A stretch of 64,000 nucleotides of DNA, taken from assembly GCA_037042185.1 (NCBI GenBank), contig JAXQJY010000030.1, forward strand, positions 2,418,001-2,482,000. The letters are read 5' to 3'. The notes under the pieces were generated by a model. That model was not told where the DNA came from, ran no database searches, and worked only from the letters and a program-made list of their open reading frames with translations. This document shows, in pieces, positions 1-64,000 of the stretch. Position 1 is the first letter of the stretch, and the number at the start of each line of letters is the position of its first letter. The DNA is from Sordariomycetes sp. S80-01Y (taxonomy: Eukaryota > Ascomycota > Sordariomycetes). A program made the translations under genes and the position numbers.

Positions 1-1447
1 ACCCCTGCCACAGCCCAAGCACAATGCTTGAAATCCGAACCGCAAGCAAACATGCCATCAGCAGCGAGATACAGAACCCGGCTTGTAATGCATGGCAGGC
101 AACTTTGGTTTCTGGCCAGATGTTTGCGCAGCTGCGTGTGAGGAACCACGGTGTTGAGCTGGGATGCGCCTCGTCTGTCGAGTCTCCAGACATTTGCTGT
201 CCGAGACTGTAAATCCACGTGCACTCCATCAAGAAATAGTACAAAAGCAAAACAGGCTTGCGCATGTATTCCAAGCGAACAGAGAGATCGCACACACAGA
301 CTGATAAGAGAGTGACCATAGAGATGGCGATTGTCGAGTTCGAGAGCCTAGGTGCAGGGTCAGCCTCTGTCCACTATGATCGTGTATGCCATTGAAATGG
401 CAATCTCTGCTCACTCTTTCGTCCATATTGTTGCGATTTCTGGTAGTTGCTCGAAGTTCGCGTAGTAATATATACGCTGCTTGGGATCGGAGTTCCAGCC
501 CTCGGAACCACCATTCCGCCAAGCTTGCATTCTGTAGTCCCCGACTGATATGCAAAGGAAGGTCACGAAGGCTGATATTGATAGTGACACCTCCACAGCC
601 AGGAGTGCAGGTGCCAGTGGGATCTGGCGTAACATGGAGATGGCGGGTAAAGGAAAGAAACTCGGTACGAAACTCGAAGAGCAGACGAGGACGCCGAGAT
701 TAAGGCAGCTGCTTCAGCTTTTATTGTGAGCTTTCATGTTACAAATCGCTTCTCAGTCAACGCATGAAACGGAAAGTTCCCCATTTTATCTTCCAATCAG
801 CGTGTCAGAGTACCTTGATCGCTACGTTCATCCTACTCTTTGCGCTCCCGCGTGCGGTGTTGATGGGAGCACCAGTCCGGAGGTACACGTCTTCCCCAAT
901 GAAGTTTGACCGCATCCTTACGTATTATTGAGCTTGATTCATCCATGGGACAGTACTGATGGCATTAGAAATGCTTCGCAACCGTGGCGCTCCAGGTTGA
1001 GTCGAACGACGATGTTAGGCGATCGACAACCGAGTACATACGGATATAGACTCAAACTGCCTCTCCTGTGTGATAGCGTAGCCAATCATCACATCACGCC
1101 AGCCGCCGCCGGGAGAGCAAATTAAAGGTCGAATCCCAAGCCGACAACGGTACGCTATCCAATATGAGTAGCAGCAGACCTCAATACTTTGCTGTTCAAT
1201 ACCCTTACTCGAAGGTCTTCTTGACCGTTGATGCACAACAAACGTCCCTACCTCAGGTCTAGAGGGACTCGCCCGACAACCCGAATTCTTGCATCAATAT
1301 AGCCTCATCGGTGCCTTTGCTTGTCATACTATTGGAAATCTCTCGTTTGCGAGCAGAAGCTTGTGGCAAACGTAGCAAATTGCCTAGTTTCGTGAAATTA
1401 AGATACTTCTACATAAAGTCTTCGATCTACAAATCCCTCCCACATCT
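1..1447. other. Intergenic region downstream of the NRPS
   Basis: No reading frame here shows recognisable protein motifs or convincing codon bias; open frames are short and overlap on both strands. The region follows the NRPS stop codon, so it should hold the NRPS 3' UTR and terminator, but I see no clear signal. No acyl-CoA ligase, acyltransferase or thioesterase, the usual partners of a PKS-fed NRPS, is visible before the window edge. Confidence 0.6.
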
Positions 1448-4400
1448 TCAGTCTAATTCTATCTGTCTATGGTGCAAGAAGCCAGCAAATTCCACAAATG
1501 TGGGATAGAGGAGAATATGATCAATCGTCACCCGCGAGTCTGATGCCTTCGCACCATTCCCATTAGAATATCGCTTTGCGCTCTTCCTGTGGTGCTCAAC
1601 CAGTGAAACCAAATATGCAGCATCGAGCAGGTCGCTTCCCAGCTGGTAAAATGGCATGTGATGCCCTTTGCGCGTTTGCATGTCATCGACCAGTGGAGCA
1701 GGTTGCCTGGATTGCTTCGAAGCGAAGACGGAAAACCAGATTCTGTCCAGTGCAGCAGAGCCAGCGTCCACCAGCTCGCCCTTAGCTGTTCCGTTGCTCA
1801 TCAGTTTTCCCTCTGAAATAAAGTTCTCGGAATCAATAATTGGCGGCAAGTTGCCGAGGGCTGACGAAGGCTTTGGCATTGCTTTTGTTCCGTAAAGCGC
1901 CGATTGATCCAGTCTGGAAGCTCCGACATCCATGATGAAGTGCACCGTAGCGGCGAGGTCTTCTAAGAGGGCTTGAGCCGTCTCAGGCTGGAATGCTACG
2001 GTCGAGTAGCCAAGGTTGATTTTGACAACACCGTCAACCTCTTCAGAGACAATGGCGAGATCGTACCAGGTTGTGAGCGGTCTGCTCTCCGTAGTGACCG
2101 TGCTGACACTGAAATCTAACCCGGCGCCGCCCGGCTTGGCTGAAGATTTGCCTGGCCTGTGGTTGACAATGGACGTAAATCGAGTCGATGGTGCCCAGTC
2201 CGTACAATAGCGAATAATCTTACGGAAACCGAGGCCCTCGTGGGGAATTCGGTCTCGCTGTTGGTCTCTGACTTGGTGCAACAGATCCAGAAGTGTTTGC
2301 TGACCTGAAGTGCCCAACTTAACTCGCATAGGTACGTGAGTTGCGCAGCAGCCGACGAGGGTATCTGACATTGAAGGATCCGCCAGGTTCCTTCCGGATA
2401 TGGTATCGCCAAAGACCACATCGTCTCTCCCTGTGTACTGGGCCAGAACGTGTGCCCATGCGCAGTTGATAACGGCTGATGTTGTGATGCCTCCGCCCCT
2501 CAGTCTCGACACAGCGATATCTCTCGCCCCTGTGAATGCCATAGGCAGAGGGGTCTGGCTTTCCGGCTTGATTGCCGAGCTCAGTTCGGGCATGGCTGAC
2601 CCATTGAGCAATTTCTTCCAGTAATTGTATGTCATGTCGCTCGTATGTGCCGTCAGATCGTGGACGTAGGCGGAGAAGGAGCTGAGACGCTTCTCAGGTC
2701 TGTCTTGGATATCATACAACTTGCGGAGTGTATTCCAAATGATCGGAAGAGAAAGACCATCATATATGGCGTGAGACATCCTGAAGAGCACGCGGGTCTT
2801 TTTGGTCTCTTCCTGGTGGAGGATGGCCATATTTATCAAAGGATGGCCATATTCGAAACGTCGACTCATCTCCCCTTCTAACAGCCTCTCAGTCGCAGAT
2901 TCAACAGAATCATCGATTTTGATCAACTGAACATCTTGCTGATAAGATTCCAGGATAATTTGGAGAAGCTTCCCGTTGCGAAGATTAGGCACAAACACGG
3001 TTCGGAAGGCTTCTACATGCTGTGCTAACAGGATACAACTCTTCTGTAGTCTGTCCAGATCAAGGTCGGATATCGTATCAAGGACAAAGGTATTTACCTC
3101 GACCTGTGAGGACATCAGCGCTCCAACGACGTTGAACGCCACGGCATCCGTTGCCGGGAATGCGTCCAGGATGGACTCCCTTCCGGTCCCTGTGACTGGA
3201 CATACAGCATCATCGAGGAACGTATCGATGTCATCGACGTTATCTAGAAGCTTGAAAGGATAATATTGCTGCTTTGGGCCCGATTGGGTCACCTGTACTG
3301 AGCCACTGACAGCTTGGGTGGCAGCCGCCAGCTTCCACAACACTGGATTTTTGAAGACATCGAGGACCTTTACATTGAGGTCCTCTGGCTTTGACGCAGC
3401 AACGAGCTTCATGGCGGTGATGGAATCTGCGCCGAGGTCGAAAAAGTTGTCCTCTCGGTCGATGCTGTCCATTTTGATACCGAGCACGGCCGCCCATAGT
3501 CTTCGAACGAGAGCCTCTCTGTCTCCGTGAACTTTCCCAGCTTGCTTAGGCTTAGAAATGTCTGGAAGGAATTGGTCCATAGGTCGGGACCCTTCCCCGA
3601 CCATTGAATGGCGAACTGTTCGGCGATCGGTCTTGCCCGAGGCAGTCTTTGGTATAACGTCCATTTGCATGTACACTCTGGGAACCATGTAAGATGGCAG
3701 CTTTTGAGCCAGAGATGTCTTGAGCCATTCCGACATAGTTGGTAGATCACTGCAACCGGGATTGACAAACTCAATAGCTGCCACGAGCGCACGTTGGTCG
3801 CCTTGCTGGCGGAGATATTCTACCACGACTCCTCTAGCATTGGGAACGAGTCTCAATATACATGACTCGATCTCAGCCAAGTCAACGCGCTGACCACGAA
3901 TCTTGATCTGCGAGTCGCCTCTTCCAAGCATCGATAGGGATCCGTCGCTGTGGTATCGAACCAAGTCGCCTGTGCGATACATTCGACGTACACTTGGTTT
4001 GCTGCTTGGGCCTAGCTGTCCAACAAAGCTGGGATCTTTGATGAATGAAGTCGAAGTCTTGAGAGGATCGTTGAGATAACCGCGGCCGAGGTTCGGGCCC
4101 TCGATGAGGAGTTCGCCGACGGCACCGATAGGCGCGAGACGGTTATGGTCTTGAGGATCAACAACCCAAGTTCGCGTCTTGGTGCCAGGAAGAGCTTTTC
4201 CGATGACGGCTGATTCGTCCTTGTTATTGAGCTGAGCGTTGGCGGTACTAGCGATGGAGCATTCGGCTGGGCCATAGCTGTTGACAAGAGTGGCATTCGA
4301 ATCCCGGAGCCACCTTTCCACCAAGGCAGGGTTGATGTTCTCACCTCCAAGAACAAGCATCTGGACAGCCGGGACTTCGGATGGAGGTATAAGTGCTGCA

Positions 4401-7400
4401 GTGCTGGCGGTGATGTTGACGAAATTGACGTCCAGCCGTCGTATGGTTCCAACCAGATCATTCATCCTCTCGCTCTCCGAAGGGACACATACGGTTCCAC
4501 CACAGCCCAAGGTGACGAAGATATCGCTGATGGAAACATCGAACGTATATGCGCTGAACTGGAATGTGCGCAGAGTCGGACCAGCACGACATACATTGCC
4601 CTTTCCAAGAAGGCCAGACCGCAGGTTTCTATGCTCCAGGACGACGCCCTTGGGAGTTCCTGTGCTCCCAGAGGTGTACATGAGCCAAGCCATGCTTTCA
4701 GGACGAATCAAGCTAGAAGGTAGGTCGTGGTGTTGTCCAACTTGTGCCCGTGCCATGTTACTGAGCGTTGAATTGCTTACCACAATGTTCTTACACCCCA
4801 GACCCAGCGATTCCAACTTGCTCAGATGGGACTCATCGCAAAGAATCATTGCAGGTGCACAGTCTTCTATAATAGCCCTCAGTCGCTCCAGCGGGAGTTG
4901 AACCCCAAGAGGCACAACGGCGCCACCTGCGTACAAGATGGCGAGCATGGCCACGATGGCCCATCGGGACTTGTCCATGCACAGACCCACGGTTACTTCG
5001 GGTCCAACACTTCCTTCGTTAACAAGTTCCTGTGCGAGGATTCTGGCCATCTGGTCGAGCTCTTCGTATGTGAGTTGTCCATCCCAGCTGCAGATGGCCG
5101 GAGCGTCGGGGCGCTCCCGAACGGAGTTGCGAACAAGATCGTGCACGCAGCCTAAGTCTAAGAAGGGCTCTTCGACCTCTGGATTCCATCTTGAGATCTG
5201 GACAAGGTCTCGAGGGTTGGTCAGCGGGAGGCTCCCGATTGTCTGTCCAGTCTGCCCCTTCGCAGTGGCATCGCCAAGCTGGGCGACATTGTGCTCGAAC
5301 TGGCGCAGTACTGCCTCCAAGTGGTCTTCGTGGATGACAGCACCGTCAAAACGAGCTTCCACCACCGCCTCACTCCGGCCCTCGTCTACTCTGCACATCA
5401 CTGCGAGGGGGTAGTCGCCCTGGGCTTCTAGCCCCATATGGACCTGCTCAAAGCCAGGCACTCGAAGCGATGGTGCGGTCAAGTCTGCTTCTGCCGCAGG
5501 ATGCACGAGGAACAGGTGTCTCAAGTCTGCCGGAGCGAAGGTAGGAACAAGCTCCTTGATCTTCTGGAGCCCAATATGCTCGTGGGGTATCATATCAACG
5601 GATGCCCGGTGAACGATCTGCAGGAAATCCTGGACCGTTTGCGCGCCGTCTACCTTGACTCGAACAGGCACGGTCGTAAACGTTGGGGCAGCCATCTCTG
5701 TAATTTCTGCTACGGGAGCTGAGCGACCCGAAAGATTGACAGCAAACATAACGTCTTCAGCAGCGGCAAATTGAGCCACTGTCAGCCCCCAAGCTGCCCT
5801 CAGTAGACTAGGGAACGGCACTTGCAGCTCCGCAAGTTCGTTCACGCGAACCGTTTGCTTTAGAAGCGAGGTGGGCTTGGGTTGATAGTACTCAGCGCTC
5901 ATGGATGGAAGCGATGGGAAGTCGGTGAAAGTCTCACTACCTGCCAGTAACTGGTTCCAGTATTGCGAGGCAGCCTTCATGTCGGTGTTGAGAATGTAGC
6001 GGATGAACCTTGGGTACGGCACCACCCTGGGCACCACACGTCCGGCGTAGGCCGGGTAGAGGTAGTGTTGGTACACTCTCTGGAGACTCCATCTGTCAAA
6101 CATGCTGTGGTGCGTAGTCAAAACAAAGTAGTGGGCGTCCGAGCCCTGATCCTGGATCAAAGCACATCTCAGGAGAGGCCGACCGAGTTCGAATCCGGTG
6201 GCTTTGTCCGTTTCGAGGTAGCGGTCCAGATTACTTCCTTTGTACCATGCCAGAGGGGAATCAACCACTGCTTGGAGAAAGCCGGCATTCGGGTCTAAGA
6301 CAATTCGAGTGCGCAGTATGGGTAAAGTCCTGGTCACAGTCTCCCAAGCGTCCTGGAATCGTGCCATGTCGACGTCTTGACTCGCCCGGAATACCTGGCG
6401 GTACGTGTATGTCGTCGGTTGTCTTGCTGTCATAGCGAAGAGTGCTTCTTGCATGGGGGTGCAAGGGTAGACGTCTTCGATCTGCTGGGGTGTCACCTGG
6501 CACTGAGCCGCGATCCCTGCGACACGAGACTGGAAGTCGGTGCTTGTGGCGGTGTCTAACTCTGTCCCTGACATAAACTCGAACGGGACAGGATCCTTCT
6601 CTGGACTCGTATCCGTGTCTTCTTGCTGCTCCTTTTCCAAAGCCCGAGCGAAATCGTTTAGGATAGGGTGCGTGAAGATTGATGCAACTGTTAGGCGAAG
6701 CCCGGCTTGTCGACCAGCGGCGACGAGCTTCATCGCTGCCAAAGAATCACCGCCGAGGCGCGTGAAATGATCTTGCGCGCCGATGGAATCGGCTTCGATG
6801 GATAGAACATCAGCCCACAGTTGCCGTAGTTGCTTGCCCATTACTGTCTGCGGACTCTCCTTCGCGTTCACACCGTGCATGGCCAGGTATCGTTGCATGA
6901 TTGAAGACCCTGAATCGAGGCTCGTTAGGAAATGTCGTACTGCGTTTCTGTTCGTCTTTCCAGATGGACTCAGGGGTATCTTCTTCCACGGCAGATACGC
7001 GGTAGGCACCATGTAGCTCGGGAGCTTGTCAGCTAATGCATCCTTCAGGTTGCACAAAACTTTCTGTAGTTTCACTGAAGGAGCTAGGACAGTGACGCCA
7101 TTGATGTCTTCTGTTTCAACCTCTTCCTCTTCCTCCTTTCCCTCTTCAGATTCATGCAAGTCATAGCCTTCGGCAAAGTCCATGACTACCACGAGGTCAC
7201 CGGTCCCCTTACCGGCCTGTAGATCGACCAGGTCGACGACAATCGTACGCACTCCGCTGAGGAGCTTCCTGATCCAATATTCAATGACACTCAAATCCAC
7301 ACGATGCCCTTTGAATTTGACCTGGGAGTCTATGCGGCCGAGATGGGTATACGAACCGTCGGTGTTTTGTCGTATGAGATCGCCGGTTCGATACAGGCGT

Positions 7401-10400
7401 CTGCCTGTGCCGCCTAGCCCGATTTGTTTGATGAAGTTTGGCTCGATCACAAAGACTCTCGCCGTCAGCTCTGGGTTGTTGAGGTACTCTTGCGATTGCC
7501 AAGCATTCTCAATGAGTAGCTCACCCGGTACGCCGATTGGGCATAGCTGGTTGTGGTCCGTAGGGCTAGCAATCCAGAAGTTGCAGGTATCCAGCGGGAA
7601 GCCGATGTTGGGCGCGTCTTCAACACTCTTCATAGGACCGCTACATGAGGAGTAGACAGAGCATTCCGAGGGACCGTACATATTGATGAGCTCGGTACGG
7701 CCGAGCCAGCGCTCGACAACACTTGGCTTAGCTTGCTCACCAACGACTGCCAACTGCTTAACTGATGGCACATCGCTCGGATCGATGGTGGAGGCTACTG
7801 TGAAGGTCATCACCAACTGGTTGGCGTTAAGGTCTCTGATTGACTGTGTCAGCGCGTTGAGCCGTTGTTCTTCAGAGGGGATGCACACGCATCCCCCAAA
7901 GATGAGAGTAGTCATGAGCTCCTGTAAAGTGACATCAAACGTGTGAGCCGAGAATTGCAAGGTGCGAGAGTCCTTGGACCAGTTGGACGCCCTTCCGTGC
8001 GCGGGCAGACTGGTAGCGAGACCACCATGGATCAAGAGGGACCCTTTCGGTGCGCCCGTGCTTCCAGACGTGTACACGATCCAAGCGGGATGATAAGGCG
8101 TCAAGGAGGGGCATATGCTTTCATCCTCTCGGGGTGTTGGGAGGCTCTCCATTAGCTTGTCGTCCAAAGCAACGATGAAGGGTCCCGACCCAGCAAGTGA
8201 CTTGGTGTGGCCTTCGTTGGTAAGAAGAACTCGAGCTTCGCAATCCTTCAGCATCGTCTGAAGGCGCGGCACCGGGTCTTGCCTGCCCAGAAGCACGACG
8301 ACTCCTCCAGACTCCAAGATACCCAGCATTGCTACGGCCGTCCATTTGGATTTGTCCATGCACACCGCCACTCGGACTCCTGGGCAAACACCAAGGGAAG
8401 AAAGATAGCTTGCAAGTGTTCTTGTGTGACCCCAAAGCTCTTCATAGGTGAAGTCGCCGTCCCAGGCACAGATGGCTGGTGAAGTTGGCTGTTGGCGAGC
8501 TACTGATTCGACAAGATGATGCAGGCAGACCTGTTCCCGGACCGGAATTTGGGCATTATTGCGTTTGAGCTGGGCTAAATCGCTGGTGGTTACACCGTTC
8601 AGGCTGCTCAAACGCTCCCCACGGTTTGACTCGTCGATGAGCTGTGAAACCCAGTGCTGAAACTGGCGGAGAAGCACTGCCACCTGCGGTTCGCCCACGA
8701 CGTATTCATCGAAGCGTGCCTCAACCTTGACCGAACCTCCGACATCGCTAGGAAGCTGACACTGGAGAGTGAGGGCAAAGGTGTCGAATGCGTCAAGGGC
8801 AGTATCTACCAGACTCATACCGGCAATCTGGCTAACTTCCTTTGCTTCCCCGATCGGCGATGGCTCGATAAGGAAGACGTGTTTGATATCAGTCGCATGA
8901 TGGAGGTCTGGTACGAGACGCCTGATGTCTTCGAGTCCCGTATGTTCAAACGGAATCATTTCTAAAGCCTGCGACTGGATACCCGCAAGATACTCGCCGA
9001 CTTTCGCATCGCGATCGATGTGGACTACAACCGGCACCGTGGTGATAGTGGGAGCAATCAGCTCCGTAATTTCGGCGACTGGGGCGTTTCTACCAGAAAC
9101 TGTCGCACCAAAGACAATATCGCTTGTTCCCACGTATTGACTCAGTGTCATGGCCCAAGCAGCTCTGAGGACGTTGGCCAGGGAGAGCTCGGACCTCGAA
9201 GAAGCGGACAGAGATGTCTCAACCTCGGAATGAAGGACTGCAAGAGGCTTGGGTTGGTAATAAGAAGACGGCATAGAAGGAAACGCCGCTGGCACATCCC
9301 CCTCGAGCTGATTGCGCCAGAAGACTGTGGCCTCTTCGCCACGAAGGTCACCACCTTGCAAATGCGAGATAAACCTCGTGAACGGAACGGTAGGAGGTCT
9401 CTCATCATGTAGATAGAGATTTACCAGCCGCTTGTAGATCAGCTGGGCACTCCAGCCGTCATAGACGGAGTGGTGGGCCGTCCAGACGAAGTAACGTGAG
9501 CCGCTTGGCGCGTCTTGTATCAGCGCAAAACGCATCAGCGGCTCGCCAGGGGACATGACTTGGTTCTGGTCTTCAGAAATATATTCCTCCAAGCTGTCAC
9601 GGTACTGCCACACAGGACCTGTCTTTGAAACCACCTGCAGAGATCCAGACCGCTGCCCCAGCACTATGCGAGTCCGCATCAAAGGAGCCGTTTCTATCAT
9701 GACCTGCCATGCCTTGCGGAAACGCTTGAGATCGATAGGCTCGGAGAGGGCGTACACGCGGCGCACGAGGTACGCTGTGGGACGTTGCTGCGTGGCAGCC
9801 AGCATGCCCTCTTGAAGTGGTGTGCAGGGGTAAACGTCTTCAATGTCAGTCTTCTTAAGGCCGCATTGGCTGGCGATGTCTGCCAGGTCTGCATCTCTGT
9901 CATCGGGTGATGATTCCCACAAGGAAAAGGCGTGATGATCGTAGTACTCTTCGCCTTGAGCTCGGATTGTCTTTGCAGCACCAGCACGTTCATCAACGAG
10001 ACGTGCAAGGTCTCCAAGTCTGGGGACACTCAATACATCTGACACAGTCAGGTTGATATGCTTAAGCCGCGCAGCTTCTACTAGCCTTATGGCCGAGACG
10101 GAATCACCTCCTCGGTATAAGAAGTGGTCGCTCATCTTAATTGAAGTACTGCTCTCTCCAAGTACCTCTGCCCATAAAGACTTTAGAGCTTGAACTGTCT
10201 CTGTTTGCAACTCACTTTCGTCGTCCGAGTCATCCTCTGAGACATAATTCTGCAGATCGGTTGTGCTCAGCTCACTGATCAGTTGGCCTATCATCTTGCG
10301 GTCCGTCTTCGAGGATGCCGTCAGGGGTATCCGTCTGAAAGGGATGTAAAATGTAGGAATCATGTAAGCGGGGAGCTTTATCTGAAGCGTGTTGCGCAAC

Positions 10401-13400
10401 CGGTTGAGGACATCTCGAAGCTGGTCGGAAGCGGGCAAAATGTCCCCATTGTCCGAAGGAACAAAGCTTGTGTTGTCTGGGAACTCGATCGCAGCGAATA
10501 GAGAGCCTCCTTTGGACGAATTTCCATCCTCGCCGAGGACCTTTAAAAGGCCTACAACTGCTCTCGAGACCCCATCGAGCAACTTGGTGATCCAATGCTC
10601 GACTTCAGCCACATCAAGTCGCTGGCCCCGAATCTTGATTTGTGTACCTATCCGACCCACATAGTTCATGGAAAGATCAACATTCTGGCGCACAATATCT
10701 CCCGTTCGATAGAAGCGTCTTCCGCTCGCAGCGCCTAGCAGGCGAGATGAGAATGCTGGGTCGCGGATGAAAGCTGCTGCAGTCTTAGCTTCATCATTGA
10801 GGTATCCTCGAGCCAGTAGTGGCCCCTCTATCAGCAACTCTCCGGGAGCTCCTGGGGGACACAGTCGTCCTGGGTTCTCTGGGTCAGTGACCCAGAAGTT
10901 CACGCTCATGGGAAATCCGATGTTCGGTGCGTCTTCTACGCTTCGGAAAGGTTTGCTGACACTAGCAAAGATGGAACTCTCTGTGGGCCCATAGGCATTG
11001 AAGACGGAGGCTTTGCCAAGCCAGCACTCTAACACACTGGTCTTGACTTCTTCACCAAACAGAACCAACTTTTGAACGAGCGGGACGTCCTCGGGCTTGA
11101 TCGTTGAGGCTACACTTGAGGTGAGGGCCAACATGTTCACTTGCAGCCGACGGACAGACCCTGCCAGATCATTGATACGGTCCTGTTCGTTGGGAATGCA
11201 GACACAGCCTCCATAGATGAGTGTAGTGATCAGCTCCTGTAGGGAGACGTCGAATGTATGAGCTGAAAACTGAAGAACCCTGGTCTCTCGGGACACCCCC
11301 AAAGCGGCACCATGGGCAAGCATACTGGTCGCCAGGGCGCTGTGTTCGACTAACACCCCCTTTGGTGTACCGGTGGAGCCTGATGTATAGAAAACCCAGG
11401 CGATATTTGTTGGTTGGGGCTGTTCTTTCTGCGTGGGTGCTCTCGGTGCACTGGAGGGCACTGTCGAAATGATCTCGCTCACATTCAGAAGTGATTTGCT
11501 CAGTCCAGACAGTCTTTCAACTTGCTTTTCATCGCAGATTATGGCAAGAGGGGAAGAGTCGGCGAGGATCGCTTCTACTCGCGCAGTGGGCTCCCCCGTT
11601 CCGATGGGAACCACGGCACTACCAGACCTTAGGATTCCAAGCATGGTGACGGGAACGAGCTTGGACTTGTCCATACACATTCCAATTGGAATCTCTGGTC
11701 CAGCTCCCATTTCTGTCAAATGCTGAGCCAGATGGGAGGCGAGATGGTCCAACTCTCCATATGTCAGACTCCCGTCCCACGCCTCAACAGCTACAGCTGT
11801 CGCTTGTTTGGATATGCGACTGTTGACAAGGTCGTGGACGCAACGGTTCGAGGTCTCCGGAACATGGGCGTTCTGCTCCAGAATCCGCTGCTCTTGCTCG
11901 TTACTGACCAGCTCTAGCTCTGCAACAGTGGCGCTGACATCCCGGAAGATTGAGTACAGCACCTCCTGAAAGTTCTGAAGAAGGCTTTGGGCATACTCTC
12001 GATCCATGCGGGAAGCCCAGTAGTCCAAGCTGACCTCCATATCAGCCTGGCCTGCCGACACGATGAGGGAAACATCATACTGCGGACCGAGTTAGATTTA
12101 GAACACCAAAGGTCATTTAGGCCCGCACTCACATTAGTCGGGCTTGAGCCCTTGACAATCTTGCAACTCAAGCCTGGAAGACTCTCGTCATCCTGGACAA
12201 GCCTCCGTCGGAAGGACATGACCGTATTGCTCCAACGGCGAGTAGATACCGCGTCTGAAAGTTCCGATTCGTGAGATAGACTTTCCATATAATCTGAGTT
12301 GACATCCTTGATTGCCTCCATGACGTTCTTCTCCCCTTCCAGGTTCATGGAACATAGAAGTGTAGTAATGAGCGGTCCAACAGCTGTCATGATACCTTTC
12401 AGTGGTACGTGCCTCACCGATGAGATATAGGAAAAGCAAACATTGTCGACGCCCAGATGTCCCCTTAGCACAACTCCCCATGCTAACTGGCAGACATTAG
12501 CCAGATTGATGTTGTGTTGCTGGCAAAGTCGGTCAATTGACTTCACATTGATGGCCACGGCGGACTTGACTGTATCGAAGCCCCGCAGGTCAGAAGCCTC
12601 GCGTGTGACAGGAAGATGTGTCTCCTGCGTCTTCTGGATATACTTTCGCCAGTAATCTGACACGGTGGTCCCCAAAGGCAGATGCTGATCAACGACATAA
12701 TCCGAGTAGGAGAGAACCCGTTCGCTGTTGCCGTCGCATCCCGCAACATAACGACACATGTCGCTGAGAATGACCTCGGCTGAATGTCCATCAGTTAAGG
12801 CATGAGAGATTGTGAGGACCAGTGTGAACTGTCCCGGACCAGCCTGGCCAACTGTCAGGTGATGAGGTACTTCCAGTGGCTGGAACTCGATCTCTGGAGC
12901 CGCGGTGGTACTTGTAATCACATTGACTCGAGGGACGACTTTGTTGAGGACGACTTGGTCGTAGTGGCCCTGCCGACCTGCGCTCTCGATGAACACGGTT
13001 CTCAGGGACGAGTGTTTCTCAACTACTCTGCTCCATGCCGCAACCCACCTGTCAGCATCACAAGAAGCAAATTGACCTGATGTCGCCACCCTGACCGTGA
13101 AAGCACATATATAGGCTCCCTTGTCCACGGAGTTGGCAACGAGGATGTTTTCCTGTACAGGAGAGCAAGGATAAATGTTATCAATGTCTTTCAAGGGATC
13201 TCTCGCGATCTTCAGCAGCTTCTGCTCGAACACACGATCCAGCGATGGGTAATCCATTGATATGTAAGGGAAATCGCTGAGGGTAGGCAGTGGGCTACTC
13301 TCGGCCAGTCTGAGCACGACATCATCGATATGATGAATAATACTCTCTGCACTCGCCTTCAGCTCGACCTCGCTGCCAAGATCGGCACTACACACGATCA

Positions 13401-14763
13401 GGAAGCTCAATTTATTGCTCGTCCAGAAGGGCGACACATAGATCCCTCCTATCGTTTGTGCAAGGAGCTTCCCAATGTCGTGCTTGGAGACCTCATCAGC
13501 TAGCTGTGATGTGTCCTCCGGTTCTCTCTTTTTTTCCAACTTGCTTGTGTCAAAAATAAGATTGTTGGGGTTTGAGTCGTCGGGAAAGGTTTGCAGGACA
13601 GAGCGCCTTCTCCCATCCTTGGCTTTGCGAGACGCATCTAAGACGTCTCGGCTGCAGTGGAAGGGTATTTCGGTAAGCTCGTCAAAACAGCCGATCACCG
13701 CATCCCATGAGCCATCGACTTCTCTTGGTCGCCCATCCCTGATCTCGAGATATCGATTCAGGCTGGGGAATTGATCACTGAAGGAGGCTGCCAACGCTCC
13801 CAGTATCAAGTCGGCCATCTCTGTCCGCATTATCTGGTGGCATTTCTCGTCCTGGAGGGATTCTGTTGACTCCAGGCTCAGATCGAATGAATATGACGAT
13901 ATAGCGCCTGGCTCATGGAGACTCAGGGAAGGAGACTCTGAGCTTCTCAGCTGGACCTCCGGAATGTCTATATTATGTGCTTCAGCCTCTCTTTGATATG
14001 CTGCTTTCTCAATCCATTCGATAAAGGTGTGTGGTTGCTGAACATCCACTTTGCGGTCGCCACATGAGTACATGTGGATGTCTCTAAGGAGTATATGCCA
14101 AGAATGGGCGTCGATGGCGCCAGTAAGTGCTACCAACCCAATCTTCTTGATTTGTGACGTTTCGCCGAAGAAGAGGGCGCTGAGAACGGGTGTCGTAGAT
14201 TGCGAGCTCAAAGGCTCCATCTGCAGCTCCTTGACCAGGGCTGCACATTTCTCATCGGACTCATATGGCACCAAAGTTCCTGATGGAGAGTCTGTGGTCC
14301 CTAACAAGAGATGTGGTGTCTCGGAATCGACCTCAAGTGACGCACTTAGTAGCATGTGCCTCGTCGTCAGTGATTTAATCACTTGGACGGCACCATCGTG
14401 TGTCATCGGGGGCTCGACATTCCATATCAAGGCCTGACGCAACCCTGTGGCGTTGTAAAGGTTCTGGAGCAGTGTTGAAGGGACTCGGGCGGGTTGCTGT
14501 TCTGGCTCCTCGCTCGACTGTAGTTGGGGATCATTTTGCACCAGCTTGCTGACTAGATCATTGATCGTCATGCCTTGAGAAACATCGCCGACATCGACGA
14601 GAAGGTCAAGGTCTCTGCATTGACCGGCGAAGAAGACTGCCGATAGGGCATCACCTCCTTGCTCAGCAAGGGACTTTCCCAAGTCAACTTGGGATTCATC
14701 CTTCTTCAGAATTTGAGATGCCACCTTGCAAAGCAAGGATTCGATGCTTCTTCGGCTGCTCAT
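1448..14763 (-). CDS. Three-module non-ribosomal peptide synthetase with inactive N-terminal T-E relic and cyclising-type terminal C domain
   Basis: This cytosolic megasynthase assembles a peptide by the thiotemplate mechanism. Two exons (14763-12133 and 12079-1448) flank a 53-bp intron and encode 4,420 residues. The first ATG in frame is at 14763. Approximate domains: degenerate T (1-75, GGDA at 36-39 instead of GGDS), degenerate epimerase-like (95-490), C1 (528-935, SHALTDG at 653), A1 (955-1475), T1 (Ser1537), C2 (1620-2035, HHSVYDG at 1746), A2 (2060-2595), T2 (Ser2656), C3 (2740-3170, HHSMFDR at 2867), A3 (3185-3705), T3 (Ser3763), terminal C (3838-4275, SHAIYDG at 3979), degenerate T (LGSDL at 4357). 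All three A domains keep the TSGSTG ATP loop, YRTGD and the A10 lysine. The terminal C motif SHxxxDxxS fits fungal cyclising C domains. It diverges from the PKS, which probably supplies an acyl starter. Predicted product (inference): a polyketide-capped tripeptide, possibly macrocyclic. Confidence 0.95.
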
Positions 14764-15670
14764 GTTTGCTGATGCTCGAAATGGCAACGTGACGCTCCTG
14801 TACCGGCGTTAGATACCTTACAACGTGAGGCGTACATATGAACTCACTCATGTAGATAAAAATGTTACAAAATATGAGTTGAGTTGCCAAGCCGCACTTT
14901 CCAAAGCGGTACTATGCGTTGCTACGAGTCTGGGTTGTATTCAACACGGCGGCAGCTAAACGAAGCCGTGAGGATGCTCGGGACTGCTTTGCACATACCG
15001 CGGCAACAGATGGCCAGGAAGGCTGAAATGCTCATGTAAACGGAAAGTTACAGGGGGGCTCGATGGATCGAGAGTCCGATGCAGCTAATCAGGAGCTTGC
15101 ATGATACATAGACTTGGCTAAATATAGGCGCATAATTAGACTCGGCCAGGACTTCCGTTGGATATATGGGGCCGTCGGAGGATGTGCCGCTGGAGCTAGT
15201 CTAGTTCATTCATTACCTGTCATCTGCGCTCAAGCGCGCGCATTGAACAACAACAGCTGCCTGGGGATGTAAGCGCTCCACAGACAGATTTGCGATTTAT
15301 GACGAGCATTTGTCATTCTGCAGATGAAACGAAGAAAAGGAACAGCTCAGGTTTTGGTGCGAGATAAAGGGGACTTTGCAAGAGGAGCCGTTCGCCTGGG
15401 AGGGATGGAGTCCACGCCCAGACAGACCGCGCGATGGGATGAAGCGCTGATTCATAGAGTTTGCAGGATCAATGCCGTGGAGTGACAACCCTGTATTCGG
15501 AGCGAGAGCTCCAGGGCTTTTCAAATGTGCATGAGCTGATGCGCAAGGTGGACTATCCGAGGATTCCGGCCGATACTGACCGCGTCGCTTGTAGGATCTA
15601 TATTCCGTGGTATTAGCCTGGATTTTGAATCCAAAGTTCGGATTTTGGCTGCTCCTCTTCATTTCATATG

Positions 15671-15685
15671 GAAGGATTCGATCCT
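15671..15685. promoter_or_regulatory. Candidate operator, copy 1 (AGGAT-TCG-ATCCT)
   Basis: The core is an inverted repeat, AGGAT and ATCCT, separated by TCG. A near copy lies about 54 bp downstream. Spaced inverted repeats of this kind are common targets of dimeric fungal regulators, but the factor is unknown. Calling it an operator is inference. Confidence 0.3.
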
Positions 15686-15724
15686 GTCATCGTCGGGAAA
15701 GATTCGGCCTTCTTGTTTTGTAAC

Positions 15725-15739
15725 GAAGGATTCGACCCT
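15725..15739. promoter_or_regulatory. Candidate operator, copy 2 (AGGATTCGACCCT)
   Basis: This matches copy 1 over GAAGGATTCGA and CCT with one mismatch, which weakens the right arm of the inverted repeat. Both copies sit in the NRPS/PKS promoter about 0.5 kb upstream of the PKS start. Confidence 0.28.
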
Positions 15740-15745
15740 CCCACG

Positions 15746-15768
15746 GACCCTCTTATAGACCCTCTTAT
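15746..15768. repeat. 11-bp tandem direct repeat GACCCTCTTAT
   Basis: Two exact copies of GACCCTCTTAT separated by a single A lie just after the second candidate operator in the shared NRPS/PKS promoter. They could be a pair of binding sites or a chance duplication. Confidence 0.5.
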
Positions 15769-16219
15769 TGCGCTCAGAAGGATTGTGCCTTTGCATCGCC
15801 TAGCCGCCAACCAGGACTCGGCAGCTGCAAAGCCCTGAATCTGCTACAGAACCAGCATGGGCTAGTGAAAAGAGGAATGTAGTGCATGCAGACTAGGGGT
15901 CTTCCATGGTGAGTGAGACTGTTTAACCCAATCGGGTAATGACTCGTAGTCTTCAAGCTACCGGTGAACAGTGGGCTCGTAAGCTGTAAGCTGCACGGAC
16001 TCGCGCGCTTCGGCAGTACTTGTTATCAAACGATACCAGATGTAGTTGATTCAGGCTTGAGCTACTTTGCATCCTGAATGTTCCTGCACGTGCTAGTTGG
16101 GTGATGAGTAAGTGAGGGCAGAACTGCAGCAGCTACGACTTGTCTTCCGGAACCTTACTCTTCTCTATTGCCCAGAGAGCCTCACCTCACTCTCACACTC
16201 ATCCTCATTTTCAGACATC

Positions 16220-19200
16220 ATGGGCTCACTAGGCCCCAGTCTCGCCGTAAATGGCAGCACGGCAGTAAACGGAAGCGCTTCGCCAGCTTCTGATGGCGGG
16301 CAGTACGAGCCTATTGCTGTGGTGGGTATGAGCTGTAGGCTTCCAGGAAACGCAACGGACACACAAAAGCTATGGGAATTGCTCAAACAGGGTCGGTCAG
16401 CATGGGGGAAGACCCCCAAAGACCGCTTCAACCAAGAAGGCTTCCACGACTCTTCTGGTGATATTAAACCTGGAACCGTAAGGAATCTTCTCCTTCCTGC
16501 GATGGTTACTAACTCGAAGTAGACAAATACAGACGGTGGACATTTTCTGAAAGACGACGTAAAGGCTTTTGATGCCTCGTTTTTCGGAATAAACCCCGTG
16601 GAGGCAACGGTGCGTCCTCTCTGCCAACCAAAATTGAGGTAAAGAGGGTTCAACGTGACTAATTGCGAATTGGCTCCGTATCTAGGCCATGGACCCTCAG
16701 CAAAGACTCGTTCTCGAGATTGCTTATGAGGCTTTTGAAAATGCTGGTCTCACAATCGAGCAGCTTTCAGGATCCAACACCGGCGTTTACGTTGGTCTCT
16801 GGGCTTCGGATTATCAAGAGATCCTCACACGAGACACCGATTTCCCACCAACATACCAGGTCACAGGAGTCGGCCCAGCCATTGCCTCAAACCGCGTCTC
16901 GTACTGTTTCAACCTCAAGGGACCGAGCTTCACCCTCGACACGGGCTGCTCAGCCAGTTTGGTTGCGCTGCACCAGGCCGTACAAAGTCTTCGTGCTGGG
17001 GAGACCGAAACATGCTTTGTGGCGGGCGTCAATCTACTATTGGATCCCCAGAGGTATGCTTATCAGAGTCGTCTCAAGATGTTTTCCAACATGGGAAAAT
17101 CATATTCGTTTGACCACCGTGCCCTCGATGCCAGCGGATATGGAAGAGGCGAAGGATGTTCGGGAGTTGTCCTGATGCCTCTCTCACGCGCACAGAAGGA
17201 GGGCCATCCAATCCGTGCCGTCATCCGCAATTCTGTCGTCAATCAGGACGGCAAGACACAGGGTATCAGTGTTCCGAGTGCTTCAGCTCAGTCCGCGGCT
17301 ATTGAAAAGGCATACGCCCAGGTCGGTCTACGACCATACGCGGACTATGTCGAGGCTCACGGTACGGGCACCAAGGTCGGTGACCCCATCGAGGCCAAGG
17401 CCATTGCAAAGATCCTTGGTGTCACAAGAGACCCCAACTCCCCACTTCCCATAGGCTCACTCAAGGCCAACATTGGACACTTGGAAAGTGCAGCAGGCTT
17501 GACAGGCCTGATTAAGGCCGTCTTAGTTCTCGAACACAACGCCATACCACCACAAGCGAACTTCGAGAAGGCGAACCCGGAGATTGACTTAAAAGAACTC
17601 AACCTCAGGATACCCGTAGAGCTGGAACGCGGCCCTATCAAGAGAGTGTCCGTGAACAGCTTCGGGTACGGGGGTACCAATGTCCACCTCATTGTTGACT
17701 CTGCCGCTGCGGGTGTGGAAGAGGAGCCAATTTCTACAAACGGGTTTCAATCTAACGGCGATCATGTGCCCAATGGCAGCATCAATGGCACACAAAAGGC
17801 CAAGGACCAGCTGTTTGTTCTCAGCGCTGCCAGCGAAAAGTCGTGCCAGAACATGGCAGCGTCCTTGTCGGAGTATCTGAGCAATCACTCGGATACAGCC
17901 GAGCCGGGAAAACTCCTAGATCGTCTTGCATACACGTTATCTCAGAGATCGGTGCTGGAAAACAGGGCAGGAGTCATTGCCTCCGGACTAGAGGATCTCC
18001 TTGCACAGCTCTCCAAGCTGTCAACCCAACCTATACCTCGATCCGACCGCCAAATGAGCCCCCGCATTGCATTTGTCTTTGGTGGCCAAGGCGCTCAGTA
18101 CCCACGGATGGCCCAAGGGCTACTGGGATCATGGCCATGCTTCACGGCGAGCATGAAGCGGGCTGGTCGATGCTTGGAGGAGTGCGGAAGCTCTTGGGAT
18201 CTCTTTGAAGAGTTACTGAAAGCACCGGAGGAAAGCCGCATGGAAGACCCGTGCATTGCTCAGCCCATCTCCACAGCGGTTCAAATCTCGCTTGTGGACG
18301 CTCTCAAGGATTTGAACATCATCCCGAGTGCAGTGACCGGTCATTCCAGCGGTGAAATAGCTGCTGCGTATTGTTCAGAAGCCATAACCTTCGAGGATGC
18401 CCTCAAGATCTCATACCACCGCGGTCGTCTAACCAGCGAGTTGAGAGTGGAGAAGAAGGGCAACGCTGGAGCCATGATGGCTGTGGGTGCCTCAGCACAG
18501 GTGGTCAAGCAGTCAATAGAGCAGCTAGACAAGTCTGCTGCTGCTAGGATCGCCATCGCCTGCTACAACAGTCCTTCCAGCATTACAGCCTCCGGGGATG
18601 AAGATGTGGTCGCCGCATTGAAGCAGAAGCTGGACGAGCAAGATATTTGGAATCGCCTACTCCGGACTGGAGGAGCCGCCTACCACTCGCCTCAGATGCT
18701 GCAGATTGCAAGCAAGTATTACGAAGCTCTCAAGGACGTATCCGGCGGTGTGCCTGCGTCTACCATCAACATGGCTTCCTCAGTCACGGGAGATGAATTT
18801 GGAGACAAGCCCGTCAACAGCGACTACTGGGTGCATAACCTGGTTTCGCCGGTCCGCTTCGTTGATGCCCTCAAGAAGACATGCGTAGCAAAGGACGGAA
18901 CGCGAAAGGTCGACCTGATCCTGGAAGTGGGATCTCACTTCCAGCTGGAGAGCCCCATCAAGCAGACTTTAAGGTCTTTCACGGGAGAGGCTGCCAGGAT
19001 CCAGTACGCAGGTACTTTGAAACGCGGAGAAGATGCCCATCTTCGCATGCTTGAGATGCTGCGGTCTCTATATTTGGAAAAGACACCTGCCGCGTTCTGG
19101 AAGGCGCCTGGACATGAAGGCAAGGCAATTCAAAAGGTTCCCACGCTGCTGACGGATCTGCCACCTTATCCTTTTGACCATTCTAAGACGTTTTGGCACG

Positions 19201-22200
19201 AGAGTCGCGTCTCAGCTGGGTACCGAAATCGCCAATTCCTGCCCCATGAGCTTCTCGGCACTCTCGTCCACGACAACAACCCACAGGAGCCCAGATGGCG
19301 CTGCTACCTCAACCTGAAAGACGTGCCCTGGCTAAGTGGCCATGTTATTCAAGGGCAAACCATCTTCCCCGCCGCCGGATATCTCGCCATGGCCCTCCAG
19401 TCAGCGAGACAAGACACCTTTATCCGGAATCCCGAGGCCATCATTGAGCGATTTGTGCTGCGAAATGTCAGCATATCGCAGGCGCTTGTCATGGACAGTG
19501 GAAAGACTGATCTCGAAATCAGCTTGTCTCTGCGACCTCAAGCTGTGTCGGCGAGGAAGTCGTCAAAGCTGTGGCAAGAGTTCCGAATCTTCACCACGTC
19601 TACCGACAATGTCTGGACCGAACACTGCCGTGGTCTTCTACAAGTGGTGCTCAAATCTGGTGTTGCAGGCGACGACGAGAACCTCACCATTTCCCGTACG
19701 CAAGTTACACTGCCCTCTTATGCCCAACACATCCAGCCCAAGAAGTTCTACCACAGAGCAGGTGATTTGGGCCTCAACTGGGGCACTCCCTTTGACAACC
19801 TGACCGATATTAGGACCACTGATGGTGCGTCCATTTCGGACTCGTCGTTCGTGGCCGCCGGCACTGGGCCTGCTGGGACGTACACGGTACATCCAGCAGT
19901 TCTGGATGCCTGCCTCTACCACAGCATCATGTCAATCCTGATTTTCGAAGACGCGATCACATCACCGGTCGTGCCGACATTCATCGAGAAGCTCGTCGTG
20001 GCCGAGCAGGATCCGACCCAGCCGCTCCAAGAAGTCACCTGCCACGCTACTAGGACAAAGAGCTTCCTTACATTCGACATTGGCGTCGTTGAGAAGGAGA
20101 GGCAGGACAAGCTGGTGCTCCAGGCGTGGGGTGTCAGCGCAACGAAGTTACCAGACCTCTCCGCCGGTGACAAGGGCAACCGAGACTTGTGTCACGTCGT
20201 GGACTGGGTCACTTACATGTCGAAGACTACCAAGAAGCATATCGACAAGCTCTGTAAGAGCACTATCGAAGACAAGTCCATTCTTGCTGAGCATCGAGCA
20301 CTTGTTGCCTTGACGTTGCACTATGTCAGGCGCTCACTGGCGGCCACATCGGCAGAAGACATACCTGAAGGCTACCAGCGCCACTGGTTCAACTGGATGC
20401 AGACGATTTCCGACCAAGAAGCCGACCCCGAGTTGCTGAGCGTCGCAGAAGCAGACGATAGTATCGTGGCACAGGCCTTGAAGCGTTTAGGACCACAGCT
20501 AAACGAGCTCCTGCGAGGAACAGTTCATCCCTTGTCTTTGCTGACCGATGGTGATCTGCTAGGCAGACTCTACTCGGAAGAGCGTTGTGCCCGCTGCATC
20601 ACTCAAATTTCAGCCTACTGCGGCGAGCTCGGTCGCCAGAACCCCAACATGAAAGTCCTCGAAATCGGCGCAGGTACCGGATCGGCAACTCTGCCCATCC
20701 TACAGGCCCTCCAGAGCTCCAGCAAAGTCCTCGCGTCTTCCTATGACTTTACAGACATCTCGTCTGGATTCTTCCCGGCGGCGAAGGAACTGCTGGCCGA
20801 CTTCGATAACATCATGAACTACAAGACCCTGAACATCGAAGACAGCCCCGAGTCTAACGGCTTCGAGCCACACAGCTACGACGTGGTTATCGCTTGCAAC
20901 GTCATCCACGCCACTTCTCGTATCGACGCTGTTCTAGAGAATGCCAAGGCCTTGGTCCGTCCCGGCGGCAAGCTGATCCTCATGGAGCTCACGGAGAACC
21001 GCGCCTATTACAACTTTGTCTTTGGTGCGTTTGCCGGTTGGTGGGCGGGCTACGATGAAGGCCGAAAGCTCTCTCCCCTTCTTTCTCGTACAGAATGGGT
21101 GCAGAGACTCCAGCAGACAGGCTTCGTTCAGAACGAGCCTTTGTTCTGGGACTACCCCGTGGCTGACGGTGGCACCATCACCGTCTTTGTGTCCGAGAAC
21201 CCAGAGCCTGCCCCGTCAGCAGCACCTTTGGCCATCGATGTCATCGCTTCCCCGGATCAGTCCCCGCATTCTATGTTCACTGAAAAACTCAAGAAGCGCT
21301 TCTGGGACCGCGACGTAGAGCTCTCCGCACCCTCCAAGCCTGTTGAGGGCGACAAGATGTCCATCATCCTCCCGGAGCTGTGCGACCGTGTAGCATGGGA
21401 CATCGACGGGCCGCTTTTCGATGCACTGAAGGCTCGAATAATTGCCTCTAAGGCGGTCATGTTCGTGACGCGCACGGCCAATGGCAAAGAAGAGCGACCT
21501 GGTGGTGACTGGGTCTACGGCTTCTGCCGATCGATCCGTCAGGAGCACACCTCTGTGCGCCTCATCAGCCTCGAGATCGGAAGCAGCCTGGAGGACTGCC
21601 TTGAGCCTCTAGCAACCATCCTGAACAGCTCAACGGCCGATCTTAGCATCCCCAACGGCGATGTCGAGCTTGAGTTCGTGGAGAAGGAGGGCCAGCTCTT
21701 CGTCTCCCGCGTTCGTCCGGAGCCAGGACTTGACAGTCACATTCGTCGGGACTTGGGTGAGTCGCGCCCGGAAGAGGCTCTTTTCATCAACAACAGATCC
21801 ATGTCTGCAGAGCTGGCCGTCCCAGGTGTGCTCGACACCATCCGCTGGGTGGATAACCCTGAGATCGCTGGAGAACTGGACCCCGACCACATCAAGCTGG
21901 AGCTCTGCGCCGCAAGCATCAACTTCAAAGATGTTCTGATTGCCTCTGGCCAGCTCGAAGGCATTACTCGGATGCAGAACGACTGCAGCGGCGTCGTCCT
22001 CGAGGTCGGAGCCAACATGAAGGACAGATTCACCCCCGGAGATCGCGTGTGTGCTCTTTACTCGCAGTCGTACACCAACTATCCTGTCGTTCATGGAGAC
22101 TGCTGCCATGTGGTGCCTGATTCGATAGATCTGGTTGCCGCTGCCTCGATTCCCATTGTCTGGGCCACCACGTACTATTCTCTAGTGTATGCTGCCAAGC

Positions 22201-24018
22201 TGCAAAAGGGCGAGAGCATCCTTATCCACTCGGCAGCTGGAGCTGTTGGTCAAGCAGCCATCATGCTTGCCCGTCATCTTGGGGCTGAGATCTTTGTCAC
22301 CTGCGGAAACGACACCAAGGCGGAGCTGTTGATCAAAGAATTTGGCATCAAAGAGGACCACGTCTTCTCGAGCCGGACGACGGCTTTCCGCGAAAAGGTT
22401 AAAAGCCTGACCAGCGGCGAAGGTGTTGACGTCGTCCTCAACTCACTCAGCGGGGAGATGTTCCGCGAGTCGTGCAACTCTCTCGCACCGTTCGGGCGCT
22501 TCGTCGAGATCGGCCGCAAGGACCTGATGGAAGACGCCCTGATGCCCATGGAGTTCCTCCTCAACAACATCACATTCTCCTACGTCGACCTGGCGCACGT
22601 CATCGTCACCAGGAAAAGGCTAGCCCACAAGGTCTTGCACGAGGTCATGGACCTGTTCAACCGCGGGGTCGTAGAGACTGTGAGGCTGACAAAGTTCCCG
22701 ATTTCTCAGATTGGAGAAGCGTTCCGCTTGATCCAAGCTGGCAAGCACACGGGCAAAGTGCTCCTGACCGTGGAGCCAGAGCAGAAGGTTCAGGTAAGTA
22801 GCCAGTAGGCTTTGAAAGTGCTTAGCTCTAGATATGGTACTGACTGTCGAAATCTAGGTTGTTGAACCAAGGCCTACGCCGGTTCAGCTTCACTCGGACG
22901 CGACCTACATCGTGGTTGGCGGTTTGGGTGGGTTGGGTAAGCGCATAGTTGGCTGGATGGCAGAGCAGGGTGCGCGTCACATTGTCATCTTCTCCAGATC
23001 GGCCCGGGTGGACACAGAAGCTCAGAGTTTCCTGGATAGGCTCGCATCCCTAGGTGTCACTGTACGGGTGGACCAGTGCGATGTCACTTCGGAAGACTCG
23101 TTGAACCGGGCCCTGACCAACATAAGTGAGGAAATGCCACGCATCCGTGGCCTCGTCCAGGCTGCTATGGTCCTCCACGATGTTCTCCTGGATGACATGA
23201 CCGTGGAGCAATGGTGCAAGGCTACCAGCCCGAAGATCCGTGGCACGTGGAATTTGCACACCATGCTGCCCCCTCAGCTGGACTTCTTCATCATGCTCTC
23301 CTCGGTCGTGTCCGTTGTCGGCAATATTGGCTCAAGCAACTATGCAGCGGCGTGCTCTTACCAAGACGGAATCGCTCACTACCGCCAACGCCTAGGCTTA
23401 CCGGCGTACTCGATCAACGTCGGCGCTGTCATTGAAGCCGGCTACGTCAGCGAGAACCCAGAGGTGGCCGCGACCCTCCGTCGAAACGGCCTGGGCAACG
23501 TCACCATTGCCGAGTTCTTTTCGCATCTCGGGCACGCGATCCGGAACGAGACGAGACACTGCCAGTCATCGGTGGGCTTGGTCCCATCCGGCAACGAGCG
23601 CGGCCTCGAGACCATGTACTGGACCAACGACAAGAAGTTTGCCCACCTCGGACGGGAGAACCAGGTCGGCAAGCAGAAGGTCGGCGGCGCTGACGACGTC
23701 AGCTCGGTGCTTCAGGCTGCGGAAACGTACGAGGAGGCGTTGGATGCCGTCCGCGGGGCCATCGTCAAGCAGCTCGCGACCATCCTCGCCCTTGGATCTG
23801 ACGAGATCATTTCTGCGCGGAGCCTAGACTCGTACGGCGTCGATTCGCTTGTTGGCGTAGAGTTGAGGAACTGGATCAGCGCCTATCTGCAAGTTAACCT
23901 GCCCCTGCTGGTTATGTGGAGTACCAACAGCATCGATGAGCTGGCTGGGATTGTGACCAAAGGATCTAGACTGGTGACCGTGAAGGCGGACGAGGAGGAA
24001 GTGGCCGCGCAAGAGTAA
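16220..24018 (+). CDS. Highly reducing type I polyketide synthase (KS-AT-DH-MT-ER-KR-ACP)
   Basis: An iterative PKS that builds a reduced, possibly C-methylated acyl chain from malonyl units. Four exons (16220-16477, 16523-16609, 16686-22793, 22858-24018) encode 2,537 residues; introns are 45, 76 and 64 bp, the first with a perfect TACTAAC branch site. KS starts near residue 33 with Cys203 in DTGCSAS and histidines at about 340 and 380. AT has the GHSSG serine at 669. DH has WLSGH near 1000 and its DACLYH partner near 1188. MT has LEIGAGTG near 1438. ER has HSAAGAVGQ near 1963. KR begins [10 protein letters not shown] near 2166 with its tyrosine near 2312. The ACP serine lies in GVDSL near 2481. 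No thioesterase or reductase follows the ACP, so the chain must leave by another protein, most simply onto the first C domain of the divergent NRPS. All catalytic motifs look intact. Confidence 0.96.
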
Positions 24019-25939
24019 ACTTTGGTGAAAACAAGCGCTGCAATTAGGCAAGGGTTAAAACAGCAAAGGTCAAAGGTAGAAGAATCCGAATGCTCCATGT
24101 TCCCTCCCTGCCACATACATCTCATCCTAAGCGTGGTAAACCAACTCTGCAAAAGGCCTCAATCCCTTTGCTGTAGAGAGTGTGTGAGGTCGAGGACGAA
24201 GACGCCGAGTCCCACAAGAAAACCTTTGTCTTTCACATCGCTGGACCGGTACATATTTGAGCAAGCTGCTTCGTTCCCTGGCCTCTATGTTTGAATGGTT
24301 ATCTGGAACTGGTAAGGTTGCTCAGTGCAGGGGATGTTGAAACTCGTAATCCGAAACTGAACGGTAGCCATTGAGCAGGCAAGCCATCAGTTGAAGTCCA
24401 CCTTGCGCGATTGCTCATAAACCAAAGTCCAGCACTGAGCTTTAGTGACTCTTTCTTGCTTCAAAAGCTTACCCCGGGTAATTGCTAGATCGGTCGACGC
24501 CTCCCACACCAACCCAAGCTAGCATCGATAGTCTCATGAGGAATCCAACGTGGCGTCCAGCCAGGCTCGACACCGCATAGGGCTCTCTAAAATTTTCGCA
24601 AGGCGCGCTCGTACCTCTTTTCTCCCGAGGTTTCATCCCAATCAGGGAGAGAAAATATGGCATTGCGACTTTGCCATGTGTCTTGTTTCACCGCCACCTA
24701 CACGACACTGCCGACATGAAGGACCCCTGCCGAACGTGATGCGCTATCCGATACATCACCCGCTCAACGTCAGACCGTTCGAGGCCTTTCACGCTACCCA
24801 GTCAAGCCTCGTCAGCTCCAGCTGGTATATCTGCCCACCACGGAGCGGCCGTGCCTCGCACCCATCCACCAGCACCAGCTACTGCACACTCTAACCAAGA
24901 CGCTCAGCTAAAGATCCCAGAGCGAGTCTCGATTGGTTTCCGAAAGACCCGACATTCAAGTCTTCCGACGCGGGTAAGTGCATTCAGGACCCGAGATGTT
25001 GATTCAGAGTCCCCGAGCCCTGCGTGCGGCTCTTCATGCATGTCTAGCAATTGTGGCACCAAGAGCCTCGTTCGGACACGTTGAGAAACCTTGGCTGACG
25101 ACTGAATTCATCACGGACCAAGGGAGGGACTGTGCAATTCGAGACCTGCATGTTTATATGGTATTAAGACTGCATGTTTCCACGCACAGGCGCAATGCCC
25201 TCCTCGCATCGGCCCCGGAGGGAAGTTCTAGAAACTTGCGCTTTGGCGGATAGCTCCGACGCTGAGGACATAGCGCAAGCGCCGCACGGCTAGAAATCGA
25301 ACGATGCTGGGACGCAACATCATCCCTCAGCAAGGAGGGCCTACGCCCAGGGCCAGAGCGGTCCAAGCCATCGAGACGTGAGGCTGAACTCCCACCCTCC
25401 AATCACGCCTCTCATACTCGTCGGCACGTTCTCACCTGACACTTCCCCAGACCAGCGCATCGCATGTATGTGGCTAACATGAAGTGCCCCCAATGGACCG
25501 CCCCGTGCGCCTCTCTCGCCGCATCTGCACCCCATCGACCCAACCCGGCGCAGCGGGAGAGCATCAGCGCGCGCCACCAGCCTGGGTTTTCCCTGCTTGG
25601 GGCTGGACGTGCAGTCCCGGATGTCGTAGAGGGCTTGGGACGTGCATGGCCGAGTCAGAAAGTGGTAATCGCCCTTGGAACACCCAGTCATCGAGGTCCG
25701 AGGGATGGTCCAAGGGGGGCCAGTGGTTGCGAGACATTTGCCCCTCTCTAGGTTACCCTTTGATGCACATAACCCACTGCTGCCGACTTATCAGTTGCTA
25801 GGAGGCCTAAATGATTTTTCAACATAGAAGGGCGCGTCGGTATATAGCTGCACCAAGCCCGGCTTTGGCGGTAGTTGCACCGTCTCCAGCTAGACCCTCT
25901 CGCGAAACCGATCCAGCCCACCACACTGTATATACCGCC
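24019..25939. other. Intergenic region downstream of the PKS
   Basis: Nothing in this 1.9 kb shows a protein motif or sustained coding bias. Open frames are short and proline- or arginine-rich in several phases. It should hold the PKS terminator and the promoter of the next small gene, and it marks the change from the biosynthetic locus to conserved genes. Confidence 0.55.
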
Positions 25940-26482
25940 ATGCAAGATCCTACTTCCAGCCAAGGTAGCCGCCGGCGATCATGGTCTCGGCATACATCAA
26001 AAGCCACGTGCGGCCTCATAAAGCCCTCGGCCCCGGACACCAACCCCGACGGCACGGGTACAGCCGCAGGCGACACGACAACGCCTCGCTCCATGGCCTC
26101 GCCGCAGAGGAGCAAATCCATCCGCGAACGATTCTTCACCGTCGGCGCAGCAAACGCGCACCTTGAGAAGGACCGTGAGCTCAAACGCCTGGAGCGCCCT
26201 CCCTACGAACCGACGCACGCAGCGTCCTCTTTCGAGCGAACAACCACCCCGAGACCTCCGCCCGCTGCGTCGACGCCAGGACAAGAGGGAACCCGGTACA
26301 CGACGGAGCCGGAGAGTGGTGACTACGCAGCGTTTGTGAGTCGGAGCGAGGCGAGGGATGTGGCGAGGGAGTTGTATGGCGATCATGCGATAGAGGAAAA
26401 GGCTCCGCCGAGGGGGCGTGTGGGCAACAGGGTTGCGCGAAGGATTGCTGAGTATGTCAAGCCGCCGAGGGAGGACAGGTGA
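25940..26482 (+). CDS. Small hypothetical protein, charged and low-complexity
   Basis: An open frame of 180 codons from the ATG at 25940; an upstream extension exists, but its residues look like untranslated sequence and a TATA-like tract lies just before this ATG. The N-terminal third is rich in Ser, Thr and Pro. A middle block, RSKSIRERFF, leads into a charged stretch, and the C-terminus is basic and ends YVKPPREDR. I see no signal peptide, membrane segment or known domain. I do not recognise the family. The codon use and clean length suggest a real gene, but a single unconfirmed exon of low complexity makes this uncertain. Confidence 0.5.
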   Translation: MQDPTSSQGSRRRSWSRHTSKATCGLIKPSAPDTNPDGTGTAAGDTTTPRSMASPQRSKSIRERFFTVGAANAHLEKDRELKRLERPPYEPTHAASSFERTTTPRPPPAASTPGQEGTRYTTEPESGDYAAFVSRSEARDVARELYGDHAIEEKAPPRGRVGNRVARRIAEYVKPPREDR

Positions 26483-26999
26483 TAACAAACCCAAGTATTG
26501 GAACGTGGGTCAGGCCCCTGGTTTTCCCAGGCTGCGCAACGGGTAGTCAGTGCGGCGTCAGCGCAGTAGGGAGAGCGGAGAAGGCAGTAGGTATGACTTG
26601 AATTCAGGGGCTACCTGAAGTGTCCAATCCAGCCCCGCAAAACGCCTCGACAATTCCAAGTTCCTCACATCCCTCACGTCTCCCGTGCGAGGAGCGCCCG
26701 GAGAATGCCAAGCTGCCAGCCACAGGGGCAAACGAGCGGTGCCCTGCCCCAAGCAAAGTATAAAAGTCAGAAAGCCACCCACAACACCTTGAAATCGTAC
26801 AAAAAGCAATATCTCAATGCAAAGTCGTTCAAGGTCATGATAATGGCGCACGCTGCGGCCCTGGAGGAGTGAGGACGGTCAAGGGTCTAGCAGCCACTTG
26901 CTGAGCGTAGGCGAGCCCAGTGAAATGCATATATAGCGAGGTTGAAATATCGACAGCGGGTATCATTCAGATGCAAACAGTTGTGTCAATAGCCGGAGC
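26483..26999. other. Intergenic region between convergent genes
   Basis: This lies between the small hypothetical gene and the 3' end of the WHI5-like gene. I see no supported feature; it should hold two convergent terminators. Confidence 0.5.
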
Positions 27000-28531
27000 T
27001 CAGACGCCCACGGTCCCAGCAAAGCCGGTACGGCGAGGAGGGAGAGCAATCTCCTCATCGTCGGAGCTGTTGTTAGACTCATCTCGCTCGTTCAGCATTT
27101 GGTCAATGTCCCTGTCGGACATAGGCTTTCGTTGGCTGACATGACTGCTGAGGCCTAGGGCGCTGGGTAGTGACAAGGCACTGCGGAGATGGGTGCCGCC
27201 ACCGGCGTCCGTCCGTCTCCTGGGCATCCCTCTGGGGCTGCTGTATGGAGAGTCCACGTCCATTGGCGAGTCCGGCGCCATGCCGGATGGAGCATCAAAC
27301 CCAGGCCGCTTGACGGGGCCACCGCCGGGCCTTCCAGTGGGAAGAGCCTTGCGGTAGCTCGGCCCTCCTGGTAGTGGCTGCCTTCCGACCCCCGAGCTCC
27401 GCGGGGTTGGTTGTCCACTCAGCCCAGGCGAGCCAGCGGGTGAAAAGCTATGCTTGAGGTTGGCTGAGTGATTTGGGCTGCTCATGAACAGCAGTGATTC
27501 GATGGCATCCTGCTCCCTCACATTCTGATGCGGAGAGTAGAGGGCCTGCTCTGGCCGCTGTGACCCTCCCAGGTTGGTGTTGAGCGCCGGCGTCCGAGGA
27601 GAAGCAGAATGTGAGTGGGACAGAAGCGTCGGTGTGTAGTGAGGATTTGAGTTTCTTCGAGGATGCGGCATCCCGATTGTGGGCCTGATAGTGGCAGGGG
27701 GAGCCAACGTCGGGCGGTTCGCCAGAGTAGGTGGTGAGTTGGAATTCCGTCGTGGAGCTGAGTCGTTGGCAAAATGGACTTGAGGGCGACCAGTGAGCTG
27801 GGGACTAGCGGACGACCCGTTGCGTCGATGTGCCGTGCCCGTGCTTGATGTGGGCGAAACTGCTTGTGAGAAGGACTCGACCTCGTCGAGCGAATGGGCT
27901 TGCCAGCCATTGTTGACTTTGACCATAGCGTAGGACAGACGCGTCCTAAGCTCTGAAGACAGCTGGAGAGCGTCAGAATTCATCTCCCCTGAACGAAGAG
28001 CGGCTAGCTTACCTCGCCAATCGTGCTGGTGGTTGACGCCATGCTGATGGTGCTCGTGTTCCTCGAATGGCCCTTTACAGGGCTCTTTACCTCGCCATCG
28101 GCCATGCGTTTCCGGCTCGCCGCGCCGTCGTCCGTCATCATCCTATCCTGCGCGGCGGCGAGGGCGGACAGTGCATGCAGCTGGCTGCCCTGGCTGCCCT
28201 GGTTGTTGCTCGCGTCACTGGCTGTGGGTGTAAACACCTGGTCCGACGTGCTCGTCGCGTTGGATGCCTGACTCCCCTCTGCGCTGCGAGGATCGCTCTG
28301 CGAGAAGCGCTCGTCCGTCGACAGGATCGGCTGTCCTTGGCCCTTCTCGTCGGTATTTGCACGCGTCTCGGCCTGTGATGATGGCAATGGCGGGACAGCG
28401 AAGCCCCCACCGTGGTTCATGTTTGATGTCTCAGCGGACCGAGGGTCGTCTGCATGCGTCGGCGGTCGCTGCGTAGGACCGTTTGAGGTCGGCGCGACCG
28501 CATCGAGGCGGTCGGGGGCCGCAGATGTCAT
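27000..28531 (-). CDS. WHI5/NRM1-like G1/S transcriptional repressor
   Basis: Two exons (28531-28013 and 27962-27000) joined across a 50-bp intron encode 493 residues. The join restores a block starting LSSELRTRLSYAMVKVNNGW at residue 174, which resembles the short conserved Whi5/Nrm1 motif; in yeast those proteins bind SBF/MBF and hold back G1/S transcription until CDK phosphorylates them. The rest is low complexity, with many SP and TP sites suited to CDK control, and an acidic SSDDEEIAL stretch near the C-terminus. The start at MTSAAPDRLD was chosen because it is the first ATG that gives protein-like sequence; upstream in-frame codons lack one. The motif is short, so the family call is good but not certain. 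The protein should act in the nucleus. Confidence 0.75.
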
Positions 28532-29877
28532 GAGGATGTACCGAGGAGCTTGCAGCGCGTCGGTGGTGGCGTTCGTGGAGGGCGCGTCGAGGGAACGACG
28601 GGGGACGATTGAAACGGTTGCGTGGACGAGGACGGCCGGGGGTCGCGTGGCGTGTCGCTGGGACACTGGAGTCTGTCGAGGCAGCAGCAGCAGCAAAGGA
28701 TGGCTTGGGCCGGGGCTGTGTCTCGTGAGCGGCTGTTTGAATGGAACGGCAGCGATCTTGTGGTCGCTGTCGGCTGTGATGCGGAGAGGAAGGAGCGATT
28801 GACGGGTCTGTGGAGGTTCCTCGTCGGTCCCTGGAGGCAGATGGCAGATGGCAGGTGCGGTGGGTGGCCCTTGGCTCTTGCGCTGCGGTTTACGCGGTCA
28901 GGCGCGACGCATGCGGGAGGCGCCACTCACTAACCCGGTCCCGCCTTCCCCATCGAACAGTCTTTCTTTCAGCAAACTCTTTCACGGGCTGCAGTCTAAT
29001 TGCTGCCAATGAATCGAACGATTGACTGATATTTGTGTTGCCGGCATTACCAGAGTTGCACCAGACCAGCAGCAGTCATCTTTCTCGCCTGCGTCGCGCC
29101 TTGTTCCAGTCACCCATTCGAGTCCCCCAGCGTCTCCTCCTAGTCCGGGACCCCCCCAGCCACATCCCCGTCCGAATTTCTTCACCAGAAACCGCGCAGC
29201 ACAAGCGCAGAGCCAGCCCAGACCCAAGCCGCTGCCCGAGCCGAGCGCACTGCTGATCGTCCCCATCCATCCCATCTGTCAACAAACACACGCACGCACG
29301 TACACACGCACACACAGCCCACCGAAACCTTGATGAGTCGCGTCACCCCTCCGATCCCGAGGTGGTGGTGCTCGGCTCTCCATTTGGGTCAGCATTCCAC
29401 CCAGCCGCTAAATGACGTCTTGCTGCTGTCGAATGCCCCCCTCGGGCCCTGTCAGCAGGAAAAGAGGTCATGTGTGTATCCGGAAAGCGTAAAAGACGCA
29501 GCCAATGCGACGGCGACCCTCTGCTGGGAGAGGCGACAGACCGCAGCGAAGCCCCCGCGAACGCCTGCGGGCGCAGCTCGAAGACGCGGGTTGCCGCACT
29601 GGTGGATCCACTCGTCGCGAAGTCACGTGGCGCCCGCGTGGCCTCCACCGTAGTGACTCCCAGCTGTGAGACAGAATGACTGATTCAGGTTGACTCACGG
29701 CGAAACAAGAAGACTCCGCTCAGCGCGCAGCTGGAAAGCGGACGGTCTCGAGAAACATAGTCACGGCATTGACAGGTATAGCATCTCACCCAAGGTAGGC
29801 TGCTTAGCTGCATTGTGGGCTTCCCATGGGTATCATCCTTCACGTGATGCCTTGTAGGCTTCTATAGTCTATTGTCT
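28532..29877. other. Intergenic region between the WHI5-like and Rqt4-like genes
   Basis: This 1.3 kb holds the WHI5-like promoter and the 3' flank of the next minus-strand gene. It contains a CA-rich microsatellite near 29286. Overlapping short frames on both strands show no family motif, and I see no supported gene. Confidence 0.5.
29286..29316. repeat. CA-rich microsatellite
   Basis: An imperfect (CA)n run interrupted by G and T, with units such as ACACACGCACGC. It lies in non-coding sequence and has no evident function. Confidence 0.7.
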
Positions 29878-31440
29878 TCAACCGCACTCAGGCTCGTCGC
29901 CCTGACTCTGGCCGTGGCCGAAAACGCCGCCGTCGAGGATTACATCCTCGTTGTCGTCCAGGTCATCCTGCACTCGCCTCCAGCCCGTCTTCTTCCTTCT
30001 TCCCTCCAACTCTGGGCCTTTGCCCTTGCCGTTGTCATCAGCCTGAAACGATGGCTTGATCAAGGCTCCCAGGAGAGGGTTGGCACTGAAGGTTCCGCCA
30101 GATCTCTTGTTCCCATCAGCCTCCGCCAGCACGGCTGTGCTCTCCCCCTCGTCGCTCTCAGGGGTGACAGGTCGCTCCATCTGAGCCATCTTCTTGGTCA
30201 CCCGTCGACCCTGGAGATCGATGCTGACGATCTGCTGGCGCTTCTCATACTCTGGACGCGCATTCCACTCCATCTCCCGCATTAGCTTCTGCTGCCTCCT
30301 CAACTCCCTCGCCCGGTCCTCGGGTGTGGCCCACATGCTCCCGCTTGATCCCGCCATAGCGCCGCTAACATCGAAGTCTGCGGCTTCATCCTTGACCGTC
30401 GTTCGTCTGGCATTCTGTGCTTGGAAATTTAGGAGCTTGTCGCGGTGCTCGCGAGCTTTGACCTCTGCTTCCGACAAGTCATCGTTGCCGCGAGGCTTGG
30501 TGAAAGGCGCAGGTGTCTTTGACACCTCGGCGCGGCGGTTGGCCTTGGCGTCGGCGGCCATCTTCTCCCGTCCACGCTCTTCCCGTAGCTCTGCCATCAT
30601 TGATTGAACCTCGGCCGAGCTTAGCAGCGGTGTCCCGCAGAACGTGCAAGGCCCCAGACCCTCCTTCATGCAGATGACCTTTCCGCAAGCTAGGCAGTTC
30701 GGTGCCGCGCCTTGCAGAGGATGCCGAGTCGCCACACAGTTGCACTTCCTGCTCTTCTTGTCATCCAGTGTCGGATTCGTAGTGATTTCGAGCGCCCGGA
30801 TCGCGGACTCCAAGTCAGCCAAGGCCGTTGACTGGCCTGCCATGGGCGTGCCACCCGCTATCGAAATCTTGGTACTTGTAGGACCCGTAGGTTTTGGGGT
30901 GGAGGTCCGCGACACAGGCTGCGACTTGGCCTTGTTCTTGGCGGCAGGATGATCCGATATCAGGAACCCAGCTGATGGTCGCTCCTTGGGCGCGGGCTTC
31001 GGCGTGCTGGAGCGCGAGGCATGATTGCTGGTCGGTGCGCTCGCCCTTTGCGACTGCGGTATGTAGTCTGTGTCCTCCTCCTTCTTACTGTACACATGCC
31101 CACCCGCACCATCGTAATCACCAACCTTCCGCGGCGCCGGGTGCTCGTTTATGCCGGGCTTCTTCTTCTTGGGCTGTCGTCTCGATTTCGGGGCCGCATT
31201 GGGTGTCTCGGGCCTCGAAGTTGGCGCGGAGCTCGAAGAGGGGCCGGGAGCGTTGCCGGCGGGGTCCTTGCGACGCGAGTTGAAGGAGGCGATGAAGTCA
31301 ATTGCTTGGGGTGAGTCGCCGAGGAGATTGCTGAAGTGGGAGGCTGCTTCGGGTTTGGAGAGGGAGAGGGCGTAGTCGAGGACTTGCTGGAGTTCTTCGT
31401 TGGGAAGCGGCAACAGCTGCGAGAGCTGCGCGAGGGACAT
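29878..31440 (-). CDS. ASC-1/TRIP4-type C2HC5 zinc-finger protein, Rqt4-like
   Basis: A single exon of 520 residues. The family includes human TRIP4 (ASC-1) and yeast Rqt4, which in yeast helps the RQT complex with the Slh1 helicase to split collided ribosomes that carry ubiquitin marks. The zinc finger is clear: Cys233, Cys235, His240, Cys249, Cys252, Cys257, Cys265 and Cys268, around CNCVATRHP and CTFCGTPL. The first 60 residues hold a short helical region (LAQLSQLLPLP) and the middle is Ser/Pro/Lys-rich linker. The start ATG at 31440 opens MSLAQLSQ, typical for the family. The C-terminal third keeps a charged ELRRQQKLMREMEW helix. Predicted cytosolic and ribosome-associated. Length is close to that of other filamentous fungal members as far as I know. 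Confidence 0.85.
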   Translation of the reverse strand: MSLAQLSQLLPLPNEELQQVLDYALSLSKPEAASHFSNLLGDSPQAIDFIASFNSRRKDPAGNAPGPSSSSAPTSRPETPNAAPKSRRQPKKKKPGINEHPAPRKVGDYDGAGGHVYSKKEEDTDYIPQSQRASAPTSNHASRSSTPKPAPKERPSAGFLISDHPAAKNKAKSQPVSRTSTPKPTGPTSTKISIAGGTPMAGQSTALADLESAIRALEITTNPTLDDKKSRKCNCVATRHPLQGAAPNCLACGKVICMKEGLGPCTFCGTPLLSSAEVQSMMAELREERGREKMAADAKANRRAEVSKTPAPFTKPRGNDDLSEAEVKAREHRDKLLNFQAQNARRTTVKDEAADFDVSGAMAGSSGSMWATPEDRARELRRQQKLMREMEWNARPEYEKRQQIVSIDLQGRRVTKKMAQMERPVTPESDEGESTAVLAEADGNKRSGGTFSANPLLGALIKPSFQADDNGKGKGPELEGRRKKTGWRRVQDDLDDNEDVILDGGVFGHGQSQGDEPECG

Positions 31441-32484
31441 TGCGACGCGTCAGAGGTACGGGAGATAGCTGCCCAGGGAGTTGAGGGCGGAGAGATGGAG
31501 GAAATAAAAAGGTGAAGCTTGAGGGTTGAGTCATGACGTGTGTGGGGTGTCTGAGGACGACGCCTCAGGGTAGCTGTCGAGAGGTGGTCCGTGCTGACTG
31601 AGCTCGGTGTGAGTGATCATGATGAAGAGTGACGGATGCCGGGCGCAGCCCTCAAAAATCGCCGTGTGACCTGCAAGGACGCAATTCAGCAACTAAATTG
31701 TCAGCAGTTATTTTCTGATACTATTGATTGTTGTGTTTCCGCAATAGAATAAGGCTTGAGGGCGAGCGGTACTCAATAGACACTTTGTCTTGATTATTGC
31801 CTCCTTTCATCGTTAATCCTTGCTTTCAAAGGATGGTGTCATAAGTGGGAGTCCAGTAGGTAATATGTTAGAAAGGTAGCTAAATGACCATGCTCCGTTA
31901 CTTCACAGACGTGGCTAAGAGTAGATAGATGGTGCTGCGAGGGGAAATTAGGAAACTAGTAACTATCAGGGTTTCGATAATCATGCCTCCCGCAATCTAT
32001 ATGCTTAGCAATTGATGAAGTCTAGGGTAATATACTTTCTCTCTGCCTCCTTAGTTTCTTCGGCTTTGACGACTATCTTATTCATGCTCTTGATAGCCTC
32101 CTCCACTGAACGGTAGCGAGGATGACTGGGCTGGAACCCAGTACGAGATGATCAAGAATGGCGTCCAGGACGCTGGCCAAAAGATGAATGACTTTGAAAA
32201 CAGCTAGTACTCCGGCCAGCGTGCTCAGGTTCATCAGACGGTGGTGAATAGTTTTGAACATTTGAAAAGCAAGGTCAAAGGATGCTAAGGGGCCTCGCCG
32301 AGCGAGGGTTGCTGTTGAATGTAGTGGAGCAGACGTCAAGGCTGATCATGTCTCTATAGATTTGGCGGTATGTCACCTAGAATTAACACAATATTTCATA
32401 CGTGGAGAAGAAGATATTAAGGCGCTATATAGTAAAAAGCGCGCGATACATCTCATAATAAATTTCTCAGAGACACTAGCGTTT
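31441..32484. other. Intergenic region with AT-rich decayed patch
   Basis: From about 31640 to 32480 the base composition becomes clearly AT-rich compared with its neighbours. On the plus strand, about 32138-32320 reads as a protein-like helix-forming sequence broken by stop codons. This could be the remnant of an old gene or element touched by repeat-induced point mutation; I cannot name a family. The first 200 bases hold the promoter of the Rqt4-like gene. Confidence 0.4.
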
Positions 32485-33201
32485 CTATAGCAGAGTGCTA
32501 GAAGTAGTCGTCGGGAATTTCCGCCTCGCCCCTTGGATCCTCTTGTCGAGGAGCTGCCGGTAGTAGCTATTGCTGTACTCCGGATGCGGCCGTGCAGGGT
32601 TCCATTCAAATATCTGCTGCCTACTACACATGCGAGTGCCCATGGGCCCCTTAGAGAGAAACCACACATTCTCCGTTGGGAAGCCCATCTCCTCCGCGAT
32701 GTTGGTCCAGTAGCCGACGCCGTCCTCGCAGACAATATGAAGCTCTCTTAGATGGGTAAACTCTCTCAGCTCCTTGGATTGGAAGTAGAAGAAGCTCTCG
32801 TCGTTCTCGCCCTCGAAGCGGAAGCGCTGAATTAGTTCCCTCTCCGCCTTGATCCATGAGAAATCTATAGGCTTGATGGAAATCATGTCAACGTCGAAAT
32901 TGACCCAAGCATAGCGTTTGGCGAGGGCAAAGACACGTTGGTAGAGCTGCCGCTTGATAGCACTTCTGCGAGACTCCTTGCAGACGTGAAGGATGGCAGG
33001 AGCCCTCGTGAGGCAACGAATCTGCTGGACAGGGCCAAAGTTGGTTCGGCCGCGCCAAGGACGGAGCTCGACGACGCGAGGCTCGGGTTCGACGAGGTCC
33101 CAGATGCGAGAGCGAAGTTCGAGGGGGAGTCGGCTGAACTGATGAAAGGGGCACAGCTTCTTCCCCTTGGCAAGCGCCGGTGTCTTCCTCTTCTTAGCCA
33201 T
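32485..33201 (-). CDS. 2EXR domain protein
   Basis: A single exon of 238 residues. Near the N-terminus, FHQFSRLPLELRSRIWDLV (19-37) followed by EPRVVEL matches the 2EXR domain, common in expanded and poorly characterised fungal families. A later LTRAPAILHVCKESRRSA segment (about 64-81) is also typical. The first residues are basic (MAKKRKTPALAKGKK). No signal peptide or membrane segment is visible. No biochemical function is established for the family, and the AT-rich, decayed sequence next to it fits a variable part of the genome. Confidence 0.8.
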   Translation of the reverse strand: MAKKRKTPALAKGKKLCPFHQFSRLPLELRSRIWDLVEPEPRVVELRPWRGRTNFGPVQQIRCLTRAPAILHVCKESRRSAIKRQLYQRVFALAKRYAWVNFDVDMISIKPIDFSWIKAERELIQRFRFEGENDESFFYFQSKELREFTHLRELHIVCEDGVGYWTNIAEEMGFPTENVWFLSKGPMGTRMCSRQQIFEWNPARPHPEYSNSYYRQLLDKRIQGARRKFPTTTSSTLL

Positions 33202-34869
33202 AATGGGTAAATGCGGCTTTGGTCTTGGGGAGGATGACGAGAGATGGGTTCATGTCAGATATCAGGCCAAGGGAGGAGTCGCGGCGTCACGGCGTGTTAT
33301 AGTATAGGTTGAGTCACGCCGCCTTTTCAGCCCCTCTTAGAACGCCCAGCCCAGATATCGACCCCGACGTACCGCAAGGCTGTGGGCTACCTCATATATT
33401 CCCAAGTATTGCGTAGGAGACTACTTTGTTGTTTCAAACCCGCCGTCGATCTCTGCCTCGTTTCCTCACCCCCCTGTCTGGAGCTGTACGTGCTGCTGTT
33501 ATAGATGTTAGCTCAGTCCGGCTACCATCAGGTACGTTAGTCTAGGCAGTAGGTCAAGTGTAGAGGCCTGAACGGACGTAAAGCCAGAGTGAGCTCATGT
33601 ATGGAGCACAGGAATGTGAACACATAAAATGTCGGGTTGCCTCGAATAATCAGCACAATTTGACCTTCACTGACCCAACTTCCCCTGCTTGGCCTAACGC
33701 AAGCTGAGCTGGCCATCATCGGTAGCAAGATACTGGACTAAACGCTCCTGTCCGGCACACGCATCTCTTTCTGGATAAATCGGTTTACAGATAACTAATA
33801 ATGTGGCGAGTGTGAGATATCGCACCCAACTTGTGAATCATCAGCAGCAACGACACAGGCGCCGTAGTGGTATAATGCAGTAATGCGTGCACGATGAGCT
33901 ACCCTAAGTCACTCGCCGTCCTCCCAAAGCGCCCATATAGGCTCGCCCATGCAGCACAAAGAACTGTTCTAACCTAGAGATGGGAAATTTCGGTCTCTGA
34001 GTGTTCTTTCCACCTTCTCTAAACAAATCTACTCTACTTCCCGTCATGGGTGTTGTCCGTGTGCGCTATGCACGTGTAAGCACTTAAAAGACCCCCAGGA
34101 ATTCTATTCCAGGTCACACATTGCTGAACTCTATCAGCCTTCTGGGTATATCAAATTCATTCCCAGAACTGGATTGCTATCCTATTAATTCGCGGCTGCT
34201 CAAGATCATACCATCTCATCAGGAGGTCTGCCAGCTCACAGAGTCGGCTCCATCCCTCGCCGGGAGCCTCGGCTGGATGGAGGAGCATCGTCGGCATCAC
34301 CCGCCACGCAACGGGCATTTACGGATGGGTGAGCGCACATGAAACCTCAATGAAGTCAGTGTGGATGGCAGAGAGAGGGAGAGAGCCGGACGAAAGGAAT
34401 GAGCAACAGCAATTATTGACAATGTGCCGACTTGGGTGAAGTTTCACACAGCAAGTGGCAGACACAGCTCGTCAACCCTCACCCCCAGAAGCTGCCTACC
34501 CGGTACCACGTGGTGAAATCCCCCCCCTCGAACCCCGCCGTTTACCCGAAATACCGAGCAAAACCCGCCTCACAGGGCACGACGACCCCCTATTGGCCGG
34601 TCTGTTGCTCTCCCAACAGCCAACAACCACTGACACGGCAGCCCCAATCAGTCCCCATCAGTCCCCATCCGCCCCAATTGAGCCGCCCGACTCCCTGTCG
34701 CTGCAGCGCAGTGGCCGCTGTCCGTACTCGTACTTTTCTCCCCGAAAAAACCACGCAGCTCCTCTAGCTCCCATCATCACCACCAGCATCACCACCACCT
34801 CTCCCTCATTTTTCTAATCCCGCACCTCAGAGATACCCCAATTGCTCGTCCAGCAATCAATTCGCCATC
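33202..34869. other. Intergenic region with divergent promoters of the 2EXR and malate dehydrogenase genes
   Basis: This 1.7 kb has no supported gene. The last 400 bp before the malate dehydrogenase ATG are C- and CA-rich, with long pyrimidine tracts as in the leaders of highly expressed fungal genes. Open frames in that leader overlap in several phases and look like composition effects. Confidence 0.5.
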
Positions 34870-35984
34870 ATGTTCGCCGCCTCCAGGATTCAGACCCGCG
34901 CCTTCTCGGCCTCGACGCGCAGCGTACGTCTCCCCTTGCGCAGCTCTTCCTCTTCCTCCTCCTCGTCCAGGCGGCCCTCTGACGGGCTGCTGGTCCTCGC
35001 TTCACTGCTGACAAGAACCCGCTGCAGCTCTCCAAGGTCGCCGTCCTCGGTGCTTCCGGCGGTATCGGCCAGCCGCTCTCGCTGCTCATGAAGCTCAACC
35101 CCCGCGTCACCGACCTCGCCCTCTACGACATCCGCGGCGGACCCGGCGTTGCTGCCGACCTCTCCCACATCAACACCAAGAGCACCGTCAAGGGCTTCGA
35201 CCCCACGCCCGCCGGCCTCGCTGCCGCCGTCAAGGGCGCCGAGGTCGTCCTCATCCCCGCCGGTGTCCCCCGCAAGCCCGGCATGACCCGTGACGACCTC
35301 TTCAACACCAACGCCAGCATCGTCCGCGACCTGGCCAAGGCCGTTGCCGAGTCCGCCCCCGAGGCCAAGGTCCTCGTCATCTCCAACCCCGTCAACTCCA
35401 CCGTCCCCATCTGCGCCGAGGTCTTCAAGGCCCGCGGCGTCTACAACCCCAAGACCCTCTTCGGCGTCACCACCCTCGACGTCGTCCGCGCCTCCCGCTT
35501 CGTCTCCGAGATCAAGAAGACCGACCCCGTCAACGAGAACATCACCGTCGTCGGCGGTCACTCCGGCGTCACCATCGTCCCTCTCTTCAGCCAGAGCGCC
35601 CACCCCGACCTGACCTCCAACGCCGACCTCGTCAAGCGCGTCCAGTTCGGTGGTGACGAGGTCGTCCAGGCCAAGGACGGCGCCGGCTCCGCCACCCTCT
35701 CCATGGCCATGGCCGGTGCCCGCATGGCCGAGTCCGTCCTCCGCGCCGTCCAGGGCGAGAAGGGCGTTGTCGAGCCCGCCTTCGTCGACAGCCCTCTCTA
35801 CAAGGACCAGGGCATCGACTTCTTCAGCTCCAAGGTCGAGCTCGGCCCCGAGGGTGTCAGCAAGATCCTCCCCGTCGGCTCCGTCGACGCCAACGAGCAG
35901 CGTCTGCTCGAGGCCTGCCTCGGCGACCTCAAGAAGAACATCGAGAAGGGTGTCTCTTTCGTTGCCCAGAACCCCGGCAACTAA
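34870..35984 (+). CDS. Mitochondrial NAD-dependent malate dehydrogenase
   Basis: Catalyses malate and oxaloacetate interconversion in the TCA cycle and malate-aspartate shuttle. Two exons (34870-34923 and 35028-35984) encode 336 residues. Exon 1 is a presequence, [18 protein letters not shown], basic and Ser-rich as in mitochondrial targeting peptides. The 104-bp intron has a long pyrimidine tract. A nearer AG (35015) would add four residues in frame, but the CTGAC branch site is too close to it, so 35027 is preferred. The mature enzyme opens [16 protein letters not shown] (nucleotide-binding loop), then carries [13 protein letters not shown] (substrate arginines) and [12 protein letters not shown] with the catalytic histidine. 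Codon use is extremely C-biased at third positions, a sign of high expression. It converges with the SPF1 gene. Confidence 0.96.
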
Positions 35985-36015
35985 GCGCTTCTCCGGATGC
36001 GCAGTGCATCGCAGC

Positions 36016-36036
36016 GCGGTGCGGTGCGGTGCGGTG
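36016..36036. repeat. GCGGT pentanucleotide tandem repeat
   Basis: About four units of GCGGT follow the malate dehydrogenase stop codon. It is a simple repeat in the 3' flank. Confidence 0.75.
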
Positions 36037-36320
36037 GGAGGGCCTGGTCCGTTCGGGATCAGACGCTCGAAGCGGCTTGATCGGCTGTTAATTGGGGTGT
36101 GGGTGACGGGACGAGGGGCGGCCCCTTGGAAAGCAAGTAAAAAAAGGGTTTCCTTTTATCTCGAAGCCACTACCATAGACTAAATTGGTCTCTGTATCAT
36201 AGCCACGAATTAAGACTTGTCAAATTCTGTACAAACTATTCAGCGTCCTCGAAGATGTCTTTTGACTTTGCGAGTGACCTGTTACACCGTAGTGCGGTGT
36301 AGGGTCGTACGGTGCAGTGT

Positions 36321-36347
36321 GATGTAGTGTAGTGTAGTGTAGTGTAT
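36321..36347. repeat. TAGTG pentanucleotide tandem repeat
   Basis: About four to five units of TAGTG lie in the convergent intergenic region, preceded by related GTG-rich imperfect units from about 36290. Confidence 0.75.
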
Positions 36348-36467
36348 TAGTGATGCAGTCTATCTTTTATGCAAACCGTGCTTATTGTACACTGCCTCCT
36401 CCGCATCTGCTCCCGCGCTTCTCGCGTCGTTAGATCCGTCTGCTCACGTCACACGTCACACCAGGGT

Positions 36468-39400
36468 CTAATTCCTGCTGCGACCGGCCCTCCAGTCCTC
36501 AATCGCCTTGCGCCTCTCCTCCACCTTGCGCTCAAACTCCTTGACCTTCTCGGCCTGCTTCTTCTCCTCCTCGATGGCCTTGAGCTCCGCGAGCTTCTCC
36601 TTGCGGACGGCCTCGCGCTCCAGCTGCTCGGGCCGGCGCTCGGCAATGTCCCGCGGCCGGAAGTCGGAGAAGAGGCTCTTGAGGCCCTTCTCGATGAGCC
36701 AGCACAACCCGTAGTCGAGGACCATGGACGCCGTCATCTTGAGCTTGAACTCCTCGGTGAAGGGCACCAGCTTCATCTGCTGGTTGATCTCGGGCATGAG
36801 CTCCAGGGCGCAGATGAAGGCCAGGCCGGACACGCCGAGGATACCGTAGAACATGCCCTTGTTCTCGGAAAGAGACTCGCGGAAGGGACGGCCTTGATAG
36901 TTGATGGCAAAGGTGGAGATCTGCTGGATGAGCTGCAGGAGATAGACGGCTGAGTTCAGCAGTGAGGGCGAGAACTCGGCCTCAAGGTCGACATCATCCG
37001 AGCGGCTTGTCAAGGTTAGCTTGTGGTGTGGGCAGCGATGGGGGAGGGTTCACTTACGGCTCGATCTTGTCACAGAGACGGGCAATATAGATCAGGGTGA
37101 CAATGTGGACGGCGAACTGGCCGAGGATAGACCCGATGATGTACACGTTGAAGATGTTAGGCTGCGGGCGCTCCTTGCTCAAGCCCTCCACGACGCGGGC
37201 GCGGGAGATGCTCAGGAAGCAGACGGACATGAGCATACCGCTGATGGTGTACTGCGTGTCGCCGAACTTGATACCCTCGAGGTAGAGGACCGACAGGGAG
37301 TAGGCGCTGATGAGACAGTTGAGGGCGAGAATCTTGTACATCTGGATGGTCGCGACGAGGGTGCAGCGGCCTTGACGGATGATGTTGGGGATGGCGATGA
37401 CGTTGCGGAGCTTCGAGGTGAAGGGCGCGGCGACCGAGGCGTCACCAAGCTTGAGGGTGGGAGGCTCGTCGTCGCCGAGCTCCGTCTCCATCATGCTGGT
37501 GGTAAGCTTGTCAGCGAAGCCGGCAGCCTTCTTCTGGGCAGCCTGCTGACGCTCCGTCTGCTTGTCGTTGGCCTTGATCAAGTTCTGCGCGGCGGGAGAG
37601 GTGATGGTCTCCGGGTGGCCGAGCGACTTGGCGTACTCCTCAGGCGAGACCTTCTTCTTCTTGGCCTCGCGCTCGATGGCCTTCTGGTAGTTCGGGTTGG
37701 ACTGGCCAGGTGGGTAAAGGTGGGCGATCATGACGGGTACAGGAGGGGCTGGCTGGTTGAAGCGCTTCATCATGTCGACTTGCTTCTGGTACATGTCCTT
37801 CATCTTGGTGTTGCGGCTGTGCTCGGCGATCTTGGTGAGATCCTCCTGCGTGCCGTTGAGAAGAGCAACGCCGATGTGAGCCTGCTTGAGGGCACCGACA
37901 TCGTTCGTGCCGTCACCAGCCATGAGAGTGTAGTAGCCCATGTCCTTGAGGCCGAGGAGAATCTCTTCCTTCTGCTTCGGCGAGACACGAGCGTAGACCC
38001 AAGTGTGGCGCAGGAGATCGAACCAGCCGGGGTGGCCCTGGAACTTGGCGAGAGCGTAGCCGGTGACGCAAATGTCCTTTTCCTTGATGATTTTGGGGTC
38101 AATGGGCTTGGTGGGATCAACAGGGATGACAATCTTGTCGTCGACGCTCTTCCAGACGAGCTTATCTCCGCCCTTGTCGTCTTCGGGCGCGTCGAGGATG
38201 AGAGCTTCACGATCGACGATCTCCACTTCACCGGCGACGTGCACGGCAGTCAGGGGGTTGTCACCGGTGATCATGACGACACGGTGGCTGCTCTCATTGA
38301 GCATCTGGACAGCCTCCTTGGCATCGTCTTTGAGAGGACAGTGAAGGACGAGGAAACCGGCAAAGGTGAGGTCGCACTCAACCTTCTCGCGCTTGAGGTC
38401 GTTGATCTTGGCAGCGCCAAGCTCACCATCAGTGGTAAGCTGCTTGTAAGCGAGGGCCAGAACACGCGAACCCTTGCGGGTGAAGTACTTGAAGGTCTCC
38501 TCGTAGTCGGCAGGAACCTCTGTGAGCATCTTCTGGATCGTCTCAGGAGCACCCTTGACGCCAGCAAAGGTGCCCTTGAGCTTCTGGCCAGTCTTGGAGT
38601 CGGTGCCGTGAACCATTGCGACGGAGCTCTGACGCTTAAGCGCCGAAGAGAACTGGAAGCGACGCTTGATCTGGACATTGCCATGGGTGTTGCCGGCCTT
38701 TTGGGTGCTGAAGAGAGAGTCGTTCTTCCCGAGAGTCCACCCGAGCGAGCCAAGTGTAGCCTTTTCCATAGGGTCACCAACGATGTCACCCTCGTCAAGC
38801 TTAACAAGGGCGTGGGCCGTAGCGAGAACAAGCTGGGTCTCCATGGCCGCCTCCTTGACGGGGGTCATGTCGGAGTGGGCGCCATCGGCCTCCTTCTTGT
38901 CGGAGAGCTCAGAGTGGGCGAGGCCGAGACCAGCAATACCCTCAACGACGAGGTCCTCGCCAGTGAGGGTACCCGTCTTGTCAAAGCAGGCAATATCGAT
39001 GCGGCCAGCGAAGGGAATGCGGAAAGGCTCGGTGCAGAAGATGGCGAGCTTGGCAAGAGCAGCCAGGGACGTGTTGACAGCCAAGCTCAGCTCCATGGGC
39101 AGCTCGGGCGGAACGACACTGGTGACGATCAAGACGCAGTCGAGCAGAAGCTTGGAGCGCTTGCGATCCTTCTTAACACCCTCATCCCAGACGTACCAGG
39201 AAGCGGCAATTGCGAAGACCAGAAGGAACAGGATGAAGAATAGGGCCTCGGCGTTTCCCGCGCCGACACGCTCAGTAGAGTAGATCATGGTACGGACCAA
39301 GCTGCCCTGGGACGTCTCGAAACCAGTCTTCATCACGACGGCCATAGCCCCGTTGTCGGGAGGGGTAGGAACGCCAGACGCAAGCTTGGGCTTCTCAACA

Positions 39401-40526
39401 TCAGGGTTGCCGTGAGTGATCTGGAGAACCTTGGTTCCGCCCCAGAGGAAGGCATTTTTGTCCAAGCCCTCGGTATCAATGGTGGCGTCACCGGGGCGAA
39501 GCTGGATCGAGTCCTTGAGGAGCGGGGTACTCTCGCCCGACAACATGGCCTCGTTGACGATGGCAGAGCCTTCAACCAAGAGCATGTCGCAAGCGACGCC
39601 ACTGTCCTCCTTTGTCCGGCCGACCGAGACGAGATCTCCAGGGAGAAGCTTGTCGCTCTGAATCTCAACCCACTTGCCAAGACGGAAAACCCAGATATCG
39701 TACGGCTTGATGCTCATGCCACGGAACTCAGTCAGGGTGCGCTGGCGTTGCCAGACAACCGTGCTCTCGAATGCGACAAGCATGAAGAGCGTGAAGAGCG
39801 AGTAGTACCAATATTCGTCGAGCATCCACAAGCCTACACAGAAGATCTGGAAGACGAAGAAGGGCGCAACAGCGTGCTCCTGGAAGAGCTCGGTGAAGGT
39901 CGGGACCGGGATATCGAACGTGTTCGTGCCATAGTGCTGCTCAAGGCGGGACAGCTCGGACTGCTTGTCGATGCCGCGCGACTTTTGGTAGTGGCCGATT
40001 GTGGGCTGAGGGTCGGCATCGATGTCGAACTTCAGGGTGTCAAACGTCTTGGACTCGGGGTTGTAGAGGAATCGGCGCTTCTGGAAGAGGAAAGACAGGT
40101 TTGTCTTGCCGCCAGCCTGTGGACATTAGCTTGGGACGTCGCATAGCTCTTCGCGTAACGCACCTTGTCGCGGATGAGCTTGCAGACCTCGGCGGACCCA
40201 GCGTTGGCGACGGGCAAGACCTTGATCAGCTGAGCCTCCTCAATGGTCTTGACCTTGGAGGCCTTGAAGCGCGCCTCGAGGTTGACGCTCCAGTGCGTGC
40301 TCAGCCAGAAGAGAGACTGGACGGTGATGATGCTGCCCATCCACACAAAGGTCCATTCCTCACCACCAATGTGCTTGTCGTACAACTCCTGGCTCAGGTA
40401 GTAGCGCAGGAAGACGGGCCACGCAAAGGCAAAGGGCCAGACGTAGGCGTGGAGGAAGAAGGGCAGCGGGCGCAACAGCTCGGCGTGCTTAATCTGCGCA
40501 TTGTCGACGAGTGGCGTGGGCGCCAT
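36468..40526 (-). CDS. SPF1: P5A-type ATPase of the endoplasmic reticulum (SPF1)
   Basis: P5A-ATPases extract mistargeted tail-anchored and signal-anchored helices from the ER membrane. Three exons (40526-40164, 40116-37058, 37005-36468), with 47- and 52-bp introns, encode 1,319 residues, close to the size of fungal homologues. The second join splits a proline codon and restores KIEPRSDDVDLEAEF, which fits the family. Visible motifs: LSGESTPLLKDS (actuator), DKTGTLTGED near residue 500 (phosphorylated Asp), MITGDNPLTAVHV and MAGDGTNDVGALKQAHIG (hinge). Hydrophobic pairs near the N-terminus and in the C-terminal third give the membrane domain. The tail is a charged coiled coil of KLAELKAIEEEKKQAEKV type. 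Single-copy housekeeping gene, GC-rich, with a long shadow frame on the opposite strand. Confidence 0.96.
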
Positions 40527-42097
40527 CGTGGGCGGCGGAGGAGGCGCGTCGGGAAGCCCGGACGCTCGGAGGGGGGTTGTTGGACAAAAAGAAGAAGTGC
40601 AGAGAAAAGCGGTCGTCTACGAACAGACGATGAGAGGCCGTATGGCGATGCAGACGGACGGCGCAAAGTTGGTCGCCGGTGATGGACTCGAGTCGAGATC
40701 TTGACACTTTTCTTCGCCATCGACGTTCCACACGCTTCCACCCGTGGACGTGGCGCAGCAGGGGTGCGTGTGGGGGAGCGAGTGGCTTGCCGTGAGGGCG
40801 CTGTGGCTGGTGGTGATGACATAAGCGACCATGGGTTGCCTGTGTCTCTGTTCACAGGCGTCGTCTTTACTGTGTTCACCAGCAGAATCGAGCTCTTCGG
40901 CAGTTCACCATGACCAAATAATCATGGCTGTTGACTTGGAACACTTGATTGCGCGATTCTTTCGCATTTTGCTGAGAGACGGGTCGGTGCTCTTTGCGCA
41001 CACGGGTCGTGGCGCAAGCTTCGGTGTTCAAGCTGTGCCTGGACGCATCGTTTGTGCGACGCGGTCTCTTTCGATGGTCTCAAGCGTGTGCACCTAACTA
41101 GATTCTTTCAAGTCTGTTCAGCTGTGCGCCTTTGCGAGGAGGAGAGCAGCCGTAGACCCGGCGTAGGCACATGTAGTTCATCGTCTGCGGCAACCTTAGG
41201 ATCTAGGCCACGGTCGTCACGAATAGATTGATCTGCAGACAAGCCTCAGAGAAGTGCCGAGCCCCATATGCACAATGAGCTCGTCAATATAAGTCCACAT
41301 GAACCCTCCGACGATTGCGCCGAGATGGCAGAGCGGGACGATGGGCCGAGCAAGATGCTCGCGAGACCAGGTTGCGCAGACATAGCTTTAGTCAGACGAC
41401 GAGACTACTGCCGCTTACGAAGCCTAAGACCCGAATCAGAGAGCAGACTATTGAGGTGGATTGCCCTGATCCAAGGGGCTAAGGGGGAACGCGGCAAGTG
41501 ACATGCCCTCTATCTTAACCAGCTTCCCGGAGCAGGATGGTCTGCGAAATCGACAACGAGCCAACTCCCGGTTCTGGAAGCAAGCCGGCAGCTCCCCGCG
41601 GGGAGTTTGCGGAGGTGCCAACCTCGTGGCCGAGAGATGAGCAACCAACTCACTACGACGGTAGATCTCCCGAATAGGAGCAGATGGCTACGTGAGGCAT
41701 GCGTTAAGCCATCCGGACCCTCGGCCTCGAAACCACATTTTCAGGACTGCAGCGACCCTTCGGGTCATGGCTCCGATGTCCCCGTGGATCGACACCCCGT
41801 CGTTGAAACTCGTCTGCCGGGATCGTCTCACCCCGGACCTGTCATTGGTCCATGCGGTCGTCGACTCGTCTGGGGCGCATGGAGCTTGTTCCTCGCCTTA
41901 TACCGCGTTTGAGCCTCGGAGCTCGAACCCCGGGCTTGATCTTGCAACTGGGCTCTTGGCTTGCGTAGTCGCCCGCGATGTTTATGCGCAGGATGGAGCG
42001 ACTGTTTCGTGGTATAAGAGGGCATGGGAATCGCCGTCGAGAGTTATGAGCCCGCACCATCGACAATTGCGACTCGAAAAGACGACTCTTTACAAAC
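40527..42097. other. Intergenic region upstream of SPF1 and of the GH45 gene
   Basis: This 1.6 kb should contain the SPF1 promoter (right after 40527) and the GH45 promoter (before 42098). I see no gene: overlapping open frames lack motifs. A TATAAGAGG-like box lies about 85 bp before the GH45 ATG. Confidence 0.5.
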
Positions 42098-42846
42098 ATG
42101 ACTTTCTCCATTGTCAAGATGGCCCTCACTGCGGCTGCTGCGGCTGCTCCCGCCATGGCTGCTGAGGGCTCTGGTCACTCTACTCGGTGAGGCTCACCCG
42201 CAGCAACCTGATAGAGCCTCCTCCTAACTTTGCCAGCTACTGGGACTGCTGCAAGCCCTCGTGTGCCTGGCCCGAGAAGGCGGCCGTCTCCTCGCCCGTG
42301 GGCACCTGCAACGCCGACAACTCACCCCTGAACGACCCCCTCGCCGACTCTGGCTGCGACGGAGGTACATCCTTTACGTGCGCCAACTACTCGCCGTGGG
42401 CCGTCAACGACAACCTCGCCTACGGCTTCGCCGCCACGGCCATCAACGGCGGCGACGAGTCCACCTGGTGCTGCGCCTGCTACAAGCTCACCTTCACCGA
42501 CGGGCCCGCGGCCGGCAAGACCATGGTCGTCCAGAGCACCAACACGGGCTCCGACATCTCCAACAACCAGTTCGACATTCTGATTCCTGGCGGAGGCGTT
42601 GGCCTGTTCGACGGGTGCACGCCCCAGTACGGCGGCATCCCCGGCGCCCAGTACGGCGGCGTCAGCTCGAGGGACGAGTGCAACGGCATGCCCGAGCCGC
42701 TCAAGGAGGGCTGCTACTGGCGCTTCGACTGGTTCGGCGGCGCGGACAACCCCAACTTCGACTTCCAGCAGGTTCAGTGCCCCGGTGAGCTTACCGCCAT
42801 CTCGGGCTGCACCCGCGAGGACGACGGGTCTTTCCCCGGCGCCTAG
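42098..42846 (+). CDS. Secreted GH45 endo-beta-1,4-glucanase
   Basis: Cleaves internal beta-1,4 bonds in cellulose with inversion, outside the cell. Two exons (42098-42186, 42237-42846) around a 50-bp intron encode 232 residues. The first about 22 residues, [20 protein letters not shown], form an Ala-rich signal peptide. The join restores [14 protein letters not shown], the GH45 signature. Asp33 and Asp143 (in [13 protein letters not shown]) align with Asp10 and Asp121 of Humicola insolens EGV; the residue two before the second Asp is Gln where that enzyme has His. Many cysteines (CCACY, CCKPSC) fit the disulfide-rich fold. There is no cellulose-binding module or Ser/Thr linker, so this is the short form. 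It suggests a plant-degrading or plant-associated fungus. Confidence 0.94.
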
Positions 42847-43302
42847 GCGAAGACGGGCACGGAGTTGGACGCATGGTATATAGTTTGAATAACAAGTCTA
42901 ATTCCTCACACACTTGCTGATGGGTGCCGTGAATGACGTGAGCGGGCAGCTCTACCAACAGGGCTTCCATCGACCCAACAGGCTGGATGGTGGCTGACCT
43001 CCCGAGGATTTGGGGCGACGGCAGGATGAAAAAGGATGCGTTGGTTGAGGTAAACACTGAAATTGCCAGAAATGCTCATTTAATCCTCGCTTGAGCCTAG
43101 AAGCAAGTTCCATTAGACATGTTTCACCAGGTCAGCAGAAGACGAGCATTAGGTGGTGTCTGGAATGTCAAAACAACACAATCATCCCCTGGATTTTGAG
43201 AGCAGAGACTGCGCAGACAGAAGACCAGGTTCCAATTCAATAAAGAAAAGCTCCTGTTAAATCCATCTCACCGATTCCTGAACTTGAACTCAAGCTGTGT
43301 CC
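42847..43302. other. Convergent intergenic region (GH45 and SDR)
   Basis: This 456-bp stretch separates the convergent GH45 and short-chain dehydrogenase genes. I see no gene or clear element in it. Confidence 0.5.
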
Positions 43303-44195
43303 TCAAATTTTGGTCTTGGAGATGATGTCGCTGGCCTTCTCCTTCCAGTCCTCACGCCACCTTGACAGGGGCGGCCGCTCATAGACGACGTCGCCGGCAG
43401 AGTACAGCATGCGCTTCTTGTCCGTCTCTTCGGTCACCTCGTTGTCGGGGCAGATGATGTAGAACTTGTCCTCATCCATCTTCTTGTACAGGAAGTCGGC
43501 GACCTGCTCCGGCGCCCAGGCCCCAGACGGCTTCTCCTCGCCGTCGGCAGCACCAGTCTTGAAGCTTGTCAGCCATTTGAATCAGGGTTTGATATAGGAG
43601 ATGCGCATCTTACCAGGCCGGTGTGCGTCCACCCGGGGACCAGGAGGTGCACGCTTGTCTTTGTGTCCCTCAGGTCGTAGCTCAGCTGTTCCGCCAGAGA
43701 CTTGACCGCAGCCTTGGAGGCGTTGTATGCCGGGTTGCCGGGCGGGTTCGTGATGCCCTGCTTACTGCCCGTGATGACTATGGACGTAGGCTTGGTCTCG
43801 GCGGCCTTCTTGACGAGGGGCAGCCCCGCGCCAATGCCGTTGATGACGCCAAACAGGTTGGTCTCGAGCGTCTTACGGAAGTAGTCCTCGTCGCCCCAGC
43901 TCCCCCTCATACCGGTCCCCGCGTTCAAGACGAGCAGCTCTACGGAGCCGAGCTTCTCAGCTGCGTGGCTCTTGAGCTTGTCCCAGTCGCTGGTGCTGGA
44001 CACGTCGGCTTCGACTGTGATGACGTCGCCGGGGAGGTCTTTCCTAGCGGCCTCGAGGGCGGCGGCGTTGCGGTCAGCGATAAGCACTTTCATGCCCTTG
44101 GAGACGCATAGCTTTGCGATGGCCAGACCAACGCCTGAAGCGCCGCCTGTGATGAGGGCGTTGGAGCCAGATGCGAAGACGTCGGTAGCGGTCAT
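43303..44195 (-). CDS. Short-chain dehydrogenase/reductase
   Basis: NAD(P)-dependent oxidoreductase of the classical SDR type; the substrate cannot be told from sequence. Two exons (44195-43614, 43557-43303) with a 56-bp intron encode 278 residues. TGGASGVG (16-23) is the nucleotide-binding loop, NAG (91-93) stabilises the fold, and Ser144, Tyr157 and Lys161 (YNASK) form the catalytic set. An aspartate-arginine pair (ADR, 40-42) at the end of the second strand is ambiguous for NAD or NADP. The acceptor at 43558 was preferred over one 7 bp upstream because only it keeps TGAADGEEKPSGAWAPEQVA in frame. The C-terminus, ending DIISKTKI, carries a WAPEQVADFLYKKMDE segment seen in fungal members. 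No targeting signal. Confidence 0.9.
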
Positions 44196-46373
44196 GGTTG
44201 TGAGCGTAGTGGAGAGGAGGGGATGATGTGTTGGAAACAGGCGTGACTCTTGAAGATCAATTTATCAGCTCAGTAAGCTTAGTGATACGTCTTTGTCGGG
44301 GACGGACAGGACGCCATGACGTGAACCGGCAGAAGCGGCGGAGATAGCGGCGTTGGGTGGAGGCTGCATGCCCGATTCCCCGCATCAAGATCCGGGACTC
44401 CGGGTCTGTAGATGTGCCGGGTCCAATACAAAGTAATGACAAGTATTTTACAATATAGTATGTTGGTTCTGATGCAGAAGATGTGCTGTAAGCAGACTGC
44501 GGTTGACGATGACCATGCTCGTCTGCATGTATCTGCCGAGTAGTGAGTCGGAGTGACCAGGTTGAGTAGCAGGCCTCGATCGAGAAGGCATTTGATTTTT
44601 GGAAATAACAACAGCCATGGCTCAAACAGCTTACACAGCGAAATTTGAACCTGTAAGCCGGATGGGATGTTGAGAATAGAGCCTGTCGCAGATAGGGCTG
44701 GCCTACAGGCTGACGCTGGCATGCACAGTCTTGACCGTGTTCCATGGATCGAGGTGTAGTCCAGGCAGAGCATTCGTGATAAGACTTCAACACAACTCGA
44801 GGAAACCCTCTCCTGATACTTCACTGCAAGAAGCTACACAGCATCTCATAACTCATTTCCCTTCCATCCCGATCGACAATCCGGCACCTCCCGTCGGCTC
44901 CAACCGGCCGGATCACGGTCTGGCGAGCACGGCCCCACTCGGACGCTAGTCCCAAAAAGGCCGTCCACTGTCTAAGTGCACGAGGCCACATTCCCTCCCC
45001 TCCCCCCCCAAACACCGTCCGCTCCCCCTCTTGAATTCCCTCTTCCTGCTGACGACCTCCCGGGACAGTCACGGGATGCCTCTCATTCTTCCATCCGGGA
45101 CAACTCCAGCATTGGCGTTGTGGATTTGGCCGACTGGGCAAGTGACACGCCAAGCTCATGATTAACTCAAAGCGGGAGGAGACGACACATGTGGCCAGGC
45201 CGGCAAGGGTTCGCAGCTCCCATATGCCAGACATGGACCCTCCATTTCGCGCGTGCGGTGGGCGGTGGGTGGTTGTGTGACGGGCCCCGGGCTGCCTGGC
45301 GCTGCTACGTTTCAATCGCTAATGAGCCGGAGCGTCGCCATCGACCACTTACGGCGCGTCCTGGCCCTTCGGCGCTTTTACTGGCTCGGCACTGCTGCCG
45401 CTTCCATCGCGGGTCGTTGGTTACCTTTTCGCTTCTGTAGTTGGACGCGCAGTGCGGCGCGCGGCTTTTCGGGAGATGGGCTGGCTTGTTCGGGGAAATA
45501 AGCTGGTCCATCTGGGGGCCGAGAACCTGTTTCGAGACGCGGCGGGCTGCTACCTTCTCGATGCTGTCTCTTAGGTGCGGGCGCTAAGGCGACGAGCAGC
45601 CGCCCACGAAACTGATGGCCGTGGTTGTGACGGTGGGACACGCTTCTTCTGTCAACAGGCCTTCTGCGACTGCGGCGCGACGCCTCGATGCGACCCCTTG
45701 TGCTGGAGTGGTCGGGAGGGCAAGTGATGGGCGCTGTGCCGGACGCTGACTCTTTAATAGATTGGACGTGACCACGAGCAGACCCTCGAGCTCGCGGGCA
45801 GATCATGTGCGCGCTCCGCGGCATCAAGTGCCCAGCCCATGCGCGCCATCCCATATCCAGGGTCCCGACCAGGGGCGCGGTCATGTTCCTGCATCAGGGG
45901 TCGCATCGACCTCCCCCTCGCGATGAACTACTCCGTAGATGTAACTCGTCCCCGCCGGGACCCTGGAAGCGCCCATAATCTCGCCTGAGCTCCGTGACTC
46001 GACCGTCCATCGAGCTGCCATCGTGCCAAATGTCATTCTAGGCAGGATGCCACCGGCGGACAAGCACGGGATATCTGCCCGAGACGGGGCATGGGAGGGA
46101 ACCTGCTGGGGGCGCATCTTGACCTTCCCAAAGCTGCCGCAGCTCGTCTCGGATCAGGGTTTTGTCTGCTGGGAGCATGGCAGGGAGAAATGGGATATAT
46201 AAACCTCGTAAGACGCTGATCCAGCCTCCATGAAGAAAAAGATCTGCTCTTCACGCACAGTCGCATCCGCTAGTCGTTCCTTTCAAACCCCAAGGCTCTG
46301 GTAGCCCATCCCCACAAGCGTCCCTTCATCGTATATACCTTGCAACACCCTTCGTACATAGCAAACCGCAATC
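44196..46373. other. Intergenic region between SDR and GH16 genes
   Basis: This 2.2 kb separates two divergent genes. I examined the longer open frames on both strands; none has family motifs, and several overlap one another. A TATATAAACC box lies near 46195, about 180 bp before the GH16 ATG, and is a plausible TATA element. No other feature is supported. Confidence 0.5.
46195..46204 (+). promoter_or_regulatory. TATA-like box of the GH16 gene
   Basis: GATATATAAACC lies about 175 bp upstream of the GH16 start codon on its strand. The spacing leaves room for a leader of about 140 bases. The assignment rests on the motif alone. Confidence 0.4.
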
Positions 46374-47282
46374 ATGGTCCGTGCCACCATCGCTTCGCTC
46401 CTTTCTCTCTCCGCCATCGCCGGCGCCTGGCAAGCACCCGAGTACGCCGGCTTCGGCAAGGTCTGGCAGGAGACCTTCGCCGGCCCGGCGGGAAACCTCC
46501 CCAACGAGGGGACATGGTCGATCCTGACCGGAGACCTGGGAGTCAACGCCGAGCTCCAGGTCTACACCCGCAGCTCTCGCAACGTCCAGGTCAGCGGCGG
46601 TGACACGCTGCAGCTCGTCCCCTGGAGGGATTCGTCGCAGCCCAAGGGCTGGACCTCGGGCCGCATCGAGAGCAACTACGTCTTCACCCCTCAGAACGGA
46701 GCCCTCACCCGCGTTGAGGCGGCCATCATGTTCGGCGAGAGCCCTACCGGCAACAAGGCGGGCATCTGGCCGGCGTTCTGGTCGATGGGCAACTCCATCC
46801 GCAACGGCGTCCAGTGGCCTGCGTGCGGTGAGCTCGACATCATGGAGACGGTCAACGGCATCCTCACCGGCCACGGCACCATTCACTGCGATGTCTACCC
46901 CGGAGGCATCTGCAACGAGGGCAACGGCATCGGAAGCAGCATCGGCATCCCCGACCAGGGCTGGCACACTTGGAGGCTCGAGGTCGACCGCCGCAGCTCC
47001 AACTACCTCGACCAGTCTCTGAACTGGTACATGGATGGCGTTCGCTTCCACCAGGTCACCGGTGCTCGCATCGGCAACGCTAACGTCTGGGCTGCGCTCG
47101 CCCACAGCCCTCTGTTCTTCCTCCTCAACGTCGCTGTCGGCGGCACCTGGGTAAGTCATCTCGTGAGCAAAATTTGTAAATATCGCTGACAAGCATCGCA
47201 GCCCGGATACCCCAACGGAAACACCCACGATGGCTATGGCTCCCGCATGGAGGTCGGCTACGTCGCTCACTATGTGAGCTGA
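46374..47282 (+). CDS. Secreted GH16 endo-beta-1,3(4)-glucanase-type hydrolase
   Basis: A retaining glycoside hydrolase, probably acting on beta-1,3 or mixed-link glucans outside the cell. Two exons (46374-47150, 47202-47282) with a 51-bp intron encode 285 residues. The signal peptide is MVRATIASLLSLSAIAGAW. The catalytic signature GELDIMET places nucleophile Glu153, helper Asp155 and acid/base Glu158. Upstream GIWPAFWSMG and downstream GGTWPGYPNG are typical of the beta-jelly-roll cleft. Only the last 26 residues come from exon 2. No GPI signal, carbohydrate-binding module or membrane segment is visible, so it should be freely secreted. Substrate choice between laminarin-type and mixed-link glucan cannot be settled here. 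Confidence 0.93.
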
Positions 47283-47480
47283 GCAGGTCGCCCGCTCCTC
47301 GAGGCGTACTTGTCGCATCTCCTTTCGTTTCTCGTATATACCTTTTTATACCCTGTAAATATGGGCACACAAGCATTAGCTGCGGCGGACTTCTGGAAAC
47401 CGGACTGTCGCTATCAAATGAATCAAACGAAATGACACTTGAATATCCTGTCAGCTGTATTGACTCTATTGCCGTGATAC

Positions 47481-48487
47481 TTATTCTATGGCCTTCTGAA
47501 GTTGCAAAACTTCCTCTATAGCTTTGCGCTTGGTCGTCTCTTGCAAGTCGTACGCGGCACGGAACTCGTCCACCATGAATGGCTGCAAGGTGGCCTTCTT
47601 GCCCACTCTGTAGTCGTACACGACGACGTCTTCGAAGCACCTTGCCGCTGGCCTCTGATGGTCGTGGGACAGAATGACGACCTCAAAGTCGATGCTCGTG
47701 GTCTCGTAGGTGGGTTTTGTGAGGAGTTTGTGCAGGACGGTGATGGCGTCGGGGAAGACAAGTGGCTGGAAGTCAGATAGGGCAGAAGACCTCACAGCGA
47801 TTACTCACAAACTTGTAGTCCGTCTTGATGCTCTTGAGGATCAAGCCGATGCCTCGCGGCGTCATGAGTGATTCCCACTCTTGCCTCAACTCAGGGGTAG
47901 CCGACCTTTCGCCGAAGCGACGGAAGTAATTGACTCGCGAAGACTCGGCAAAGCGGTTGTACATGATGTTGTTCACATGGCCTTGGTCTCATCAGCGGGC
48001 GGCTTATACTAATGCCTGTGGTGTAACTCACCCTGTGGGAACATTAGGTAGTGACACGCCTGACGATTGCAGGGAGACGTACCATGCTATCCTATAGTTT
48101 GAAACACAGTCAGCAGTCCCTCTAGGGAATGAGCAGAATACCGGCTGCGTGGCTTACCATATCTCCCCATCTGACCGTCTCCTTGCTCAGCCCAGCCCAC
48201 TGAGGGCTGCTCAGAAACCCTTCACTCCCCGCCAGCAACCCCACCCAACGCTGATCTAACTGATCAAGAACGCGCTTTGACTCGTGCAACAGCTGGCCCT
48301 GCTTCACGTTCGCCTGCGCCTTGGCCTTCAGATCCGACAGCCATCGCGAACTCAAGGACGCTGCGCCGACCTCGGACGTAGACCCGTCGGCCTTCAAGGA
48401 CGCTCTGCAGGTGTGGAATAGGCGCAGCGAGGTTGGCGCTTGACCTAGCCGTCTGCCATGTCCTATTAAGCCTGTGAATTGGCGCAT
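47481..48487 (-). CDS. Hotdog-fold acyl-CoA thioesterase with two micro-exons
   Basis: Likely hydrolyses an acyl thioester. Five exons are needed: 48487-48158, 48091-48083 (9 nt), 48032 (1 nt), 47981-47809 and 47765-47481, giving 265 residues; introns are 66, 50, 50 and 43 bp, all GT-AG. The joins restore RWGDMDSMGHVNNIMYNRFA, the 4HBT signature, in which Asp111 of DSMGHVNN is the expected catalytic residue. That Asp lies in the 9-nt exon, and the glycine codon after it needs the single base at 48032. The N-terminus (MRQFTGLIGHGRRLG, then RLFHTCRASL) is basic and Ser-rich, suggesting mitochondrial import. A second conserved block, MTPRGIGLILKSIKTDYKF, follows. The family is conserved in filamentous fungi but its substrate is not known to me. 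The exon structure is the uncertain part. Confidence 0.8.
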
Positions 48488-48871
48488 CGTTGGCTTTCGA
48501 GTCTCATGCGCGATCAATCGAGGATGATGAGTGGACGAAACCGTGAGATAGAAACGTGGAGTTGAGATCAACAAATGGCGTCAAGCTCGGCTCACCTCGG
48601 CTTATGGCGTGGCGTTGATCGTGCCTACCCTGCGGCACCGGGTGAAGGGAATCCAGCGAAGCAACATAGGTGCGCACAAGTAATCCAGGAAGACAAGTCA
48701 TCTGTGATTGAGGAAAGACGCAGAGATAGATAAATAAAAGTAGCTCTCTCAGTTTGGATAACATTTCTCAATTACGCTGGTGTAGATAGGCAAACTTGCA
48801 CCATGGCGAGAACAGAGACTGAGACTTAAACCACTTCACACAGAATCAACAATTGCAACACCCTCAAAATG
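48488..48871. other. Intergenic region
   Basis: This 384-bp stretch holds the thioesterase promoter and the 3' end of the NmrA-like gene. No other feature is seen. Confidence 0.5.
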
Positions 48872-49891
48872 CTAAGCCAAACTCTTAACGGCTTCTCCAA
48901 TCATGTCATCAAGTGTGACTTTCCCCCTAACAACCCGACTCTCGCTCTCCGGCGGTGGGTTCAGAAGAGCCACCCCCCCTGGCAGGAAACACTTCGCCAT
49001 CTCAACCCACTCCTTGCACTGGTCCGGCGGGAAGATGTGTCCAAAGAACTCGTCAAGGTCCTTCTGCTCAACAGGACGGATCTCAACGTCTTTGCTCATC
49101 GCCTTGGTCAACGAAGCCTTGACGTCGAGAGGGGTGTAATCCTCAGGACCGTGGAGCTCGTAGATGTCAGGCGACGGCATGGTTCCGTCAGATTTGGTAG
49201 ATTTCTTGTCCTTTGGAGTGTCGAGAGCTTCACGTGCAAGGACCTCTCCAATATCCTTGACGGCGATCATGGGGAAGCGGTAGTCAACGGGCGTGACGGT
49301 GGAGTAGAAGAAGGGCTCAGGGGCCTTGAGGCCGTCGGGGAACATGGTCCAGTTTTCCATGAAGTAGGAGCATCGAACAAAGGTCTCGTGGACGCCTTCG
49401 ATATTCTTGAGCATTCGCTCAGCAGCGTTGTTGGTCTTGATCTCGCCCTGTCTCGGCATTAGAGTTTCTATTCTTCCTGCTATCGGAGCGCCTGTTAGAC
49501 TTACAACCCCGTGGTCGAGATGAGCGGCAACACTGCTCAGCAGCACTAGCTTCCTCACAGACTGCGCATCTTCCACGGCGGCGCGGACATTCTTGGACAC
49601 GTCCTCTGCAGCTTTGATAATGTCGCTCGCCTGGAATTCCGGCGGCGTGATGGTCACGACCGCGTCAGCACCGGCGAAGTCAAGCGTGGTCTTGTCCGCG
49701 ATGTCGCCCTTGACAGCCGTGAAGTTGGGCCTGGAGGTGAACTCCTCTGGGGCTTTGGCGAGATTCCGGTAGAATGCCCTGACATTGATGGGGATGTTCT
49801 TCTCGGCAGCTTGGGCGAAGAGCGAGCGGATGATGGCTACGGCTGTCTTGGTGCTTGCCGGCGCCACAGCGATGGTCAAAGTATCAGACAT
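48872..49891 (-). CDS. NmrA-like NAD(P)-binding protein
   Basis: An atypical SDR fold of the NmrA/HSCARG type, whose members are redox sensors or reductases. The reading frame is open throughout (339 residues), but 49504-49448 has a GTAAGT donor, a CTAAT branch and a CAG acceptor. Removing these 57 bases joins LDHGV to GEIKTNNAAERML, which fits the family, so the product is probably 320 residues. The N-terminus (LTIAVAPASTKTAVAIIRSL) lacks the usual GxxGxxG and has a more divergent dinucleotide loop. SYFMENWTMF and VKDIGEVLA are typical of the family. It is not next to a nitrogen-control GATA factor, so no regulatory role is claimed. Confidence 0.85.
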   Translation of the reverse strand: MSDTLTIAVAPASTKTAVAIIRSLFAQAAEKNIPINVRAFYRNLAKAPEEFTSRPNFTAVKGDIADKTTLDFAGADAVVTITPPEFQASDIIKAAEDVSKNVRAAVEDAQSVRKLVLLSSVAAHLDHGVVSLTGAPIAGRIETLMPRQGEIKTNNAAERMLKNIEGVHETFVRCSYFMENWTMFPDGLKAPEPFFYSTVTPVDYRFPMIAVKDIGEVLAREALDTPKDKKSTKSDGTMPSPDIYELHGPEDYTPLDVKASLTKAMSKDVEIRPVEQKDLDEFFGHIFPPDQCKEWVEMAKCFLPGGVALLNPPPESESRVVRGKVTLDDMIGEAVKSLA

Positions 49892-50684
49892 GATGGTCGC
49901 TGGGGGTGTTTATGTAAATGATTAAAGGAGTTAATGTGCGTGTTCGCTGAAGATAAGTGTGTGGACTTGATCGGCGAGGCTTCTGTCGATCTCCAAACCC
50001 AGGGAAATCTCCAACTTAAGTAGAAGGCACCATCGCGTTCGCAAAACATACTCAACCGGTACCCGTGAACAGCTCAAGGAAGTCCCCACCATCTCGCGCA
50101 CACATGCGTGCAACAACCATAGTAGCGACGAGCCTGTGACCATGTCCCGAGCCAATCTCTGCTAAGCATCTTCATCCCGAACGTCAAGTAGGCTCCAGCC
50201 AAGGGAAGCGCTGATGAAATGACGAAGACAGGATGACGAGGCTATGAAGAAGTCAGTCGTTCTTCCACGAGGAAAACATTTATTGATTATTGGGGGTGAC
50301 GAGGCGTTCGGGATGTGGGCGTTCAGCTGAATGTCGACTGCGCGGGAGGAGCTGGATGATTACTGATCCCGTTACGAAGCTTCGGAGATCAAAATGCGCC
50401 TCAGCAGTTCAGCCCTACGATCCAATGCGGGGTGACGAACACCTGAGTAATTCTAAAAGGCACCAGGGGATAAGCACTGCATCTAGAATTGTCGAAGCGG
50501 ACAAAAGTTGAACCCTTTGTTAACGTCACTTTGACCCTAGGTTGGTCCACACACGCGGCGCCAGATTCTGAATCGTAAGCTCGATCAAGTAAATGTTACT
50601 ACTGGTAAAAGTACGCGTCTAGATGTACATGGGACTTCCGTCCTCTTCCGTGACTCATCCACGCTTCGTGCTAGACGCCGAGCC
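49892..50684. other. Intergenic region
   Basis: This 793-bp stretch between the NmrA-like gene promoter and the 3' end of the MFS gene has no supported gene. An AT-rich tract near 50270-50300 is the only notable composition change. Confidence 0.5.
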
Positions 50685-52621
50685 CTAGATAGCAGCGTAG
50701 CTGGCCCTGCGGCTCGCCGAAGGCGTACCGCGGGGAGTGCCACGGGGCGTAACACGGTTCTCACCGAAGAATCGGTGCTGTTGACTGTATCGACGATCGC
50801 CAACGCCGGGTCGAGCAGAGGCACCAGTGGCGGAAGCAGTCGAACCTAAAGATGTTAGCATTGAGGCAGAGAATTGACAGAGTCAGGTAACTTACTCCTT
50901 CTCCTTGTAGGGTCGTGAGCCACACTGATGCGGCGACCGCCGCCACCGGGTTGCTCAGTGCGGGCTTCTGCGAGGGCCTGAGCGAACTTGGAGTTCTTGC
51001 GGAGCGTAGGACCCTTCCAGTACACCACGTACACGGCAATCACCAGGACGAAGGAAATGCATGCCAGAATAGTACATGCGTACTCCAAGTTCTTGCCACT
51101 CTCGGGGTTGATGTTCGAGAAGAATGGTACCGCCGGTACGGTAAGGACACCGGCCAAGAAGTCTCGAGCCCAGCCGTTGCCACCGGTCGCGGAGGCGGAG
51201 TAGGGGCCGTAGGCGCAAACCATGTAGTCAATAGTCGCCATGTAGATGGCGTAGTTGGCAATACCAACAATAGCGGCGAAGATCATAGATCCAATCCAGT
51301 GAATGGGAGGACCCTGGATTGTCCAGGCAAAGCCAATGAGACCGATCGGCAAGCACGGCGCCGTGTACAAGAGGAACCAAAGACGGGACTCGTACTGAGC
51401 GCGTTCGTCGTTGGGCTTGGCCTCTCTCTCCTTGATGTTGCGCCTGATGGCGGGGATGAACAGACCCCAAGCAGCGACGTAACCAACGCCGATGGCGCAG
51501 AATGCCAGGCCGATGTCGACCGCGCTGAAGTGCCATTGTTCGTACACCAGGGCGAACGATTGGATGAACATGAAGATGAGCGCATCCGAGAAACCGGAAA
51601 GCAGTGACAGTGTGAGGACGATGGGCTCCGTCAAGAACATCTTGAACGGACGGATCCAAGTCGTGATGACCTCCTTCGCGGAGAAGCGGTCCTTGAAGGG
51701 AACCAGCTCGTCAGGTCCCCAGAGGTTCAGGTTGGGGTCGGCCTTTCTGCGCTTCTTCGCAATGCGGTTCATCATAATGGTGGACCGCGTCTCGGGGACG
51801 GTGAAGAAGTGAACGGCCTGAATGGCCCCTCCAAAGATGAGCTGGATCCAGATAGCCCATCTCCAGTCCAGGTATTGCTCCACGAAACCGCCGATGACAG
51901 GACCCAAGATAGAGCCGCCGACGGACGAAAAGACAACGTAGGCAACAGCGTATTGCTGGACATCAGCTTCCCACATGTCGGCAACCATTCCCAGGGTAAC
52001 GGAGCCTCCCGCGGTCGAGAGACCACCCAGGGCACGGCCTACCAGAACAGTGGCAAAATTGGGCGCAAGAGCGACAGGGAGCTGCCAAATGTTGACAAGG
52101 AACAGGGAGAGCTGGAGGATGGGCCAGCGTCCGAGCTCCTCAGACCAGGGCGCCCAGAGCTCACAGCCAAAGGCGTAGGTGACGAGGAAGATTGCGGCAC
52201 CTGCGCGGGCTGCCTGCAGCGAGACATTGAACTCTTCCGAGATGCCCTTGATGCCGTTGGAGTATAGAGAGGTGTTGAAGTTCATGGATACTTGGACCCA
52301 GAAAACGATGGTGAGAATGTACCACTTCTTCCATTTGGGGAAGCTGAAACCCAGCTCGTCGTAGCAGTCATCCTCTGTGATTTCGCGCTTGTCGTGCGTG
52401 CCGAGCTTCTCGAGTTGAGGGCCGTTCAGGTCACCGGAAGTGCCGCCGGGCGAGGGGTGGTCCTCGTTCAAAATGCCGTCATGTCCGTTGGTCTCGGCCT
52501 TTTCAGGGTCGGTGTGAGCTCCCGGGTTCCCGTTGGACTCGGTGAGCTGTCGGTTGACCTGGGCGAGGTCATCCTGGCCCATGACCTGAGGCGCATCGTC
52601 GTTGAAGCGTGCCTTTGGCAT
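50685..52621 (-). CDS. MFS transporter, drug:H+ antiporter (DHA1) type
   Basis: A plasma-membrane secondary transporter expected to export small molecules or drugs. Two exons (52621-50896 and 50845-50685), joined over a 50-bp intron inside an arginine-rich tail, encode 628 residues. The second exon adds 52 residues ending SASRRASYAAI; reading past the donor would end the protein ten residues later. The first about 95 residues are a polar cytosolic tail. The membrane region has twelve expected helices, with SEELGRWPILQLSLF as the loop 2-3 motif, VLVGRALGGLSTAGG in helix 4 and the antiporter-like SVGGSILGPVIGGFV in helix 5. A long central loop follows VPETRS. The C-terminal tail is Ser/Arg-rich, with RVTPRGTPRGTP repeats that could be phosphorylated. 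It shows no direct link to the PKS/NRPS genes 27 kb away. Confidence 0.93.
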
Positions 52622-54526
52622 GGTTGCAGATCGGAAGCCACGAGGTTCACGAAGCCCCAGAGAAAAAAATACCAGAGGAAAATAAAGTACTGGGTAACCA
52701 GAAGTTTAAGATCTGGGGAGCCGGCGTGGTTAAATAGACTGTGCGCTGCGAATGCCGCGAGCGGCCCTCATGCGAAAGCAGGTGCAAAGACGCAAATTCT
52801 GACATCACATTGCCTAGCCGTGCATCTGCTAGCGCAAGAACAACCCCAGGGCAACGGAGCATCCTGTCAGATGCTTGCCCGGTGCAGGCTGAGCTGGGGA
52901 ATTCAGACGTCGGTTACCCCGGAAGCAGCGAGAGCGTGTTGGCTGGGGGCAGGAGACACTCCCATTCCTCTGAGACAGCGTCCATAACGAGCTCGTGAGG
53001 ATTGGATCCTTCGGCACAGAAAAGTCCGTTGTTTCTGGGTTGGCCTGGAGATTTGCATTCAGTCGTCGTTTGCGGGAGCTCATTTGCTGTGTCTCGGAGC
53101 CGAAGCGCTGGTTGGGCCCATTAGAGACATTTTTACCAGACAGAGCCGCATTCTGGCTGTCGCTACCTATCGTTTCCGGCCCCTCACTGTCTCAGTGTTC
53201 CAGTGTCCAGCCCAGATCTCCATAAGCTTTGTTCTTCTTTTCTTCTGCGCCCATCTCGGACATCGGGCGGTGGGTTGCGCAAGACGCTCGACGCTCGACG
53301 CCAACGGACATCCGCGCCTCAGGCAGCCGCCCACCTCAACGATCTACAACCTGCCTGTCGATGACGCCTATTCAGGATCTTGGCTAACGGAGAGAAGCTC
53401 CTCGTTGGATGACGGAAATAAAAACGGCACCCATCCGGCCGGTAGTGGGGGGGCTTCGGCACGTCTTTGCCGGGTTCCACCCATTGCCTCTCGCTGCGAA
53501 AGCAGATTTCAAATTCCAGTGTGAAGTTATTCGGGTTGTTATTCGGATTTTTAAAGCTGTGCAGGGCCGAGACTCTTCGTCTCTCGAGCTCCGAGTTTCT
53601 TCAGCTTCCCGTGGCTCGGTTCTGGCCTTGTTGTTGAGCTGTTTGGCGTAGCTCGCCTCGTGTTGCTGACGGATGGGCGCTCCTGAAAGAGCGGAGCGTC
53701 GAAGTCATCGTGACTTGTAGGGGCGATCGATCCTTCACACGGATGTCGCGGCGTCTCTCTCTCTGCGGGCTTTGCTCTGTTCACCACTCGGCCGCCGACG
53801 TCAGAGCTTGGGTTGAGAGGCCTCTACTCGAACCTGTGGGTTTCCTTACCAAGCTCGTCCACATTTCTAGGCAGCGACAATTGAACAGGAAGATCACGCC
53901 AGTACATGATGAGGCTTCTTCTGCCCGTGATCAGTGCGTAATGCTCGGCGTGTCAAGCTCTGCGCTACCCTGGGCTTTGAACCAACCGTGACTAAACCTC
54001 GGAGTTCGCGTTCAAGTCGTAGATTAAACCTCTTACGGCTTCAGTGCTGATTCACTTGCTTTGGGCGTGATGTGCGCTCGCGAGCTTGCGGGCCTTTTGA
54101 GTGGGCAAGGAGGCGACCTCACTGGACGGAACCACGCGAAATCTACCGCACGTGTCGGCTGTCTGCTCGCGAAAAGCCGGCATGGACGTGGGGATAAGCT
54201 TAAGGACCAAGTCAACTTTACAGTGGACTTTGCAGAATTAAGTGATGAGACTGTCCCACTTATCGAAAGCCGGTGTCTTCCACCCTCCAATGTTAGCTGG
54301 CATTGCCACCCGGTGTGCTGTGCTTGTCTTGTTTGACTGCCCAAGCACCCCCGCGATGGCCGTTTTCGAAGTACCCTTATCAGTGGATATTACACTTGAT
54401 GTCTGACGACATACTGTAGACAACATACACAAGACGTCGCTTGATGCAATGCAGATTCACAGAACCTGTCTGGAAAGGCGTGAGCCCCCTCTAACCTTAG
54501 ATTCTAAACCCCTGTCATTACGTGCC
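52622..54526. other. Intergenic region
   Basis: This 1.9 kb between the MFS gene (promoter end) and the 3' end of the Zn2Cys6 gene shows no gene I can support. Open frames of 80-150 codons lack motifs and overlap in several phases. Confidence 0.5.
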
Positions 54527-56893
54527 CTACAGTAAGCCGCTTCCGAAATTGAGGCCAAAATCACCGGAGAAAGGAACACTGAAGTCGTTCCAGTCATGGA
54601 AGTCTAATGGTAGTTCGAGCGGCTCCATCTGTCCCGCTGCACCTTCGAGATGCCCGGTGCCGGGAATCTCACAGAACGGCAGATGCCCGTCCCAACCCAT
54701 GGGCGCTGCGGGTTGCGAGGCGGCATCAAAGCGGGGAAATTCTGTTCGTTGTCCGGCGTCGATCGTCAGTATCTCCTGCACGAACGGATCTGCCGCGCGG
54801 GACGAGCTGAGAGATGCCAGGCGTTGGTAGATGCTGATCGTATCGGCAAAGGCTTTGAGAGTTTCCGTGTACAGCTGCGACTGCGGCTTGGCCTCTTCGC
54901 TCAGCCCCAGCAATTGCACCACTCCTCTGAAGGCCTCGTTGACCTCTGGGCGAGACTCGCTGCCCAGCATGGAAAGGCCTAGTATTAATCCCGAACCAAA
55001 AGCCCACGCTCTGTCACAAATTCGATCAGCAAACTGTGCAGGCGGCTTGAGAGAGTGGCATGTTCAAAAGGCGTTACGTGTGACAAACTTACTTGAACAG
55101 GCTCATGGTATTGACCGACCGTCCACCCGTCCCAGCCATCCCGGCAAGCTGACCGCATAGTTGCCCCATGTGGACAGCTGCGGTGATACAAACTTGAGCC
55201 AAAACAGGATCTTCCGATTCTGAGGCGTTTTGGCTTGCGAGCCCGACGCGTCGGCGAACCTGAGGCATCAGGCTGCGGATAAGGAAAGGTCGCGACACCA
55301 AGATTATGGCAAAGTAATAGACGCTGGACACGTGGACGTTACCTATCAGCTGCCGCTCCTTTGTTTGAGACATCGACGACGTATTGCCCGAGGTGAAGTG
55401 CCTCAGTTCTGCAGGCAAGTCCTTCCCCCACGAGCGCAGTCTCGTCAATAGCTTTCGAGCGACGGGTGCATCCAGGATAGTGCCGCGGTTGAGTTCGCAG
55501 CACACATCGTCCAAAATGACGGCAGCTTTCAGGATTGAGTTGAAGGCTGGCTGCGTGGGATCGAGAGGCAGTGCCTGTATTTTATGCCGCGTGGCCCGTG
55601 GAACGGTGCATGGTCGTCCGAGAAGAGAGCTAGCCAAAACGTCGAGAATGCACAGGCTGTGCCAGATCCTCAACCTTGAGGTGTAGTCGTCCCCCTGTCG
55701 AATCGCCTTGGGGCTCATAGGCTGATGGAGGCCGAGGACGACGGCAGCCTTCGAAGCAATTCCGAGATAGATGGAGGCCGGGATCTGCCGAAAGGCGCCA
55801 AGCGTATAGAAGGACAGTAGGACGAACAGGCGAACTACCGAAACGCTGGGGGTTGCAAGCATGTTCTCGAAAGCGACGGCGCGTGAGCGAACGAACAATG
55901 TGGAGGCATTCCGTGCGTCTTCAGGACCCGAGTCTCGAGCTTGTGCCCCTATGGCGAGCGCTGTGTCCATCGCGGCGAGGTCTTCCCGCCGTATTCCTGC
56001 CTCGCCGTCTCTTAAATCACTTTCAAGCAGGGTTTGAACCTCTTGATCCGAGAAAAGCCGCAATATTCCGCTTGACTAGGCACACAACATCAGTTCCAAT
56101 CTTGACACGCACTGCACCACGTATAAGCACAGACCATGATACGTACTATCGCTGCGTAAGAGTCAAAGAGAGCCTTCTTGTCTTCCATCTCGAGGCGTAT
56201 ACTCGGGTCTGTATCTTGGTCCACATCTGAGTCCAACATGAGGTTCAAATTCTGCGGTTGGGAATCAGTGAAGGCTGTCGCCCCAACCAGCTGCTTGAGG
56301 CTGTGCCTGAGAAAGTCCAAAAACGATAAGGATGCATTCTCGCCAATATATACTGCAGAGTGACAAAGTGTCAGTCAACATTCGTATTAAGTCTATAGGA
56401 AAAGGAGCTCACGCGTTTCGCCGTTGGGACCTGTCACGAAATGCTCCTGGGGCGAGTCTTGGTCATCATCTGCCGGCACCGTTGGACCGACAGTAGTAGG
56501 GCCTGAAGCATCCTCTTGATCAAGGTGCGATGAGTTGAATGGGCCAGATATGTCTGCCGCTGACCGAGCATGCGAGGACTGCCCGGGGCTCGCAGCTGGT
56601 TCAGCGAAAGAAAATCGTCTACTATCCGCTGCCGCCGTACTTATGGCTGGAGACAGCGGCACTGTCTCAGGCAGAGGTAAGATGCCATGATGCGGCTGCT
56701 TGCCTCTTGTCGACCGCCTCGTCGCATTTGAAGACGAGGAGGTTATGCTGTAAGTGCAACTCGCAACTCGCGACCTCTTGGTGCAGTTGGCGCAAGGTAA
56801 CTGAGAGTCGCAGCGGATCTTGGAGGCCTTGCAAGGGTTACAAGCACGGTAGCCACGAATGCGGTTCTCGGGAGGGACCTTGGGTCGAGGCAT
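54527..56893 (-). CDS. Zn2Cys6 fungal-specific transcription factor
   Basis: A nuclear regulator with a binuclear zinc cluster and the fungal-specific middle homology domain. Four exons (56893-56413, 56352-56147, 56075-55093, 55010-54527), with introns of 60, 71 and 82 bp, encode 717 residues. The cluster is ACNPCKASKIRC, then LPCANC, then a last Cys eight residues on (spacing 2-6-5-2-8), near residues 17-46. GETLYIGENASLSFLDFLR, rebuilt across intron 1, is the classic start of the effector domain. RIWHSLCILDVLASSLLGRP and later helices are typical of the Fungal_trans family. The C-terminal tail is acidic and Phe/Gly-rich (FSVPFSGDFGLNFG), a possible activation region. An upstream in-frame ATG at 57097 would add 68 residues; the shorter form was preferred because the extension looks like leader. 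It is head-to-head with the alpha/beta hydrolase and may control it. Confidence 0.93.
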
Positions 56894-57250
56894 TTGTGTT
56901 CGGAAGTCAGGAGTCCTAGCCGAGCTGGCCTCGTGAATCTCGTAGAGTGTCGCGATTTCGAAACTCTGAGGAGTCTCGGACCGAACGAGATAGGAACGCA
57001 ACCGAGCATTGCGTCGAGCGGAGACAGATAAGTCTCGGGCCGCGCACCAGCCAAGCCCAGCCTTTATCTCGGATCGCACCCCGGGCACCGGACACATGAC
57101 TAGTGTAAGTCGGAGCGAACCCCTGTTCTCACGGTAGACTGCCTCTCAACCTCGATCGACGTGGGAATAGGTCTTGGGGTTGACGGCAGACACTGCATCA
57201 TTCAATCACTGCTTTGCTGTATCTTAGCAAGCATTCGGACACCTTTCACG
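56894..57250. promoter_or_regulatory. Divergent promoter between the Zn2Cys6 gene and the alpha/beta hydrolase
   Basis: The two start codons lie 357 bp apart on opposite strands, so both promoters share this stretch. Such an arrangement often means a regulator and its target. CGG-type triplets occur on both strands, but I see no convincing paired site. Confidence 0.45.
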
Positions 57251-58809
57251 ATGGACGCAATTTTCGCAAAGATTGAGCAAGACACGACCAGTTTCAACCT
57301 CGGAGATGAAGAGGTTAGTACTAGAATTGAGCTCTGGATTGAGCACTTCTGAAATGCAATTTGTGCCAATCTCGATGTTCAGTGACTGATCGAGTCTGAC
57401 AGACATGGCGCGAGCTTTACGAGCCTTTTCACGGCGACAAGCCCAAGAATGTACAGGTCTCACAGAACCATCGCTACGGACCAGCGAGTCGTAATCTTCT
57501 AGATGTCTATACGCCTCTCGGCAGCCCAGACAAGCGGACGCCGGTCTTGATTTTCTTGCACGGCGGCGGGTTCTTTTCAGGCGACAAGAGCTGGAGTCAA
57601 ACTGTTCGTCTAGCGCCCTTTCTGGATCCCGGGAAATAACTGATGTGTGGATTGCGTTACAGTACTGGGGAAACATTGGGTATTATTACGCGAGCAGAGG
57701 CATCGTCACAGTCATTGTCAACCATCAGCTGGTGTTCTATGAAGGGTACAAGAACCCCGACTCTTCCGTCAACGAGAAGTCATCGGCGACGTATCCGGCT
57801 GGCGCTGACGATGTTCAACTGGCTCGGGAATGGGTCTATGAGAACATCGGATCAGCTGAATTTGGTCATGGCTGCCCTGAGAAAGTCGTGCTGTTCGGCC
57901 ACTCCTCCGGTGGTGCTCACATTGCAAGCAACCTCTATGCGGCGGGTGAGTCACGTTCTTGAGGGGTTGAACAGTTGAAGACTGCCGAGAAAAGTCTTTG
58001 AGAAAAGTGAATACATCAGCTAATCGAGACGGCTACAGGCGACCCAGACCGTCGAAGCAGCCAAAGTCCTGTGTCGCCTCCTGTGGCAGGGGTCATCTAT
58101 CTGAGCGTCCCATTCCATTTCGACGCTACCCGACCAGTTCGCAAGAAGATACTTCAAAAGTACTATGGATCTGATTCTGAGACCATATGGGGTGTATGTG
58201 GCCCTGAACCATGTCGTGCCCTAGCAGGGCGCCGCCCGGAAACATACTGACATCCTCGAACCCTCAGCCTAAAAGCGCGCTTGGCCTTCTCAAAGGGTTA
58301 CCAGATGACTCACCTGCCTTGTGAGTAATTAACCATACCTTGTCCACTGTTAGGAAGTAGACGAGCCGTAACAGAATTGCTCGCTAAAAGCTCGCAGGGA
58401 TGCCTTAGGAGTACCAACTTACATTGGGACGGTGAAGTGGGAAGTGTAAGCTCATAAAGTCCTTGGTCGAGTATACCTTTATTGATATGGAATTAGAAAG
58501 GAAGCATTCGACGCTGCCATTGCTTTCTTCACCACCTATCGTGGGCGGAGTCGACCAGCAGGGACTAACGCTATTTTTCATGTTCTCGACAAGCACAATC
58601 ATCTGTCGTACGTGTACGAAATCCTTCTAAGGCGAAAGCATTGACATAGTTATAGGAATGTGTTATCGATCGGTACCCCGGACACTGCGCAAGCCTCCGC
58701 ATTGCTGCAATTCATCCGTTCGTGCACTGACGGCCCCGAGCCAGGTACTGCAAGTAAGACTTGGTCCGCAAAGCCGCCTATACCCTTAATTTCCCTCTGT
58801 AAATGCTGA
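57251..58809 (+). CDS. Alpha/beta hydrolase, esterase or formamidase-like
   Basis: A serine hydrolase of the HGGG class, related to carboxylesterases and kynurenine formamidase-like enzymes. Eight exons were assembled: 57251-57313, 57403-57603, 57663-57945, 58039-58193, 58268-58320, 58398-58445, 58497-58607 and 58656-58809, giving 355 residues in one frame. HGGGF (74-78) is the oxyanion loop, and GHSSGG (167-172) holds nucleophile Ser169. Restored SALGLLKGLPDDSPAL and LSIGTPDTAQASALLQF are typical late segments, and HNHLS near the end contains the likely catalytic histidine region. There is no signal peptide, so it is probably cytosolic. One donor (GTTCGT at 57604) is weak, and the last exon could splice onward at a GTAAGA near 58753, so the C-terminus is uncertain. 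Confidence 0.82.
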
Positions 58810-59736
58810 CCCTGGAAAGAATCGAAGCTATAAGGGGCAAAAGAAGGCTTTCTTCATGGAAGTCCGGGAGAAGAACAGGACAAGGGGACTTCGGGCTCGT
58901 TCTCCAAGAGTGCGCCTGCACATCACTGACTTGCTCGGATAGGCATATAAAGTAGAAAAATATGAAAATTCCCCTCTGATAATGCTAGTCACCGTGGTTA
59001 GGCCATTCATGTGCTACATTGTATCCAGCCCGCGAGCTATCCTTCGCGTCCATCATCAGCTTCAATGAATCGTTCGTGATGTTCCAGTCAAGGTCATAAA
59101 TTCTCACAACGTAAAGGTGACTCAGATTTAAACCAATATATGAAAGACATGCAAGGGAATAGTAAAGAAACAAAGACCTCCCTATATTCGTGGGTGCTGC
59201 TGCAAACAAGACCAGGCCGAAGGCTGAATCCACAAGTATCTGAGTACATGCCAGCACGATAGTAATACAAACCATTAGGAAGATATGTATCCTGCATCAA
59301 GGAAATGCGCATCATCATGCCTCGGACAAGCAACTCGACACGTAACCGTACCCCCACTAGAGAGCGCAGTCGTCCCTTGTGCTGGGTCCTGTTGCAGTAG
59401 CTCACTTCGTTGCACAAAGCTCGTGACGGGTCGGCAAGCTCCAATTCTGAATCCAGAAGTTTCAAAGGCGCCACTCCGAAGCTCGATGCATCTCGCAAGG
59501 GACTATGTGAAAGGGGTGGGTGCTCGGATCGCGCACTCCAGCCTCCCAGGTCCATGGGCCGGGGGTTCACGATCCGGAGTAAGAGGTCCAATGGTGATCG
59601 ACAACAAACGAGTGTTTCCGAAAAATGACCATATTATGGAAGCTTCGTTGTATAGAATAAGTCGAAAACGCGTTGAATCATCGTAAGCACACACAGTCTC
59701 CAACCCATCGGATTCAAGACGTCGAATATCTGCACA
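58810..59736. other. Intergenic region with possible membrane-protein remnant
   Basis: Between the hydrolase and the oxygenase lies a stretch that holds a hydrophobic minus-strand frame, described separately. The 100 bp before 59737 should contain the oxygenase promoter. Nothing else is supported. Confidence 0.45.
58985..59340 (-). pseudogene. Possible remnant of an integral membrane protein, wax-synthase-like
   Basis: A minus-strand frame of about 100-115 codons reads as two or three hydrophobic helices (IVLACTQILVDSAFGLVLFA, then LFLYYSLACLSYIGLNL), ending near HEWPNHGD. The order of helices and the WP motif near the end recall the C-terminal half of fungal wax-synthase-like acyltransferases, whose members modify secondary metabolites. 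I could not find an intact N-terminal half or a convincing last exon, so it is more likely a decayed gene than a working one. The family guess is weak. Confidence 0.28.
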
Positions 59737-61053
59737 ATGGCCGAAACACTCGCAGTGCCGAGAATATCTCTGAAGGGTAAAATCTGATCTTGAATACACC
59801 CTCATTGCGTATTACTGACGCCTCACCTAGACTTCGAGTCCCGAAAGGGAGAAATCACTCAAGAGCTGCTGCGGGCTGCCGAGACCGTTGGCTTCTTCAG
59901 TCTCGTCGACCATGGAATTACCATCGACGAAATCAACGCCCAGTTTGAGCTTTCCAAAACTTACTTTGATTTGCCTATGGAGGTGAAGGGCAGAATCCCT
60001 CATGCCCTCGAGACCAACAACGGCTGGGAGTACAAGGTGCGAAGACCACTTCGCGTCATCTAAGAGGTCTCATCTGACTATTCGATCACAGTCGCAGATT
60101 CGTCCCACCACCGGCGTTGCTGACCAGAAGGAGTCTTTCTGGATGCAGCGAAACTCTCAGTGGCCTGACGACAAGGATGTGCCCGGATTTAGTGCCACGA
60201 CCAAGAACTTCATCTCAAAGTGCGAGGGGATCTCGGCTCAAGTCTGTGAGTAGCCTCCCAACCAAAACGAAACATGCGAACGAATGCTGACACTACCGAA
60301 AGTGAGGTGCCTGTCTCTTGCGCTTGGCTTCCCTGAAGACCATCTTAACAACTCCATGAACGTCAACGCAGAGGACAACCTCACACAGCTCCGCATGATA
60401 CACTACATGGCGTCAGAAAACGCTGTCGGAACTTGGAGGGCGGGGAAGCACACTGATGTGGGCTGTCTTACGCTCCTGTTCCAGCGAGATGGAGAGGACG
60501 GACTTGAGGTGCTGCCTGGGCGCGAAAGTCACCAGTCTGCCGCTGTCGGCGACCACTTCTATCCCATCCCCGCCGAGACCGGCCCAATCGTCGTGAACAT
60601 CGGTGATATGCTAAGTGAGTCAAGAGTCATCCTAGAAACTACTTACGCAATACTGATTATCTCTTCAGTGGCCTGGTCTGACGACCGTCTGAAGGCCAAC
60701 TTTCATCGGGTACGGGCCAAGGACTTTGGCAAAAGCCCGGACAGATATTCGATTGCCTACTTCAATACCGGGCGCAAAGATGTGGTCATGCAAGGCCCCT
60801 TGAAGAAGTAGTAAGTAACATTACTTCCAACGTCTCGAGACTCTGAAACTAATCAAGACAATAGTCCTGCCATTACTTGCGGCGAGTACTTCCGCGGAAA
60901 AACTGAGAATCAATTCGGGTAAGCTTCGATCTTCCGGATCAACAGAATGTCTTCTAACGATGCAACAGACATAACTTCAAGAAGCAACAGGCCAATTGTA
61001 CAGTCGCATCTGTTGCGCCAATGGCACCTGCTGGAACGACGGTTACAGTTTAG
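59737..61053 (+). CDS. 2-oxoglutarate/Fe(II)-dependent dioxygenase, isopenicillin N synthase-like
   Basis: A non-haem iron oxygenase that would hydroxylate, desaturate or cleave a small molecule. Seven exons (59737-59776, 59831-60036, 60092-60245, 60303-60614, 60669-60810, 60865-60918, 60969-61053) encode 330 residues with consistent phases. The N-terminal DIOX_N part contains GFFSLVDHGI. The iron ligands are His183 and Asp185 in KHTDVG and His250 in FHRV; Arg263 and Ser265 in RYS bind 2-oxoglutarate. LEVLPG and IVVNIGDML are also typical. Length matches the family (about 320-350). No targeting signal is visible. It lies between an alpha/beta hydrolase and an FMN dehydrogenase, which fits a small catabolic or tailoring group. 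The substrate is unknown. Confidence 0.92.
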
Positions 61054-61397
61054 TTTCGTGTTTAGATTAGGAGAGCATTTAGGATCAATAACTGAATTTA
61101 AATGAGATCTGACTCGGCGATTGATAAATATTCATTGACTCCTCTTTTCCAGTAAATACAGACAGCACGTGGCCGCATAGTTCTATTGAAATTTGGCATC
61201 ATCTCTCCCAGAGTAGCTTATGTCGTCCGCTGTGTCCTTATCTGGTCAGAGGGCACCATAATCCATTCCATAGATGGGACACGGGAAGAAGGCAAAATTC
61301 TTAAAGTCCTTTGCGAGCTCGTTCTATTCTGCACAGTAGATTGGTCCTCGATTACAATTCACTATTTCTGTTGAGGCTGCTATTATTCTATTCTAGC
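61054..61397. other. Convergent intergenic region
   Basis: This 344-bp AT-rich stretch separates the convergent oxygenase and FMN dehydrogenase genes. No feature other than the presumed terminators is expected. Confidence 0.5.
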
Positions 61398-63090
61398 CTA
61401 GAGGCGTGCACGTACTATCGGTCCAGCTAGCAGCAGTCCGTGAGCGTCAACCTGAGGAAGATGTGTGTCAGCAACCCTTGTCATTTTCGTTATCAGCACT
61501 CGGCGACCGAAGTCAAGACTCACGTGTGATGGGCGGAGCTCCGCGACTGAAGTCACACCAACCAGTCCCATCGTCGCCTCGACCTCCTGCTTCAGAATTC
61601 GAATGGCTTTGTCGAGGCCCTCGTCGCCCAGAGCTAGCGCATACAAGAATGAGCGGCCAACAGCCACGCCCTTCGCCCCAAGCGCAAGAGCTTTGACGAC
61701 ATCTGCCCCACGAGTGATACCCCCATCAACTATGACCTCGCATGAGCTAAAGACCTCTGGACAGTATTGGCGAATCTCAAGCAGGGTCTCTGCAGCTGAA
61801 GGGGCGCCGTCGAGTTGTCGACCTCCATGATTCGAGAGCCACGGATGGACATTGTAGTGCATGCACAGCTGAGCATCTTCCCAGGATTGAATGCCCTTAA
61901 TGGCAATGGGCAGGTTCGTAAGCGACTTCAACCAAGTGATGGCCGAAGGGAAGTCAAAGAGTTCATAGCAGGCTCTGTGCACCTTGTCAGTCAACTCTTG
62001 CGCTGTCTGACTAAAAAGAGTGAGGACTCACGGACGAGACACGGAAATGGACCCAACAGGGCTCTCGTCATCTGTATCCCTTTCTGCAATGTTCATCCTC
62101 ATGTCTCTTTCACGCTTGCCTACATGGACCGCATCTACTGTCAACGCAAAACCTTTGTATCCAAGCGCCACAGCTTGCTCAACCTCCTTCTTCGTCGTCT
62201 CAAGGTCTTTCATAGCATATATCTGCCAGTAAAGGGGTTGGCCCTCAGCTCGCGCGTCGGCCATCTCCTTCTGGCTGCAGCCCGCGTTGTTGCAAACCCA
62301 CTGGAGAACACCATGTCGAGCAGCGGCTCGGGTTAGGAGGACCTCTCCTTGGCGATTCGCGAACTTTCCGCCGCCCGCCGGAGCAATGAAGAAGGGGGCG
62401 GAAAAGGAATGTCCTAGGATGGAGGTTGACATATCGATTTGGCTTACGGGGATAAGAACCCGTGGTCTGAAGCGTATCGCTGCCCAGGACTTCTTGTTCC
62501 ATCTGGTCGCAATCTCTGATTCTGCACCCGTCTTAAAGACTGCAGACTCAGGGATTAGCCAAAAGTATTTGAGTAGTATCACCAAGGACTTCCCACTCAC
62601 AGGCAAAGTACTTTGCAGGAAGTACCTCTTGAGCGGCAATTTCTAAATCATCAAGATTGATGACCTTGCACAACCGGCGACGCGTAGCTGTTTGGATTTT
62701 CAACTTTTCATCAGGTGAAGAGCTTCCATCAGCTGCTTCGAGACGAGGTACGGAGCCCATTTTTGGCCTAGTATCGAACGGGAGGTATCAGCATACAGTA
62801 AGGTCCTAGTCTGGATGAGGCAGACTTACAGCTGAGCCTTGTACTTTTCCAAGATCTCTCTAGAGTGCACAGCATCAAAGGTATCAGTCGCATCGCCCCC
62901 CGCCTGTTGTAAGATCACGGTCTGGCCTCCAGGATGTTCGTGCGCAAACTGTGTCACGTCGTAGACAACCTCATCTATGACTATCCAACAGCTCGACGTG
63001 CTAGCATGATTGGCCACGTCTTCTCTGATTCTGATTAGCTGACTTACTGGGTCCGGAGGTCTTTTCTTCTGGGTAGTACCTGGTGATCAT
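61398..63090 (-). CDS. Cytochrome b5-FMN 2-hydroxyacid dehydrogenase (flavocytochrome b2-like)
   Basis: Oxidises an L-2-hydroxy acid (lactate, mandelate or similar) through FMN and passes electrons to a fused haem domain. Six exons (63090-63080, 63024-62830, 62767-62601, 62539-62032, 61974-61524, 61451-61398) encode 461 residues. The cytochrome b5 domain (about 1-80) has haem ligands His34 (HPGG) and His57. The FMN barrel follows, with FRPRVLIPV, FFIAPAGGGKFANRQGE, LYWQIY, the signature SNHGGRQLD with catalytic His343, and VDGGITRGADVVKALALGAK. The 11-nt first exon (MITR) was chosen because it is the only start that keeps frame with a 55-bp intron; it remains uncertain. There is no mitochondrial presequence, unlike yeast CYB2 (about 590 residues), so a cytosolic location is likely. 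It converges with the oxygenase. Confidence 0.9.
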
Positions 63091-64000
63091 TTTGGTGAGT
63101 GTGTTGCTGGGTGCACTCCTGACTTCGGGTTGCACTCTCACCGTCGCGTTTAATTTTACCTTGGCTTAACTCTGTCGTTGATGACCAGCATTTCAGCCAC
63201 ATAATGAACTCCATATGCGCTTAGAGAAGCCAGTGCAGCATTGGCTGACACGGTGCTCGGCAGCCCGTTGGGATTCCGTGTTCCCTGAATCTCGGATCAA
63301 GCACCGCGAACAAGGGGAGTTCCACATGCCACGGACCGAGCACTCATCCAAGCTAGACAATCGGAACCCATGTTGATATCTGCGGAGGCCGACTCGGTAT
63401 CGCGGGGTAATGACAACCCCAATGACCTGGTTGGACGCCTCTATTCAGGGGCGGATCCGTTGTCCTGGGCGCGGGTCTGGGCTGCAAGGAAGATCGATTG
63501 GAGTTCCGTTATCTGGGTATCCACGACAATCTCATCGTCACTTGGAGATACCGCGCTGAGGACGAGGCCTGTTCAAGATAGGCATAACATTTCTATTGAG
63601 GCAATGCATCGACTATCATTACAACCAGGTGAACAATCGCTTCCTTGTCGCCGCTAGCGACGCCGCAAAGCCACCAAGTTGCTCGTCTTATCACAACCAC
63701 CCAGCAGCACGGTGCAGGGTCTCAAGAGTATCTTCCTGGGGTACACTAGTACGATGCAGGTAGGGTAATGGTGAGGGTGTGCCGGTTCCGTTGTTGGATT
63801 GACTTATATAACGTCAAGTCATACCTCGACCGTCCTGCATTGAAGCCTCTGGTCAAGCTGAGCGCTGTTGCCACCGTATCTATCTTCAACAATTATTCTT
63901 ACAATCCCTCATTTCAAAAGATATTCTGCACGGGGGATCGCAGGCTGCTGATGATGACTTCAGAAAAAGATCATAAGGAGCTCGAGGTAACACAGCACCG
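63091..64000. other. Intergenic region at the right edge
   Basis: This should contain the promoter of the FMN dehydrogenase in its first few hundred bases. I see no supported gene in the remaining sequence up to the window edge. Confidence 0.5.

What the first reader, a model, noticed from the sequence alone, without database searches (positions are those of the whole stretch)
1448..24018. Divergent HR-PKS and three-module NRPS pair predicted to make a polyketide-capped cyclic tripeptide
Seen: a complete HR-PKS without a release domain is head-to-head with an NRPS that has three intact C-A-T modules, no initiating A domain and a terminal C domain with SHxxxDxxS. Known: HR-PKS/NRPS pairs make lipopeptides such as emericellamides, W493 and fusaristatin, and fungal terminal C domains of this type cyclise. 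Inferred: the first C domain accepts the PKS acyl chain and the product is an acyl tripeptide, probably a ring. The three-A-domain layout recalls the fusaristatin pair, so the cluster may be a relative of it or a new member.
Basis: partly seen in the sequence, partly recalled or inferred. Interest (0 to 1): 0.75.

Follow-up and report, generated by a model that had tools for sequence, protein, structure and literature searches.

The report
Polyketide–peptide synthase pair, lost start
Two back-to-back fungal genes look set to make a small compound from a fatty-acid-like chain and three amino acids, probably a ring, and the peptide enzyme still carries the broken remains of an earlier starting unit that the chain seems to have replaced.

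Summary
In detail: an open HR-PKS (2,537 aa, KS-AT-DH-MT-ER-KR-ACP, no release domain) lies head-to-head with an open 4,420-aa NRPS with three A domains, no first A domain and a terminal C domain. (1) The NRPS begins with a dead carrier (GGDS to GGDA) and a dead epimerase-type domain: T†-E†-C1-A1-T1-C2-A2-T2-C3-A3-T3-CT-T†. (2) C1 groups with fungal post-epimerase C domains (100/96), not with C2/C3 or the C domains of two PKS-NRPS hybrids. (3) No ligase, acyltransferase, P450 or aminotransferase was found among the ORFs of at least 200 aa in 94 kb. Best explanation: the PKS carrier hands its chain directly to C1, three residues are added, and CT releases a ring (inferred). It works like fusaristatin synthesis; membership could not be tested, since no Fusarium sequences were available, and genes reported for that cluster are absent nearby. 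Product unknown.

The parts
1448..14763 (-). NRPS gene, 2 exons (14763..12133 and 12079..1448), 4,420 aa
14539..14751 (-). T0: carrier-like domain with the serine replaced (GGDA), dead
   Evidence: Pfam PF00550 E=0.0024 and 0.0011, both under the curated cut-off; alignment with intact T domains
13249..14496 (-). E0: degenerate epimerase-type domain (HHxxxD to LTGAID; EGHGRE and GWFT motifs lost), dead
   Evidence: own-genome hit to T-E of another NRPS E=4.9e-15; BLASTP E=6e-15; 24.6 bits to a two-sequence E profile against 6.9 for the best shuffle, 1.1 bits to the C profile; tree
11861..13191 (-). C1: condensation domain (SHALTDGHS), spans the intron; post-epimerase type
10220..11836 (-). A1 (hand-read code D V Q A V F A I F K; A8 hinge position is G)
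10004..10219 (-). T1 (GGDS)
8546..9850 (-). C2 (HHSVYDGWS), LCL-like
6869..8521 (-). A2 (hand-read code D V Q V A V M V Y K)
6647..6862 (-). T2 (GGDS)
5174..6487 (-). C3 (HHSMFDRWS), LCL-like
3551..5143 (-). A3 (hand-read code D V S N V G S I A K)
3326..3541 (-). T3 (GADS)
1850..3178 (-). CT: terminal condensation domain (SHAIYDGLS), proposed cyclase/release
   Evidence: own-genome best hit is the terminal C of the C12 NRPS, E=1e-56; tree 100/99
1451..1780 (-). Carrier-like tail with the serine position changed (LGSDLL), dead
   Evidence: no Pfam hit; alignment
14764..16219 (.). shared intergenic/promoter stretch; holds GAAGGATTCGAYCC at 15671 and 15725, the only two exact copies found in the genome
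16220..24018 (+). HR-PKS gene, 4 exons, 2,537 aa, KS-AT-DH-MT-ER-KR-ACP, no TE or reductase
16313..17567 (+). PKS KS domain (DTGCS), approximate bounds, spans two introns
18072..19055 (+). PKS AT domain (GHSSG)
19245..20156 (+). PKS DH domain (HxxxGxxxxPxxG, HPAVLD)
20658..20975 (+). PKS C-methyltransferase domain (VLEIGAGTG)
21870..22772 (+). PKS ER domain (approximate bounds)
22900..23430 (+). PKS KR domain
23761..23949 (+). PKS ACP (VDSL)

Best explanation
A two-gene fungal pathway for a polyketide-capped tripeptide, probably a macrolactone. The HR-PKS builds a reduced, C-methylated acyl chain and keeps it on its ACP (domains shown; chain inferred). The NRPS descends from a synthetase with an A-T-E block before C1. 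The A domain is gone, and the T and E are left in place but dead (the dead T and E are shown; the loss of an A is inferred). C1, once the acceptor of a D-aminoacyl or acyl-D-aminoacyl group from that block, now takes the acyl chain directly from the PKS ACP and joins it to the first residue (inferred). Modules 1-3 add three alpha-amino acids; no live E domain remains in the NRPS (inferred from domains). CT closes the ring, most simply onto a beta-hydroxyl of the acyl chain because the N-terminus is acylated (inferred from the families).
For: Open frames of 4,420 and 2,537 aa sharing one 1,456-bp intergenic stretch. PKS complete without TE or reductase. T0-E0 matches T-E tandems of other NRPSs of the same genome: five places at E 4.9e-15 to 4.7e-7, three of them in the C12 NRPS, and aligns through its length with one intact T-E (E=6e-15); T0 serine and E0 HH, EGHGRE and GWFT are all changed. 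The C12 NRPS has A (534890), T-E (536495), C (538163) in that order, the block that I think was lost in part here. C1 is in one clade with 3 of 3 post-epimerase C domains examined (100/96) and with one of them in the fungal-only tree (99/95). No acyl-CoA ligase or acyltransferase by Pfam (E<=0.01) among 31 of 31 window ORFs and 16 of 16 ORFs of the 30 kb to the left, all of at least 200 aa. A dead T0 argues against loading by the ligase/acyltransferase-to-first-T route that PMC4515620 (passages) gives for emericellamide and W493-B.
Against: C1 does not group with the C domains of the two loci that I take for fused PKS-NRPSs, which should accept polyketides (rejected; the label rests on position beside PKS hits, and the tests were chosen after seeing the tree). 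Direct ACP-to-C1 transfer is not shown. A1 has an odd hinge residue and C3 an odd motif residue, so parts of the line might be weak or dead. No expression, no product, no relatives from other fungi, so neither co-regulation nor conservation is tested. A feeding enzyme outside the 94 kb, or in short exons, is not excluded. C1 has a long branch and odd composition.
Confidence: 0.66

Rival explanations
1. A true fusaristatin-type synthetase (orthologue of NRPS7/PKS6), with a close relative of fusaristatin as product. This overlaps with the best explanation and differs in kinship and product.
For: Three A domains, adjacent HR-PKS, no acyltransferase, cyclic release (passages of PMC10967133 and PMC10455296).
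Against: The P450, aminotransferase and A/B-barrel genes listed for that cluster were not found by Pfam in the ORFs of at least 200 aa of 94 kb; all three A domains carry the alpha-amino-acid aspartate (hand-read), while fusaristatin needs beta-aminoisobutyrate. No NRPS7 sequence could be compared.
Confidence: 0.12
2. A member of the emericellamide/beauveriolide group: polyketide freed, activated by an acyl-CoA ligase and loaded by an acyltransferase onto the first T of the NRPS.
For: HR-PKS plus NRPS with a T-like domain at its start; beauveriolides are cyclodepsipeptides from an HR-PKS and an NRPS with three A domains (PMC7471007, abstract and passages).
Against: The first T has no serine; what follows it is E-type, not C-type (24.6 against 1.1 bits); neither ligase nor acyltransferase found nearby.
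Confidence: 0.08
3. The NRPS is in decay: loss of the first A, T0 and E0 and odd residues in A1 and C3 mean that the line no longer makes anything.
For: Dead head and dead tail carrier; A1 hinge G, the only one of 29, and C3 motif R.
Against: 13 kb of open frame with one clean intron; the three central T serines, the A core motifs and the catalytic histidines of C1, C2, C3 and CT are present; some bacterial C domains examined also lack G at that place.
Confidence: 0.1
4. The two genes are neighbours but not partners: the PKS product is freed by another enzyme, and the NRPS makes a plain tripeptide or is fed by another acyl donor.
For: C1 does not group with the presumed polyketide-accepting C domains examined.
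Against: Head-to-head pair with a common intergenic stretch, no other core synthase gene found in 94 kb, a PKS without release and an NRPS without a start, which fit each other.
Confidence: 0.1

Closest known systems
Fusaristatin A pair PKS6/NRPS7 (Fusarium)
   Same: Adjacent HR-PKS and three-module NRPS, no acyltransferase in the cluster, direct transfer proposed, cyclic release (PMC10967133 and PMC10455296, passages read)
   Different: No P450, aminotransferase or A/B-barrel gene found nearby; no A domain lacking the alpha-amino-acid aspartate; head of NRPS7 unknown to me, sequence not available
Beauveriolide (BesA/BesB) and emericellamide (EasA/EasB) systems
   Same: HR-PKS chain on a small cyclic depsipeptide (PMC7471007, abstract and passages)
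   Different: Those have clustered CoA-ligase and acyltransferase genes and, for emericellamide, a first T that is loaded; BesA has an E domain in its fourth module; here T0 is dead, no ligase or acyltransferase was found, and no live E
W493-B (NRPS32/PKS40) and scopularide (NRPS1/PKS2)
   Same: HR-PKS plus NRPS; E domain after the first amino-acid module (PMC4515620, passages)
   Different: Six and five residues; T-C head; ligase plus acyltransferase or thioesterase reported (PMC4515620, PMC10967133, passages)
Fungal NRPSs with A-T-E-C units (here the C12 NRPS of the same genome, 7,644-aa frame; HC-toxin and apicidin synthetases recalled, not compared)
   Same: T-E-C head, post-epimerase type C1, terminal C of the same clade
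   Different: Here no A before T0, and T and E are dead

Membership tests
Fungal HR-PKS/NRPS lipopeptide pair | Complete HR-PKS without release domain next to a multimodular NRPS lacking an initiating A domain | tested here: met
Fungal HR-PKS/NRPS lipopeptide pair | First C domain uses the polyketide as donor | not testable with these tools
   Phylogeny places C1 with post-epimerase C domains; the donor itself needs an assay
Fungal HR-PKS/NRPS lipopeptide pair | Product is an acyl peptide | not testable with these tools
   no chemistry available
Fusaristatin synthetase (NRPS7/PKS6) | Sequence orthology to NRPS7 and PKS6 | not testable with these tools
Fusaristatin synthetase (NRPS7/PKS6) | Cluster holds P450, aminotransferase and A/B-barrel genes | tested here: not met
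   none by Pfam at E<=0.01 among 31 of 31 window ORFs and 16 of 16 left-flank ORFs of at least 200 aa; short exons could be missed, and the right flank was seen only to the window's end
Fusaristatin synthetase (NRPS7/PKS6) | An A domain for a beta-amino acid | tested here: inconclusive
   all three hand-read codes begin with D; the code rule is recalled knowledge
Emericellamide/beauveriolide type | Functional first T domain loaded by ligase and acyltransferase | tested here: not met
   T0 serine is alanine; no ligase or acyltransferase found nearby
A-T-E-C-starting cyclopeptide synthetase | Live initiating A-T-E | tested here: not met
   no A before T0 in the gene model; T0 and E0 catalytic residues lost
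Fungal terminal cyclising C domain | Terminal position, grouping with another terminal C apart from LCL domains, SHxxxDG motif | tested here: met
   100/99 with the terminal C of the C12 NRPS, a clade of two rows; the motif also occurs in C1, so it is not diagnostic alone; cyclisation itself not tested

The most novel reading that the evidence does not exclude
The dead T-E head is not mere debris but has been kept as a docking platform on which the PKS carrier sits while a post-epimerase C domain, re-purposed from D-aminoacyl to polyketide donors, takes its chain: a second, independent way for fungi to start a lipopeptide, with no ligase, acyltransferase or loading carrier.
Probability: 0.15. 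Interest if true: 0.65.

Novelty: new variant of a known kind. Interest (0 to 1): 0.45.

Why it matters
It gives a readable record of how a peptide assembly line may have swapped its first amino acid for a polyketide: the A domain is lost, T and E stay as fossils, and the next C domain is handed a new donor. If C1 really takes the chain straight from the PKS, it is a minimal two-protein system for studying trans transfer from PKS to NRPS and donor choice by C domains, and a lead to a small cyclic lipopeptide that may be new.

Tried and rejected
Structure prediction of the N-terminal 525 aa from a single sequence gave mean pLDDT 36 and was not used. A scan of genome contigs for bacterial relatives found none (the alignment was used only for identities), so bacterial C domains were taken from four plasmid records. 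Their labels rest on position alone, and the row that I labelled bacterial DCL (L043_3396) falls with E domains in the tree, so its label is probably wrong. PDB search with the head gave only chance hits. Local profile tests of E0 against the first C set were near noise, as was the wider C profile (1.1 bits, shuffles up to 6.1); only the E profile, built from two E domains of one NRPS, gave a signal (24.6 bits). Rfam and tRNA scans were empty. NCBIfam added nothing decisive. Substrate prediction from the A codes was not attempted beyond reading them. Ten short ORFs beside the pair (1-1.3 kb, 24-26.5 kb) gave no Pfam family above cut-off. Rows dropped before the tree: matches under 300 aa and E0 were left out, giving 77 rows; 35 peptaibol-type rows were thinned to 17, giving 59.

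Literature: ten searches, read as listings; only openly licensed papers are held, and Sorensen et al. 2014 on fusaristatin and W493 was not seen. Opened: PMC7471007 (outline with abstract, passages), PMC10967133, PMC12881047, PMC4515620, PMC2823734, PMC4517408, PMC6367777, PMC10455296 and PMC3688495 (passages), PMC4495368 (introduction only). The T. inflatum papers' passages told nothing about this pair. One search (vestigial, epimerization domain, NRPS, fungal, polyketide) found no paper, which does not show that the feature is unreported.
Full report
What is there. The window is G000:C13:2418001-2482000 of a 30.87-Mb, 16-contig genome that also carries NRPS frames of 21,803, 18,091, 15,043, 14,448 and 10,670 aa. 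That size fits peptaibol synthetases, so I take it for a hypocrealean fungus, perhaps near Tolypocladium (inference; passages of PMC4517408 describe a 31.2-Mb Tolypocladium genome with a 10-module peptaibiotic NRPS and others). The species is not tested.

Genes. The NRPS runs from 14763 down to 1448 with one 53-bp intron and codes for 4,420 aa. The HR-PKS runs from 16220 to 24018 in four exons and codes for 2,537 aa. Both frames are free of stops. Pfam shows KS, AT, DH, MT, ER, KR and ACP in the PKS and nothing after the ACP, and three A domains with C and T domains in the NRPS. PKS motifs found: DTGCS, HGTGT, GHSSG, DH His and Asp, [20 protein letters not shown] (the ER motif escaped my pattern but is visible).

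The missed head. The first 505 residues are not a linker. In the own genome they match T-E tandems at five places with E below 1e-6: three in a 7,644-aa NRPS frame on C12 (best 4.9e-15), one on C2 and one more on C12. A pairwise alignment with one C12 T-E runs through the whole head (E=6e-15, 22% over 550 columns). At the places that matter the head is changed: carrier GGDS to GGDA, epimerase HHxxxD to LTGAID, EGHGRE lost, GWFT to GCFD, the Tyr block missing (the epimerase motifs are recalled and are seen in the two intact rows of that alignment). Against a profile of two intact E domains of the C12 NRPS, E0 scores 24.6 bits, while the best of 937 reported shuffles (2,000 made) scores 6.9; against the C profile it scores 1.1, within the shuffles. 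In a quick tree it joins the E domains (99 SH-aLRT, very long branch, long-branch warning). Pfam sees only the T-like part, under its cut-off. The C-terminal tail looks like a carrier with leucine at the serine position, but Pfam does not see it. So the order is T†-E†-C1-A1-T1-C2-A2-T2-C3-A3-T3-CT-T†.

In a 59-row tree C1 falls with all three fungal C domains that follow an E domain by position (100 bootstrap / 96 SH-aLRT), C2 and C3 are sisters inside the clade of the peptaibol-type domains, and CT joins the terminal C of the C12 NRPS (100/99). Trees that hold C1 with the two C domains that I take for parts of fused PKS-NRPSs, or with C2 and C3, are rejected (AU p=1.5e-7 and 8e-4; both groups were tested after the tree had been seen, which makes the p-values optimistic). 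A fungal-only tree keeps C1 with one post-epimerase domain (99/95), but C1 has a long branch and an unusual composition, of which the program warns. I do not think that it refutes the pairing here: there is no A domain before T0, and T0 and E0 are dead, so no D-aminoacyl donor can be made in cis. It does speak against C1 being by ancestry an acyl-accepting starter domain.

Origin. A1, A2 and A3 are 42.8 to 44.0% identical. A1, the only one searched, finds A2 and A3 first (45%) and no other A domain of the genome above 39% among the 80 scored. C2 and C3 are 39.5% alike. The three modules may be internal duplicates. Two ancestors would fit: an A-T-E-C(-A-T-C)x3 cyclopeptide synthetase that lost its first A, or a lipopeptide synthetase of the W493 or scopularide layout (T-C-A-T-E-C..., from passages of PMC4515620) that lost T-C-A. 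Only other fungal sequences can decide.

Surroundings. All 31 closed window ORFs of at least 200 aa and all 16 such ORFs of the 30 kb to the left were scanned with Pfam at E<=0.01. To the left the hits include a ferric reductase, a pro-kumamolisin peptidase, a SIR2 protein, a LysM protein, a Tle1-like hydrolase, a fungal lectin, an AA9 protein, a GH18 protein and a fungal regulator. To the right they include Whi5-like, C2HC5 zinc-finger, 2EXR, malate dehydrogenase, P-type ATPase, GH45, SDR, MFS, Zn2Cys6 and FMN-dehydrogenase genes. No ligase, acyltransferase, thioesterase, P450 or aminotransferase appears. Short exons could be missed. The pair looks like a two-gene pathway, with the caveat that helpers can lie elsewhere.

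Mechanism. The PKS builds and methylates a reduced chain (domains shown, chain inferred); ACP to C1 transfer (inferred; a passage of PMC10967133 proposes direct transfer for fusaristatin because its cluster has no acyltransferase); three residues added (three A-T pairs with intact motifs); release by CT, most simply as a lactone on a beta-hydroxyl of the chain (inferred). Two doubts: A1 has G at the A8 hinge where 28 of 29 fungal motifs found have D, and C3 has R where 34 of 35 peptaibol-type motifs have G.

Regulation. The 1,456-bp shared stretch holds GAAGGATTCGAYCC twice, 54 bp apart, and these are the only two exact copies found in the genome. About 0.5 copies would be expected by base count alone (my estimate), so a local duplication is as likely as a binding site. 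With two mismatches allowed the window has 8 matches against 1.2 expected, spread over the window.

Known kinds. It works like the HR-PKS/NRPS lipopeptide pairs. It is closest in layout to PKS6/NRPS7, but is not filed as a member: orthology could not be tested and the reported accessory genes were not found nearby. It fails the emericellamide-type loading scheme at the first carrier. I rate it a new variant of a known kind; if NRPS7 turns out to have the same dead head, it is only a new member.

Noticed in passing
window 15671-15738: GAAGGATTCGAYCC twice, 54 bp apart, in the shared promoter; no other exact copy found in the genome.
   Followed up: partly
window 43569-62642: A looser group of genes of secondary-metabolism flavour: SDR, NmrA-like (under cut-off), MFS, Zn2Cys6 regulator and FMN-dependent dehydrogenase; about 20 kb from the PKS, link unknown.
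   Followed up: no
G000:C12:534890-556798 (parts in L037, L038): Large NRPS with A, T-E and C in order near its start, further T-E-C units and a T-CT end without an A domain in the last unit; resembles the conserved NPS4/NRPS4 type from memory.
   Followed up: partly
G000: C6, C15, C14, C11, C9: Five NRPS frames of 21,803, 18,091, 15,043, 14,448 and 10,670 aa in one fungus, the size of peptaibol synthetases.
   Followed up: no
G000:C11:634-661 kb and C14:27-37 kb (L001-L008): Eight C domains with a bacterial-like motif (HHIxxDGWS or YS); five of them are 54-61% identical to a sixth; some lie about 4.5 kb apart, which suggests N-methylating modules; cyclosporin-clade type by resemblance only.
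   Followed up: no
window 10220-11836, A1: A8 hinge residue G, the only one of 29 fungal A8 motifs found.
   Followed up: partly
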